A stretch of 64,000 bases of DNA, taken from contig JAYMGJ010000298.1 in assembly GCA_037178675.1 (NCBI GenBank), positions 1-64,000 of the forward strand, written 5' to 3'. The notes below the pieces were generated by a model. The model was not told where the DNA came from, ran no database searches, and saw only the letters and a program-made list of their open reading frames with translations. The position numbers were made by a program, and so were the translations under genes. Of the stretch, positions 1 through 64,000 are shown in pieces. The stretch comes from Scleroderma bovista. Taxonomy: Eukaryota > Basidiomycota > Agaricomycetes > Boletales > Sclerodermataceae. Position 1 is the first letter of the stretch; each line of letters begins with the position of its first letter.

Positions 1-94
1 GCTACAGATTCATGTACTCCAATAAAAAGAATACTGAATGGCATTGTCACATTATATAATCATGATCACAAAATGTAGTATGCCAAAAATTCTA

Positions 95-1230
95 TCAGTC
101 AGAATGATCCATTGCATCTCCGCTCCTCTCCTTGTACTCCGCACATTTCTGATGGATCCTTGCGAGCGCACTGTTCTCGGATGGGAGGCGCTCAATGTCA
201 GAATACAGCGGAAATATCTGACTATTCTCTTCATTAGTGATGAATGAACCATCCCGTCAAACGACTTACCGATTCCACCACACCATCAATTGGTCAACTT
301 CACTCTTCTCCTCTGGGTCATCAAGCAACTCCAGGATACTGGTATAAAAGTGTTTGGAGTCTGTGGTGAGGTCAGTGCGGGAAAATATCTGAGTTGAAGA
401 CAACGCAAAGTGAGCCTACAGAAAAGTCAGCTTGTTAAGAAATAATAATCATCCTCTGTTTACCTGAGTAGCAACATAGGCAAGAGATGCCTTCGTCGCA
501 AAGTGCATTCCATGGATGTGAGCATTTCCGGAGCAGGTTGCCTTGGGTTCCTGATCTACAGAGCTCGGCGATGTAAAAATATGTTTATATGCCTTGATTA
601 GTAAATCAGATACCATGAAATAAAACATCATGTCAATTGGGATTCACAGATACGAGGACACCACTACGAAGAAGGCTGTTCCAAGGATCCTCCACATTGT
701 ATGTATAATTGGCATACAGAAATGTTGGCCACTGATCTCCGGCCACTTGAATCTCACTGTTTGCAAGTTTAGTACACGTCCTAACAACCATATGCATGTA
801 AATAAGTAACATACCACATGGGAAATGAATGGCTCATGTTACGTTGTTCCAATTGAGGCCCACAGGGCACAAGAGGGTGCCAGTGTGGTCATGGTTAAAC
901 CCACGGCCAGACTTTACATTATGGGGGATGTGGGGGGTCAGCAACTGGCCTTTCGGAGTAATCCAGTCAACAACTGCACTCTTCATCCCCTTGGTGTCAT
1001 CGGCCCTAGCACCGTTGGAACCCTTCTGAATCTATTAGTGCACAATAAGTCAGTTCTCGATGTATACAGACATGTCGTGAAAAAACACACCAGATCAGCT
1101 ATCACAATCACCTCATCCTCTGAAGAAGCCATGAATCAATTCTCAAGACTGGGTACTGATCAAAGGAGCTCTTGGAAAACAGAATGTTCCTTCCGCTGGC
1201 TGCAACCGAAGTGATAAGAAACTATCTGAA
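95..1230 (-). pseudogene. DUF6698-like hypothetical protein, decayed multi-exon gene
   Basis: Function unknown; the text matches a basidiomycete-wide family I know as DUF6698 (name from memory). On the minus strand clean exons are visible at 95-221, 270-415, 464-592, 648-780, 843-1031 and about 1091-1200. Introns have GTAAGT/GTAAAC/GTGTGT donors and TAG acceptors; the one at 1032-1090 joins ADL to IQKG. Conserved blocks in order are IQKGSNGARADD, GFNHDHTGTLLCP, VAGDQWPTFLYANY, HIFTSPSSV, ALSSTQIFSRTDLTTDS and LLDDPEEKSEV, ending in a TGA at 95-97. The first visible exon has TGA stops flanking SVPSLEN, probably former CGA codons. The junction between the 843 and 648 exons is out of phase by one base. 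The N terminus was not found. The C-terminal three exons are fully open, so decay is recent or partial. Confidence 0.72.
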
Positions 1231-2864
1231 AAACAAGTGGCAGCAGGTAACATACACAGCTGTCAAACTCTTGTCTTCCTGAGAATTGTCGCACATGGCT
1301 TGAAGGCCATTCATGATGAGCACCTGCACGTTGCAGAATGCATGGACAGTCCTGCCAAAGTGCTGCACATGATGGACTAAGGGGTCCTGAGGGCACCTAC
1401 AAAGTTCATAGGTTAGCTCACAAGCAGAAAGTTGATTTTAGTACCACAATGGTCGATTTTTTCCTGGGACCCGACTGCAAAGCATTCAAGCACATACACT
1501 TTCTACCAGCGGGCGTACAGCAGGACTCATCAGTGGTGGACATAGACATTGTCCAGTGACAACGAGAAGGGGGCGGGAACACAAGGAAGAGGGTCTTCTG
1601 GTCTTAGCTTTTAAAGTAAATGGGAGTGGAGAATTCTCACCTGCAAAATCACTTGGAGTATGATTCAAAGTGAAGTGAGATTGTGAAAGGCGATGTTAGT
1701 GTAACAACAACCAATCATAAATTCGCACCTGCAAAAACATAGCAGCTTCTCGCCTGAAGCTACAGCGAGCGTTCAGGAAAAGCCTGCCAAGACAGGTGTT
1801 GAGATAGGGCTACCTAGTGGCAAATGGGAAAGTTCGGGACTTGAATTAGTGTTCTCATCCCTCAGTTGATGACTGCACGCTATCAAGCAAGCGACCCCCT
1901 CACATTCCCATCCCTCAGCTTATGACTGCGCGCTATCGAACAAAGTGATCCCTCATATTCCCATCCCTCAGGCAATGTCGATCTACCAAGCGAAGCAATC
2001 ACATTGGTTCTCGCCCCTTTTCTAGTAGTTGAAATATTTAGATGGTGGAAATTGCTCAATGCTTACGGGGAACAACGGCGTAGATGGCAAGTGTACCCAT
2101 GGAATCCACAATATTTCAAGATAGTATGTTTCCTTTGGGTTGTCTACTGGTAGATGTGCTTAAGTGGACACCGTTTCACATCAGCTCGGGCTCCTGCGCT
2201 GAGCACTGTCGTCGAATGTGATAGGTTCAACGTCCCTATGACTCAAACCAAAAGTGAGTATTTGTTCTATTGAACTATAAAGTAGTGATCGTCTGACCGG
2301 TCATAGGCATAAGCACAGAACAACATCAACGTGGCCAAAAATGCCGAAGTGAATCTGACTCAGAGTGTAAGGACGGCAGTGATCAAAAACGCTCCCATCT
2401 CAACAGCCCATTAGACTCTCGGGTTGCTGGAGATACCTTGACATCACAGTTTGAAATGTTAACTCTCCTTGCCTGAGAAATACAAGATATGGGAATTCAA
2501 TTGGGATGAGTAGCGGTGGATGTTGCAGCGACACAGGTACTGGTTAGAGGTCTTGTCGCTAACCCTCTCGCTCTGTGCGGGATATGTCGTGCATGTGAGG
2601 AGAGGTTGATCTACAGCAACCCCAAATCTCAACTCCCTTAAAACGTTGTACATTTGTTGGCCTTCTTATACATGCATATGTGATCAATATAGTAGTATGC
2701 CTGCCTTATTCTATTCATCCCTTGTGCCGTCTACCCTAGTCTAACTAACTACAGGCAGTCGCCACATCTTTTTTCACCTTCCACAAGATATCCATATGGA
2801 TGGTGATTGCCTAAGTTCTTCTGTGAACTTTTTAACTAAATGCAAATGGTCAGCTGTCCAAAGA
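1231..2864. other. Gene-poor stretch
   Basis: Only short ORFs without recognisable content on either strand. It holds a short degenerate tandem repeat (1855-2010). The right end leads into the gypsy gag relic. I see no RNA gene or mobile-element terminus. Confidence 0.5.
1855..2010. repeat. Short degenerate tandem repeat, unit about 54 bp
   Basis: Two and a half copies starting with CATCCCTCAG, followed by TGATGACTGC or TTATGACTGC, then CGCTATC, AAGCGA/AAAGTGA and CACATTCC/CATATTCC. The third copy is truncated after CATCCCTCAGGC. Too diverged to be recent. Confidence 0.6.
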
Positions 2865-4227
2865 CAGGAAGGACACACTCAAATCTAACTCCAAGCTGAA
2901 GTTAAACAAGGAGGAACAAGCAAACCACAAAGTTGACAGGCTGTGCTTCAACTGCCATCAGGCGGGACATTTCTCCTGAACTGCCCTGACTTGAACAAAG
3001 TACCTTTGAGCTTGAAGGGGGCAGGTCCGCCAGGAGTATCAACCTTTGGCATGACATTGATTACGACGCAATTGAAGACCAACGCGAATGGTCACAGTCC
3101 TTGAGGGGCTGACTTGTTACTGGGAGCCATCAACTTTGTGGCAGACATCGAAGCTGACACTGACTTACCTGAGCTCTGGGACGAGTCGGCATCTGAGGCT
3201 TCAGATGACTGAGGACGGTGATATCACATCAGACCCTTCAGAGAGTCTCAGTTGTACCTGGGTGCCTGTGTACTCAAATGGTGTACGAGTGTGTGACTTG
3301 ATATTCATGGATGATGATACTTCAGATGATGAGACATCCAGCTCGACGACAGAATCATCAACAGATGATGATAGTTCTTCAATCTACTATACTGCACCTG
3401 AGTACTCATCTGATCGCAATGACGATGATGACTTACCACCTTGCACTGGAGCTTGTGCTGTCACTGTGGATTATTCTGATAACGACAGTGACCTGTCAGA
3501 CTCAGAGGGCTCTAGCGCGATGATCATGGACCTAAAGGATGATCCACACCTGGATTGTTGTATCTTGCACCCAGGGGACTTGGCAATCCCTTGGGAGATC
3601 GTGCTGCGGAAAGGCTGTCAAGTATTGTGTACCCAGGTGAAGATTCCAACTCACCTGGGGTATCAGATCCTCAAAGGTTCTGTGTACATCATGTACAAAA
3701 TGATCAGCACGTCATAATAGACACTGCTAATGGAGACTCCAGGCGAAGATCGTGTTGTCTTCTGTCTGGCCAATGGAGTACCACCCGCTGAGGACGGACT
3801 TGGCAACGAGTGCCATTTCTGTTGCGTATACCGGCTGGGTGAGGGATCCTATGAGATCAGAGACCATCATTTGTTATTGTGTACGTAGTACATGCCCTGA
3901 CCAAGTACCCCCGCTTCAACATTGCCACTTGGTACATGAGATGCTTGGACTGAGAGACATGTGAAGACATCTCCATCGGCGAGCTTGATGATGACTTCAT
4001 TTGGAGGCTGGAAGCCTAAATGATTGAAGAAGAAGCGAGTCAGACTGATGATCGGGAAAGTATGCCACGATCGATGGATGGGAACGACTCGCCTTGCATT
4101 GAGTTGAATGGTGTAGAGCCACTGAGGATTGGATACTGTGTTGCAGCGCAATGCCGCCATTACCTGGGACTTTACATGCACTATTCTGAGACCTGTGGTG
4201 GTAGTAACCATCCACATCGAAGGACGT
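2865..4227 (+). pseudogene. Ty3/gypsy gag-pol relic, 5' part (zinc knuckle and linker)
   Basis: Nucleocapsid end of gag: CFNCHQAGHFS is a CCHC zinc knuckle near 2943, with TGA in place of the residue before NCPD. It is followed by PPGVSTFG, then the acidic linker ADIEADTDLPELWDESASE, typical of Agaricomycete gypsy polyproteins. Downstream, in shifting frames, come an Asp/Ser-rich stretch (3300-3520), GDLGNPLGDRAAERL, YPGEDSNSPGVSDPQRFC and NDQHVIIDT. These belong to the pre-protease part of the polyprotein. Several frameshifts and stops make it non-coding. The frame runs up to 4227 (TIHIEGR), where LTR-A is inserted, and resumes at 6328 in the protease. Confidence 0.8.
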
Positions 4228-6327
4228 TGTCACGCACCAAACAGGTTTGGTACAGTGAACATGGAAGATAACGCCTATATCAAATGATCCTTATGCGAAG
4301 GATAAGCACGATGGACCCTCATCGTAGCCATCTATCGCACAAGACAACTATCCTGATGCGAGAGATGAATGCCAATGCAGACAGTCATCTATCGCACGAG
4401 AACCGCCAAGAAGCAGAAGAAACTGAAGGAATAACATCAATTGTGGTATGAGAAAGGAATGCACATGTCTGCAGTCCAACTCCCATACCAGAACGATCAA
4501 AGAAGCCGAAGAATTGATGGAGAAACGAAGGAGAAAGAGAAGAAATTATTTTTAGCACCCAAATGTCATTTTTAGGCGCCCAGTGCCGGCATTCCGATAT
4601 TTTGAATAGCTCCGTCGTTTCTGAAGCTATCAGGCATGTGACTATACCATCAGAAAGCCTAGAGCGTGGTCTATCTGCCTGTCAAGTTCCGACACAAATC
4701 CGTTCATTTCCCACGGAGATATTCCCCCCGCAATCCAGACGTTCACTTCATCGCTCACTATGGAGTCCGTATTTTCTCTGGATCATTTCTCCGCTATTGC
4801 TGCAGATCTCCACTATGTCCTGCTCTTAGGACAGCCTCTCCCAGAGTTCCCGTGCACTGCCTGGCACATATCTTCCAAGCCTGCTCCCTCAGTCCCTCTC
4901 GTTCTCGGTCAGCGCGTTCTCCTCGTCAGTCCTGCGTCAAGGACGTACTTTGGTCATCTTAGGTCTATTGTCAAGCTTGAGAAGTCTTCTCTGGTCGTCT
5001 CTGTGTCCCCTGAGCCCTCAGCCTATGGTCCCTTCCTCCCAGATACTTGCCATGTCCATCTTCCTCTGTCGTTCGTCTCGCTTCCCTGGATGCGTCGAAT
5101 TCAATACTCTATCCGCTTCCCTACTTTCAGACGACGTCCCCCAGCACCATGACAGTTATTCCCCCCACTTTATAGTGCTATTAGGAAGAAGAACCCTCTC
5201 TCGTTCTTTCCCAGAAGAGAGCTCGTCAAGGGAGCCCATGGTTGCGCTTCAGCGGCGCTAGAACACATGCACTATACCTTAGTGTATGCTGACCCCCCAA
5301 AAAGACCTCTGGACCCCTGGTACCCTTCTTGTGGCTGTTTTGTCTCGGATCAATCCCCCTATTAATCCCAGATCTTCCCCATTGTTGTCCCATCAAATTC
5401 TTGATGGTACACAGCCCCCCATCAAACTTCTTAGGCTGTGCATCAATGACTCCTTCTGCTGTGCAGTGACTCATCCCTTGCTTACTGATGCTCTCTTGTC
5501 ATCAGTATTACTCTATCCCTTTCGCATTTTTGGTATATTACTCAGCTGATGACTCACTCCCTTACCAATCAATCTTGTCATGCAGCTTACTCATTCCTTT
5601 ACTCAGCAGCTTATTCATGCTTCCTATGCTTACTCATTCCTTCTTATCCCTTGCTTACTGATCGCTTACAAACCCCTTACAAAGCTCTTACCAATCCCTT
5701 ACCAATCCTTGACAAATTCTGCTTACTCCCTTCTCTTTTTGTACTTTAATGCTGTGCCCCCCCATGTATTTAAACCCCTGGGCTCAGCCCAGTGAAAAAA
5801 GACCCAATTGCACGAAATTATCCCTCTCTCAGTCCCTCTCAGTCAGTATCCCCTCAGCTCTTTGAGTCTTGTAGGCTTCAGTGAAGGTCTAAAGGCTCTG
5901 ATATTCAAGTTTTATCCAATCTATTCAAGTCCAAGTCTTTCTCTAGGCTCAAGCGGAGTCTAGCCTGTCAATCCTTCATCCCCTATTGCTTCTGGACGTC
6001 AGGAGCCCCCTTGTCCCCTTGCTGCACCAATCTCTAGGTGTAGTATCGCTACTTCAGTCCCAGTCAACTCAATCCCTGCTTTGACACTTCCTAGGCTTTA
6101 GGAAGAGTCCAGACACCTATCCCCTTCGTCTTCTATTGCTCCTGTACCCCAGGAGTATCCTGCATCACCGTCTGCATCACCCTGTTGGTGTAGATCCCCT
6201 TCCCTCCTCCTCAGCACATCCTCTCTGGACACCGCGGAGGTAAACCACCACTCGCACAATTTCGTAGTCCTTTGTTGGTGTTGTGTTTGGGTTGTTGTTC
6301 TGACCCAAATCCACACTTTGACTCACA
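4228..6327 (+). mobile_element. Solo LTR, family LTR-A copy 1 (2.1 kb)
   Basis: Begins TGTCACGCACC and ends TTGACTCACA (TG...CA). It is flanked on both sides by ACGT (4224-4227 and 6328-6331), a 4-bp target duplication. Removing the LTR and one ACGT restores a continuous gypsy protease reading frame, so this is a genuine insertion. The 5' end carries a small palindrome, ACCAAAC-AG-GTTTGGT. A TATA-like TATTTAAA sits at 5767-5774, so about 1.5 kb upstream would be U3. An open reading frame lies inside U3 (separate entry). No internal region of the parent element is present. Further copies are at 10035-12137 (inverted), 58636-60716 and, diverged, 49233-51570. Confidence 0.88.
4760..5152 (+). CDS. 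Unknown ORF inside the U3 of LTR-A copy 1
   Basis: Encodes 130 residues starting MESVFSLDHFSAIAADL. Family not recognised. The protein contains a hydrophobic LPEF...PSVPLVLGQ segment, then VLLVSPASR and a Val/Ser-rich LVVSVSPEPSAYGPF segment. The same ORF occurs at the same relative position in all four LTR-A copies, including the diverged copy at 49850-50204. There the protein differs mainly by conservative changes, for example LRSIVKLEKS against LKSIVRLENS. It lies upstream of the TATA-like box, so the LTR's own promoter would not transcribe it. Whether it is translated is unknown; the evidence is conservation only. Confidence 0.45.
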   Translation: MESVFSLDHFSAIAADLHYVLLLGQPLPEFPCTAWHISSKPAPSVPLVLGQRVLLVSPASRTYFGHLRSIVKLEKSSLVVSVSPEPSAYGPFLPDTCHVHLPLSFVSLPWMRRIQYSIRFPTFRRRPPAP

Positions 6328-6848
6328 ACGTCCAGCGCGAGCGCTGATCAACACGGGATCTCTAGCAGATTTCATGTCAGTAACACTAGCTGAACAGCTA
6401 TGCATGAAGCGTTTGCAGTTGGCAAAACCTCTTACCATTCAGTTTGCCATGCAGTGATCGCGGTCCAAGGTCAGCTTTGGCACTAAAGTCCGGTTCCAGT
6501 ACCAGGGCACCGACTACAATTGTTACTTTGATGTGATCAACTTGCAGAACTATGATCTGATATTGGGGACTCTGTTCTTGTATCAGCATCAGGCAGTAGT
6601 GGGTTTGAACTCACTTTGGGTAATTCTTGGTAGCAAGATGCCCCTGGCCATGAGAGGACACTGTCAATCATTCTATCCCATTGATAGATGAGGCCAAGAT
6701 TTATCCTTGGCACCCATCCCGCTGCCCGGAAGTGTTAAGGCCATTGTGGGTTGAAAAGAAAAATACTTACTTGAAGTCCAGTTGTTGGGAGATGACCGTG
6801 GCACGCAACAGGTGCCCAATGTTGTTGCTGCCCAAACCTGGAGTTAAC
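6328..6848 (+). pseudogene. Ty3/gypsy protease-linker-RT start, continuation of the relic at 2865-4227
   Basis: Retropepsin region RPARALINTGSLADFMS: the catalytic D-T-G reads N-T-G, so the active-site aspartate is lost. The second protease half, FDVINLQNYDLILGT and LYQHQAVVGLN, follows in another frame (6520-6620). Then comes the linker to reverse transcriptase, IYPWHPSRCPEVLRPLW, and CPMLLLPKPGVN, where the RT domain should begin. It breaks off near 6848 at the junction with unrelated reverse-strand sequence. Frameshifts separate the blocks. Confidence 0.82.
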
Positions 6849-6849
6849 T

Positions 6850-7480
6850 TCACCAGAGGCATGGAAGGAGCACTCACTGAGGTGATAGGCCTAGGAGCAC
6901 TGGGTACAGCAGGAGGCCGAGGCAGGGGGTATGAGACAGGTGCATCCTCCCATGCATCAGTAGGTGCCCTTGCCTTCGCAACAGTCCTAAAAGGAACTGA
7001 TATGGAAGCAAGACCAGGACATGGATGTGGAGCACTAGGAACTGTGGGCTTTTGTACAGAAGCTGAAACCGGTGGTCGTGGATTAGATGGTGGAGAAGAG
7101 GTAACAGAAGTATTCTGTGCCTGAGGCATCCTTTGCATTGCTGCTATATCAGGCTGGCCAATTAGTGTGTAGTCTGCACCAACAAGGGGGATTGGCTCAA
7201 ATTTATGTGCAGCTTCCTTGTGAGCAGAATATTTTGTGTCAGGTGCCGCCTCTACTCGCCTCATGATTAAAGACAGGGCAAGTGACATCCGCCTAAGGGG
7301 GAATGAGGGTAAGGAAAAAGGGAGCACAAAGGAAGACATACCTCGTTGTGTGCATTGGCGACAACGTGCACTCCACATAGTAGAAGCCTTGCTACAGCAC
7401 TTGAATATGTATGGAAAAGGCCTTTGCCTTTCTTCACCTCTGGTACACCATCACCGCACCAATTGATTTGAATGAATTTG
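6850..7480 (-). pseudogene. Cys- and Pro-rich hypothetical fragment
   Basis: Minus-strand open frame of about 200 residues with a Cys-containing start (CCSKAS, then CRQCTQRGM) and a long Ala/Pro-rich tail rich in PSAP, PVSAS and PRPP. The spaced cysteines recall small Cys-cluster proteins that often sit beside fungal retroelements, but I cannot name the family. Its last about 25 codons run antisense over the gypsy linker and are not part of it. Upstream (7480-7600) LPKFIQIN may belong to it after an intron or frameshift. Non-functional or partial. Confidence 0.3.
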
Positions 7481-8184
7481 GGTAATTGAGTCTAACGAGG
7501 TTGGTGATTATTAGTTTCAGTAGCTATGACGTTCTCTAAGTTCTTTACATTCAAATCAGTGACTCTTGCAAAGGCGTACTGGATCCTGCTGTAAAAGATC
7601 AGTTTAAAACGAGCTTGATCTTTCAAGGTGCTGATGTGTACCTCCCATCAGAAAACTCCTTGACCAGCTCCTTGAGACTTCCATCGCCAGTTTATTGCAC
7701 TTCCAAGTTGTTGCCACCTTTTTCATATGTGAAGAGGGTCTAATCTATGCCCCTTCCAGCAACAACATTCTGATATGCCTTGTTGATGTCTCTGCTGGAC
7801 AAGTTCACTTGCAAAGACATTGAATCTAAACTTGTCACTGAAATCAGCCTAGATGGACATGGAAATTTTCGAGGGAACGTTTTGATAGGCTGCTCAGTAT
7901 CGACAGACAGTGTTGGCCACTGCCTTGAACTGATCTATCAAAAAAGGAAACCTGCAGTTTGGGATCTAGTCACGTGATATATTGAATGAGCTGAAGAATA
8001 CAATGTGTTCAATGGTAAGTAGGCAATAGGTTGGCACAAGTGTGGTCAAGCAATGTGTAGAACTCTGCATCTTCTTCTAAAGAACCGACATGAAAGCTGA
8101 AAGGACATTAATGCGTGGTTCGAAAAGCTTAGGTAAGGCACATGCCTCCAGCACTCGAAGTCATTCGGCATTTCTTAGTATCTC
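7481..8184. other. No recognisable gene
   Basis: Short ORFs only. It lies between the Cys/Pro-rich fragment and the end of the reverse-strand gypsy pol relic, where an integrase would be expected, but I find no HHCC or DDE-like motif on the minus strand. Confidence 0.4.
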
Positions 8185-9340
8185 CCAACCTACTATGCAC
8201 GCACGGTACCAGTGCCATCAAACTCGTACAATTGCGACAAGGCATCAGGGAGGACGTTGTTTTCGCCATGCACGTACTGAACCTTGAAATTGAAACCTGA
8301 CAGCGACTCAGATTCTGTTAGGTGAGTAGTACGTGCTCCAAACTCTTGTGGTCTGTCACCCATGTAAACTTAGTCCCCTGCAGGATATCGCAATGCCGAA
8401 GCATCATCTCAATGCCAGTGAGTAGTTCCTGCTCATTAACTGGATAGTTGCATTGGGTAGGCAACATCTTTGCCGAGTAGAAGGCAGCCACTTTTGAGGT
8501 ACCCCAATCTTTCCCTTGGGCAACAACACCACTGATCCCATTTCCACAGGTCTCAGTCATCACACAGATAGGATCCGCGTCAGGGCCATAATCCATAGGT
8601 ATCCAACTATGTGGTGTGCACACACCAGTATAGGCTTTTGCAGCCTTGAACCCGTGCTGCTCTGTGAAGCCCCATTCGAATGGCCTAGACTCGGCGCAGG
8701 CCTCTGCCAGCACACCCAAAGGTACGCAGACCTTGTAGATGTCATCTGTGAGGTAGCTGACTGAGCCAATAAGTCCCTTGCAGAATGAATGATTCGTTGA
8801 TCTTCCAGTTCAAGATGCGGTCAACCTTTTCTTGGTCCATACAAATTCCATCGTCAGTAATGGTACAACCTAAGATCTTTACTTCCTTGCACAGGAACTT
8901 TAGCTGCTTCTCGGGTAAAGTTTCTCCTGCTTCAAGATAGCTAAGATCTTCTCACCATGCTCAATGTGCTCTTCCAGGGTATTAGAATAGATTATGATGT
9001 TGCCCAAGTAGACATTCATAAAGGCACCGATGTACTCGCTGAACAGATAGTTCATGAGCACTTGGTAAGTTGCAGGAGCATTGCAATCTCCTTGCTGCAC
9101 CACCAAACTAACCATATTCCCATCAGGTGTGGTCACAGCCATTTGCAGCACATGTTCAGGTATAATCTGCTCATAGGTATCCTGACCATCAATCAATGAT
9201 ACTTCTTACCTGCGACATGTTGAAGAATGCATCCATATGAGGCATTGGAGAAGATAGTTTTGGGTGTTTTTATTGCGCTCGCACAAGTCCATAACTACAC
9301 ACGACCTTGGTGGGTTGCATACTTCCTGGAATAGTCTTAT
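8185..9340 (-). pseudogene. Ty3/gypsy reverse transcriptase-RNase H relic
   Basis: Read on the minus strand. The RT fingers/palm begin near 9330 (MDLCERNKNTQ, then SSPMPHMDAFFNMSQVRS, in different frames). They continue in a 98-residue frame (9196-8900) with DGQDTYEQI, QQGDCNAPATYQ and NVYLGNIIIYS. The last is the catalytic Y-x-D-D box with both aspartates replaced (LGN). RNase H follows (8719-8318) with CGNGISGVVAQGKDW, KVAAFYSAKMLP, NEQELLTGIEMM and WVTDHKSLEHVL. After a frame change it ends with VQYVHGENNVLPDALSQLY (about 8190-8290). The element is dead and lies opposite to the gypsy relic at 2865-6848, so it is a separate insertion. Confidence 0.88.
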
Positions 9341-9429
9341 ACATCCGCTCTGTGATCCATCTCTCCTGCTGTGTCATCAAATGTTCCAACAAAGCCTGCA
9401 GAAGAGGACTGCATTGGACCTGTAGCAAG

Positions 9430-10034
9430 GCTCTGTTTCATTCTTTCGAACCTAGCATAGCACCCTATTCCTCCAGGGAGCAGCATATACTCCAATCAAA
9501 CTTACTCCTGGAAAGCTCAGGAACCCTTTTGAGGGATGTGTCCAAGAAGCACAAGCACCACCTACTTGGAGTGCGCTTGCCGGAGGGCCTAAAAAGTTGA
9601 CTTGGAGTGAGTGTCAGGTCCTCGCCAAGAAGCAGGCAGATGAAGAAGAACAATGAAGCAAGGCTGCTGCTTCTGTGGTGGCTATGGAGCCAAAACCAGA
9701 GGTACCGCCTGTTAGTATCAATGTGTTGAACCCCTTCCCTTTCACCAATACCCTCTTACCTTAGCCTCTTCCGCCTGCACCTCCGCCTAGAACTCTCCTA
9801 CCACCAGTCCCTGTGTCAGAGCCGGAACTGGAGCCAGAGTCAGAAGATGAAGCCCCACCCACTCCTCCTCCTCCACCGCTGCCACCCCCACCACCAATGC
9901 CTTTAATGTCACCCCCTGTTCCTGAACAAGAAGAGGAAGAAGCTCCAGTAAGTTGATTGATGCGCTGACCTGAAGATGCTAACTGATCCCTTCGTAGGTG
10001 CGGATGGAAAAACTGGATTAGCGGTGCAATGCGT
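9430..10034 (+). pseudogene. Hypothetical multi-exon gene, 5' part (Pro/Glu-rich), split by LTR-A copy 2
   Basis: Open plus-strand frame containing APPTWSALAGGPKKLTW, ECQVLAKKQADEEEQ, NPFPFTN and a run of Pro and Glu (9770-9950). An intron-like GTAAGT...TAG (about 9949-10000) leads into VRMEKLD followed by TAG and RCNA. This is the N-terminal part of a basidiomycete hypothetical protein whose remainder continues at 12138. LTR-A copy 2 sits between them, with GCGT on the left and GCGC on the right. In-frame stops are present. Function unknown. Confidence 0.5.
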
Positions 10035-12137
10035 TGTGAGTCAAAGTGTGGATTTGGGTCGGAGTAATAACCCAAACACAACACCAACAAAGGACTACGA
10101 AAATGTGCGAGTGGTGGTTTACCTCCGTGGTGTCCAGAGAGGATGTGCTGAGGAGGGGGGGAGGGGTTCTACACCAACAGGGTGATGCAGACGATGATGC
10201 AGGATACTCCTGGGGTACAGGAGCAATAGATGACAAAGGGGATAGGGGTCTGGACTCTTCCTAAAGCCTAGGAAGTGTCAAAGCGGAGATTGGGGTGACT
10301 GGGACTGAAGTAGCAATACTACACCTAGAGGTTGGTGCAGCAAAGGGGGCAAGGGGGCTCCTGACGTCCAGAAGCAATGGGATATGAAGGATAGACAGGC
10401 TAGACTCCGCTTGAGCCTAGAGAAATACTTGGACTTGAATAGATTGAATAAAACTTGAATATCAGAGTCTTTAGACCTTCACTGAAGCCTACAAGACTCA
10501 AAGAGCTGAGGGGATACTGACTGAGAGAGTCTGAGAGAGGGATAATTTCGTGCAATTGGGTCTTTTTTTTTTCACTGGGCTGAGCCCAGGGGTTTAAATA
10601 CATGGGGGGGCACAGCATTAAAGTACAAAAAGAGAAGGGAGTAAGCAGAATTTGTCAAGGATTGATAAGGGATTGGTAAGAGCTTTGTAAGGGGTTTGTA
10701 AGCGATCAGTAAGCAAGGGATAAGCAGGAATGAGTAAGCATAGGGAGCATGAATAAGCTGCTGAGTAAAGGAATGAGTAAGCTGCATGACAAGATTGATT
10801 GGTAAGGGAGTGAGTCATCAGCTGAGTAATATACCAAAAATGCGAAAGGGATAGAGTAATACTGATGACAAGAGAGCATCAGTAAGCAAGGGATGAGTCA
10901 CTGCACAGCAGAAGGAGTCATTGATGCACAGCCTAAGAAGTTTGATGGGGGGCTGTGTACCATCAGGAATTTGATGGGACAACAATGGGGAAGATCTGAG
11001 ATAAACAGGGGGATTGATCTGAGACAAAACAGCCACAAGAAGGGTACCAGGGGTCCAGAGGTCTTTTGGGGGGTCAGCATACACTAAGGTATAGTGCATG
11101 TGTTCTAGCACCACTGAAGTACAACCATGGGCTCCCTTGACGAGCTCTCTTCTGGGAAAGAACAAGAGAGGGTTCTTCTTCCTAATAGCACTATAAAGTG
11201 GGGGAATAACTGTCATGGTGCTGGGGGATGTCATCTGAAAGTAGGGAAGCGGATAGAGTACTGAATTTGACGCATCCAGGGAAGCGAGACGAACGACAGA
11301 GGAAGATGGACATGGCAAGTATCTGGGAGGAAGGGACCATAGGCTGAGGGCTCAGGGGACACAGAGACGACCAGAGAAGACTTCTCAAGCTTGACAATAG
11401 ACCTAAGATGACCAAAGTACGTCCTTGACGCAGGACTGATGAGGAGAACATTCTGACCAAGAACGAGAGGGACTGAGGGAGCAGGCTTGGAAGATATGTG
11501 CCAGGCAGTGCACGGGAACTCTGGGAGAGGCTGTCCTAAGAGCAGGACATAGTGGAGATCTGCAGCAATAGTGGAGAAATGATCCAGAGAAAATACGGAC
11601 TCCATAGTGAGCGATGAAGCGAACATCTGGATTGCGGGAGGAATATCTCCGTGGGAAATGAACGGATTTGCGTCGGAACTTGACAGGCAGATAAACCACG
11701 TTCTAGGCTCTCTGACAGTATAGTCACGTGCCTGATAGCTTCAGAAACAACGGAGCTATTCAAAATATCAGAATGCCAGCACTGGGCACCTAAAAATGAC
11801 ATTTGGGCACTAAAAATCATTTCTTCTCTTTCTCCTTCGTTTCTCCATCAATTCTTCAGCTTCTTTGATCATTCTGGTATGGGAGTTGGACTGCAGACGT
11901 GTGCATTCCTTTCTCATACCACAATTGATGTTATTCCTTCAGTTTCTTCTGCTTCTTGGCAGTTCTTGTGCGATAGATGACTGTCTGCATTGGCATTCAT
12001 CTCTTGCATCAGGATAGTCTTCTTGTGCGATAGATGGCTACGATGAGGGTCCGTCGTGCTTATCCTTTGCATAAGGATCATTCAATATAGGCGTTATCTT
12101 CCATGTTCACTGTACCAAACCTGTTTGGTGCGTGACA
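10035..12137 (-). mobile_element. Solo LTR, family LTR-A copy 2 (inverted)
   Basis: Reverse complement of copy 1, nearly identical over its length: minus-strand start TGTCACGCACC at 12137, end CTCACA at 10035. It is flanked by GCGT (10031-10034) and GCGC (12138-12141), best read as a 4-bp duplication with one later C-to-T change. The TATA-like box lies at 10593-10600. It interrupts the hypothetical gene at 9430-14111. Confidence 0.85.
11231..11605 (-). CDS. Unknown U3 ORF in LTR-A copy 2
   Basis: Counterpart of the ORF at 4760-5152, starting MESVFSLDHFSTIAADL, open to 11231 (the frame can extend upstream to 11626). Sequence nearly identical to copy 1, with QNVLLISPASR in place of QRVLLVSPASR. 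Function unknown; see copy 1. Confidence 0.4.
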   Translation of the reverse strand: MESVFSLDHFSTIAADLHYVLLLGQPLPEFPCTAWHISSKPAPSVPLVLGQNVLLISPASRTYFGHLRSIVKLEKSSLVVSVSPEPSAYGPFLPDTCHVHLPLSFVSLPWMRQIQYSIRFPTFR

Positions 12138-14111
12138 GCGCATGGTTCCTCAAGGCAGGTAATAAGCCTTAGATGAGCACTTTCAATGGGTAGTACTCAC
12201 CTGTTCTCTATAGTCATCCGAGTTCTCCTTTTGTCCTTCTCCCAAGTTCTCATTCAGGCCCACCCAAGAATCACTTGATGATGGGATTGGTGATTGAGGG
12301 ACACCCTCACAATCCCAGGGAGCCAACCAATCACTGCTCTTTTCCTATTCACGTCAATCTGCCCAACCCTCTTGCTCAAATGTGGGACAACTAGGCTCTC
12401 ACCTTTCTCATTCATCAGGACAAGGATCACGGCATGTGACTCCTTACCATGCCAGTACTGGTGTGGAACATTCTTCGCGTCCTGGTTGGTGAGGAGATGG
12501 TGCAACTGGCAGCTGCCAGCCGCTGTACTCACCTCAAACCCATATGGGTCATTCAAAAGGGTCATTTTCTGATCAAAACACCGAGTCTGTACATTCCCAC
12601 ATAGCCCAAATAGTTGCAGAAATCAGGCGAGTGTCAGCACATGTCACGAACCTAAACGAGATAGCGATGCAACATACCCAAACCTTGCAACAAGTTGTAG
12701 AGTGCCTAGACAAGATGGAGAGTGACTTGGCTGGCCTCCAAGAGGTGTGCACGAATGAAGATGCCAAGGGCATGAAAAAGTCTGGTGGGGCTTCAAGGGG
12801 CATCTCCAATGAGCATCCTACACTAAAGGTCTGTAATTGCATGTATCACAATAAAATCGCATGCTGAAGTCCTCAGCAGCCTGTTGTGCATTCCTTGTTC
12901 TATGAGATGTGTGGTGTTGAGATGACTGGTAGCAAGACGAAGCACACCGAAGAGCTTTGTGCAGTACAGCCACTGGCTAATGGAGAAGCATATTGCCATA
13001 TCGAGGATAAAGATGTCTGGCATCCTCACTGGACTAGCAAAATAGATGCCAAGGCCAATGCTGAATTCATCAAAGTGGTTGCTGATCGCATCTGGAGGGA
13101 TGAAGAAGTCAGCTGCCATCTCACTGAATGAATATATACTTATGTTTTGCACAGAGATTTCGCGTTGCCAACAAGGGGGTGGGTGAGATAAGCAATTCTG
13201 ACTTCAATAAGTCAGCAATCAATGATTGTGTGAAAAATTACTGGTGAAATATCCACAAGCAAGCCAACATGCACCTTGACCCAGAGAGGTATGAGAAGAC
13301 ACTGGATGTGGGCCACCACCGCTCACGTCGTCAGGCTGTAAAGTTCTTATCTTCATTAGTAATAATACAATGGTGACACATCTTTGACAGCTTACCAAGC
13401 CACGCAGACTAGCTGCCAAGAATCACTGTGCAGAGATCCAAATTCCAGTCATGGAGGCAATGGCCATGATCGATACTGACTTTGCAAGTGACGTCCAAAC
13501 ATGTGAATCTGACTTGGACTTTATGGGCAGCATGATAATGGAGCAGCGTTTCAAAGCTGGCCTTGGGGAGGCATCAAAGATGGCTGTAGGACTGACATGG
13601 CGCAGTCCAGATGTAAGTATAACTGTCGATGTGTACCTGTAATGAACATGCTCACCCGATATGGCAGTATGTTGCCTTTCTCTGTTGGCTCACATTCAAA
13701 GCCTGGGCCTCTAAGGAACCAGTGGTGGACATGCAGCATGTAGCAAACAACAAATCTGAAGCCACAACGAGTGAACACCCAAAGAAGAAGCGACAAATGA
13801 CAACAAATACTACCAAAACATTCAAAAAAAATATTGATGCACCACCCTCCAAATTATCAGAATGCTTGCCATCCATGACGAAAAGCACCCCATTCAAGTC
13901 AATGATCACACCATGGTGGTTGGAGGAGCATCTGGACTTCAAGACACTTGATGGTGCTGAATGGCTCCAGGGGTTCTGTAGTCGCTTGAAAGGCAATGAG
14001 CTTCATGCTGCTGATTTGGATCACTTGCAGGAACTCACTGTGTGGCATGAGGAAAAAGGGAGGACAAGGACCGGTGATGTGCAGCCGCATGCAGGGCCCT
14101 CTCAAGAGTAA
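12138..14111 (+). pseudogene. Hypothetical multi-exon gene, 3' part, lightly decayed
   Basis: Continuation of 9430-10034. An open Ser/Gln-rich frame (about 12300-12828) includes a coiled-coil-like stretch, VHSHIAQIVAEIRRVSAHV, and ends at a GT donor. Later exons are 12880-13107 (HSLFYEMCGVEMTGSKTKHT, DVWHPHWTSK), 13155-13337, 13391-13612 and 13668-14111 (YVAFLCWLTFKAW, TPWWLEEHLDFKTLDGAEW). All introns are GT-AG, about 47-55 nt, and keep phase. In-frame TGA stops at 12490-12492 and 13245-13247 sit where CGA (Arg) would fit. I recognise the pattern from many Agaricomycete hypothetical proteins but know no function. A terminal exon at about 14152-14250 is possible but out of phase. Confidence 0.6.
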
Positions 14112-14410
14112 ATAAACACCCCTTGATGTCATTGAAGTTCTTGACAGCTTACCATCTTGACACGCCTCTACCATAATTACTATAAGTCCATGTTTGGTGT
14201 GGTCCATTCACCAGCAGTGTTTGAAGAAGTTTGCACATACCTTTGCTAGATCAACTGTAGCCCATACCTTTGTCTTGGTCCTACCAATAGAAACTGTTGT
14301 CAGTGTGAGTTGGCCTTGAATCCAGTCTGGATCGATGAGGGCTGGTAAACGTGCTTTAACATCTTGATATTCGCCAAGTTCCCATAGACGGACATTGACA
14401 GCGATATAGA

Positions 14411-14693
14411 AAGGTGGTGGTCTGCACAGGGAAGGTCTAGCCTGAAAGAAGGGAGAAGGAGCTGTAGGGTAACCTCAGTAGTCTGGCAAGCTACTATATA
14501 TTAGTATATACCTGTAGGGTAACTACAAGGTATTAGTAGGTGTATGTGGTGGTTAGTAGATGGTACTCACCCTCAGTATGCTGGCAAGCTACTGAGGGAC
14601 TATGGTAATAGACTCTACTGTATGTAGTGCGCTTTATGCTTATGTAAGTAAGTAAACATACCATAACAGTCTGTTTATACTCCAACAAGCAAT
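14411..14693 (+). repeat. Dispersed repeat R2, copy 1 (about 280 bp)
   Basis: Direct copy of 56440-56716 at roughly 90% identity by eye. Starts GGTGGTGGTCTGCACAGG and ends near TGTTTATACTCCA, after which the two diverge. Contains two CTGGCAAGCTACT motifs about 125 bp apart. No coding content and no target duplication at either copy. It may be a short LTR or MITE-like element. Confidence 0.65.
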
Positions 14694-14729
14694 GCTGGAC
14701 ATGGATGATAAGCAACGACATAACCATCT

Positions 14730-17666
14730 TAGCCAGGGCAAGTCTTACAAGTCATCCCAAATTTTCTTGCGTTCTCCAGCCCAGGGTTTGAACCATCACA
14801 CTCGGGCAAACCACAGCAGAGAGCCAGTTTGACAAAAGTCTTGATTAAACTGGAAAATTTCAAGTATCTCACCATAGGCGTTGATGGGTGATGGTCCTGG
14901 AATGATAACATGCATGAAGGACGACTTGTTCGAACCAACTGTCCAAGATGCATAGTACTGCTTCCCATCGACCACAACATACTCGAAAAAAATTGCTGTC
15001 TGCTTGAGAGGTAAACTGTTTCCAATCACCGCGCGATCCGAGCGGCAGTGGACCAGAGTGTGAGGGTACTTGAAGCAAATCATGTCAGCGAGAATGTGGT
15101 ATGTGTCTGATGACATATGTTTGGTCTGATGTCGTGGGCTGAGAGCATATTGTATGGTTCCTGTAATTAATATGATAATGAGTGGTACTAGCTTCGGGTA
15201 TGCATACAATCAATACATACCATCGGCATGTTCATCACTGAGTGCTTGTGAAAGCGCACTCAGTCCGGCGACTGTGCCACGTTCTTCATTTGTAGCCTTC
15301 AGCATGATCTCCGCCACTTCAGAGGGGAGTGAGTCTTTTGGATACCATAGTAAGTTATAGGTCTGAAGTACATTAGTACGTTCTGTAAATGTCATTTGGA
15401 AGACTGTACCAGTCGGCTTGTATGACACATTTTCTGAAACTCGTTGAAAAATGTCATCTCAAGCTCCCCTTGGCCATGATTATTCATCTTGAAAGACTTC
15501 AGCACTTTGTTGAGGCATTCATAAAGGAATGTCCAGAAGTCATGAAGTGGCCCGAAGTTTCACACGCATTCGCTAATGTGAGTTGCATAGTGGTGGTTGG
15601 GCTTGATGACACTAGATCCGTAGAGCTATGTGTTACCATTAGTATATTAGTAATTTAGAATTCAGTTGTAGGGGTATACAGGAATCAGCTCGGTGCAGTA
15701 TGCACAGATGAAGTGTTCCGCGCAATATATGTCAGAGTCAGTCAGGCGATGCCGGATTAGAATGCGATGGGCAGCGCAAAGCTTGAGGAAATTAGCTTTG
15801 GCTGCTGCGTAAGCCTCCTTGCCCTGTTTCTTGGCTTCTGCAAGGGTTTTGCACTTGTCCACCTTCTGAGAAACTTCACATTCTTTATCCACCTCAATCT
15901 GGGCAATTGTTGAAACATGCCGGGTCAGTACTTCATTACCTCCATGGGTTTGCAAGCAAGAGCCCCAAAGTTGGGGAACCTGCAGATGAGAGATGAGAAA
16001 AGACTCAATTGGTAGGTATGGAAGTACATACCACGACCGGGCCATACACGGTGGCTGGAAGTAACCACTGATCGGCAGTGAGGGACCCTCCTGAAGGCAT
16101 GCCAATGTCTGTTGGTAGTTTGCCGCAAGATGATGGCACGATGAACTGAATTTCAAACTTGGTCAGCACACAAAGGAAAAATGAAAGTAGTTACATCAGT
16201 GAGCATTGTATGGAGAGTGTCTAGCTCATGATTTGCACGAAGGATCTTGTGCTGGACCCATATGCCGTAGAAGTGAGTCTTGACAAGGCCTGTATGGGGT
16301 GAAGTGCACGTCAATGCCTCAGACAAAGTGGTACATACCAAGGAAGAAGTTGTGCATTGGATCGATAACAATCTGTTTGACTAAGTTGAAGTAAGGCAGA
16401 CGAGAAAGTTGAGTATAGCGGGTTGCATGGTCCTTCACGAAGTCTTGTGAGCGGTGGGCGTGCGTAATTGTTGATACTCTTCACCGAGTCGGCGATGTTC
16501 TTCATTTGTGTGAGGGTGAAAAGCTGCAGGCAGTGAGGGTATGACACACTTGGGAGAAAAGAGTAATGCACCTCCTTCCTGAAAAGCAGTTGGTTTTCCC
16601 TTATCACGCACTGTTATCCAACAAAGGGTGCAGAAATTAGTGTGAGAATGGGACAAACCGGAAGTAGTTCGATATGGGGGTCCACACTGAGGGTACGTGT
16701 CACAGATTGGAGAGTAATAAAAGGCGGAGTTGTGGCTGGATTGGAAAATGTAAGTAAACACACCAGAAATGCAAGAAGTGCATTGCAAGCAATATGTGGC
16801 AGGTGGAATTGGAGATGGAGCCAGGAGACCATCACATAGATGACCAAGAGGTAGTGGGGGAGTTGCTGGATGTTGGCGGTGCTTTGTCTGGCATGATGTT
16901 CAACCAAGAAGGGGTCAGGATCATCCTCACTGGGTCCTGAAAGGAGAGGACCCGTAGGTGTCACATAATCATCATCATGGTCAGCATTGTCTGCTAGAGG
17001 GTCTTCTGCATCGGGATCCTCCTGATCTTCATGACCATCCGGGGCTAGTGGCTCTTGCTGAACTTCTTCGATGATGCAGGACACAATCCATTCAAACCGC
17101 CTTTGCTCCAGATCAGGGGGGATATGGTGGGCGAGATATGAGGTCAGGGGTTGGGCGATGGTGGCTGATCTTGCATGGTACTCCTCATAGTAGTTGACTG
17201 CCTTGAGCATTGACTCAGGGCTGTGAAAATTAGGACCTAGATTTGGGGCACTGCCATGGGTCAGGATGTCAAGATCTTCGCTCAAGATGGTACTATGGTC
17301 AAGCATCTCTTGCTTGACCGGTGAATCTGACATGCAAGGGGGATCAGTGAAGTCAAAATGAAGTGGTAGCGGTGCTGGCGGGTCATGTAAACAGATCGGA
17401 AAGGTCAATGAGACTGGTCCCGCGATAGGTTTTGCAGATGGTACAACACATCTCTGGGCATTTTGTTGTGAGACGGTCTGGTTTTTGAGGTCTGCCCTTT
17501 CGTGATTGAGCTTCATCTGCAGTTGGACCAGTGCACCACAGCACTTGTGGATTGTACAATTGCAGCGAATGAACATGTTTGTGGGGTTGGGGTGAGGGCA
17601 AGGTGGAGGTGAGGTGAAGGTGAGGGTGAAAGTAGGAGGACCGCACATGCACATCAGACAAGTCAC
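14730..17666 (-). pseudogene. Tnp2-type (CACTA-like) transposase, internally deleted and decayed
   Basis: Minus strand. The N-terminal exon (17666-16650) has C/H-rich starts (CNCTIHKCCGALVQLQ), an acidic region and HYLLVIYVMVSWLHLQFHL, and reaches SVDPHIELLPVC. The next recognisable block is SHSHTNFCTLCWIT (about 16665), FHPHTNEEHRRLGEEYQQL, then VPQLWGSCLQ, AEAKKQGKEAYAAAKAN and LIRHRLTDSD (15662-16156). The C-terminal exons follow: KPNHHYATH, NFGPLHDFWTFLYECLNKVL (about 15460-15640), LPSEVAEIMLKATNEERGTV and TIQYALSPRHQ, FFEYVVVDGKQYYAS (14796-15428). Compared with the family as I know it, some 200 or more residues between the first two blocks are missing. Frameshifts and a TGA in ECV-NFGP confirm decay. 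The family name is from memory; Plavaka-like is an alternative label. Confidence 0.75.
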
Positions 17667-17749
17667 ATGACAGCATATCTCATATTTTCAACAAAATGCA
17701 TTCAAGACATGGAGGCACAAACTTAATGGCTACAAGGTTCAAGAACATG

Positions 17750-18168
17750 TTATTCAGTCTTAGGACGCTTCAAGTCAGCCTTCTTCCCCATCTCTTGCTT
17801 CCTCTGTAAATAAAATTTAAGAAAATTTGTGTGGAGATGAAGAAGTATATACCTTTCGTATGTTTGCAAAGGTGGCCTTGATTTCCTGTGTGCTCTCTGG
17901 TTCTGTCTCAGAAACAGCCAGGTCCCCAGGATGAAGATGTCTGATTGGTTCAGCCGATATGCATGACTGAACAGGTGGGGCGGTCAAAGAGTTGATCGTG
18001 ATTTCGACTGTCTGGACATTTGGTAAGCATTGAGACAGGTATAAGATCAAGTGAGACACTTACTATGGGCCCAGGACAAACTGGGCAAAAGGTGAAACAA
18101 AGTGTCTGGTTGGCTTGAGGAGCCAGGTTGATCTTGTACAGGTTGCATGGGTCAGCGTCTGCTTGCAT
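17750..18168 (-). CDS. Small three-exon hypothetical gene upstream of the transposase
   Basis: Exons 18064-18168, 17853-18011 and 17750-17803, all joined in phase 0, give 105 residues. The first intron is GTAAGT...CCAG, the second GTATAT...TTACAG. The protein starts MQADADPCNLYKINL, carries CFTFCPVCPGP (three cysteines), then EITINSLTAPP, and ends with a basic tail RKQEMGKKADLKRPKTE. An upstream in-frame ATG (18177) is possible; I chose 18168 because it follows the context CTCACC. It is on the same strand as the transposase relic and just upstream, so it may be an accessory ORF of that element or an unrelated small gene. No family recognised. Confidence 0.5.
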
Positions 18169-19042
18169 GGTGAGCATTCGCGGTAAGGGACTTAGAGAGA
18201 AAAAAAACTTGCCTCGGTGCTGAGCAGACACAGAAAACTATCAAGAGCCCATAATCTGTGTCGCCTTTGAGTGAGGTTAAGAGAGATAGCCAGTGATAAA
18301 AGACAAGGTGGAAGAGTTAAGGATTATGTTGCACGAGGGCCAAGCAGATGTGAGATTTTGGTCGGAAAACTCATGTGCTCAGGCTCCCAGTTTGTATTCA
18401 CAGATTAAGGTCAGATTTTTGGTCAATTCTGCTTAGAGTCAGATTACTACCTATTTCACGTGCACTTTTACTTAGGAAGAAAAACTTGTTTCCACAGTGA
18501 TTGTAAGTGACCATCAGGCGACCTGCCTGACTAAAGGAGTACTTGTAGGGGTGTATGGTGACTAGACGTAAAGGGTGATGTAGAGATAAAGCTATTCGGG
18601 ACTAGATCCCCACAGGTGTTCCACTAAACTAAGCGTAAGACTCTGTTCACCTGTCACTCTCGCCAGATCAGGGCAGTGGCACAGCTATGCAGAGAACAAA
18701 CAGCTAGTGGCTGCAGATCACAGGTCTACCTCTGCACAGACGCAGGAACTCCTGGGTAACTACAGCTCAATCACCTTGAGGCTGCGAACCTCTCTTGAAC
18801 GGGTGCCACTCTTCAGACACCAGGCACAACCCTGGGCTGGTGTACAGTACATAAAGAGATGGTGCTAAAAAAACTCCCAAACCCAAACAAGCTACAGGGA
18901 ACAGCACTAAAGGCTGGCCATGAAACGAAACAGAAAGGTGTGAAGGTGAAGCTCCTTGACCCTGGAGTCTGGGTATAGTTGTCTTATAAGGCTAGATGAG
19001 CACATAGTAGAGCAAAGTGATTGGTTTAGATTCGAGCTCAGG
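18169..19042. other. Intergenic stretch without recognisable genes
   Basis: No coding signal on either strand and no tRNA-like fold noticed. It separates the small three-exon gene from LTR-C copy 1. Confidence 0.4.
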
Positions 19043-19413
19043 TGAGACGACCCTAGGCGAAAACACCAAGGACCCAACTACATGCAGAGACTCTGAGAGG
19101 ATAGGAATCGAGAGACTAGGGCAAAGACCCAAGATGAGCTTGAATGGAGAGCTTCTGGGTGCTGGATTGCACTGTATATATACTATTCTACACGAGGGCT
19201 ATGCAAGGCTATCCATGAGGCTACATACTGTGCAATGCTATGTGAGTGATGTCATAGTGGAGCTAAAGCTATGTGGAATGACATCAAGGGTAGCAGTGTG
19301 TACAGCATGAGGCACTGGTCTAGACTAGGTAGATAAGATATGGCTGTACACTATGATAAGATAAGATGGTATCTAATCACAGATTAGATAAGATAAAAAG
19401 TTGGTCCATAACA
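19043..19413 (-). mobile_element. LTR-C copy 1 (371 bp), Ty3/gypsy family
   Basis: Same length and clearly homologous to the 3' LTR at 62320-62690. Minus-strand start TGTTATGGACCAAC, end TAGGGTCGTCTCA. Flanks TCAGG and ATTTG do not match, so there is no target duplication. It is probably a solo or truncated copy. Contains GTATATATAC and repeated GATAAGATAAG-type motifs. Confidence 0.78.
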
Positions 19414-19799
19414 ATTTGAAGGCAAGTTGGCATGAATTGGGAAAATGATAGCTTTCACAATTTTGTTTCCAAGAGTGTGAGCAGGTTCAGTATTCATTAA
19501 ACTTTTCCATGTCCATGGTAGCACTTGAAATAAGGAGCCTTAACTCTGACTGGAACAAATTCTATGAGCCTGCAAGGATAGCAAGGGATTATGGTCTGCA
19601 ACACCTTCACAAGAGCAAACAAAACATCCATATTGAGTGTCTGTTCTCAATTCCATTGATCATGTATTTGAGCAGTCCCACTGGTGCAATCTTCAAAGTG
19701 GATTGAATACCCAACCTCATAACTGACCCTTGGTTCCCATTTCCTCCACAACACATGTGGCAACAGACATGGCTGCCACTTCAAGCTGTGGTTGTGGGT
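19414..19799. other. No recognisable feature
   Basis: A-rich sequence with one 65-codon ORF (19509-19706, plus) of no recognisable content, between LTR-C and copia gag debris. Confidence 0.35.
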
Positions 19800-19970
19800 G
19801 CATGACAGTGAGTGGCACCTTTCTGCTCAAAAAGAGTGTGTGGCAGCCTTGATGATCCCAACTGACCATTGGCATTGGGCCTGAAGATAGTAGGCCTGCA
19901 TGGTGGTGTGCCACTGCCACCAGTTGGAGCCAGTGAAAACAGGAACCATCTTGTCAAGAGCGCTGGACAT
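19800..19970 (-). pseudogene. Ty1/copia gag N-terminal fragment, copy 1
   Basis: Minus-strand ATG at 19970 opens SSALDKMVPVFTGSNWWQW and TTMQAYY, the typical start of copia Gag, and quickly loses the frame. Homologous to 51571-51700. The sequence immediately upstream (20045-20380) is likewise homologous to that upstream of the second copy. Confidence 0.75.
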
Positions 19971-20044
19971 GGTGAATTCTGTTGGGAGTCAAACGGAGTC
20001 AGTAAATTAATGTGACAACAGACAAGCAAGAAAAGCAGAAACAC

Positions 20045-20380
20045 CCGAGTGCCAGTGAAGGCACTTCTGTCAACAGCTAACTCATGACTAGGTCATGGTG
20101 GCACAAGTCATTGATGGACTTCACCCATGGCTGTGCAGGGGCTCAACTAGGAGCTCACTGTCCTCCACAGCATCAAGCTAGTTAAAGCAATGCTACAGGG
20201 AGCTGGAGTGCTGCCTGGTGCATTGCTGCACACAGTGCACTCACAGGGCTCATAACCTGTTTGAAGCAATATCCTAACTATGTAGAGGAACTGCTACTCC
20301 AACTGACCTGTCAGGAGGAGTGCACAAGTGGAGATGATGGCAGTAGCTGGTTAAGAGCTTGTTATATTATGTCAGCAATG
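20045..20380 (-). repeat. Copia 5' LTR-like repeat R3, copy 1
   Basis: Homologous to 51775-52200, in the same orientation relative to the copia gag fragment. Shared motifs include CAACTAGGAGCTCACTGTC and GTGCATTGCTGCACACAGTG. Its position directly upstream of gag suggests a 5' LTR, but I could not find convincing TG...CA ends at the outer side. Confidence 0.55.
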
Positions 20381-20639
20381 GCTGAGGAAACACACACAGG
20401 GGAGCATGGGAAACTTGCTGGTGGACCAGACCCCTGTGTCTGTGGGGTGGACCCATTAAAGAAGATTGTTTACAGTTTGTAATTATAATTCCACCACAGG
20501 CTGTATAAATGTCCAGAACCATATATTATATCAGGAACACTGTCATCTGCTCAATTTGGGTAGAAACATGACTATTGACAACAAAAACAATGAATAATGG
20601 TTCATCATTTGAACCTATTGGCTATAAAGAAAAGTTAGA

Positions 20640-23600
20640 TCAAATATTATTGAAGATCAGAAACTGACACATGCGGTTCCTCAGAATAATATCAAATATG
20701 AGTTTTTGCAATGTAATAGAAGCACAATCATGCTGCTGAAGCACCTGCTGAAGGCTGTGGAAAACATTGGCTTGTGTTCCAGAGTCTTCATATTTCTTGA
20801 CAGCAAATGCAATAACATCTTGGGGATTTCCCTTGGCCTGTAAATGGAAGTAGGAGTACTCATAAACAATGAGGCATCCTTTTCTCATTATGGTAAATAC
20901 TAGAAGGGCAATATAATTTGCTCACCAACACCATGAATGATGCACTTATGCATAGAAGAGACAATAGATCCAGGAAACATCAAAGGAACTTGGAAAGAAG
21001 TGTTAATATCAAGCATTTGCTAGGATTTGATTAGATATATCACTTTTAGAAATAAATAGAAATTCATCATACCATCTACAAAAATTAAGATATATAGAAA
21101 AGGTAAATATTGATAACACACTAATGCCTAATTGTCAAGGTGAGGAAAATGATGGACTATAGAAAATAAAACTAACCTGCTAATGAATTGAAAATGGGAA
21201 ATCAGAGACAATTTGGCAGAAAATATAAGATATGACCAACATCCTGATGACTGTTACATTAGATTATGAGATGATGTGTATGTTAACTTACTTGCTATAA
21301 GAAATGAAGAATTATAATGTGAGAACAGACCCAGCTACACCTGCCATGAAATCACTCACTTGCTGTCAAGCCAACAGGACCAGAGTGGCAGTGAAGGCAG
21401 TGAGAACAGACCCAGCTGCACCTGCCATGAAATCACTCACTTGCTGTCAAGCCAACAGGACCAGAGTGGCAGTGAAGGCAGTGAGAACAGACCCAGCTGC
21501 ACCTGCCATGAAATCACTCACTTGCTGTCAAGCCAACAGGACCAGAGTGGCAGTGAAGGCAGTGAGAACAGACCCAGCTGCACCTGCCATGAAATCACTC
21601 ACCAACTGTCAAGCCAACAGGACCAGAGTGGCAGTGAAGGCAGTGAGAACAGACCCAGCTGCACCTGCCATGAAATCACTCACTTGCTGTCAAGCCAACA
21701 GGACCAGAGTGGCAGTGAAGGCAGTGAGAACAGACCCAGCTGCACCTGCCATGAAATCACTCACCAACTGTCAAGCCAACAGGACCAGAGTGGCAGTGAA
21801 GGCAGTGAGAACAGACCCAGCTGCACCTGCCATGAAATCACTCACTTGCTGTCAAGCCAACAGGACCAGAGTGGCAGTGAAGGCAGTGAGAACAGACCCA
21901 GCTGCACCTGCCATGAAATCACTCACTGCCTGTCAAGCCAACAGGACCAGAGTGGCAGTGAAGGCAGTGAGAACAGACCCAGCTGCACCTGCCATGAAAT
22001 CACTCACTTGCTGTCAAGCCAACAGGACCAGAGTGGCAGTGAAGGCAGTGAGAACAGACCCAGCTGCACCTGCCATGAAATCACTCACCAACTGTCAAGC
22101 CAACAGGACCAGAGTGGCAGTGAAGGCAGTGAGAACAGACCCAGCTGCACCTGCCATGAAATCACTCACCCACTGTCAAGCCAACAGGACCAGAGTGGCA
22201 GTGAAGGCAGTGAGAACAGACCCAGCTGCACCTGCCATGAAATCACTCACTGCCTGTCAAGCCAACAGGACCAGAGTGGCAGTGAAGGCAGTGAGAACAG
22301 ACCCAGCTGCACCTGCCATGAAATCACTCACCAACTGTCAAGCCAACAGGACCAGAGTGGCAGTGAAGGCAGTGAGAACAGACCCAGCTGCACCTGCCAT
22401 GAAATCACTCACTTGCTGTCAAGCCAACAGGACCAGAGTGGCAGTGAAGGCAGTGAGAACAGATCCAGCTGCACCTGCCATGAAATCACTCACTGCCTGT
22501 CAAGCCAACAGGACCAGAGTGGCAGTGAAGGCAGTGAGAACAGACCCAGCTGCACCTGCCATGAAATCACTCACTGCCTGTCAAGCCAACAGGACCAGAG
22601 TGGCAGTGAAGGCAGTGAGAACAGACCCAGCTGCACCTGCCATGAAATCACTCACCCACTGTCAAGCCAACAGGACCAGAGTGGCAGTGAAGGCAGTGAG
22701 AACAGACCCAGCTGCACCTGCCATGAAATCACTCACTGCCTGTCAAGCCAACAGGACCAGAGTGGCAGTGAAGGCAGTGAGAACAGACCCAGCTGCACCT
22801 GCCATGAAATCACTCACTCAACTGTCAAGCCAACAGGACCAGAGTGGCAGTGAAGGCAGTGAGAACAGACCCAGCTGCACCTGCCATGAAATCACTCACT
22901 CCCTGTCAAGCCAACAGGACCAGAGTGGCAGTGAAGGCAGTGAGAACAGACCCAGCTGCACCTGCCATGAAATCACTCACATCCTGTCAAGCCAACAGGA
23001 CCAGAGTGGCAGTGAAGGCAGTGAGAACAGACCCAGCTGCACCTGCCATGAAATCACTCACCAACTGTCAAGCCAACAGGACCAGAGTGGCAGTGAAGGC
23101 AATGAGAACAGACTCAGCTGCACCTGCAATGAAATCACTCACTCGCTGTCAAGCCAACAGGACCAGAGTGGCAGTGAAGGCAATGAGAACAGACCCAGCT
23201 GCACCTGCCATGAAATCACTCACTCGCTGTCAAGCCAACAGGACCAGAGTGGCAGTGAAGGCAGTGAGAACAGACCCAGCTGCACCTGCCATGAAATCAC
23301 TCACCAACTGTCAAGCCAACAGGACCAGAGTGGCAGTGAAGGCAGTGAGAACAGACCCAGCTGCACCTGCCATGAAATCACTCACATGCTGTCAAGCCAA
23401 CAGAACCAGAGTGGGAGTGAAGGCAGTGAGAACAGACCCAGCTGCACCTGCCATGAAATCACTCACTTGCTGTCAAGCCAACAGGACCAGAGTGGCAGTG
23501 AAGGCAGTGAGAACAGACCCAGCTGCACCTGCCATGAAATCACTCACTGCCTGTCAAGCCAACAGGACCAGAGTGGCAGTGAAGGCAATGAGAACAGACC

Positions 23601-26114
23601 CAGCTGCACCTGCCATGAAATCACTCACCAACTGTCAAGCCAACAGGACCAGAGTGGCAGTGAAGGCAGTGAGAACAGACCCAGCTGCACCTGCCATGAA
23701 ATCACTCACTCCTGTCAAGCCAACAGGACCAGAGTGGCAGTGAAGGCAGTGAGAACAGACCCAGCTGCACCTGCCATGAAATCACTCACTGCCTGTCAAG
23801 CCAACAGGACCAGAGTGGCAGTGAAGGCAATGAGAACAGACCCAGCTGCACCTGCCATGAAATCACTCACTCCCTGTCAAGCCAACAGGACCAGAGTGGC
23901 AGTGAAGGCAGTGAGAACAGACCCAGCTGCACCTGCCATGAAATCACTCACATCCTGTCAAGCCAACAGGACCAGAGTGGCAGTGAAGGCAGTGAGAACA
24001 GACCCAGCTGCACCTGCCATGAAATCACTCACCAACTGTCAAGCCAACAGGACCAGAGTGGCAGTGAAGGCAGTGAGAACAGACCCAGCTGCACCTGCCA
24101 TGAAATCACTCACCCACTGTCAAGCCAACAGGACCAGAGTGGCAGTGAAGGCAGTGAGAACAGACCCAGCTGCACCTGCCATGAAATCACTCACATCCTG
24201 TCAAGCCAACAGGACCAGAGTGGCAGTGAAGGCAGTGAGAACAGACCCAGCTGCACCTGCCATGAAATCACTCACCAACTGTCAAGCCAACAGCACCAGA
24301 GTGGTGAATTATCTTATATCAATGTCCAAACCTAGTATAACCCTCTTACTGGAAACATTGGCATCCATGCAAGTATTCCACCTTCCAGCAAATCCTTGTG
24401 AAATGTTTCTCCCTTTGCCACATCTATGATGTGTCTGCAAACCATTAAAATATCATCTATCCTCCAGTTTGTCACATAATTCACTCACCCAATAGCAAAT
24501 TCAATATTCAGATCAAAATTGATTTGTTGTGCTGATATCACTAGCTTCTGTAGTTCAACCCCATCAAGTGCACTTGTGGTACATCTTATAAGTGGATCAC
24601 AATCTGCACCTTCTCTGTTCATACCTCCATAAAGCAGCACCATTAGCATACTCACAGGAAAGGTCCAGATGATATACCTTACCATGCAGTGACAGATAGT
24701 CCTTTGGTGGGTACTTGCACCCATTCAATTGGATTTTGATTTTTGTGCTAACCTCACTCAAAATTTGTTTTCCCAAGTCCCCAGCCATTTCCATTGCATC
24801 TTTCATTTGCATACCTTCATCTCTAAGCCTGCCAATTGCCATCCCCTCCATTGCATCAGCCTTTGTCAACAATACAATCACTGGGACTATACAATAATTA
24901 TTCAGACCATGTATTGCAAATCATAATGGAGATTCTCACCATGTCCAGTATTGCACTCATTGAAGAATTGTTCTTCTGGAGTCACAAATGCCCTATGAGA
25001 CTCATCCATTGGAATACAAAACCTGGATTCTGGAATTTAGCTACTTGATCAGATTCGGTGACATAGTCTCACCAGACGGCGTGGATCCGCTCTGCTAACT
25101 GCATTTTTGTCGCTCTGTCTGCGATGAATTTCTTCATCATCTCTAACTCACTCTCAGAGCCCGACTCGAATCCTCGTGAGTCGTGAAAGACGAAGCCTGG
25201 ACTGCTCCGAAAAATCAACTCATTCTCAATGTCATGATATCCTCTCTGAGCACTCTTAGTTAGTTGGTGTCATGTTCCAGAATCGTGAAACACACCTCCA
25301 GAGATCCCTGCACAACCACAGGATCAATCTGGGAATATTCATCCATTGCCTTCCAATATTGTGTAGCGAGACATCCTACCTTTTCACCTTCGGCATTGAA
25401 GACTTCGGGGAGCTCTGTGGTATTGCAGACACGCTGTAAGACAGTTGTTTTACCAGCATTGGATCTGCCGATGACGAGGATTCTAAAACGACCAATACGG
25501 TCGAAGTGATCTCTGACGGTCTTAGGATCCATGCGAAGCATATCATCAGCACCTAGAGAGTGGTCGGTCGCCATGCCATTAATGTACGGTCCATGATATT
25601 CACCTGCGCTGGAGCCTGGGTTACGCTGCTCAGTGTTTCTGACGTCCGCAGAATCCATGTGAAGCACATCATCAGCACCTGGGAGAGGAGTTAGTCGCCA
25701 CCTTGGTAATGCACGCCATCCGGACCATGATATCGGACACAAGGGACTCACCTGCACTGGAAATTGGCTGCTCAGTCTTGCTGACGTCCGCAGGGTCCAT
25801 TCGAAGTGTATCATTAGCACCTGGAGAAACAAGCCGGTCGTCATCTTGTCAATGTATGTTATTCGGTTCACGATATTGGACATAAGCACCCACCTGCGCT
25901 GCAGCCCGCATCACGCTGCTTAGGGTTTCTGACGTCCATAGGATCTATGTGAAGTACATCGTCGGCACCTGTAGAGAGGAGTCAGTGACCACACTGCTAA
26001 TGTATGCTATCCAGCCAACCATATATACTCACTGGCTCTGGGGTTTGCGCTACGCTTCCCCGTATTCCTGCATGGCAGAGAAGCCAAAACTTTTCTGACG
26101 ACTCTAGGAACCAT
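20640..26114 (-). CDS. GTPase gene A with a one-codon microexon array
   Basis: P-loop GTPase of the G-domain/AIG1-like kind; cellular role unknown. Ordinary exons (minus): 26033-26114, 25894-25968, 25752-25820, 25604-25678, 25380-25552, 25296-25328, 25073-25245, 24940-25022, 24683-24886, 24489-24624, 24350-24434 (396 codons, phase kept). Exons 2-4 are tandem copies of a 23-25 residue module (GADDVLHMDSADVRN). G1 is GRSNAGKTT, G3 DSRG, G4 TKAD. Then come 37 microexons in the array 21360-24278, followed by microexons at 21292-21294, 21177-21179, 21122-21127 (6 nt) and 21073-21075. The last exons are 20926-21019 and 20640-20878 (VGCLIVYEYSYFHLQAKG...FDIILRNRMC). Start ATG at 26114 in context ACCATGG. 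Caveat: two array microexons are 2 and 4 nt (23710-23711, 22818-22821); with full inclusion the 4-nt one supplies a TGA. Paralog: 41467-46020. Confidence 0.8.
21360..24278 (-). repeat. Tandem array A: 37 near-identical introns separated by one-codon microexons
   Basis: Period 81 bp. On the coding (minus) strand each unit is a 78-nt intron starting GTGAGTGATTTCATGGCAGG and ending TGTTGGCTTGACAG, followed by a free triplet. Plus-strand triplet starts are 21360 + 81n to 22737, then 22818 (4 nt), 22900 + 81n to 23629, 23710 (2 nt), and 23790 + 81n to 24276. Sense triplets are only CAA, TTG, GCA, TGG, GGA, GAT, CGA and CAT. Introns are almost invariant while the triplets vary. The run TTG, GAT, GGA occurs twice, so blocks of units were duplicated. 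A candidate branch site CTCAC lies roughly 35-40 nt before the acceptor. Confidence 0.9.
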
Positions 26115-26529
26115 GGTTGTTACAAAAAGTTGTGTGTCAAACGGAGGTGGTTGGATTGAAAGCGTCGCAAGACAAGGTCGATATCAGGGCGCTTATCGAG
26201 CAGCCTCGTTGACTCAACGAGGTCACCCAAATTTCCAAAACGTCCGATGGGTGCAACGAGGCGCAACACGGTGCATTCCGATCATTTTACTTACTCAAAT
26301 GTGACATCCATTCAGCCATTGATCATGACGGTATCTAGTTCGTCTCTCGCCAGCACTTGCCATGAAGGTACTAAGGATGATGAAGATCTCCTCCTATGTA
26401 AGACAAGTCAAGTAACCCGATTGGTGCGAAAGGTGCAACAATTAGTGGCGCGGTGGAAGGTATGTACCGTGATGGATGCCACCATTACGGTCCCAAGCAT
26501 CCACATCTTGAATGCCCGTACTTTCGTTC
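26115..26529. other. Upstream region of GTPase gene A
   Basis: Start-proximal intergenic sequence of gene A, containing the promoter if the gene is expressed. No TATA-like box stands out. No coding content recognised. Confidence 0.35.
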
Positions 26530-26790
26530 GCTACCACTGCAACTGAATGCGCTGGGCGCCATCATTGTTGTATTTCCTATGATGAACATCCTCGCAGAAC
26601 ACCGCATGCTTGACTTCAAAGCACTCGCACTGGTGCGTGGTACTCTGTCGAAATCGTTCACATATAAATTGACCCCCTTTCCTGCATAGATCGTCGCAGG
26701 CTCGAGGAGCAGCTCCGGTGGGGGACTCTCACCGAGAGGTTTGCGGATTGGGCAGCTCGACACGAGTCGAACTTCATTGTAGGAAGCTCG
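26530..26790 (+). pseudogene. Rcf2/HIG1-like gene fragment, copy 1
   Basis: Contains RRLEEQLRWGTLTERFADWAARH in a plus frame, matching the fragment at 27383-27700. The direct repeat extends upstream (CATCATTGTTGTATTTCCTATGAT and onward). The downstream membrane segment is missing here. A fragment of what is probably a mitochondrial respiratory supercomplex factor gene; assignment by resemblance only. Confidence 0.4.
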
Positions 26791-26950
26791 TCCCGCATAT
26801 CTCCTTGGCATCCGTCTCCACGCCTCCACTGCCCTCTCCCGTCCCCTGGGCATCCGCCCTCCATTGCACATCCATCTCCCCCGATGACATGCTCCCCTCA
26901 TACAGCCACACCACCAACAACACCCACATCACCAAAACGCATCCAGCACC

Positions 26951-27380
26951 ATGGAGACGAGACAACTCAAACCCGAGCAGCTGCAATCCTCTCAGCCATC
27001 GCCTCCTACCGTACCCCCACAACTACTTCAAAAGGACAGCGAGCCATCGTCGAGCGACTTCGTCAAGAAGTTAATCAAGTGCGTTCCTTTTCACCTATCA
27101 ACTCTTGGGCTTATTTTCTGTCTATCGTAGGATGCTCGAGGACCACCCATTCTCGCACATCGTATCATGGGCCCCAGTGGAGATTTCTTTGTCGTAAAGG
27201 TGGTCTCACTAGATCACTTCTTTCTTACTTCCCCTTCCCTGTGGTCGACTTCGTCGATCTCCCTTCCACTCACGGCTGCTCGCTAACGCACACTGTCCGC
27301 TTTTTCGGGTGTTCACCAAGTCTGTCCTTCCTCGCATGTTCAAGTACTCCAACTTTACCTCTTTCGTCAAGCAACTAGAC
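26951..27380 (+). pseudogene. HSF-type DNA-binding domain gene, truncated fragment
   Basis: ATG at 26951 opens METRQLKPEQLQSSQ and leads to SSSDFVKKLIK, a GT...TAG intron (27081 to about 27130), MLEDHPFSHIVSW, then after a one-base deletion GPSGDFFVVK. A second intron follows, then VFTKSVLPRMFKYSNFTSF and VKQLDK, with TAG at the point where NKYDF is expected. This is the heat-shock-factor (Skn7/HSF-like) helix-turn-helix domain cut off at its C-terminal end. Frameshift and truncation make it non-functional. It lies between the two copies of the Rcf2-like fragment. Confidence 0.78.
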
Positions 27381-27382
27381 AA

Positions 27383-27700
27383 GTAGGCACCATCATTGCT
27401 GTATTTCCTATGATAAGCATCCACGCAGAACACCGCATACTGGTGCATGGTACTCTGTTGAAATCGCTCACACATTTGAATATAAATTAACCCCTTTCCA
27501 GTGTATATATGCTGGATTCCTCAGGGATGGTGCGGATAAATTCGCCGTTGAACATCGCTGGCACGAGGAGCGGCTCCGGTGGGGGACCCTCACCATGAAA
27601 AAGAGGTTTGCGGATTGGGCAGCTCGACACAAGTTGAGCTTCATTGCAGGAACCTGGGTGGTCACGATGACCGCCGCAGGGGCCATTATTATAAGTGACC
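27383..27700 (+). pseudogene. Rcf2/HIG1-like gene fragment, copy 2
   Basis: Encodes HRWHEERLRWGTLTMKKRF, ADWAARHKLSFIAGTW and the hydrophobic VVTMTAAGAIIISDP before a GTGAGT donor. The basic-then-membrane pattern resembles the HIG1/Rcf2 family of mitochondrial inner-membrane proteins. The second half of the domain is absent. Direct repeat of 26530-26790, with about 21 bases deleted near the start. Confidence 0.5.
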
Positions 27701-29330
27701 CGTGAGTCCTTTATTTTCCCTTCGCCCCATGTCTGTCTTGTATGCGTTTGTGCACTAATTGATCATCTCCTCGGATCATTGTGGACGCTGTGTCGTCCCA
27801 TCGCCACATACCTGTACAACACAAGGGATGTAAAAATCTCTTGACATTTTCCGCCGTACTTGCCCTGTGGCCTTGTCAGCTTGCGCAAGCGCGTGCAGAT
27901 TCCTGGAAGCCGGAATGAGCCAACGGACGTTGCATTCCACCGGATACAACACGGTGGTGATCATTCTTGAGTGGGCGTGGTGGGTACTTTACTTCATCAC
28001 CTGTTGGTGTTTTGCTGAGGGCCCTCTAGTTGGAAGATCAACGCAAAGGTGAAGAGCGGGAGCTAAACAATTACCGTGAGTGACGACACTTTTGTGTCAG
28101 CTTGTCATTCCATGATGCTATCAAACCGTGTGTTTCATGTTTTAATTCGTAGCGAGACTGAAACTGTCGCTAATACTAGGCTTCAATTGAAGTGGTCCAT
28201 TGCCATAAACCATGCATAGGCAAGACCAAGTACCTTCGGTATACTTTGGACGTGGAATGCGCATTTTCCCCAGATAACTCGTCATTTGCGTCACACAAGA
28301 TAGGGTTCTGCGATGACCCTACAAAACAGGCTTGTAGCAAGCTTATGCATATTGTACATAATTAGGGCATTGAGTCAATACAGTGGTGACTTTGTACTGG
28401 GAAATATCCCTGACCCGGAGGAAGGATGGCTAGATAAAGATCTGTACATGGGTGTATTGTACACCCAGACACAACATTCGCCCGCCCACTTACTTGACTG
28501 TATACTCTTCCCAACTAAGATACATGGATGTCTCCATTTTTGTTGTCATGTTCTTCGTGATCTTCGCTTTCCATCGACTTCCACATCGCTGACGGATCTC
28601 CGGATACGTATTCAGACATCTCAAACAAGACGTGGATGGATCGTTGTCGTCATTGTGGGTGCACGCGTCGAGTATGCACCCTAGCACCCCTCCCAGACTG
28701 CCTGGGGGGCATGCAACGGAAGCGCAGGGACGGAAGGCCGCACTGAGGAAGTGGGGGCGCTAGTGGAGGCAGTCAGAGAAGTATGATGGTGGCCGTCATC
28801 AACGTTTTGGCTGCACGAGGGAGCCAAGTTGGGGGATCGTGGTAATTGTCATCATAGTTGATGTGCCATTGGTTGCAATGGTGATGTTGGCCATCGTCAA
28901 GATTAACGAGTTGGCAGAATGGTGCAGTTGTCGTCATCGTCGTGCTGGCTGGTGACTGTCGTCATCGTAGTGCTGATGGTGGTGGCCGCTATCGCTGTCG
29001 TCGCGCTGGCTGCACAGATGAGGCATGGTGGTGATCGCGGTCATCATCGTCTTTCACTGGCTAGATGGTCATTGGCCATTCGAATCGTCAGGCTGACTAC
29101 GACAGTGCACTTTTAGGCGGGCTCAGCTCCGATGCATTCGGTATGCACGGTGCGCACCGCGTGTACAACGTATTCAGTGAGATGCCATAACGGCCAAGAG
29201 AGTAGAGGAGCATCCACGACTGGGTGAGATGCACAAGCGCAAGGCGTGGCCAGATCTGAAAAAAGATGTGAATACATACAGTCCATCTGTGCGGGTCGTG
29301 AGTTCCAGAACGACACACCTCGTTCAGATG
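27701..29330. other. Gene-poor stretch with GTCATCG-type low complexity
   Basis: A 123-codon plus ORF at 28313-28684 is open but unrecognised. From 28780 to 29080 the sequence is a degenerate GTC/ATC/GTT-rich low-complexity run similar in composition to the fold-back elements at 54.3-58.6 kb. No RNA gene noticed. Confidence 0.4.
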
Positions 29331-29334
29331 CCCT

Positions 29335-29682
29335 TCAGTGAGCACCTCCGCAGTGCCAATTTAGCAGGCAGCTATGACACCTGCCTGAGCTTTTTTCCTG
29401 ACGGGGAGCGACCAACACTGCACCCTTCCATTGCGCACAAGGCAAGTCGGTAGCAGCACAACCGCCCTCTGTGAGCACGAGCCCTTGGAGCATGGATAAG
29501 TGCTCTTCCTTGTAACTGCCGTTCCGAACATGTTTCAGGAGATCCACCCATTCAGGGTCCGTTGCTGCACCTAGGGTAGGTGTATGCGGCATGGACACCT
29601 TTCGGCGCGTTGGAGTGATGGATGTGCACTGGATCTTAGGCGGCAGGTGGCGTTTCTTCATCCTCGTTTCAAAACAGTGCAA
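29335..29682 (-). pseudogene. PIF1/Helitron-type helicase fragment
   Basis: A 115-residue minus frame with DPEWVDLLKHVRNGSYKEEH, SMLQGLVLTEGGCAATDLP and WKGAVLVAPRQE. It matches the C-terminal helicase region (the ...MLRTLVLT...W..A.LVTPRH... signature) of the PIF1-like helicases common in Agaricomycetes, including those of Helitrons. No Walker motifs remain, so it is an isolated fragment. It sits inside a cluster of captured-looking host gene pieces. Confidence 0.55.
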
Positions 29683-30057
29683 CCTATAACGCTCACCATG
29701 TGAAAGGCCTCATTGTCTCTTAGCTTCTACCTTTCCTACATACCCAGATTCAGCGGCAGCCGGCAAGGACATACGAATGAAGATAGTAACAGTTCCAAGG
29801 CGGAGATTCGTGGTTCCTTTGTACATCGTCACTGGTGTTCATTGATGGAGGTGGCATCGGCGTAAACAAGGTGCGTTCCGGCGCCGCCGGCCTTGTTCTA
29901 GCTTTTAACTCGTGGCAATAACCCTCCCAACCTTCCTAGGTTAATAACATGTCAATAACTCCTGGAGTTTTTCACAGAGCCCTAAACCGAAACACTCCAA
30001 CCACTACGTAGGCACCTCCTCCCAGCGTTGTAACACCTTGCTAATTCATTTGACAGC
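29683..30057. other. No recognisable feature
   Basis: Short ORFs only. The right end may be the 5' flank of the ubiquitin gene that supplied the next fragment. Confidence 0.35.
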
Positions 30058-30975
<918 letters not shown>

Positions 30976-32494
30976 ATGATCTGTTACTTCATGTTCCCAA
31001 AGTCCTTGTGTTGATAGACATATCTCTGGTTCGATTGAGCCAGACATAACAATCCGGATATGGGCAGATCACGGACCCTCTTCGTAAGTATTTGGGTATG
31101 CACCACCCCTTCGTGCGTGTAGTATAGTATCTTGATTTTGCAATATACACAATAGAATGTATGTCCTCGGCCAGAGGGCAATATCATGACCAAAAGTAAA
31201 GTAGCATACATGTAGAATCATTGACAATACAATGATCATGCACTCTCCCGATGATATACTTGTTACCTTGGCTTTGCATTGAGGAGATCTAGAATTAATG
31301 GTGGGTCATGATGTCTTTGAGGGAACGGGGGACCAATAAAGAACATATATGCACCTTTCGCGACCTCCTTGTCAGCCTCTGACAGTCCCGAATCATTTGC
31401 CCCCAAGAAAGTGTCAACCCGCAGCACGCGACGAATCAGCGTTCCGAATGTCAAAATAACCTCATTCACAACTTGGTTGTCGTCCTCACTGTGAACCAAG
31501 TTAAGGTCACCACTATCATCTTCGTTGTCACCCACATCAATCACAAATGGCGTCCGGTCCAAGAATGCCGCGCTCACTGCCTTGACGGTGGCAAAGAGGT
31601 GAACCCTGCCGAGGATAACGCCGCCGCCGACAACCCATCTTCCAAAGCACTGTCCGCAATCGTATCAACTATGAGCGTCAATGATGATGCCTTGAAAGGC
31701 GAAAGTGTCGCTGTCTTGCCAGATGGAAAGCTCGATTTACTTGGTATCAGCGAGAGAAGAGACTCGCACGCTTGGGGTTCCACCGCCCTCGTATATCGAT
31801 CGATAGCAAGGCGGTCACCTATCATTAAGAACCTGCTGTTGTGTGTTGGAAGCACTAGATCTGGTACAGTCTCCAAAGGGCGCTACCAAATCCATCTCAA
31901 AGAAGCACTCGAGATCCTCATCCGCTAGGACAACCATGCGGAACCTGGTCGGTATCACTAAAAGGTCATTCAGAGGACACAAACAAAATACGTACGTGGC
32001 CAGGTTCAGGTAAGGTTGATTATTACCGATCTAGGCTGGGATACATTCACCAGTATCAGGGTCGGTTTGTTGCAGAAGGAGGGCATCCCCGTATTCGAAC
32101 GCGTTGCTCATGAATCTACTAACTGCGCCGAGGTAGGTGTCGTCGATTTCGTAACGAAGGATGAACTGGGAACAGTCTCAGACATGGTGTAGCATGGCGC
32201 GAACGGTGTACGGTGTCTGGTGCGATGCACAAGGGAGTAGGAGCAGCTAGAGGTGGCGTAGTATTAGTGCACTCGTCAGCCATAGTAGGATTTAGGATGA
32301 AGAGAATCTAGAAAGGGGGACAGAATAACAATTTGGTTAGAGTGCAAGCTGCAAAGACGAGGCGGAGATCAAAGTTCCAGTGCTCACATTCGAGCCTAAA
32401 TGGTTATGATCGACTGAGTGGTGCAAGACAGTTGTCTTGTGAGATTATTAGTGCATTTCACATCTAGTAGCTTCTGTGTTCCAGGTATCTATTC
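30976..32494. other. No confident gene
   Basis: Competing short ORFs on both strands (for example minus 31263-31577 with an acidic DVGDNEDDSGD stretch, plus 31473-31928). None is recognised. Sequence to about 32490 is the 3' flank of the Crinkler gene. Confidence 0.35.
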
Positions 32495-34733
32495 CTACTT
32501 GCCCTTCTTCCTGACTATATCGTCCAGCATCCAATGGTCGTGAGCTGCCAAAATAGGCTCCCCATCTCTCGCACCATCTGGCCTATCTATATCTTTTCTG
32601 TTCACGTATGGAGGATAACATACCACCTTTATTTCGCCAGCCCAGTCAAAGTCGATGATCATGAATTCAACCATCATCCCAGCTCCCTTTCTCACCATGA
32701 AGTTTACATCGCGGACATCACCATGAACAAAACCATCGCCATGTAATTGGACCAACTGCTTGCGGATTTCCTCAAAGGCTGACTTGGGGAGGCGGACTAT
32801 GTCATTCAATGGTTTGTAGCCAACGAGCTCATCCATGACCACCATGAACCAACCACCCGCGATCTGTTCAAACCCCCGCAACGCGGGTGCGAAACCTAAC
32901 TGTGCACAGCGCCAATGAGCCTCCCGTGAATATCGTCGGACAAATTTGATGCAGATTGGAACTTCAGTGCCCGAGTCTTCAACCAGCGTTCCGAAGAAAA
33001 GAAGCTTGTGATCGTCCTTGACCCGTTCTCTATAACAGAATGTTTTCTTGCTGCCATCGGCGAGAGACACGTAACTTGTGGGATATGGGAAAAGCGACGG
33101 GTGAGACAGCGTGTTAGAAAGTCCATTGACAGCCAAGACTTCGTAATATTGCTTCAGCGACCGGACAGCTTTCCGGAAAGCAGACATGTGGCGTGCTGCG
33201 GCAATTTGGTTGTCGGTATCAGTAGAATGATAATTGAAGGCCAGCGGTGTCGAAAGAATTTGAACTGCAGGACGCAGGTTCCACACAGCACCAGCAAAGA
33301 CGATGTATGGTCCTGGAGAGAGAGCGGTCTGCTTGTCAGTGAATCGTAAAGAAATCGGAAAACTAACCAAAAAGAACCAAGAGAAAACATGGCAGGGGAG
33401 ACCCCGTGCTTTCAAGCACTTGCGTTCTCGTCTGCTCAAGGTAGTACGCCGCAGCTTGCATGTATGGCTCTGAGACAGAGGCTGCTGCCTCGTTTTTGAA
33501 CTCTGCAATCACGTAGCGATATTCGCCGACGGACAAGTCACCATGCACCTGATAATCCTGGGTTCCTTTCTTCGCGGTAACGCGAAGTCCAATTCCGTAG
33601 CTTGCAAGCACTGCGTTGACCTTGTCCACTCGCTCTTCTTCGTTGTCATACACCTCCGACATGGCATTTGCAAACTTTCCGATGAAAGCATTATCTTCTT
33701 CTGTTATCGAGTGAGTCTTGCAGTCGTCCAGGAACTGCCCAAACGCCGGATGTAAAAGCGTCGCCGGAATAGTCTCTTCGGGATCGCGAGGACGGCTACA
33801 GCGTATCTGCGTTGTCGGATTTCGTTGCCACCCACGGAATGACGAAGGATGCGATGAATCAGAAGGAGCCTTTGAGGGACGACCTTTGAGGAACTCGCTC
33901 CGCGCCACTTTAATCGGATCCCCTTCGTCGGTCAGATCCTCTCCTGCGATCACTTGGCTAGAAGTCGGCGGAGGAAGTCTAAATTTCAGTATCGCTGCGG
34001 TCCGGGATTCAGTATGACTCAATGAGGTCAGACGATCACTTACGGTCGGTTTGAACAATTTCGATAACGACACAATACGCTTGGAGAACAGGGACATCCG
34101 CAAAACAATCGGATATTTTTTGTCTGCTGTTGAGGCGCTTGCCCTCATTTATATTGTCGAGATACTCCTCGATGTTATCCTCCAATATCCTGTACAGTCT
34201 TATGCAAGCAGCGGGTACATCACGAAGCTCAGCGTGACACTTTGAGAGCTGCTGTTTGACTTCCGAGATTGTTTCCTTTGATTGAATTTTCAATGAACCT
34301 TCTTGCTCAATCTCTCCACCTCGAAACCAGTAAAAGATTGTCATTGTCGGGTATGGTGTATCTGAATAACCAGTAATCAATGATAAGAGCAAGCTAGGAT
34401 TGTGACGGCCATGTACATACCGACAATGATGTGGATATGCGTTTCGGGTTGTGCTGCTGTGAACAGATCCGATAGTTTATGCAATGGTTCCAAGGGTTCC
34501 CCCAACTCAGAGAGGACGATATTGCTGAGATTTTCTTTGTGGGGTTCGGCCACGGGTTCACTGGGCTTGTAAAGAGAAAGGCAGGCCGCGTCCACGTCGC
34601 GAAAAGTTGCTGACTGCTCGTTCTTAATGGCTTCTTTCAGGGCTCCGACAGTCATTGATCTTGAAATGTTGATCTCGAAGATCTCTCTAGCATCCTGACC
34701 ACGGACCCAACAGTTGAGTGTGAGTGCTTCCAT
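32495..34733 (-). CDS. Crinkler-type protein: CRN N-terminal domain, PD-(D/E)xK nuclease-like region, protein kinase
   Basis: Four exons, 34421-34733, 34044-34361, 33368-33994 and 32495-33312, join in phase to 691 residues without stops. Residues 1-105 form a Crinkler N-terminal domain (LNCWVRGQDAREIFEI, VDAACLSLYKP, LSELGEPLEPLHKLSDLF, THIHIIV). A second ubiquitin-like segment follows (MTIFYWFRGGEIEQ...). The middle has YVIAEFKNE and EPYMQAAAYY, consistent with a restriction-endonuclease-like fold. The C-terminal 240 residues are kinase-like: VPICIKFVRR (Lys), HGDVRDVNFMV (catalytic loop) and IIDFDWAGE (DFD in place of DFG). Introns have GTATGT, GTAAGT and GTTAGT donors. CRN-nuclease-kinase proteins are a known family, secreted or intracellular effectors in some lineages; the role here is unknown. 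Confidence 0.85.
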
Positions 34734-35309
34734 GTTGTGGCACGGACGAATGAATTCACGCGCCGACTTTATGTAGGCCTCAAGGTATGCTCATGTCACG
34801 ACCACGTGATGCGTGCCAGGTGGTGCGACAACGCGCGCGCGCCACTACCTTCGCCATGTATGATAATGTTCAGCTTCTGGACCTGTGGCATTTCTCAAGT
34901 CTCCCTAAGCCAGACTCTCTTCGTAGAGGAAAATAGACGTTCCTCTATAAGGAGAGTTTGCTTTTATTCGCAAGGTGGTTACAGTCGTTCAGGAATTCGG
35001 ACGCATCGCGTTCAGAGGTCGTTCGACAGAACGTGAACTTGTACATAGCTCCAGCCATCACAAAGCTTTCAACCAGTTCCGCTGAGGAACCCGGTTGCAT
35101 ACATACCTAGAAATTCAAATCCCCTATTGCGTTCGGCAGCAAGGCTGAAATAAGTTTACGAGGCCTCCGAACGAAGAGATGGCAGTTGGTGACAATGACG
35201 ATTCGGACTATGATAAAGTTTTCATGAGGACGAAAGGATATATCACGAACCTACTGATACACAGATCACTTAATTACCTCCTCGAGACCATTACAGAAGC
35301 GATCAACGC
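34734..35309. other. Upstream region of the Crinkler gene; intergenic
   Basis: No coding content recognised. It includes the minus-strand promoter region for the Crinkler gene and, at the right, the 3' flank of the membrane-protein relic. Confidence 0.35.
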
Positions 35310-36610
35310 CCCCGTCAGAGCTCCAAGAACACCAATCATCATTCACCGCGCATACTCATCAAACTTGGTAGCGACAGGCATTCCTGCATGAGCAAAGTTA
35401 ATGGTAGCACTCCTAAGCGAGTATATGACGACGCCCGTGATGAATCCAGCGACAGAATACGCAAGAAACATGAGCGGAAGCGAAGGCATGATGCTCCGGC
35501 GCTGAAAGACCCCATCAGTATCCATATGAGTTACTGGCGAAAGGGTAATAACGCTTACAGGAAGCAGAACAAAGCCCTCTCCAGCGGTTTGTGTGCTCAG
35601 GCATAAGATGGCGACCAAACCTCCAATCCGGGTTATACTGTCCAATTCTTGCAGGGTCATGAGCGTCACCGAAGCACTGAAGATGATGGCCGACTGTGGT
35701 TAGGAGATGAGTATAACTTTCAAAAACATGGATGCGGCCCTTACCACGAGACATGTACATGTGCCGATGACGAATAGTGGAGCGCTGCTCGGCATAGCTG
35801 TGTTGTTCTCCACGTCAAAATGACTACTGTATCTCGCTCTGTCGACGAAGAGGAACGGGATCCCTAGGTCATACTAGTATGCCGACGACGATTTCCAGCA
35901 CCGTGTGCAAGATCGACGTGTACTTTGCAGTGTGCATATGGCTGATGTCGTGGGGTAGAGGTCTGTGCGGCCTGAGGTGCACCTGGTGCCAATGTGTTGC
36001 GCGTAGTGTACAAGATAAGACAGTCATTCCATGCAGTCGATGCAAAAACAAAACATACCGACTCGTAATAGGATTCGCGCGACCATGCGCGTGTATGAAA
36101 CTGGTACTGACAGTTCCTCGGGCTTATTCATGAAGACTGACGGAGCACTGTCTGTAGGATCGTTGACGATGAGAGTTGGAATGGGCTGGGCAGGGGGAGG
36201 TGCGGGGACTTCTTCAGGTACAGACGGTGCTGGAGTAGGACCGCGAGCTGACTCTGTACCTTCAGCAGAGATGACCTCTCCGGAAAGCGGGGACGGCCCT
36301 TTCGGGAGAGCAGGTGCGGGGTCAGGAGATAAGGCTGCGGCCTCGCAAATGGGCGAGTCAGGAATAGGGCTGGGTGTCGATACAGCGGGTTGAGCTGGAG
36401 TCTGTAGTTTGGTGAGGGATGAACTAGAGTCCTTGCACTCGAGTGTGGGTGGATAAAAAGAGCCTGTGGTGGATGCGGTATCGGAGTCGGGGGGCGGGGG
36501 GCGGGAGTTGCTGAGCCTGCGTGGCCAGGGATACTGAATGCAGTCGAGGAGCATCACATCACCGTCCCAACGCGTGAGCGAAAGGTCGAATTTTTCGGGG
36601 GAGTACTAGT
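35310..36610 (-). pseudogene. Hypothetical membrane protein with Pro/Ser-rich N terminus
   Basis: Minus strand. A Pro/Ser/Glu-rich soluble part (36600-36060; RWDGDVMLLDCIQYPWPRR, then PAPSVPEEVPAPPPAQP) precedes membrane segments. These are SSAPLFVIGTCTCLV (about 35760-35800), an intron, SVTLMTLQELDSITRIGGL, VAILCLS, another intron (GTAAGC...TTTCAG), RRSIMPSLPLMFLAYSVAGF, ITGVVIYSLRS and TKFDEYAR. There TGA replaces an expected TGG, and MMIGVLGALTGALIASVMV, the last helix, is then cut off. I know similar four-helix hypothetical proteins in Agaricomycetes but no function. Exon joins in the middle are not fully resolved. Confidence 0.5.
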
Positions 36611-37689
36611 GGCCATGGCTGAAGGGATGGAACAGATAATTAGGGGGTGGTGCTGGGGCGGAATGGGAAGCGAGAGGGTGGAGCAGTGAGGACATGCCTG
36701 GCGGCTTTTCGACAAGGGGGGCATATAATCGCGAGGTGGGTGAGGCATAGTACATGGGGTGCAAGTGTGCAAAGTGCGATATCGCGAGCGAAACACGCTG
36801 ATACGCTTCATGCGGCGACGACTCGAGCCCTGGGCCTGAGCACTGAGCACTGCGGGCAGGACACGGTGCAGTCGAGTTGTCCGCTGCTGCGAATCAAGGA
36901 ACCTGAGCCTCGATACACGTGTAGGACACTTTCATTCCAAGGACTGGTGGCACTAGATGCGAAGACCAAAACAAATTATAGGGCAGACACAGGAGGATCG
37001 CGTGTTGTCGAGATCTTGGGTTTCGTTCGCTGAACGTCATCTCTTTAGTCCTATCTAGGTCTTGTCGATTCTAATACAGACAATTCATTGCTTGACCCAT
37101 TTCGTACTCCCAAGGTGACCATCAAACCTGTGGCCGAGCCTCGTAGCTTCAGCACGGTGTCACTACTAGCAGTAGCACATCACGATCTGATCATCTCGCC
37201 GTAGCTACGGCAGTTCCTCGAAGACGCAATCTTGTCCACCGACACGACAAGGGCACCCGACCTATCCACGGGCTTACCCAGCACGATCCGCTTGTGCAGC
37301 GCACAGAGTGCAGCCCCTTCGGGGGTTCCACGCACAAGGGCGATTGTGGTAATGAGCGGGAGAGGTGATGAATTGGTCGGAGGGAGGGGGTGGTTGAGTC
37401 CGTGGTAAAGTGAGAGTTGATGGGATTAGTACAAGTATTCAAAAGACACAAACTTTGTAGACGAGTATCCATTCATTGGTTCATAGCAACACTGACGAGT
37501 AGTCGAGACCATGCGCTGGGAATCGAACTGAGATCATGGCATGAGCACTCAGCAGGGTCATAGAGTAAATAATTACATCCAGCATACACACCTGTTGTCT
37601 CGATTGTGCTCTTACAGTTGGCTCGATCGGCTTCGTCTTCTCATGGCTCGTTGACGTAGCCAATATCTGGATGGTCCAATCTGAGCTCC
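36611..37689. other. No recognisable gene
   Basis: Scattered short ORFs on both strands, none recognised. Possible 5' exon of the membrane-protein relic between 36620 and 36850, unproven. Confidence 0.35.
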
Positions 37690-38510
37690 TTTGCTTTGGG
37701 TCTACGATACACAGGCATCGAAGTCAGGAGACATAGGTAAATGCGGAACTGGGCAAGTAGTGGGGGTGTGATATGAGAGTGCGTACGTGATTCTGTGGCC
37801 ACGGCCGTCCGACTCTGAAGTCATCGGTAGCCTGATGCGCGATCCGCAAAACACGCAAAGGTGCTGACGCACGTTCAGTCCCGCGCAGACAACGCATATA
37901 TACGAACGCGCGAAAGGAGACGCCCATGCTCGCCTTGTTCCCATTCCTCCCACCAGGGGATAAGCCTGCCATTCGCATCGGTGCATTGTCCTGCATGTCT
38001 TCGTTTCTTTCTTTGTTTCTGTCGTCTGAGGGCTTCTTCCTCTGTGGCGAGTTTGACGGTGGGTAGACTGGCGTGTACGTCTGCCTCCATGACCGTCCCT
38101 TGCTCATCCACGGTGCGACCATAACCCGCGGGGACGAAGTCTTTGAAAGGGGTGATGATGACACCGGGTGGAGGAGGGGGAATCCGCTGGTGGGCAGACA
38201 CGGGGATGGGCCAGATTATGAATGTGGATCGCAGATATTCGCAGTGAGATTCGCGTCCATCATCTCCGCGGACGAGCCTCGTCTGCCTCGTCGAGCTGGG
38301 TGCGACATCGCAACGGACCTAGACGGAGGAGGAAATGGCTGGTTTTGCCCAGCACTACTATCGTCTGGTTAATGGGGAGCGTCGGCGCGGGTGGGAGTGG
38401 AAGCGGTGGAGGGAATGAGGGAGGGACATATCCAGTTGCAGGGGTGCGTCGATTATCCTGGAACAAGTACGGCGTATACGTGTTGCTAACCCCTGCGACA
38501 CTTGGCAACA
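37690..38510 (-). pseudogene. Conserved basidiomycete hypothetical, fragment
   Basis: Minus frames contain TGYVPPSFPPPLPLPPAPTL, then RIPPPPPGVIITPFKDFVPA, GYGRTVDEQGTV, EEEALRRQKQRKKRR, DANGRLIPWWEEWEQGEHGR and, in another frame, DDFRVGRPWPQNHVRTL. The WWEEWE...GRPWP pattern recurs in Agaricomycete hypothetical proteins. A frameshift after LLSR and missing ends indicate a relic. The basic KQRKKRR stretch could be a nuclear signal. Confidence 0.5.
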
Positions 38511-41466
38511 GCCTAGTGTCTTACCACTCTCCACCGTCCGCTTCCAAATTCTTGGACACATACAAGGGTGCACGTGCTGTCGCAACATGTCCAATGCCCT
38601 CCCCCCAACTTCCGATGCCAGAGCCGCCCGGTCATTCCAACAAACAGGCGTCGCGCCTTGGCGCATATCTCAACCAAATCAGATGAGTCTGTCCTTTTGA
38701 GGGGGCATCCCATTGAACATGTTACAAGCAGTTTCGTCTATCCAGTGACCTTTATGGCACCAGTCTCGACCATTTTGTCAGGTTTTCCCGCCTGTATGGT
38801 CGGCGTAGTGCCAGTATGTGTTCATTTCCCCCTCACCGGACCTCACGAGACAACCCACTAGCGCACGGACTAGAACAAATACAATCTCCTGGCTCCATCA
38901 AGTCCTCCGACATGGCGTTGGGTCATGATTATATTGAAGTCTGAAATCACAGCGTCCACTCCATACATCTTCATGGACCTTTGTCTGCCAAAGGACGTTC
39001 CTCTTGGGCAGCCAACCATTTTCGGATTTGCCAAACTGTCTGCTGGGTCTGACGCGAATTCCTCATGTCCTGTGCCCTAGTGCAGAAGAGGCAACTTAGG
39101 GCTGCCTAGATATTATTACGAACCCATGCCCCACTGCTTTGGCGGACGCATTTTTCCGAACACCAGCAAGGCTTAGCGTCAGCCACATGAGCAATGAGTA
39201 CTTTATGCACAGCCCTCACGAATGGAACCTCCGAACCGGCTCCACTGGTCTGCAAGTCTCCTCCGCACGGACCTCGTCACTCTCCGGGTCGACCAACATC
39301 CCAGGTAGCGCGTCGCTCCACTTCACATCCCTCTTAGTCATCAACCGACAGCACGTAACGAGTGCGACGTCCTTCGAGAGGCCGTGCAGCACAGTAGCGT
39401 TCTTGTCGGGCGCGTGCTTGGAGACAAAAGCGTACGAGTGTGAGGCCGATCCAGGGAAGGAAGCATACATTGGACAGCCTTAGGCAGGTTGGATGGTCAG
39501 GTGGAGACGCGACGTGAACGAGCTGCAGCAGCAGAAATCGAGCTGGAGCAACGACGTCATGGGCTGATTTACGGCGCTCATCCGTGCAAGTCGCGCGCGC
39601 GAGAAAGAGGCACCAATCAAGGCGGCCATCGTAGCATGCAGTCGAGCGGGAGCTATTGGCACGGTATCACGAGAAGCATGTCTGGAGTCACAAGATGCGG
39701 AAGTGCGTCGACGTACGGCTCGACGGAGGTGATGGGAGTGAATCTAGGAGTCGAGCTGTGAAAGAGGACACAACTGACGCAGATGTTTGAGTGGAAGGTG
39801 GAGGAGCTGAGGCTGAAACAAAATCTACTCAATGACGAGAGGAGGGGGAGGGTAGAGATTGGCAAACCAGGTGAGGCTACTTGAAAGGCTGTTCAATGAT
39901 GCGTCCACACATACCGCTGCTCCTCTATCTCCCGCACAAGCAAACAGCAGCCGCCGAAACTGCAAGAATCAGCAAACAAGACACGCATCTTACATCCATG
40001 GCTGGGAACTATGGGAATTCGTGAACTAATACTCATAAATGCAGTCATTAACTCACAGTAATACTCAATAATTGATACAACCGCCAACGTACGGCAATAT
40101 ACTGGTGTAGATCCAATGATACCCGCAAGCACATCGTATTATTGCAACCTCACCTATAGTCGTGTAAAATTCGCGCTATGCGGCAGTTGCACCTGATGGA
40201 GGAAGTTGAGTGGTAGCTAGGAATGCAGACCAGTTTCCTGTCCTGGACACGCTCTCCCTTTAGCATGGGACATTGAGAAGTCATTGTCGCAATTGACCAT
40301 TCACAAAATGTGCTTGATCCGGTTTCAAGCCTGCGATGGCCACAGAGGTCCGAAACTCGAATGTACCGGGCTGCTTATATGGAGCGATTACGACGAGCCA
40401 ACTCTCAATCCCATAGCACTGCCCAGACATCGCACATGTCTGCTACGACATCCATTAATGTGTCGTACACTCTGGGAGGGGCGGTCGCAAATAGGCACCA
40501 CCGAAGAACAGGAAACTGGCCACACTGTGATACATGCAGATGGGAGCATGCGTTGAATTATCTTCAAGTTGAGATCTAGTTCACCGCGATGCTACATGTC
40601 AGGCAATGCTTGTTGCAACAACGGAGACAACCCCGTGTAAGCGTCGCCTTGGCGTTTGGTGACGGTCCACAGTTGACATCGGTCAGCGACACCAACACTT
40701 CCATGATCATCGCAAACAGATTGATGATCCAGGGTGCTGCCATTGGGCACAACGAGTTTCTGGAAGTAGTAAGCCCTGCGGTATGTTGCATTTCTCACAG
40801 CATGGCATGAAACGAGACGACAAGTACTCACTGTCCGTACATTATTAACTATGACCCTAGGAAGGACAAGGCCCCACTGTTCGCAATCATGTACCAGCCG
40901 TTATCAAGTACACATATATTGAGCACCGTGTTGAGAACAGTGAAAAGTGTGTTGACTCTGGGAAGTGTCTGATAAAGCAATCATCCTTGCATCGTGTAGG
41001 CGGTTCGACGTTGGCTGGAGCCTCCAACCGCATGAGCACACCACTGAACTACTTCAACAATGAAATCATGTTTGCATGGAATGCCTTCTGGTGTGTTCCT
41101 CGCGTTTCAGATCATAGTAGCATCAATTGCATTCATGAAAGCGGGGTCTGACAGTGCCATTCAAGTTACACCCGGTCCAAATTGCATTTCGAAATTCATT
41201 CAGTGGAGTTGTCCATAGCTATAACTGCAATTTGAGATCCCTAATGTTTCGGGGTAAACTTTGGGAGCATTCAGCCCTATTCAGCCGTAAATTCACATCG
41301 ATTATCTCATCAGACCACGTCACTGCACCATAAAGTCCAGATTTCACTCAGTGGAACTGCTCAGCAGAGCTCCGTTCGACTTGATATAAAGCTTTCTAGT
41401 GATACGATTTCACAGCAAACCAATTTCTGCGAGAATGGCTCCCGGACGGCACTTGAGCAAGTTTTG
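38511..41466. other. Long gene-poor stretch
   Basis: No recognised gene in almost 3 kb. A minus ORF at 39216-39470 (HAPDKNATVLHGLSKDVALV) looks protein-like but is not recognised. Plus 39480-39870 has Glu/Arg/Gln-rich frames of no clear family. The last about 120 bp before 41467 include an out-of-frame upstream ATG (41434) overlapping the GTPase B start. Confidence 0.4.
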
Positions 41467-44400
41467 ATGGCTCTGCCATTCAGGAACTCTGGGCAGCGTG
41501 CTTCAGGTTCCAACGAAGCGGGTGAGTAGTAGCTGGGTCTAGTCACCACGACTGTATGTTCATTATTCAAAGACATAGTGGCAGACGTTCTGGATCCTGC
41601 GAAAGTCCAAAGACACTTCGACCGCATTGGCCACTTCAGGATCCTTGTCCTTGGCAGGTCAAATGCAGGTAAAACAACACTCTTGCAGCGTGTTTGCAAT
41701 ACAACAGAGCTCCCGGGGATCTTCAATGCCAAAGGTGAAAAGGTCAACTACCTCATCCTGCCACAGCACATGTTCCTTCAAGGTACTGATGCATGACATT
41801 TCGCAGATTGATGCTGCGATTGTGCAGGGGTCATTAGAGGCGAGCTACCCTACTAGGAGCTTGTTCAGTGACATGAACTAGACTAACTCCATTCAGAGGG
41901 GATATCATAACATTGAAGATGAACTGATTTTCCGAAGCAACCCAGGTTTGGTATTTCATGACTCACGAGGATTCGAGACTGGATCTGTGAAGGAGCTGAA
42001 CTTGATGAAGGACTTTGTCACTGATCGAGCATGCACATTGAAGTTGGAAAAGCGTATCCATGCCATCTGGTGGGATCACAACTGCAGTTGTGATATATCA
42101 TATAAACTTGATGGTGAACTAGGTTTTGCATCTCAATGGCTGATTATGAGAGGCCAATCTTGGCTGCAGAAGAGAAGTTCTTCAATGAATGCAATACAGG
42201 AAATGGTAGGCTACCTCATTATTTGGAGTGGTACCACTATGATTCTGATATGATTATTGGGGAGTACCTGTGATTGTTGTGTTGACAAAGGGTGATGCCT
42301 TAAGGTTGCCTGCTCTCAACAAAATCATGAGACAAGAGGGTTTGACAATGAGAGAAGCAAAGCCAAGGGTTGAAGAGTTTTCAGCAGAGATGTTAAGTGA
42401 ACTGTGGGCAAGAATTGAAAGCCAGTTGAGTGGCTGCAATTATCCTCCAAAGGCCTATTTGTCAACAGCCAGTGAGTCATGGATTGACTCCATATTATGT
42501 TGATACTAATATGGACATGTCAATGTAGATATGAATCAAGAGGGTGCTGATTGTGGTTCGCTCCTAAGATGCACAACAGATGCTCTTGATAAGGTGGAAC
42601 TGCAAAAGCTAGTAATTTCAACTCAGCAAGCCAACATCATTCTTAATATTGAATACTCAGTCAAGCAGTGAGTGAGACTGACATATCATAATGTGCTGAC
42701 ATTGATACTGTGCAGAGCACTGTTATACTATGTGGTGCAAAACAAATTTGACAAGAAACTCATTGAAAGGGACATGATAAGCTGGATGCCATCTAAGGTT
42801 GGGCAAACATTTACCTTGGTATGCCATCATAGAATTGGGCTCTAACTATTATTATTGCTGGGTTGGCATGATAGTATGTGAGTAATTCCAAGTCAAATTC
42901 AGCTGGTTCCCTTCTCACTGGCCTCATCCCCACTCTGGCCTTGTTTACATGACAGTGGGTGAGTGGTTTCATGCCAGGTTCAGCTCGGTCCTCTCTCACA
43001 GTCCTCACACCTACTCTGGTCCTATTTGCTTGACAGGTAGTGAGTGATTTCATGTCAGGTCCAGCTACTAGGTCATTTCTCACTGACCTCACTCCCACTT
43101 TGGTTGTGTTGGCTTGACAGTTGGTGAGTGATTTCATGCCAGGTCCAGCTGGGTCCTTCTCATTGTTCTCACTCCCATTCTGATCCTGTTGGCTTGAAAG
43201 GAAGTGAGTGATTTGTTGCTAGATCCAGCTGGGTCCCTTCTCACTGTGCTCACTCCCACTCTGGTTTTGTTGGCTTGATAGAGAGTGAGTGATTCCATGT
43301 CAGATACAGCTGAGTCCCTTCTTGATTCTCCTCACTCTTTCTCTGCTTCTGTTGGCCTGACAGTTTGTGAGTAATTTCATGCCAGGTTCAGCTGAGTCCC
43401 TTCTCACTATCCTCATTTTTGTTTGCTTGACAGGAAGTGAGTGATTTCATGCCAGGTACAACTGGGTCCCTTCTGACTGTCCTCACTCCCATTCTGGTCC
43501 TGTTGGCTTGACAGGAGGTGAGTGATTTCATGTTAGGTCCAGCTAGATCCCATCTGACTATCCTCACTCACTCTCATTCTGTTGACTTGACAGAGTGTGA
43601 GTGACTCTTTCATGCAAGGTTCAGCTTGGATCCCTTTTCACTGTGCTCACTCCTACTCTAATCCTGTTGGCTTGACAGAGAGTGAGTGATTTAATGCCAG
43701 GCCTAGCCAAGTCCCTTCTCACTGTCCTCACTCTCACTCTGATCCTGTTGGCTTCACAGGAAGTGAGTGATTCCATACCAGGGCCAGCTGAGTCCCTTCT
43801 CACTATCCTCATTTTCACTCTGGTCTTGTTGGCTTGATAGGAAGTGAGTGATTTCATGTCAGGTCCAGCTGGGTTCCTTTGACTGTCCTCATTCACACTT
43901 TGGTCCTGTTGGCTTGATAGGCAGTGAGTAATTTCATGCCAGGTCCAACTGGGTCCCTTCTCACTGTTCTCACCCACACTCTGGTCCTGTTGGCTTAACA
44001 GTGGGTGAGTAATTTTATGCCAGGTCCAGCTACCCTTCTCATTGTCCTCATTTCCATTCTGATCCTGTTGGCTTGACAGGATGTAAGTGATTTCATGTTA
44101 CATATAGCTGGGTCACTTCTCACTATTCTTCTTTCCACTGTGGCCCTGTTGGCTTGACAGGATGTGAGTGATTTGATGCCAGGTCCAGCTGGGTCCCTTC
44201 TCACTGTTCTCATCACACTTTGATCCTGTTGGCTTGACAGAAAGTGAGCATTTTCATGCCATGTCCAGCTGTGTCCCTTCTCACTGTCCACATTCCAACC
44301 TTGGTCCTATTGGCTTGATAGAGAGTGAGTAATTTCATGCCAGGTACAGCTGGACCCCTTCTCATTGTCCTCACTCCAACTCTGGTCCTGTCATCTTGAT

Positions 44401-46020
44401 AGAGAGTGAGTAATTTTATGATAGGCCCAGTTGGGTCCCTTCTCACTGTCTTCACTCCCACTTTGGTGCTATTGGTACAACAGAGAGTGAGTGATTTCAT
44501 GACAGATATAGCTGGATCCCTTCTCACTGTGCTCACTCCCATTCTGGTCCTGTTGACTCAACAGTTTGTGAGTGATTTCATGCCAGGTACAGCTGGATGT
44601 CTTCTCACTGTCCTCACTCTCATTACGGTCCTACTGGCTTGATAGGAAGTGGGTGATTTATGCCAGGCCCAGTTGGGTCCTTTCTCATTGCTCTCACTCT
44701 CACTTTGATCCTCTTGGCTTGATAGGCAGTGAGTGATTTCATGCCAAGTCCAATGGGATCCCCTCCCACTGACCTCACTCCTGGTCCTATTGGCTTGATA
44801 GGCAGTGAGATATTTCATCTCATGTCCAGCTTGGATCCCTTCTCACTGTCCTCACTCCTACTCTGGTCCTGTTGGCCTGACAGTTTGTGAGTGATTCTGG
44901 CCAGGTACAGCTACTAGGTCCCTTCTCACTGTGGCCTTGTTGGCTTGACAGGATGTGAGTGATTTCATGCCAGGTCTAGTTGATGCCATTCTCACTGTTC
45001 TCACTTCCACTTTGGTCCTGTGGGCTTGACAGGAAGTGAGTGATTTCATGTCAGGTTGAGGTGGCCTTCTCACTGTCCTCACTTCCACTCTGGTCCTATT
45101 GGCTTGGCAGTTTGTGGGTGGTTTTATGCCAGGTCCAGCTAGGTCTCCTCTCACTGTTCTGATTCCCACTCTGGTCTTGTTGGCTTGATAGACAGTGAGT
45201 AATTTTATGCTAATTCTAGCTGTGTCTTTTCATTGCACCTTTTCCCACTCTGGTCCTATTGGCTTTCCAGAATGTGTGTAATATTCATTCCAGATCTGAT
45301 ATAATTCTAATTACATTTGCATGCCATACTCCCATCTTTTTATTATTAGCAAGTAAGTTCATCAGTACAATTCTCTTCATACAAATATGGTGTGACCAAA
45401 CTTACAACAATGTCCTCAGGATGTCAGGATGTTCTTTTGTTCTGACACACACTTATTGACTTGTACCTTCCATATGTTTGCACACTTAGAATGTAAGCTA
45501 TTCAATTTGTCAGTTATTTATGTTCATTTGCTTATTCTTCTAGAACTTGGTATGTTATTTATATCTATTTCCTGGAACATGTCAATATGACTGTCCCTTA
45601 GATTGTGAGACATCACTTCTTTTATTAGAATTTAACTGATGTGTTCTGTGATCTAACAGAGAGACTCTGATCTTGATATTACATCTGATTCATTACCCTT
45701 AATGTGTCCTTTTTTCATGGTTTCCTCAATGCACAAGTCAATCGTGCATGGAGCTGGTGAGGAAGATCACCATGTCATCTATACCCCCTAAACAATTCAA
45801 AGGATGTATCCTGGTTTTTGAATACTCCTACTTCCTTCTACAGAAAAATGGAGATGCAAGAAATACCCTTAATCTTGCTGTAAAGGAATACCAAAGCTCT
45901 GGGACCCAAGCTACTGTTTGCAATGCTCTTCAGCATGCCATCAAGGAACATGGTAACAACTGTGATATTTTAATGGAGGTCATCATTGATATCATTCTAA
46001 ATAACCATATGTGTAAGTGA
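41467..46020 (+). CDS. GTPase gene B with a one-codon microexon array
   Basis: Paralog of gene A in opposite orientation; role unknown. Ordinary exons: 41467-41521, 41579-41742, 41807-41839, 41897-42069, 42123-42205, 42265-42471, 42529-42667, 42716-42818 (319 codons, phase 0 at the end). G1 is GRSNAGKTT, G3 DSRG, G4 TKGD. The intron after 41839 has a GC donor (GCGAGC). Then 36 microexons (42875-45604; 35 of 3 nt, one of 6 nt) and two last exons, 45660-45756 and 45803-46020, ending RGC-type text GAGCILVFEYSYFLLQKNG...DIILNNHMCK and TGA. Total about 460 residues, no stop. The start at 41467 is chosen by homology; an upstream ATG at 41434 ends quickly. The N-terminal module repeats of gene A are absent. 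ATGT|GTAAGT at the end may be another donor. Confidence 0.82.
42875..45604 (+). repeat. Tandem array B: diverged introns with invariant 3-nt microexons
   Basis: Microexon starts and triplets: 42875 TAT, 42956 TGG, 43037 GTA, 43121 TTG, 43201 GAA, 43282 AGA, 43364 TTT, 43434 GAA, 43515 GAG, 43594 AGT, 43679 AGA, 43760 GAA, 43841 GAA, 43921 GCA, 44002 TGG, 44080 GAT, 44161 GAT, 44241 AAA, 44322 AGA, 44403 AGA, 44484 AGA, 44565 TTT, 44646 GAA, 44726 GCA, 44802 GCA, 44884 TTT, 44952 GAT, 45033 GAA, 45111 TTT, 45192 ACA, 45271 AAT, 45350 CAA, 45420 GAT (weak donor GTCAGG), 45490 AAT, 45544 AACTTG, 45602 ATT. Every triplet follows AG and precedes GT. Intron lengths range from 51 to 82 nt, many not multiples of 3. 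The last five introns no longer resemble the repeat yet keep the pattern. Confidence 0.9.
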
Positions 46021-46329
46021 TTCTCTTCAGGATTACATAGGGTGTCTAATGATGTTCATTAGCAAAGAAGTTTCTTTAACCATACTTGAAGGTTTTCTGT
46101 GTCCATATCAGTTGTTTTTCAGGAATTTGCTATGTTTTACATCATGTACCTATGCTGTGACATTCTCTTGTATGCATTGCTACTGTCACAACCAGTTCTC
46201 CTGGGTTGTATACTGGGGAACAGGTGGACAGAATCACTAGCATGAACAGGACTCATCTGAGCATTAGTGAAGGCTGTAGAGTTTAAAAGTTTGGTCTGGT
46301 CTTTTTCATCAGCAACTTGACAAAAGTTC
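46021..46329. other. 3' flank of GTPase gene B
   Basis: AT-rich, no coding content recognised. Could contain an additional terminal exon if the GTAAGT at 46013 is used as a donor. Confidence 0.35.
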
Positions 46330-47365
46330 TGAAGGTCTGAAAAAGTCTGATCATCTGAAAAAAACTGATATCAGAAAAATAATCTGATGTACTGAAAAAA
46401 ACTGGGGGTCTGCTGATCTGAACACCTGAACATCTGAGAGTCTGAAGATATCTGATATCAGAAGTTTTCAGAGATTTTCAGACATTCAGATCATCAGCCA
46501 GTCAGAACAGTAGATTCCCAGATATTCTCAGAATCTCAGACTATCAGATATCCAGAATAGCAGACTACCAGATACTATCAGAGTCTCAGATTATCAGAAG
46601 CTCAGAAAAACAGATCACCAGAATCTCTCAGAACTATCAGACTATCAGACACTTAGAACAGCAGATTACCAGAAAATCTCAGAACTCTCAGATGGTCAGA
46701 TCTCCAGAACAGCAGAATACCAGATACTCTCAGAATCTCAGTCTGTCAGACCTTCAGACCAGCAGACTATCAGATACTTTCAGAGTCTTATCAGATATTC
46801 TCAGAATCTCAGACTGTTAGGCCTCCAGACTACCAGATACTATCAGACTATCAGACATCCAGAAACTCAGAATAACAGATTACCAGAAATTCTCAGAACT
46901 ATTAGACTATCAGATATTCAGACCAACAGACTACCAGATATTATCAGATTATCAGATTATCAGAAACTCAGAACAGCAGGTTACCAGAAAATCCCAGAAC
47001 TCTCAGACCATCAGACATCTAGAATAGCAGACTATTAGATATTCTCCAAGTCTCAGTCTGTCAGATCTTCAGACCAACAGAATACCAGATACTCTCAGAG
47101 TCTCAGTCTGTCAGACCTTTAGACCAGCAGACTATCAGATACTTTCAGAGTCTTATCAGATATTCTCAGACTCTCAGACCTCCAGAGGAGCAGACTACCA
47201 GATACTCTCAGAGTCTTATCAGCTATTCTTAGCATCTCAGACTATCAGATCTCTAAATTAGAAATTTTCAGAACTATCAACTGTCAGACATTCAGACCAG
47301 CAGACTATCAGATATTCTCAGTCTCAGACCTCCAGAACAGCAGACCTCCAGATGCTCACAGACTA
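46330..47365. repeat. TCAGA-rich satellite, unit about 50 bp
   Basis: About 1 kb built from variants of CAGACTACCAGATACTCTCAG, AGTCTCAGACTATCAGA and CTCCAGAACAG, with an inner rhythm of TCAGA about every 10 bases. Heavily diverged with stops in all frames. It starts with looser TCTGAAAAA-type units (46330-46450). Located just downstream of GTPase gene B; nothing similar lies downstream of gene A. Confidence 0.85.
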
Positions 47366-47970
47366 TTGATGCTCTTCATAAGATCTATCATAGGCTATTC
47401 AGATCCCTCTTGTGAATGTGGAGAAGCTCTGGTCTGAACACAAGACCTTTGAGAATGGACTAAACAAAATCACTGTCTGTACTATCCTTCTGGATGCACT
47501 GCCTATGAGTGTTCCCAAATCAGCAGCATCTGCAATTACCAAAGGAAATGTGTCAACCAACTCATCCTTTGTGACTCAGTGCTGATGAGAAACCTCCCAA
47601 GTTCAAAGAGCTGCAAGATTGTTGGTCTGGATATGGACTTATCTGCATTATGTACATTTGTTATGCTCATCAAGCTCACAATCTCAAAACATTCTGAGCT
47701 GTATAAGTTGCAAGAGCCCAGAAGGAGATGCACAGGTGCTCTTTGAGTACTATGTCATCCCCACATTCAATCCACTCCTGCTGGTATTGAGGACCTGTCA
47801 GCCAAGATTGTATTGGTGTCATCATCACTAGCCTACTATGCAAAGCTACAAAGGAATATAGATAGATAATACATTAGTAGTTACAATTACAATAGTACTG
47901 TATACTTAGAGATTATACTATGGACTTTTTCTGCTTTTTTGACTCTTCACAAATGAGTCTGACTTTTTTT
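47366..47970. other. No confident feature
   Basis: Short plus ORFs; the region might be degraded copia gag sequence, but I cannot support it. It ends in a T-run immediately before the copia LTR. Confidence 0.3.
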
Positions 47971-48291
47971 TGTTGGCGCGCAGCGACGTCGGACGAACGA
48001 GTTTGTTATAAACGAGTGACTCAGTCTCGATGGTAGAACAAAGACTTCAATTAGTTACCTATAAACGAGTGACTACAGTAACAAGTGAGCTAGGAACTAA
48101 TGCAGTAGAATATAATCTCACCTCAGTCTTGATGGTAGAATGAAGACTGAGGTGCGTCGTAACGGACGGACTTCTTATATAGGTATGGTTAGTTGATAAG
48201 CGTGTACGTAGGAACGGGAAGACATGGGAACAAGGTGAACATGTGTAGTATATGTGATTAGACTTGAAATGATCTAAGTATTAGTCCAACA
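47971..48291 (-). mobile_element. Ty1/copia 3' LTR (321 bp)
   Basis: Minus-strand start TGTTGGACTAATAC at 48291, end GCGCGCCAACA at 47971: a TGTTGG...CCAACA inverted terminus typical of copia. It is preceded on the minus strand by the purine-rich GACTTGAGGGGGAG (48292-48305), a polypurine tract. Contains two copies of a CTCAGTCTT/CGATGGTAGAA motif. Not homologous to the R3 repeat at 51775-52200. Confidence 0.85.
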
Positions 48292-48305
48292 CTCCCCCTC
48301 AAGTC
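48292..48305 (-). other. Polypurine tract of the copia element
   Basis: Minus-strand GACTTGAGGGGGAG directly abuts the LTR start TGTTGG, the expected plus-strand primer site for retrotransposon replication. Between it and the pol relic (48306-48576) lies untranslated sequence with repeated AGCTCAGAGGCAAACT motifs. Confidence 0.75.
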
Positions 48306-48576
48306 TAGAATAGTCCGAGCATTTCTACGAACCTAAGTAATTTTGGACGCAGTAAAGCTTTGGTGAGTATTGTCAGATGGCTCGTGCACAGGGAACTAGC
48401 TCAGAGGCAAACTCAGTGTCTGGTGTGGAACACTAGATATAACTAACCTAGCTCAGAGGCAAACTAAGTAAGTTAGTACTAAGTAAATGAAAGTGTGACT
48501 AGATGTCTTACCTCAGTGTCTGGTGTGGAACACTGAGGTGAAAAGAGTCCTCGAGCGGATGAAAAAACCTCTGTGC

Positions 48577-49232
48577 TTACATAAGGATACTCGTCGCACA
48601 AATAAGGAAACTAACAGTAAAGCCTAGAGAATGGTAGTGATGAAGTAGGTCTTTCAACAGTGAGCACGTCCATGACCATGGTGTCCATGGGGCAGTACGA
48701 AAGTAGAATGTGGTCATTCTTGACAGGGTGAAACTTATTGTTATGCATGAGTGTGATTGTGCCCTGGTTGTCACAATGTAACAGAGTGGGCATGGTGATG
48801 GGCGCGCAAATTTCAGCGACAAGATTTCGAAGCCATAAAATGTCCTTCAGCGTGTTAGTCATCACAACGTACTCGGCTTCCGTCGATGATAGCATGACAA
48901 TGGATTGTTTCTTCAATCCCCATGTGATCGGCATGCCTGCGAGTGATACGACATGGCTCAATATTGAATGCCGGTGATGTTGTGATCCCCAATCAGTGTT
49001 GACATAGGCAATAATGCCTTCGTCTGGATCGGTGAGGTTTAGCACATAATCGCACGTTCCTTTGAGGTAACGCACAACATGTTTTCCCACTTCCCAATGT
49101 GCACGACCGGGATTCTGCATAAATTGCAAGAGAGTCAAAGTGGGGAATGAGATGTTGGGACAGGTTGTGAGCACTGACCAAGTGACAGATCCGACAAGTT
49201 CTTTGTATGGGACGTTTTGCATGTCAGCGGTG
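48577..49232 (-). pseudogene. Ty1/copia RT C-terminus and RNase H
   Basis: A 210-residue minus frame with NVPYKELVGSVTWSVLTTCP, MQNPGRAHWEVGKHVVRYLKG, DPDEGIIAYVNTDWGSQ, SLAGMPITWGLKKQSIVMLS, STEAEYVVM and LLHCDNQGTITL. This is the copia RNase H order (GY-TDAD-W, SS-KKQ..V.LSS.EAEY, CDNQ). The TDAD aspartate region reads VNTDW. A deletion after HPVK removes the usual RTKHID.R.HF stretch. The frame starts at the border of the LTR-A insertion at 49233. Confidence 0.88.
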
Positions 49233-51570
49233 TCATGCACCAAACGTGTTTGGTACTGTGGACATGGAGAAAGTTAGCCAATGAAACTAATGTGAAGAAC
49301 GCACCCAAGATCTGTTGAAAGATTGTCCCGACTTGAGGGATACAGACAGCCCTCGCTATCCATATCACGCAAAGTCAAGACTATCCTTATGCGAAGAATG
49401 AATACAAGCTCATCATAGCCATCTATCGCACAAGAATGACTATCCTGGAGCAAGAGATGAATGCCATCGTCTGGCAGTCATCCCTCGCACAAGAACCGCC
49501 AAGAAGCAGAAGAATCCAAGGATTGATGATTATTTCAGTATGAGAGAGGAATGCAACCTACTGCAGTCCAGCTCCCATACCAGAACAACCAAAGAAGCAG
49601 AAGAAATGATAGAGAAACGAAGGAGAAAAGGAAGAATCATTTTTAGCGCCCAAATGTCAAATTTAGGCACCCAGTGCTGGCATTCCGATATTTTGAATAG
49701 CTCCGCCATTTTTGAAGCTATCAATCATGTGACTATACCATCATGGAGCCTAGACCGTGGTCTATCTGCCTGTCAAGTTCCGACGTAAATCTGTTTATTT
49801 CCCACAGAGATATTCCACCCGCAATCCAGACACCCGCTTCATCACTCACTATGGAGTCCGCATTTTCTCTGGAATGTTTCTCCGCTATTGCAGCAGACCT
49901 CAACTATGTCCTGCTCTTGGGACAGCCTCTCCCTGAGCTCCTGTGTACTGTCTGGTACATATCTTCCCAGCCTTCTCCCTCAGTCCCTCTCGTTCTCGGT
50001 CAGCACGTTCTCCTCGTCAGTCCTGCGTCGCGCATGTACTTTGGTCATCTCAAGTCTATCGTTAGACTTGAAAATTCATACCTGGTCGTCTCTGTGTCTC
50101 CTGAGTCCTCTGCATATGGTCCTTTCATCCCAGAGTCCTGTCACATCCATCTCCCTCTATCATTCATCTCACTTCCCTGGACATGTCGAATTCGCTACTT
50201 GTGATTCTCTTCCCTGCTATCCCGCAACAAACATGAATGAAACAGTGCTCTAGAACCCTTCTTAGGAGCCCTAATAGAGTACAGAACCTTCCCCTCACTA
50301 CTCAAGGGAAGACTGCACTTCAGGAGCACCAAATTTCGCGTTTTTGCTCTACAGAAGCTCAATCCAAGGGATTTGTGACACTCTGTGACCAGCTGTGACT
50401 CTACTTGTCATTCCAGGCCCCCTGACACTGCTCTTCTGGTCGGATCAATTCTTTTATTATCCCCCAGCCACTCCCATCAGTGGCACTGCTTCAGAAGCTC
50501 ATCTCCAGATCTAAAGTTCAATCAATCACAGGTTGTGCTTCCCTTCTGTCTGAGTCACACAGAGTCACTCTGGCTCACTCTGACTCACTCTGCTGCACAT
50601 TATTCATCCCCTCTTGGCATTACTAATCCCCATTACTCCCCTTACCAATCACTTACCAATCATCCTTCAAATCATGCTTATCATGCTGCTTATCAATTCA
50701 TGACTCATGCCCCTATGATTCATATGCATTATGTCATCGCAAATGCTCATTTAGCTTCGATCTACTCATCCCCTGCTTTCCCCCCCCTCTCTTTTGGGCC
50801 CCATGCAATGATTTTTCCATATTCTTGGTTATACACCCCTTTTTACCTATGTTTTTGCTCTTTCCCTTGGCTCAGCAGCTTGTTCAGGCTCTCCCCATCG
50901 ATGACTCAGCCTGATTACACTGCTTATCAATCGCTTACCAATTTCTTACCAATCTCTTACCAAGCACTTAGTCATTTGTGCTTACAGGGCCACAGCCCCT
51001 CCTGTATATAAACCAGCAGCCAAAGGCTGCAAGGAAGTGTCTGCTTCCCCCTCAATAAAGCGACCACATTCACTCTCCCTCACTGTCTATAAGCTCCCTC
51101 CTTGTCTTTGGACTTGTAGGTCACTCAGTGCTGGCCTAAAGCTCCTATATTGCTGTTTATCAGATATATCTTGTATCTGATCATTTCTCTAGGCTGAAGC
51201 GCAGTCTAGCATCTCTGTCCACTCCATCCCATCACTGTCCATCGCATTCTTGAAGCAGGAACTGTCCCCTTGCTTCCCTGTTGTCCCATCACTGCTATTA
51301 CCCCCCCATCATCAATCTATCATCGCTCTTCAATCCCAGGACTCTTCCTAACCACTGTGGTAGGCTGAAGAGGAGTCAATACCATCCCCAGTCACATATC
51401 ATCCCCATCAGAAGCCCTTCCCTTCCCTCCTGCATCCTGCCTGAAGGCGTGCAGCACATCCCCCTGAGGAGATTAAATACCAGAAACGCAAAGGAAGACC
51501 ACCACTCGCATATTGCTGTCATTTGGTGTTGGTTGTTGGTTGTTCTGACCTCTTCCCTCACTTAGGCACA
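49233..51570 (+). mobile_element. Diverged LTR-A copy 4 (solo LTR, about 2.3 kb)
   Basis: Starts TGTCATGCACCAAACGTGTT, ends CTTAGGCACA. CAGCGG flanks both sides (49227-49232, 51571-51576), so a target duplication of 4-6 bp is supported. The order of motifs matches LTR-A, including CATCTATCGCACAAGA near 49430 and the U3 ORF, but identity is much lower. It has its own TATATAAA at 51006-51013 and AATAAA at 51054-51059. Inserted into copia sequence in the opposite orientation. Confidence 0.8.
49850..50204 (+). CDS. Unknown U3 ORF in diverged LTR-A copy 4
   Basis: Starts MESAFSLECFSAIAADLNYV and stays open to 50204 (the frame also extends upstream to 49743). It aligns along its whole length with the ORFs of the other copies with conservative replacements (HLRSIVKLE against HLKSIVRLE, LPDTCHVHL against IPESCHIHL). 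The best evidence that this LTR ORF has been under protein-level constraint. Function unknown. Confidence 0.45.
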
Positions 51571-51700
51571 CAGCGGGTTGAGTTGTCGAATAGACATACC
51601 ATTGGCCTTGTGCCCGAAGGTAGGCCTGCATGGAGGTATGCCACTGGTGCCAATTTGAGCCAGTGAAAAGGGGAACCATTTTGTCGAGAGCGCTGGACAT
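51571..51700 (-). pseudogene. Ty1/copia gag N-terminal fragment, copy 2
   Basis: Minus ATG at 51700 opens SSALDKMVPLFTGSNWHQW, TSMQAYLRAQGQWYVYSTTQP and then meets the LTR-A copy 4. If that LTR and one duplication copy are removed, this frame runs straight into the RNase H relic at 49232 (..TTQPADMQNVPYKE..). Homologous to 19800-19970. Confidence 0.8.
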
Positions 51701-51774
51701 GGTGATGTTCTGTTGGGAGTCAACAGAGTCAGCAAGTGAATGCGACAACGGACAAGCAAGAAAAGAAGAAACAC

Positions 51775-52200
51775 CTGAGTGCTAGTGAAAGCACTTCTGT
51801 CAACAGCTAACTCATGACTAGGTCATGCCAGCGCAAGTCGTCGACAATGTTCGCCATGATTGACACAAGTCATCGACGAACTTTGCCTGTGGCAATACAG
51901 GTGCTCAACTAGGAGCTCACTGTCTGGCGCAAGTCGTCGACTGACTTCACCTTGTGGCTGTGCAGGGGCTCAGCTAGGAGCTCACTGTGGTCCACAGCGT
52001 CAAGCTAGTTAAAGCGACGCTCAGGGAGCTGGAGTGCTGTCTGGTGCATTGCTGCACACAGTGCGCTCACAGGGCTCATAACCTGTTGAAGCAATACCTA
52101 TATACATAGAGGAACTGCTACTCCAACTCACCTGTTGGGTGGAGTGCACAACCAGAGATGGTAGCGGTAGCTGGTTAAGAGCTGTTATATTATATAAGTG
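51775..52200 (-). repeat. Copia 5' LTR-like repeat R3, copy 2
   Basis: Homolog of 20045-20380, immediately upstream of the copia gag fragment. Ends on the gag side near CACTAGCACTCAGG. Not similar to the LTR at 47971-48291, so the two ends of this copia remnant come from different families. Confidence 0.55.
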
Positions 52201-53450
52201 ATGGACACTGTTTATATACAACAAATAGTGTGACATGTGACTGTGATGCGTGACGTGTGACATGTAACATCTACTCTAAAGAGGACTATTACTAATTCTA
52301 CACTAATATGGGTCGCAGTCTTGTGTGCACTTTGTCGATGGTTTACACCGGGTGCATGTGCGACTTCAACACTCACAAGGTGCCCTTGGAGTTTGCCTGT
52401 TGGGAGGTGTCCACCCTGGGCTGCTGAACAAAGCTGTCTGAGATTCATGTCAAATGAGGGATACAGATCCAATACATATACTTACATGTGTTTGGTGCTC
52501 CATCATCTATAAACCTCACATTTTGTGGCCTGCTCATGGTTGCTGGTGATGTATGAGTCAATAGAGGGCTTGTGGTTGACAGGCTGCAATCATTTATGTT
52601 CAGTCCCACAGCTTATATAATATATCTCCCACTACTAAGAAATGAAATGTTTAAAGGGTAAATAATGGTCAGAATCAACCATCTTATGTCATTAATGGAA
52701 TCTGGGGTGGAATTCGGGTACTGCATATCACTCTCAATGGATTCCAATTGTTCTATATTGTGGTAGGAATGAGATATGTATCAAAACAAAGCTTGCCAAC
52801 CCATTGTAGGTCTGCATCTGTGACTATTTGTTAATAAATACAAACAGTGAAACATGTTTAGCACACCCGCGGTCATGATTCCCTAAATGGATGTTGCGGG
52901 TACCATGTTCCCTGCCTTCCGATCTTCAATGTGTGCCACGGGCATTGTATCCAATAAATCTTAGTGTCAATAATGTTGCTTAGACTAGCTACCTGATCAC
53001 AAATTTTCAATCATTGTTGTCTCTATTCCATTTACTACTAATCTTGCACCTGTGATACCGGTAAATCTGACATACACTGGCTCTTCCCATGGTCAATTCA
53101 CTTGGACAATCCATGTGACTGTCCATTCCATTTATACCTCAGTGATTAAATTTACACATTGATGTGGGTGTCTGACTAACTATATGGAGCATTTAATCAT
53201 TACCAAATACAGCTTCTGTGGGTGTACAACACTGGGTGAACCTGGGTGATGTACCATGCATGCAGTTGAAAAACCACACAGAGATTATTAGCATGTGGTG
53301 TGGCATTGAGTGATGTATCAATGCTGTCAGATTCAGCCCACAGGTATGTGACACTCACTGACATAATCATAATAAATATTCAACATACCACACAGCTTCC
53401 ACACCACAAACTTGTTGTCCACTCCCACTCAGCTCATTTTCACTTCACTA
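52201..53450. other. AT-rich stretch without recognisable genes
   Basis: Only very short ORFs. No terminal repeats or RNA genes recognised. The right end is the 5' flank of the Cys-cluster gene. Confidence 0.4.
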
Positions 53451-54340
53451 TGTCTACCCAACAATCCAACACTCAGCTCGCATCCTCCTCCAACATTACT
53501 GAAGATTTTGGAGCCCCCATGATGCCTGGAGAAGTCATCGTGGATGCCACCAGCTTCATCACTGTGTAAGTCACAACAATTAAGAAAACCAAGGATACTG
53601 GATTATGGCTGGGCATCCATTGTGATGTCTGGGCCCAGCTGGTGAGTAATTAATTTAAATCATTGACTATATCTAACAATTGTCAGAACTGTGTTCAAGA
53701 GGTGGTGGGGAACCTACCCCGGGGTTTTAACATCCCCCCCATGCTCATGTCCCTTGACTGCAACCTCGAGGATCCATCAGAGGGAATCACCACGTGGCCA
53801 AAGTGGCCCTGACTCCTGCAGTGTCTGCAGAGGATGTCTCCGACCATCCCTGGTGCAACTGCAGTCAAGACTCCAATCACAGTGATGGTGTTCCCGAACC
53901 AAGTGATGAAGGTCAGGTGGACAGTGAGCAGGCAGCAGAGCAGAGGGTGGAGGAGGAGAGGGTGGATAAGGGGAAGCAATGGGCACATGAGGTGAGTAGC
54001 CATGACACTGGCCCATCTGAGGCAGTAGCTCCAGAGGAGGGGAGAGGTCGTCGTGGTGGACATGCACAGACTTGAGGATGTAGCCAGTCCCGTTGCCCTC
54101 ACAAGTGGGTCAAGTTGGCCCCCATTGTTGACAGCGATGACGAAGACACCACCAAGCCTATTTGTCATGGTGTCATGAAGACCTACAACCTTCACAATCC
54201 CCCTCCCAACTTCCCCATCCTTCCCACAATGGATCGATGTGACCACTGTGCCCGTCGCATGTTACCCTGTGCCAGGAAGGAGGACCGTGCATGCTTCCAC
54301 ATCAGCAAAACTACAGGCATCTTAAAATGTACTTAATCTG
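53451..54340 (+). pseudogene. Hypothetical gene with a Cys cluster, 3' end overlapped by the fold-back element
   Basis: ATG at 53451 opens STQQSNTQLASSSNITEDF and ITV before a GTAAGT. A middle exon has GLWLGIHCDVWAQL before GTGAGT, and after TTGTCAG the next reads NCVQEVVGNLPRGFNIPPML. Then, after an acidic region, come VKLAPIVDSDDEDTTKPICH and MDRCDHCARRMLPCARKED, RACFH. The C-x2-C-x6-C...C arrangement recalls Cys-cluster hypothetical proteins of Agaricomycetes. A TGA at 54073 and frame changes suggest decay. The last residues and stop (to 54336) are supplied by the terminal repeat of the fold-back element starting at 54300. Confidence 0.45.
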
Positions 54341-56114
54341 ACTTATTTACTTTGGCTTTGCAATCAAGTCACTCAGTGAAGTAAGCAAGCAAGTAAATTT
54401 TATTAAGTCATCTAAGTAATACAAAGTTGGCTAAGTAAGGTGTGGGGGGGTCACCACTGCTGCTGTCCTCGTCATTGTCATCCTTGCTGCTGTTGCCATT
54501 GCTGCTGCTGCTGCTGGACAATGATGTTGCCATCAATGCTGGGGGTGGGGGTCGTCATCATTGTCGTTGTGGACAATGCTGGAGGTGGGGGTGGGGTTCA
54601 TTGTTGTCGCCATCAACGCTGATGCTGGGGGTCGTTGTCATCATGGACAAAGAGGTGGGGGTGGGACTCATTGTCGTCAACACTGAAGGATGCTGGGGGT
54701 CATTGTCATCATGGATGAAGAGGTGGGGGTGGGACTCGTCGTCGTTGACACCGAAGGTAGGGGTGGGGGTCATCATTGTTGTTGTTGTTGTGTCTGACAC
54801 TGGAGGTGGAGGTGGGGTTCATCGCTGTCGATGCTGATGCTGGGGGTTGTTGTCATTGTGGATGACACTGGAGGTAGAGGTGGGGGTTGTTGTTGTTGTT
54901 GTCACCGTCGCTGTCAATGCTGGAGGTGGGGGTGGGGGTGGGGGTCATCGTCGTCGCCGGTGACGCTGGAGGTGGAGGTGAGGGTCATCATCGCCATTGA
55001 CACTGGAGGTGGGGGGTCGTTGTTGTCATGGACAATGCTGGAGGTAGAGGTGGGGGTTGTTGTTGTTGTTGTCGCCGGTGACACTGGAGGTGAGGGTCGT
55101 CATTGCCATTGACACTGGAGGTGGGGGTTGTCATCATCGTCACTGTTGACGCTGGAGCTGGGAGTGGGGGTGGGGTCGTTGTTGTGGGGTGGTGGTGGTC
55201 TGCATCATTGACGCTGCTGGGTGGTGGTCGGCAATGTAGGCGCTGTGGCTGGGGATTGGTGATGGTGAAGGCAGAACAGGACTTAGAGAAATTTTGAAGT
55301 GTTGTGATTTGTAATCAAAATCACAACACTTCAAAATTTCTCTAAGTCCCATTCTGCTTTCCACCACTGCTGACGGCGATGACAGGTAAGCAATGCCCCC
55401 AGATCAATGATGATCACCACTGACGACGACACCAGTGGCCACCCCCTCCTAGCTCCAGCATTGACAGCCGTCCACCACCCATCAACGATGACAATGATGA
55501 CTCCTCCACCCCCAGCTCCAGCTCCAGCGTCAACAATGACGGTGACCCCACCCCCACCCCCAGCTCCAGCGTCAATGGCAAGGACCCCCACCCCACCTTT
55601 GGCATTGATGGCAACAATGACTGTCCCCATCCCCAGCTCCAGCAACAATGGCGATGACGACCCCTACCCTCCAGTATCAATGGCGACGACGACAGCTCCA
55701 GCATCAACAGTGACAACAACGACCCCCAGCTCCAGCGTCATCCATGATGACGACAATGATGACCCCCACCTCCACCTCCAAAATCAACGGTGACAGCGAT
55801 GAGCCCCACCCCCACCTCTTCGTCCATGACAACGATGACCCCCACCCCCACCTCCAGTGCTGTCCACGATGTCGACGTCCACGATGTCAACCCCCCACCC
55901 TCAGCTCCAGCGTCATCCATGACGACGACAATGACAACCCCCACCTCCACCTCCAGCATCAATGGTGACGGCGACAAGCCCCACCCCCACCTCTTCATCC
56001 ATGATGATGACGACCCATCCCCACCTCCAGCGTCGACAGCGATAACAACTGCCCCCATCCCCACCCCACCTCCAGCGTTGACGGCGACAGCAACAACCCC
56101 CAGCATCAACATCG

Positions 56115-56153
<39 letters not shown>

Positions 56154-56438
56154 ACGACAACCCCCAGCATCGGTGATGACAGCATCACCGGCAACGTCGT
56201 TGACCAGCAGCAGTGGCAGCAGCAATGGCAGTGAGGTCAACGACCAGCAGTGCAGTAGTGACGAGGGCAGCAGCATTGGTGACACCCCCCCCCTCTACTT
56301 TTCTTAGCATACTTTGTATTACTTAGATGTCTTAATAAAATTTACTTGCTTTCTTACTTCCCTGAGTGACTTAATTGCAAAGCCAAAGTAAATAAGTTAG
56401 ATTAAGTACATTTTAAGATGCCTGTAGTTTTGCTGATG
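54300..56438. mobile_element. Giant fold-back element (2.14 kb imperfect palindrome)
   Basis: The outer ends are inverted copies over about 150 bp: the left starts CATCAGCAAAACTACAGG (54300), the right ends with its complement at 56438. They agree with few mismatches and small indels to about 54450 and 56290. Between them the left arm is a degenerate GCTGGAGGTGGGGGT-type minisatellite mixed with GTC/ATC triplets. The right arm is its inverted counterpart (ACCCCCACCTCCAGC type). The centre is the perfect hairpin at 55279-55349. No transposase and no clear target duplication. Long ORFs here are by-products of triplet repeats. Confidence 0.82.
55279..55349. repeat. Perfect central hairpin of the fold-back element
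   Basis: A 32-base stem (left arm 55279-55310, starting GGACTTAGAGAAATTTTGAA; right arm 55318-55349) with the 7-base loop GTAATCA. No mismatch in the stem. The first 24 bases recur, with one extra T, at 58075-58098 in the neighbouring element. Confidence 0.95.
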
Positions 56439-56439
56439 A

Positions 56440-56716
56440 AGGTGGTGGTCTGCACAGGGAAGGTCTAGCCTGGAAGAAGGGAGAAGGAGCTGTAGGTAAC
56501 CTCAGTAGTCTGGCAAGCTACTGTATATTAGTATGTACCTGTAGTGTAACTACAAGGTATCAGTAAGTGTATGTGGTGGTTAGTAGATGGTACTCACCCT
56601 CAGTATGCTGGCAAGCTACTGAGGGAACTATAGTAATAGTAACTCTACTGTATGTGCGATGTATGCTTATGTAAGTAGGTAAATATACCACAACAATCTG
56701 TTTATAACTCCACTGA
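56440..56716 (+). repeat. Dispersed repeat R2, copy 2
   Basis: Direct repeat of 14411-14693, starting immediately at the right end of the fold-back element (GGTGGTGGTCTGCACAGG). Ends near GTTTATAACTCCA. The abutment may mean one inserted next to the other. Confidence 0.65.
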
Positions 56717-56918
56717 CATGTCCAGTACCTGAGTCTTGTCCAGATCTGTCCAAATATATATTATGTACATTATGGATAATTGTGCACAGTTATGTCACGG
56801 TGCTGTACCATAAGTGTACAGATTTGTACAAATGGGGACCCACCTGTACCACTGTAGCAACCATAGCCAACTGTAGCTGGCAGTACAGCTCAGCATAGGG
56901 ACTTAGGGTTTTGCTGAT

Positions 56919-57055
56919 GTAGTATATATACTGTGCAATCCAGCACCCAGACCATTCGAGCTCATCTTGGGTCTTTGCCCTAGTACTCACATCCTATCTT
57001 CCTCTCAGAGTCGCGTGTGTAGGGTCCTTGGTGTTCTTTGCCTAGGGTCGTCTCA
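56919..57055 (+). mobile_element. Truncated LTR-C fragment (inverted)
   Basis: Plus-strand 3' end of LTR-C: AGTATATATACTGTGCAATC, GAGCTCATCTTGGGTC, ending GCCTAGGGTCGTCTCA. About 135 of 371 bp; the 5' part is missing. Confidence 0.75.
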
Positions 57056-57420
57056 ATTGGCAGGCCAATTGGTGGATGGAACAGGGTGCCTGCTGCTCCT
57101 TTGTTGACAATGCTCTTGAGGAGGTCTCTGGGTATATGCAGCATGGCAGACCATTCTTCAATGGCAGTTAGATTTGCATTTTAGAGGATTGTGGACAGCT
57201 GGCGCCAGAAGACATCAGCAAACCAACCCTCCCCTGGACAGTACTGGCCAGTACTGGACAGCTGTCCCAGACTGTCCCAAACTGTTCCATAATACTTATA
57301 CAAGCCAACAGTACCAATATCTTTACTGTCTGTACTTAGCTTTCAACTATCTTAATTCACTCAATGGTCAGGTTAATCAGTTTATATTAATTGTGTAGTA
57401 CAAACAATAAATATTATGTA
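57056..57420. other. No recognisable feature
   Basis: Plus frame briefly reads QANWWMEQGACCSFVDNALE but no family recognised. AT-rich toward the fold-back-like element. Confidence 0.3.
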
Positions 57421-58635
57421 CTAATGGCAGTGGTCAAGGTGGTAGCTGGTGTCATCATCAATGATGGTGGTGGCATGTGGTGGCATCATTGCTGGTGATG
57501 GGGTGGCCATCAACAGGTGGTGGGTGGGTGGTGATCCCATCATCAACACGGGGGGAGGTGACGTCATCATCATCGTTGTTGGTGATGGGGTGGCCATGGT
57601 CGCTGATGGTGGCAGCGTCATCGTCAATGCTGGTTGTGGGGTGGTGGTGGTGGGTCGCTGATGGTGGCAGCATTGTTGTCGACGCTGGTTGTGGGGTGGT
57701 GGTGGTGGGTCACTGATAGTGGCAGCGTTGATGACGCAGGTGGTGGTTGTGTCATTGTTGATGCTGGTTGTGGGGTGGTGGTGGTGGCCACGTCATCGTC
57801 GATGCTGGTCATGGTGGTGGTTGCGTCAAAGGCAGTGGTCATGTCATCGTCAACGTTGGTGGTTGTCATGTCGCCATTGACACTGGTGGTGGTGGCCATG
57901 TCGCCGTTGATGTTGGTGGTGGTCACATCACCGTCAATGCCAATGGTGGTTGCATCGTTGTTGTCGCTGATTGTAGGGTGGTGGTGGTGGCCACGTCGTC
58001 GTCATCGTCGCTGGTCATGGTGGCTGTCAGGTGGTGGTTGACACGTGGTGGTGGATGGAGAGGATAAGGATGAAGGACTTAGAGAAATTTTTGAAGTGGG
58101 TGTGTGTGCGCATGTTTGTGTACATGGTTATATCAGCATATTGAACTACCAACATTTCCTAATAGTATTTACCACGTCACTACCCGCCTCACCCACAGCC
58201 ACCCCACCAGCATTGTCGATGCGACCACCCATCAGTGACAATGATGATGATGATGACCCCACCATGGATGACAGCAATGAAACTAACCACCACCACCACC
58301 ACCACCACCACTAGCATCGTCGACCAGACAATGATGATGATGGCTAGGCCACCACCATCACCCATCATCACCAGCGTCGATGACAACCACCAATGCGAGG
58401 TCAACAACGACCTCACCACCAATGTCATCGACATGGTCACCGACGACAATGACAACCCCCCACCACTATCCCCCGCATCGATGGTGGCGACGCAACCACC
58501 CACATCCCCAGTGTTGTCGACGTGGCCATTAACAACAATGACGATGTCACCATCAACATTGTCGATGTGGCCACCGACGACGATGACAATGACCCCCCAT
58601 CACCATCCCCAGTGACGACATGACGATGTGACCAC
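57421..58635. mobile_element. Second fold-back-like element, minisatellite-armed, cut by LTR-A copy 3
   Basis: The left part (57421-58070) is a GGTGGTGG/GTCATCGTC degenerate tandem repeat, the right part (58190-58635) the complementary CCACC/GACGATGAC type. Near the middle, 58075-58098 matches the core stem of the fold-back element at 54300-56438. The arms are less symmetric and there is no perfect central hairpin. The right arm ends at LTR-A copy 3. ORFs in it are triplet-repeat artefacts. Confidence 0.6.
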
Positions 58636-60716
58636 TGTCACGCACCAAACAGGTTTGGTACAGTGAACATGGAAGATAACACCTATATTGAATGATCCTT
58701 ATGTGAAGGATAAGCACGACAGACCCTCATCATAGCCATCTATCACACAAGACGACTATCCTGATGCGAGAGATGAATGCCAATGCAGACAGTCATCTAT
58801 CGCACGAGAACCGCCGAGAAGCAGAAGAAACTGAAGGAATAACGTCAATTGTGGTATGAGAAAGGAATGCACACGTCTGCAGTCCAACTCCCATACCAGA
58901 ACGATCAAAGAAGCCAAAGAATTGATGGAGAAACGAAGGAGAAAGAGAAGAAATGATTTTTAGCGCCCAAATGTCATTTTTAGGCACCCAGTGCCAGCAT
59001 TCCGATATTTTGAATAGCTCCATCGTTTCTGAAGCTATCAGGCACGTGACTATACCGTCAGAGAGCCTAGAACGTGGTCTATCTGCCTGTCAAGTTCCGA
59101 CGCAAATCCGTTCATTTCCCACGGAGATATCCCCCCCGCAATCCAGACGTTCGCTTCATCACTCACTATGGAGTCTGTATTTTCTCTGGATCATTTCTCC
59201 GCTATTGCTGCAGATCTCCACTATGTCCTGCTCTTAGGACAGCCTCTCCCAGAGTTCCTGTGCACTGCCTGGCACATATCTTCCCAGCCTGCTCCCTCAG
59301 TCCCTCTCGTTCTTGGTCAGGGTGTTCTCCTCGTCAGTCCTGCGTCAAGGATGTACTTTGGTCATCTTAGGTCTATTGTCAAGCTTGAGAAGTCTTCTCT
59401 GGTCGTCTCTGTGTCCCCTGAGCCCTCAGCCTATGGTCCCTTCCTCCCAGATACTTGCCATGTCCATCTTCCTCTGTCGTTCGTCTCACTTCCCTGGATG
59501 CGTTGAATTCAATACTCTATCCGCTTCCCTACTTTCAGACGACGTCCCCCAGCACCATGACAGTTATTCCCCCCACTTTATAGTGCTATTAGGAAGAACC
59601 CTCTCTTGTTCTTTCCCAGAAGAGAGCTCGTCAAGGGAGCCCATGGTTGCGCTTCAGCGGTGCTAGAACACATGCACTATACCTTAGTGTATGCTGACCC
59701 CCCCAAAAAGACCTCTGGACCCCTGGTACCCTTCTTGTGGCTGTTTTGTCTTGGATCAATCCCCCTATTAATCTCAGATCTTCCCCATTGTTGTCCCATC
59801 AAATTCCTGATGGTACACAGCCCCCCATCAAACTTCTTAGGCTGTGCATCAATGACTCCTTCTGCTGTGCAGTGACTCATCCCTTGCTTACTGATGCTCT
59901 CTTGTCATCAGTATTACTCTATCCCTTTCGCATTTTTGGTATATTACTCAGCTGATGACTCACTCCCTTACCAATCAATCTTGTCATGCAGCTTACTCAT
60001 TCCTTTACTCAGCAGCTTATTCATGCTTCCTATGCTTACTCATTCCTGCTTATCCCTTGCTTACTGATCGCTTACAAACCCCTTACAAAGCTCTTACCAA
60101 TCCCTTACCAATCCTTGACAAATTCTGCTTACTCCCTTCTCTTTTTGTACTTTAATGCTGTGCCCCCCCATGTATTTAAACCCCTGGGCTCAGCCCAGTG
60201 AAAAAAGACCCAATTGCACGAAATTATCCCTCTCTCAGACTCTCTCAATCAGTCCTTGTAGGCTTCAGTGAAGGTCTAAAGGCTCAATATTGTCAAGTTT
60301 ATCCAAGTTATTCAAGATCTATTCTTTATACTAGGCTCAAGCGGAGTCTAGGCTTCATACCAGTCAATCTTCCTCGCCTCTGGACATCAGAGGCATCCCT
60401 GCCCCTTTGCTGCACCAATCTCTAGGTGTAGTATCGCTGTTTCAGTCTCAGTCTACCCAATCCCCGCTTTGACACTTCCTAGGCTTTAGGAAGAGTCCAG
60501 ACCCCTATCCCCTTCGTCTTCTATTACTCCTGTACCCCAGGAGTATCCTGCATCACCGTCTGCATCACCCTGTTGGTGTAGATCCCCTTTCCCCCTCCTC
60601 AGCATATCCTCTCTGGACACCGCAGAGGTAAAACCACCACTCGCACATTTTTGTAGTCCTTTGTTGGTGTTGTGTTTAGGTTATTACTCCGACCCAAATC
60701 CACACTTTGACTCACA
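58636..60716 (+). mobile_element. LTR-A copy 3
   Basis: Starts TGTCACGCACC, ends TTGACTCACA; close to copy 1, with a deletion and substitutions near 60250-60400. TATA-like box at 60173-60180. Flanks CCAC and CCGA do not match, so there is no target duplication; either recombination between copies or a lost partner is likely. Confidence 0.82.
59168..59506 (+). CDS. Unknown U3 ORF in LTR-A copy 3, shortened
   Basis: Starts MESVFSLDHFSAIAADL as in copy 1 but ends early at TGA after LPWMR, where copy 1 has CGA. Otherwise nearly identical. Function unknown. Confidence 0.35.
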   Translation: MESVFSLDHFSAIAADLHYVLLLGQPLPEFLCTAWHISSQPAPSVPLVLGQGVLLVSPASRMYFGHLRSIVKLEKSSLVVSVSPEPSAYGPFLPDTCHVHLPLSFVSLPWMR

Positions 60717-60884
60717 CCGAGACCGGTGTCTTACCACCGGGCCACCACCATCCTGCTTGTCTGCACATTACCTTTATCAGAAAACACCTTCATGTCAATC
60801 CAACAGTCATATTGCTTACCAGACATCCCCTGGTTTATGTGACCTTGTGGATCTTCCACTACCTTTGCCTTCTCCTTCCCTTTC
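60717..60884. other. Junction of LTR-A copy 3 with the next gene
   Basis: Minus strand holds KQYDCWIDMKVFSDKGN, perhaps a downstream exon of the gene at 60885-61517. Confidence 0.3.
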
Positions 60885-61517
60885 TTAGATGGACTGGCTG
60901 GCCAGGATCGGGATTGGTGTCCTGCCAACTCTCCACCACTCTCCTCGGTTCCTGCACCTTGGCTCTTCAGAACAGAAATCAATTGGGATTATAAATGTGG
61001 TGTGCTCACATAATTTCCCACTATCCATGTCTTCATTCCTCTCCTTCTCCTTTCCTTTCACCTGTGTTACCGGTGTTGTTGTTGGTGCAGGAGGAACTGG
61101 CAGGGCGGGCTCCTGGAGATTGTACCATGGGTGATCCTCGACATCTTTGTCCTTTGCCTGACGGATGCGCTCCCAAGGTGGCCATTTCTTCGCCTCAAGA
61201 AGTGAGTCGGGGCTCACCATGAAGGCATCAGCCGCGATGACATGGATCAGGATTGCAAAGCCGGCCGGCAACTGATCTACAATGGCAGTGACCTCTTTCT
61301 GTGGGATTGATGGGTACAGATATCAAACTATGTACTAATAACTCACCAGCCTATCCCATACAACCTGTGTGGTTTCCTTCCAGTATTCCGTAGTGCTATT
61401 ATATTTGAGACCGTCGGTATATTGCCGTATGACCTTGGCTGCCTGGGTAACAATCGCCTTTGCATGGTCCTCACCGGTGCCAATGGAGGAGGTTAAGGCA
61501 TTGGCTTCTGATGACAT
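60885..61517 (-). CDS. Hypothetical two-exon gene
   Basis: Exon 1 (61347-61517) starts MSSEANALTSSIGTGEDHAK and ends VVWDRL before GTGAGT. After TCCCACAG exon 2 (60885-61298) continues in phase with KEVTAIVDQLPAGFAILIHV, MVSPDSLLEAKKWPPWERIR and VEDHPWYNL, then a Pro/Lys/Glu-rich tail, about 194 residues in all. No stop before 60887. A similar arrangement (helical N terminus, then a charged linker, then Cys-rich end) is seen in Agaricomycete hypothetical proteins. The last part may in reality be spliced onward to 60731-60964. Function unknown. Confidence 0.5.
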
Positions 61518-62319
61518 GGATAAAGGTTTTGCAGTTGAATGCAATGGGATTTGATGGGAGTGAATGTGGTGGAGGAAAGGCAAGGGAAATATGCCGGTAT
61601 GGCCACTATATATTGTTGAAACTGATTACATAACATATTCCCATGTATTGTGCACAATGATCCAATACAAATTATGATATGCAGACAAAAAACAAGATAA
61701 ATGGAACACATGTAAAATCAATAACCGGTTGCTTCAGTGCCACAAACACACACCGGTGAATTCAATTAGTCGCCGGTAATCATATGTACCTCATGAATAA
61801 TAGTGATTAACATAATTCACACATGACAATGTGGTGGAACCGGTGACTGGTCCTTGCTTGGCTGTTGGTACCCAAACTGCACTGGTGATCATATTGATTA
61901 TATAATACACCTTGGTGTTCTTGCCCTTGACCCGGTTGTTCGCATCCTATTTGTTCTACTATCACAAAACACAATTCCATTGATGGATACTGAACATTCA
62001 ACAAAATGTGTAAGGTTCTCGTCAACAAGACAGGTGAAGCACTGTAAGTCCCAATAATTTCCCATTGATATGTGACAAACTATTGTAGTCATTCAACCTT
62101 CACCCGGTGGAAGTTCATGCCCCAGTTCACTCACCACAGTGGAGGAGGATGAGGATGCCATGTCGGTTGATGAGCAAAGTGCCAATGAAAGCTTCACACT
62201 AGGTTCAGAACCCCCCATTGGCTCCCCTGATTCGTCCCCAACTCCTGAGGCTCCTCTCCACTCATTCTCTGAGGACACCGAATTCACCTGTGGGCCAGAA
62301 CCAATAATTGCTTTCTCCC
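61518..62319. other. Stretch with a small acidic ORF
   Basis: Plus 62139-62327 reads EEDEDAMSVDEQSANESFTL and SEPPIGSPDSSPTPEAPLHS, protein-like and acidic, possibly an exon of an unidentified gene cut by the LTR at 62320. The rest is AT-rich without recognisable content. Confidence 0.3.
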
Positions 62320-62690
62320 TGAGATGACCCTAGGCAGAACACCTAAGACCCAACTACACGCGAGACTCTGAGAGGAAATAGGACGCGAGGATCTAGAGCA
62401 ATAACCCAAGATGAGCTCGAATGGGGAGCCTCTGGGTGCTGGATTGCACGGTATATATACTACTATACACGAGGGCTACGCGAGGCTATCCATGAGGCTA
62501 CGTGCAGGTGGAAGGCTATGTAATGACATCACTGTGGAGCTAAGGCTATGCGTAATGATGTCAAGGGTGGCAGCGTGTACAGCACGAGGTACAGGTCTAG
62601 ACTAGGTAGATAAGATAGAGGCTGTACACTAAGATAAGATAAACGCTATCTAATCGCAGATTAGATAAGATAAAAAGTTGGACCGTAACA
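62320..62690 (-). mobile_element. LTR-C, 3' LTR of a Ty3/gypsy element
   Basis: 371 bp, minus start TGTTACGGTCCAAC at 62690, end TAGGGTCATCTCA at 62320. It directly follows (minus strand) the polypurine tract and pol end. Same length as the copy at 19043-19413. The matching 5' LTR lies beyond the window, so no target duplication can be checked. Confidence 0.88.
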
Positions 62691-62703
62691 CTACTCCCCC
62701 CTC
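62691..62703 (-). other. Polypurine tract of the gypsy element
   Basis: Minus strand GAGGGGGGAGTAG immediately upstream of the LTR start TGTTACGG. The pol stop codon (62702-62704) overlaps its edge. Confidence 0.82.
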
Positions 62704-64000
62704 AGGTGCAGGATTCCAGACTGCAGAACTGAGCGTCGCAAACCGTGAGGTTTTCGGGGATACGACTAAATAACGAGTCAAAGTCCGTTCGGGCCATACG
62801 AAGCTTCCGAGGAGCAGAGGGATTTTCTCGGTAAAAGCGCTCGACTACCAGAGGAGAATTCTTTAAATTCGATGAGGGCTCCCATGTTCTCTCATGTTCT
62901 TCGTACCCTTTCCAGTGTACCAAATACTGGAGCTGCCTTTTATAAATACGAGAGGCTACAACATAGTCTACTTCGTACTCTTCATCGCGTTCTTCAGAGA
63001 CATGTATCGGACCAGGCCGAGACACGGGTTGACCGGGAAGAGGGCCTAAATACGGTTTAACCCGAGAAACATTCACAACCGGGTGAATCCGAAGAGTTTT
63101 TGGGAGCTTAAGCTCAACCGCATTCGGGGTTACTCGAGCGACCTCATAGGGACCGATCCACTTCTCCGTGAGCTTCTTAGAAGTACGATTTAGCATACGA
63201 AGGTTATCTGTAGAAAGCCAAACCTGTTGGCCTACAACATAGTCCGGGGCGGGGTTTCTATGCTTATCCGCCTGAAGCTTCATATTACGTTTTGCCTTCT
63301 CAGAAGACTCAACAACTTTATTAAATATGGCGGCAAAGTCTTTAGCCGCTGGGGCTACTGTGTCGATTGGCTCAACACCCATACGAGGGGAATAACTCCG
63401 GGTAATTCCAAACGGTGAATCAGTGGTCACCTCCGAGACCGTGTTGTTCCAAACGAACTGGGCAATCTTGATCCATTTGGCCCATTCGTTCTGACGATCG
63501 TTGACGTAGGTTCGGAGATACTGATTAATTTCGCGGTTCAACCGCTCCGTTTGACCATCGGTTTGAGGGTGAAATGCCGTGGACATTTTCCTTTTAACGC
63601 CTAAAAGTCTATACAACTCCCCCAGGAAGTTGCTTGCAAAGACCGATCCGCGGTCTGACACGACGGAAGACGGGAGTCCATGCTGACACCAGACATGATC
63701 TCTAAATAACTCAGCGGTTGACAAGGCGGTTTCCTCTTTAGTGCAAGGTACAAACACGACCTCCTTGGAGAACCGATCAACCACGACTAATATATAATTG
63801 TAACCGAGGGATTCCGGCATCTCGGTAAAGTCCATAGTGACGTCAAGCCACGGGCCGCTAGGGGTAGGGAGAGGGATAAGACTTCCAGAAGTCTTTTGAT
63901 TCGACACCTTGGACTGTTGGCACTTTTGACAGTGCTTTACGTAGGTTTGAATCTGCTCTTTCATCCCTTTCCAAGAATAATGCTTCCTGAGCGCGTTATA
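62702..64000 (-). CDS. Ty3/gypsy pol, integrase with chromodomain (partial at window edge)
   Basis: Open frame of 432 codons continuing past 64000. Starts inside the HHCC zinc finger (HYSWKGMKEQIQTYVKHCQKC). The core has TMDFTEMP, VSDRGSVF and FHPQTDGQTERLNREI, giving the D, D, E catalytic triad. Then come the GPY/F module (LTEKWIGPYEV) and a chromodomain (DYVVASRIYKRQLQYLVHWK, GYEEHERTWEP). No stop or frameshift, so this is the only retrotransposon in the window that could still be active. Chromodomain integrases target heterochromatin-associated sites in related elements. Confidence 0.95.
   Translation of the reverse strand, partial: YNALRKHYSWKGMKEQIQTYVKHCQKCQQSKVSNQKTSGSLIPLPTPSGPWLDVTMDFTEMPESLGYNYILVVVDRFSKEVVFVPCTKEETALSTAELFRDHVWCQHGLPSSVVSDRGSVFASNFLGELYRLLGVKRKMSTAFHPQTDGQTERLNREINQYLRTYVNDRQNEWAKWIKIAQFVWNNTVSEVTTDSPFGITRSYSPRMGVEPIDTVAPAAKDFAAIFNKVVESSEKAKRNMKLQADKHRNPAPDYVVGQQVWLSTDNLRMLNRTSKKLTEKWIGPYEVARVTPNAVELKLPKTLRIHPVVNVSRVKPYLGPLPGQPVSRPGPIHVSEERDEEYEVDYVVASRIYKRQLQYLVHWKGYEEHERTWEPSSNLKNSPLVVERFYRENPSAPRKLRMARTDFDSLFSRIPENLTVCDAQFCSLESCT

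Follow-up and report, generated by a model that had tools for sequence, protein, structure and literature searches.

The window (the whole analysed stretch of 64,000 nucleotides from Scleroderma bovista) carries two genes of one GTPase family, here called gene B and gene A, each with a tandem array of single codons framed by splice signals (Table 1). Among Scleroderma GTPases, the best match of the spliced reading of gene B has 82% identity over 71% of the query, and the conceptual protein of gene B gave only weak Pfam matches, to Arf and to MMR_HSR1 (E 0.0004; 20.9 bits, below the cut-off of 21.9). Its C-terminal exon resembles, by eye, the C-termini of the Pisolithus gene models P0055, P0065, P0073 and P0084. 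The conventional exon before the array, which a sequence-only reading of this DNA had ended at 42818, probably ends at 42797, the paralogue donor standing directly after WMP-xx (judged by eye). Many paralogues, but not gene B, have a leading intron that contains AG^GTGATT or AG^GTAATC, a zero-length, recursive-like site. The array of gene A combines near-identical introns with hypervariable codons. Matches of window positions 6000-14000 are dominated by a dispersed repeat.

Table 1. Features of the two GTPase genes in the window
Feature	Position	Strand	Remark
Gene B, GTPase-domain exons with ordinary short introns	41573..42667	+	outer limits inferred
Gene B, G1 motif GRSNAGKTT	41653-41679	+	
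Gene B, final conventional exon ahead of the array (..ALLYYVVQNKFDKKLIERDMISWMPSK), phase-0 end	42717..42797	+	conserved in paralogues (tblastn)
Gene B, leading intron before the array	42798..42874	+	
Array B, repeat-like part: 31 one-codon sites (YWVLERFEESREEAWDDKRRRFEAAFDEFTN) between ~78-nt introns	42875..45273	+	
Array B, degenerate 3' tail: CAA 45350, GAT 45428 (or 45420), AAT 45490, AACTTG 45544, ATT 45602	45350..45604	+	individually weak sites
Gene B, first post-array exon (RDSDLDITSDSLPLMCPFFMVSSMHKSIVHGAG), phase-0 start	45660..45756	+	similar exons 3' of paralogue arrays (tblastn)
Gene B, C-terminal domain exon (GCILVFEYSYFLLQ..NNHMCK, stop)	45803..46020	+	boundaries inferred by eye
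Gene A, array (second in the window): 37 PWM units plus sites 21294, 21127 and 21075	21075..24280	-	
Gene A, GTPase exons, same family as gene B	24359..25640	-	tblastn
Gene A, C-terminal exons beyond its array	20664..21013	-	tblastn; limits approximate

All 36 AG-NNN-GT sites that had been listed for array B (42875-45604) are present, with an exon of 3 nt at 35 of them and of 6 nt at 45544 only, and none holds a stop codon (0/36). A regular expression recovers 34 of the sites; 43201 (GAA) came from the position weight matrix (PWM) scan and 45428 (GAT) from a looser pattern. Across the repeat-like part (31 sites, 42875-45271) the PWM scan gives a unit spacing of 68-85 nt with no unit skipped, and the introns retain a mean identity of 85.6% to the master, with GT, +5G and AG intact in 30/30. 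The last five sites (45350-45602), said to keep the pattern after all similarity to the repeat has gone, do exist, but the evidence for them is weaker than was claimed: they are individually weak because the loose pattern matches elsewhere there too (including a TAA at 45354), and 45420 is an alternative as good as 45428.

The central proposal of the sequence-only reading was that a GTPase gene contains a run of one-codon microexons. A genome-wide family of such arrays, conservation of frame and splice sites, a codon grammar and one cDNA-like homologue all support it. Dozens of related GTPase genes in the genome contain long tandem one-codon arrays, in which a unit of ~81 bases holds one codon framed by splice signals and the flanking stretches of ~78 bases are similar, often near-identical; that the layout recurs in dozens of genes, with hypervariable codons and homogeneous introns, goes beyond what that reading had seen. 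This unit anatomy recurs in all 38 arrays that we sampled, each with 9 to 76 sites (AG and GT being required at every site in the scan), and 1289 of the 1303 sites are exactly 3 nt long; 168 of the 1241 introns shorter than 110 nt have lengths not divisible by three. Off-frame units number 10 of the 1303 sites plus one of 0 nt in this sample, and six genome-wide under the exact motif GGCTTGAYAG-NNN-GTGAGTGATTT; in three of four gap-2 cases GGA looks to have been read as GA, an apparent homopolymer error. The exact motif has 672 genome copies (related by descent and in part lying in near-duplicate contigs, hence not 672 independent events) and its reversed control none; with 1-2 nt in place of NNN there are four copies and with 4-5 nt two, and NNN is TAA or TAG in no copy and TGA in one. 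The same conserved GTPase-gene exon, bearing WMP, lies upstream of 36 of the 38 arrays; the other two (L019 and L045) are located at a contig end and on a fragment.

Hypervariable codons adjoin near-identical introns in these arrays. Consensus introns are identical in 10 of the 12 within-clade pairs compared, the other two differing at 2 and 3 of 78 positions, and within the sampled arrays near-identical introns have been copied many times, as in introner-like elements. In array L009 a single variant base occurs across 28 introns, whereas the codons differ pairwise at 66% of sites; the difference per site between introns and between codons is 0.001 versus 0.664 in L009 and 0.0067 versus 0.681 in window array A, so that codon difference exceeds intron difference by up to ~670-fold. 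Highly identical repeats with hypervariable sites mark young arrays (for example, L009, L017, L018 and window array A); array B and the other decayed arrays lack such high identity. Tandem duplication followed by point mutation was rejected as the source of codon diversity in the young arrays, given that the codons of two units whose 156-nt flanks are identical may lie 0, 1, 2 or 3 bases apart (389, 380, 389 and 586 pairs, respectively), and the L009 counts contradict it as well. Shared codon runs are no longer than chance in 39 of 43 within-clade pairs; for L026 and L027, with flanks 99.1% and 96.1% identical, the longest shared run is at chance (105/200 shuffles). Arrays L039 and L041 differ by one unit, which is one His codon, and duplicated blocks extend to as many as 16 codons. 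In most arrays, intron variants present in a single copy outnumber every other class.

Such an array could also be a minisatellite within one intron of ~2.8 kb that is removed whole, its AG-NNN-GT pattern inherited from a founder unit and its codons meaningless. The repeats are tandem, with matches of 73-76% in array B and 96% in array A, the units share ancestry and the constant gap is thus partly inherited, and the reading frame survives skipping of the whole array. This account, which we consider improbable, is opposed by the pattern of decay: GT and AG remain 100% intact in old, decayed arrays, in which other columns have fallen to 60-100% (no interval being omitted in B and L023), and the 3-nt slot and its splice dinucleotides are intact at ~15% intron decay. 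Except in the most decayed arrays, NNN is far more variable than the introns and still keeps its length of 3 and a splice grammar. Only 4 of the 1289 array codons are NNC, 12 NAG, 9 GTN and 7 TNA, compared with 66, 26, 19 and 16, respectively, among the 302 codons of the ordinary exons of gene B; CAA:CAG is 205:2 in arrays versus 8:4 in those exons. We read this as avoidance of triplets that would disturb splicing; unit content is constrained in its splice dinucleotides and codon grammar, unlike that of a non-coding minisatellite. Stops are restricted to 4 TGA against 183 expected from base frequencies, and the sense codons TTA and TCA hardly occur either (3/1289), because TNA after AG forms a cryptic GTNAGT donor; with TNA and NAG codons avoided generally, stop avoidance is weakened as a clean proof of translation. 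Synonym choice varies by clade (CGA/GCA/TTG versus AGA/GCT/CTT), and the encoded amino acids are strongly biased to Q, E, L, R, F, W, Y, A and K.

The deposited relatives that we examined either end close to the array or skip over it. In the Pisolithus models named above, no array-like peptide separates WFPx from the C-terminal domain, as would be expected of whole-array skipping, or of a gene with no array, and 10 of 11 hits, relatives of the cDNA-like homologue P0017, match only 25-40% of the C-terminal query; both points favour the minisatellite account. P0121, the single match to the C-terminal part of gene B in a full-length transcript search, was set aside as it looks like an unspliced reading frame. 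P0017 itself (a 2346-base contig with an intronless GTPase) speaks against removal of the array as a block: it reads WMPYLQ, then 78 residues (SYKSTK..LSSS) and then VSDFMAGPAGC..SSLPLWSCCLDR, so that the exon end is followed, at exactly the array position, by 78 residues and a phase-0 intron of the array type (translated in frame 0, the K-clade consensus intron gives VSDFMAGPAGC, 11/11, and in the second frame SSPPLWSCCLD, 10/11). The region that is intronless in P0017 falls into several tblastn pieces in the relatives L011 and L025, and L011 has an exon end at the equivalent place (WMPYIE^) and likewise a Ser first microexon. P0017 is consistent with the product expected if such an array were incompletely spliced; in principle, its 78 residues could sit in an ordinary exon of its species. 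Inclusion of the microexons in mRNA is supported indirectly, not proved, by this one cDNA-like homologue. An AlphaFold model of P0017 comprises a GTPase domain plus helices. Compared with the TRAFAC dynamin-type architecture of dynamin-like and IRG-type immune GTPases, it gives Foldseek matches that include mitofusin, BDLP, EngB and IIGP1 (best E 4e-7), but at a query TM <=0.32 among the 50 matches listed.

Because P0017 keeps one intron it is truncated, which would also suit microexons spliced mainly as a regulatory or decoy device, acting through slow splicing and intron retention with an unimportant peptide; many tandem introns would be expected to slow splicing. We think this very unlikely, since a pure decoy would need neither the biased amino acid composition nor a 3-nt length at nearly every site, and the excess of codon over intron differences counts against it too. 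Hardly probable at all is a burst of mobile, near-identical introns that entered an older, ordinary exon behind each of its codons: fungal introner-like elements are known (PMC4457414), and near-identical introns, with single-copy variants leading in most arrays, and diverse codons would fit old codons and new introns, but the codon usage is not that of ordinary exons, whole-unit blocks are duplicated, codons differ between closely related gene copies, and we know of no cause for phase-0 insertion exactly every 3 nt.

The reading that we favour, at a probability of roughly 80%, is a fungal GTPase family in which tandem AG-codon-GT units downstream of the GTPase domain are joined by splicing, one codon after another, to form a hypervariable linker ahead of a likely C-terminal domain, the introns being a likely substrate of recombination. 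Each unit is a predicted one-codon microexon, each codon being followed by an intron. Because every microexon is a whole phase-0 codon, units gained, lost or exchanged between homologous introns would alter the protein by whole codons and keep the frame, and the introns probably serve codon-by-codon shuffling in this way. The diversity of the linker is probably maintained by selection, perhaps so that the GTPase can recognize self, non-self or parasites. A heptad-like, amphipathic rhythm that had been proposed for the linker of array B is not borne out: its 100-degree moment is no better than that of shuffled sequences (z 0.08 for the 31 repeat-like codons and 0.53 for all 37). For 32 pooled arrays the Stouffer z at 100 degrees is 0.1 in the per-array run and 0.4 with fewer shuffles, with weak values of 2.2 and 2.1 at 80 and 90 degrees; a strong helical moment occurs only in L019 (z 5.0), an array with block duplications. 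We have accordingly dropped an amphipathic or heptad helix as a general property of the linker, there being no general helical periodicity in these arrays.

Whether these genes form a eukaryotic diversity-generating system at single-codon resolution, with codons as exchangeable cassettes, introns as recombination handles and an immune-like GTPase linker rewritten in frame between copies and haplotypes, we put at about even odds. If so, they would provide natural codon-by-codon shuffling of proteins via intron homology, a new route to receptor diversity. Should transcripts confirm the splicing, the spliceosome would join 30-80 one-codon exons in a row, contrary to the usual assumptions on how exons are recognized, and such segments would escape gene finders.

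In the open papers searched, we found no described gene with this one-codon-array layout, which is not proof of its absence. Between alleles of hypervariable minisatellites, as seen in variant-repeat maps, the tandem units are shuffled, and one end is more stable than the other. The GTPase arrays resemble them, but here the hypervariable site is a codon and the flanking splice sites stay intact in decayed arrays. Schistosome microexon genes derive protein variability from many tiny exons, which are longer than the one-codon exons described here. The GTPase arrays would likewise draw variability from tiny exons, but the passages of PMC5825161 that we consulted do not mention introns repeated in tandem with single hypervariable codons between them. 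Fungal introner-like elements (PMC4457414) are likewise spliceosomal introns multiplied in one genome; the array introns, unlike these, follow one another head-to-tail at a fixed distance in a single gene family. The 3-bp exon of Drosophila homothorax and the 1-nt exon of Arabidopsis APC11 are also exons of one codon or less, each described as a single such exon per gene in PMC7392893 and PMC4674806, whereas the GTPase arrays hold 9 to 76 in tandem. In the HNWD NOD-like receptors of Podospora anserina (het-d and het-e), according to passages of PMC12222747, WD40 repeats of high internal conservation evolve in concert while diversifying selection acts on a few hypervariable sites, and there is copy-number and allelic polymorphism. 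Those proteins combine an NLR with WD40 repeats, whereas the array genes encode P-loop GTPases of another architecture; an HNWD repeat encodes a folded WD40 unit, whereas ~78 of the ~81 bases of an array unit are predicted intron and only the variable codon is coding. The young GTPase arrays nevertheless share with HNWD genes very highly identical tandem repeats that carry hypervariable sites.

The layout of one codon between successive introns is that of a gene family. In the 51.8-Mb eukaryotic assembly that includes the window there are 672 copies of the exact motif GGCTTGAYAG-NNN-GTGAGTGATTT and none of its reversed control. Genome-wide, the NNN of this motif is never TAA or TAG and is TGA once; one or two bases take its place in four matches, and four or five bases in two. 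We scanned the window and 36 further array loci of the same genome (L009 and L011-L045; L001-L008 and L010 were excluded as duplicates) with a PWM in which AG and GT were mandatory and the gap between them was free, from 0 to 15 nt. The scan found 38 arrays with 1303 sites (a lower bound for these loci, because it misses some units), and at 1289 sites the gap is 3 nt. The remaining gaps are of 2 nt (n = 4), 4 nt (n = 3), 9 nt (n = 2), 5 nt (n = 2), and 0, 8 and 6 nt (n = 1 each). Ten of these shift the frame, three (9 and 6 nt) are again multiples of three, and the gap of 0 nt leaves no exon. Two arrays in these counts are not independent, namely L045 (nine units, the same as the tail of array B) and L041 (a near copy of L039). 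Among introns shorter than 110 nt, 168 of 1241 have lengths that are not multiples of three. A conserved exon (the WMP exon, the last conventional GTPase-gene exon 5' of the array) precedes 36 of the 38 arrays; the exceptions are L019, which starts at a contig end, and L045, a fragment.

Features of the window, and of the copy of array B on contig C127
Feature	Position	Strand	Observation
Array A	21075-24280	minus	Same AG-codon-GT pattern, within a second GTPase gene
Array B	42875-45604	plus	36 AG-NNN-GT sites (one AG-6-GT)
Short degenerate repeat	46320-47350		TCAGA-type, ~1 kb, just 3' of the predicted stop of gene B
Short tandem repeats	54580-58575		Several, periods 3-112
Dispersed repeat	10030-12140; pieces at 4228-6284 and 58636-60673		~40 scored places genome-wide, 92-97% identity
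Interruption of the C127 copy of array B	C127:108969 to ~129200 (L010 5470 to L045)		~20 kb of other sequence between the matches to window 44183 and 44480 (the latter being the start of the stretch compared)
Stretch absent from that copy	44725-44757		33 nt

The sequence-only reading had claimed the sites of array B with no stop among them, and all are present (0 stops in 36), sites 1-31 lying inside a tandem repeat of period 81. Its last five sites do carry the pattern, in unique-looking sequence where chance matches come more easily. The upstream exon end that it placed at 42818 is probably wrong, as paralogue donors, read by eye, stand in phase 0 directly after WMPSK, WMPYK, WMPFKQ or WMPYLE; this donor is GT in all paralogues except L044 (GC). 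The array peptides show no general helical periodicity; for that of B a heptad, amphipathic-helix rhythm had been proposed. The first one-codon site is TAT in array B, L012, L016 and L020, and is a fixed start ahead of the variable part. The leading introns of many paralogues hold a conserved AG^GTGATT or AG^GTAATC (for example, L016 near 2900, L018, L022, L029 and L031), an acceptor abutting a donor, arranged as in recursive splicing. L026 departs from the usual layout, as a copy of the dispersed repeat separates its WMP exon from its array.

The codon slot is hypervariable, and in young arrays codons and introns are uncoupled: differences per site are 0.001 in introns versus 0.664 in codons for L009, and 0.0067 versus 0.681 for array A. 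The two values approach each other in the most decayed arrays (array B, 0.248 versus 0.644; L023, 0.184 versus 0.178; six units each). Where two units have identical 156-nt intron flanks, their codons differ at zero, one, two or three bases in 389, 380, 389 and 586 pairs, respectively. Consensus introns are identical in ten of 12 within-clade pairs (the other two differ at 2 and 3 of 78 positions), and the choice between synonyms (Arg CGA versus AGA, Ala GCA versus GCT, Leu TTG versus CTT) depends on the clade. Unit types, we infer, pass by descent and by exchange among the arrays of a clade rather than being made anew by point mutation.

The splice sites are constrained. Arrays that have decayed to a mean identity of 0.84-0.86 to the master still show 100% conservation of GT and AG and 96-100% of +5G, with other positions at 60-100%; because the scan itself requires AG and GT, the continuous tiling of array B is the fair case for this conservation (no interval was left out in B and L023, and 7 of 168 in L042-L044). 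Array codons are rarely NNC (4/1289), NAG (12/1289), GTN (9/1289) or TNA (7/1289), compared with 66, 26, 19 and 16 of 302 ordinary exon codons of gene B, and each of these classes is expected to weaken the donor or to make a competing splice site. Such avoidance is the outcome to be expected if every unit is spliced independently. Stops number four TGA and no TAA or TAG among the 1289 codons, against 183 expected from base frequencies, a scarcity that is not clean proof of translation because TTA and TCA are also avoided.

Gene copies differ by whole units. Contig C127 is a second haplotype or recent duplicate of the window's contig, with 98% and 99.5% identity over the two stretches, clear of array A, in which they were compared. 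Array A corresponds on C127 to L009, whose flanks are 94.7% and 96.9% identical and which shares no codon run with array A above chance (matched by 200/200 shuffles). In 39 of 43 within-clade pairs there is no common codon run beyond that reached by more than 10 of 200 shuffles; L026 and L027 have flanks 99.1% and 96.1% identical, yet are among these 39. The exceptions share six codons (L018/L019, flank 99.6%; L025/L033, 99.4% over 363 nt) or four (L022/L036), in each case at the 3' end, a hint that turnover is polar, or have arrays differing by exactly one unit (L039/L041). Internal block duplications of 6-16 codons occur in seven of the 38 arrays (reached by at most 1/100 shuffles). Four units of L019 (contig C512) have the acceptor AA instead of AG, apparently one unit spread by block duplication, and skipping all four would preserve the frame. 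Some units do not fit the one-codon pattern. Array A has one 2-nt and one 4-nt unit, mutually cancelling; other off-frame units lie in L009 (one 2-nt), L014 (two 2-nt), L018 (one 4-nt, one 5-nt) and L025 (one 4-nt), and several resemble homopolymer errors, GGA to GA.

Judged by sequence, the conceptual B protein is a P-loop GTPase; its Pfam MMR_HSR1 score, 20.9 bits, lies under the 21.9 cut-off. Among the 120 of 725 matches listed, Scleroderma citrinum and S. yunnanense have the closest GTPases, followed by Pisolithus and Astraeus, and the host is therefore probably a Scleroderma or a near relative. The array lies 3' of the WMPxx exon end and 5' of a conserved C-terminal domain. Array codons are probably spliced into mRNA, with indirect support from P0017, a cDNA-like protein among these relatives. 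P0017 (453 aa, 2346-base contig) carries the source tag lgn, which probably denotes assemblies of public read archives, and its GTPase domain is unbroken in a region that L011 and L025 split into several tblastn pieces. Its frame reads WMPYLQ, then SYKSTKLSLLALKESFEKESKEKLEKEKQLWWKSNSWEKSKELELKVDEWWSKKSEMGCFADEVDKLEDWWLSKLSSS (78 aa), then VSDFMAGPAGC..SSLPLWSCCLDR. Translated in frame 0, the K-clade consensus intron gives VSDFMAGPAGC (in the second frame, SSPPLWSCCLD). The transcript-like P0017 therefore has a long peptide exactly at the place of the array, after which an intron of the array type is retained in phase 0. The corresponding exon of L011 stops at WMPYIE^, and the first microexon there codes for Ser, as in P0017. 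P0098, of 467 aa from a 1695-base contig and by eye similar to Pisolithus proteins, closes with a tail rich in Q, E, Y and R in this position. Both P0017 and P0098 come from genomes other than that of array B. The string VS[DE][FL][MIV] occurs in five of the 120 listed proteins, namely P0017 and four Pisolithus models (P0067, P0079, P0088 and P0095) whose frames run into intron-like sequence just after WFPxx. Four other Pisolithus models (P0055, P0065, P0073 and P0084) reach the C-terminal domain with no peptide of the array kind in between, which counts against this support. An AlphaFold2 model of P0017 (30-sequence alignment) has predicted helices at 344-381 and 384-431 (block pLDDT 71-86 over residues 351-430), and Foldseek with this model returned mitofusin, BDLP, EngB and IRG GTPases at a query TM of at most 0.32 among the 50 rows listed.

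Beyond what is observed, namely the anatomy of the units, the codon slot, the constraint on splice sites, hypervariability and whole-unit differences between copies, we propose a mechanism. Introns would be kept alike by gene conversion and unequal exchange among them, these processes would also shuffle codons in frame, and selection would maintain the diversity of the linker. Exons of one codon or shorter are already known singly (PMC7392893, PMC4674806); we found no gene with tandem one-codon exons among the open papers searched, a set with few subscription titles and no bioRxiv preprints. A recognition role for the array GTPase would be an analogy, not a result. The nearest precedent is the WD40 repeat region of the Podospora HNWD receptors, in which concerted evolution keeps the repeats alike and a few sites are under diversifying selection (PMC12222747).
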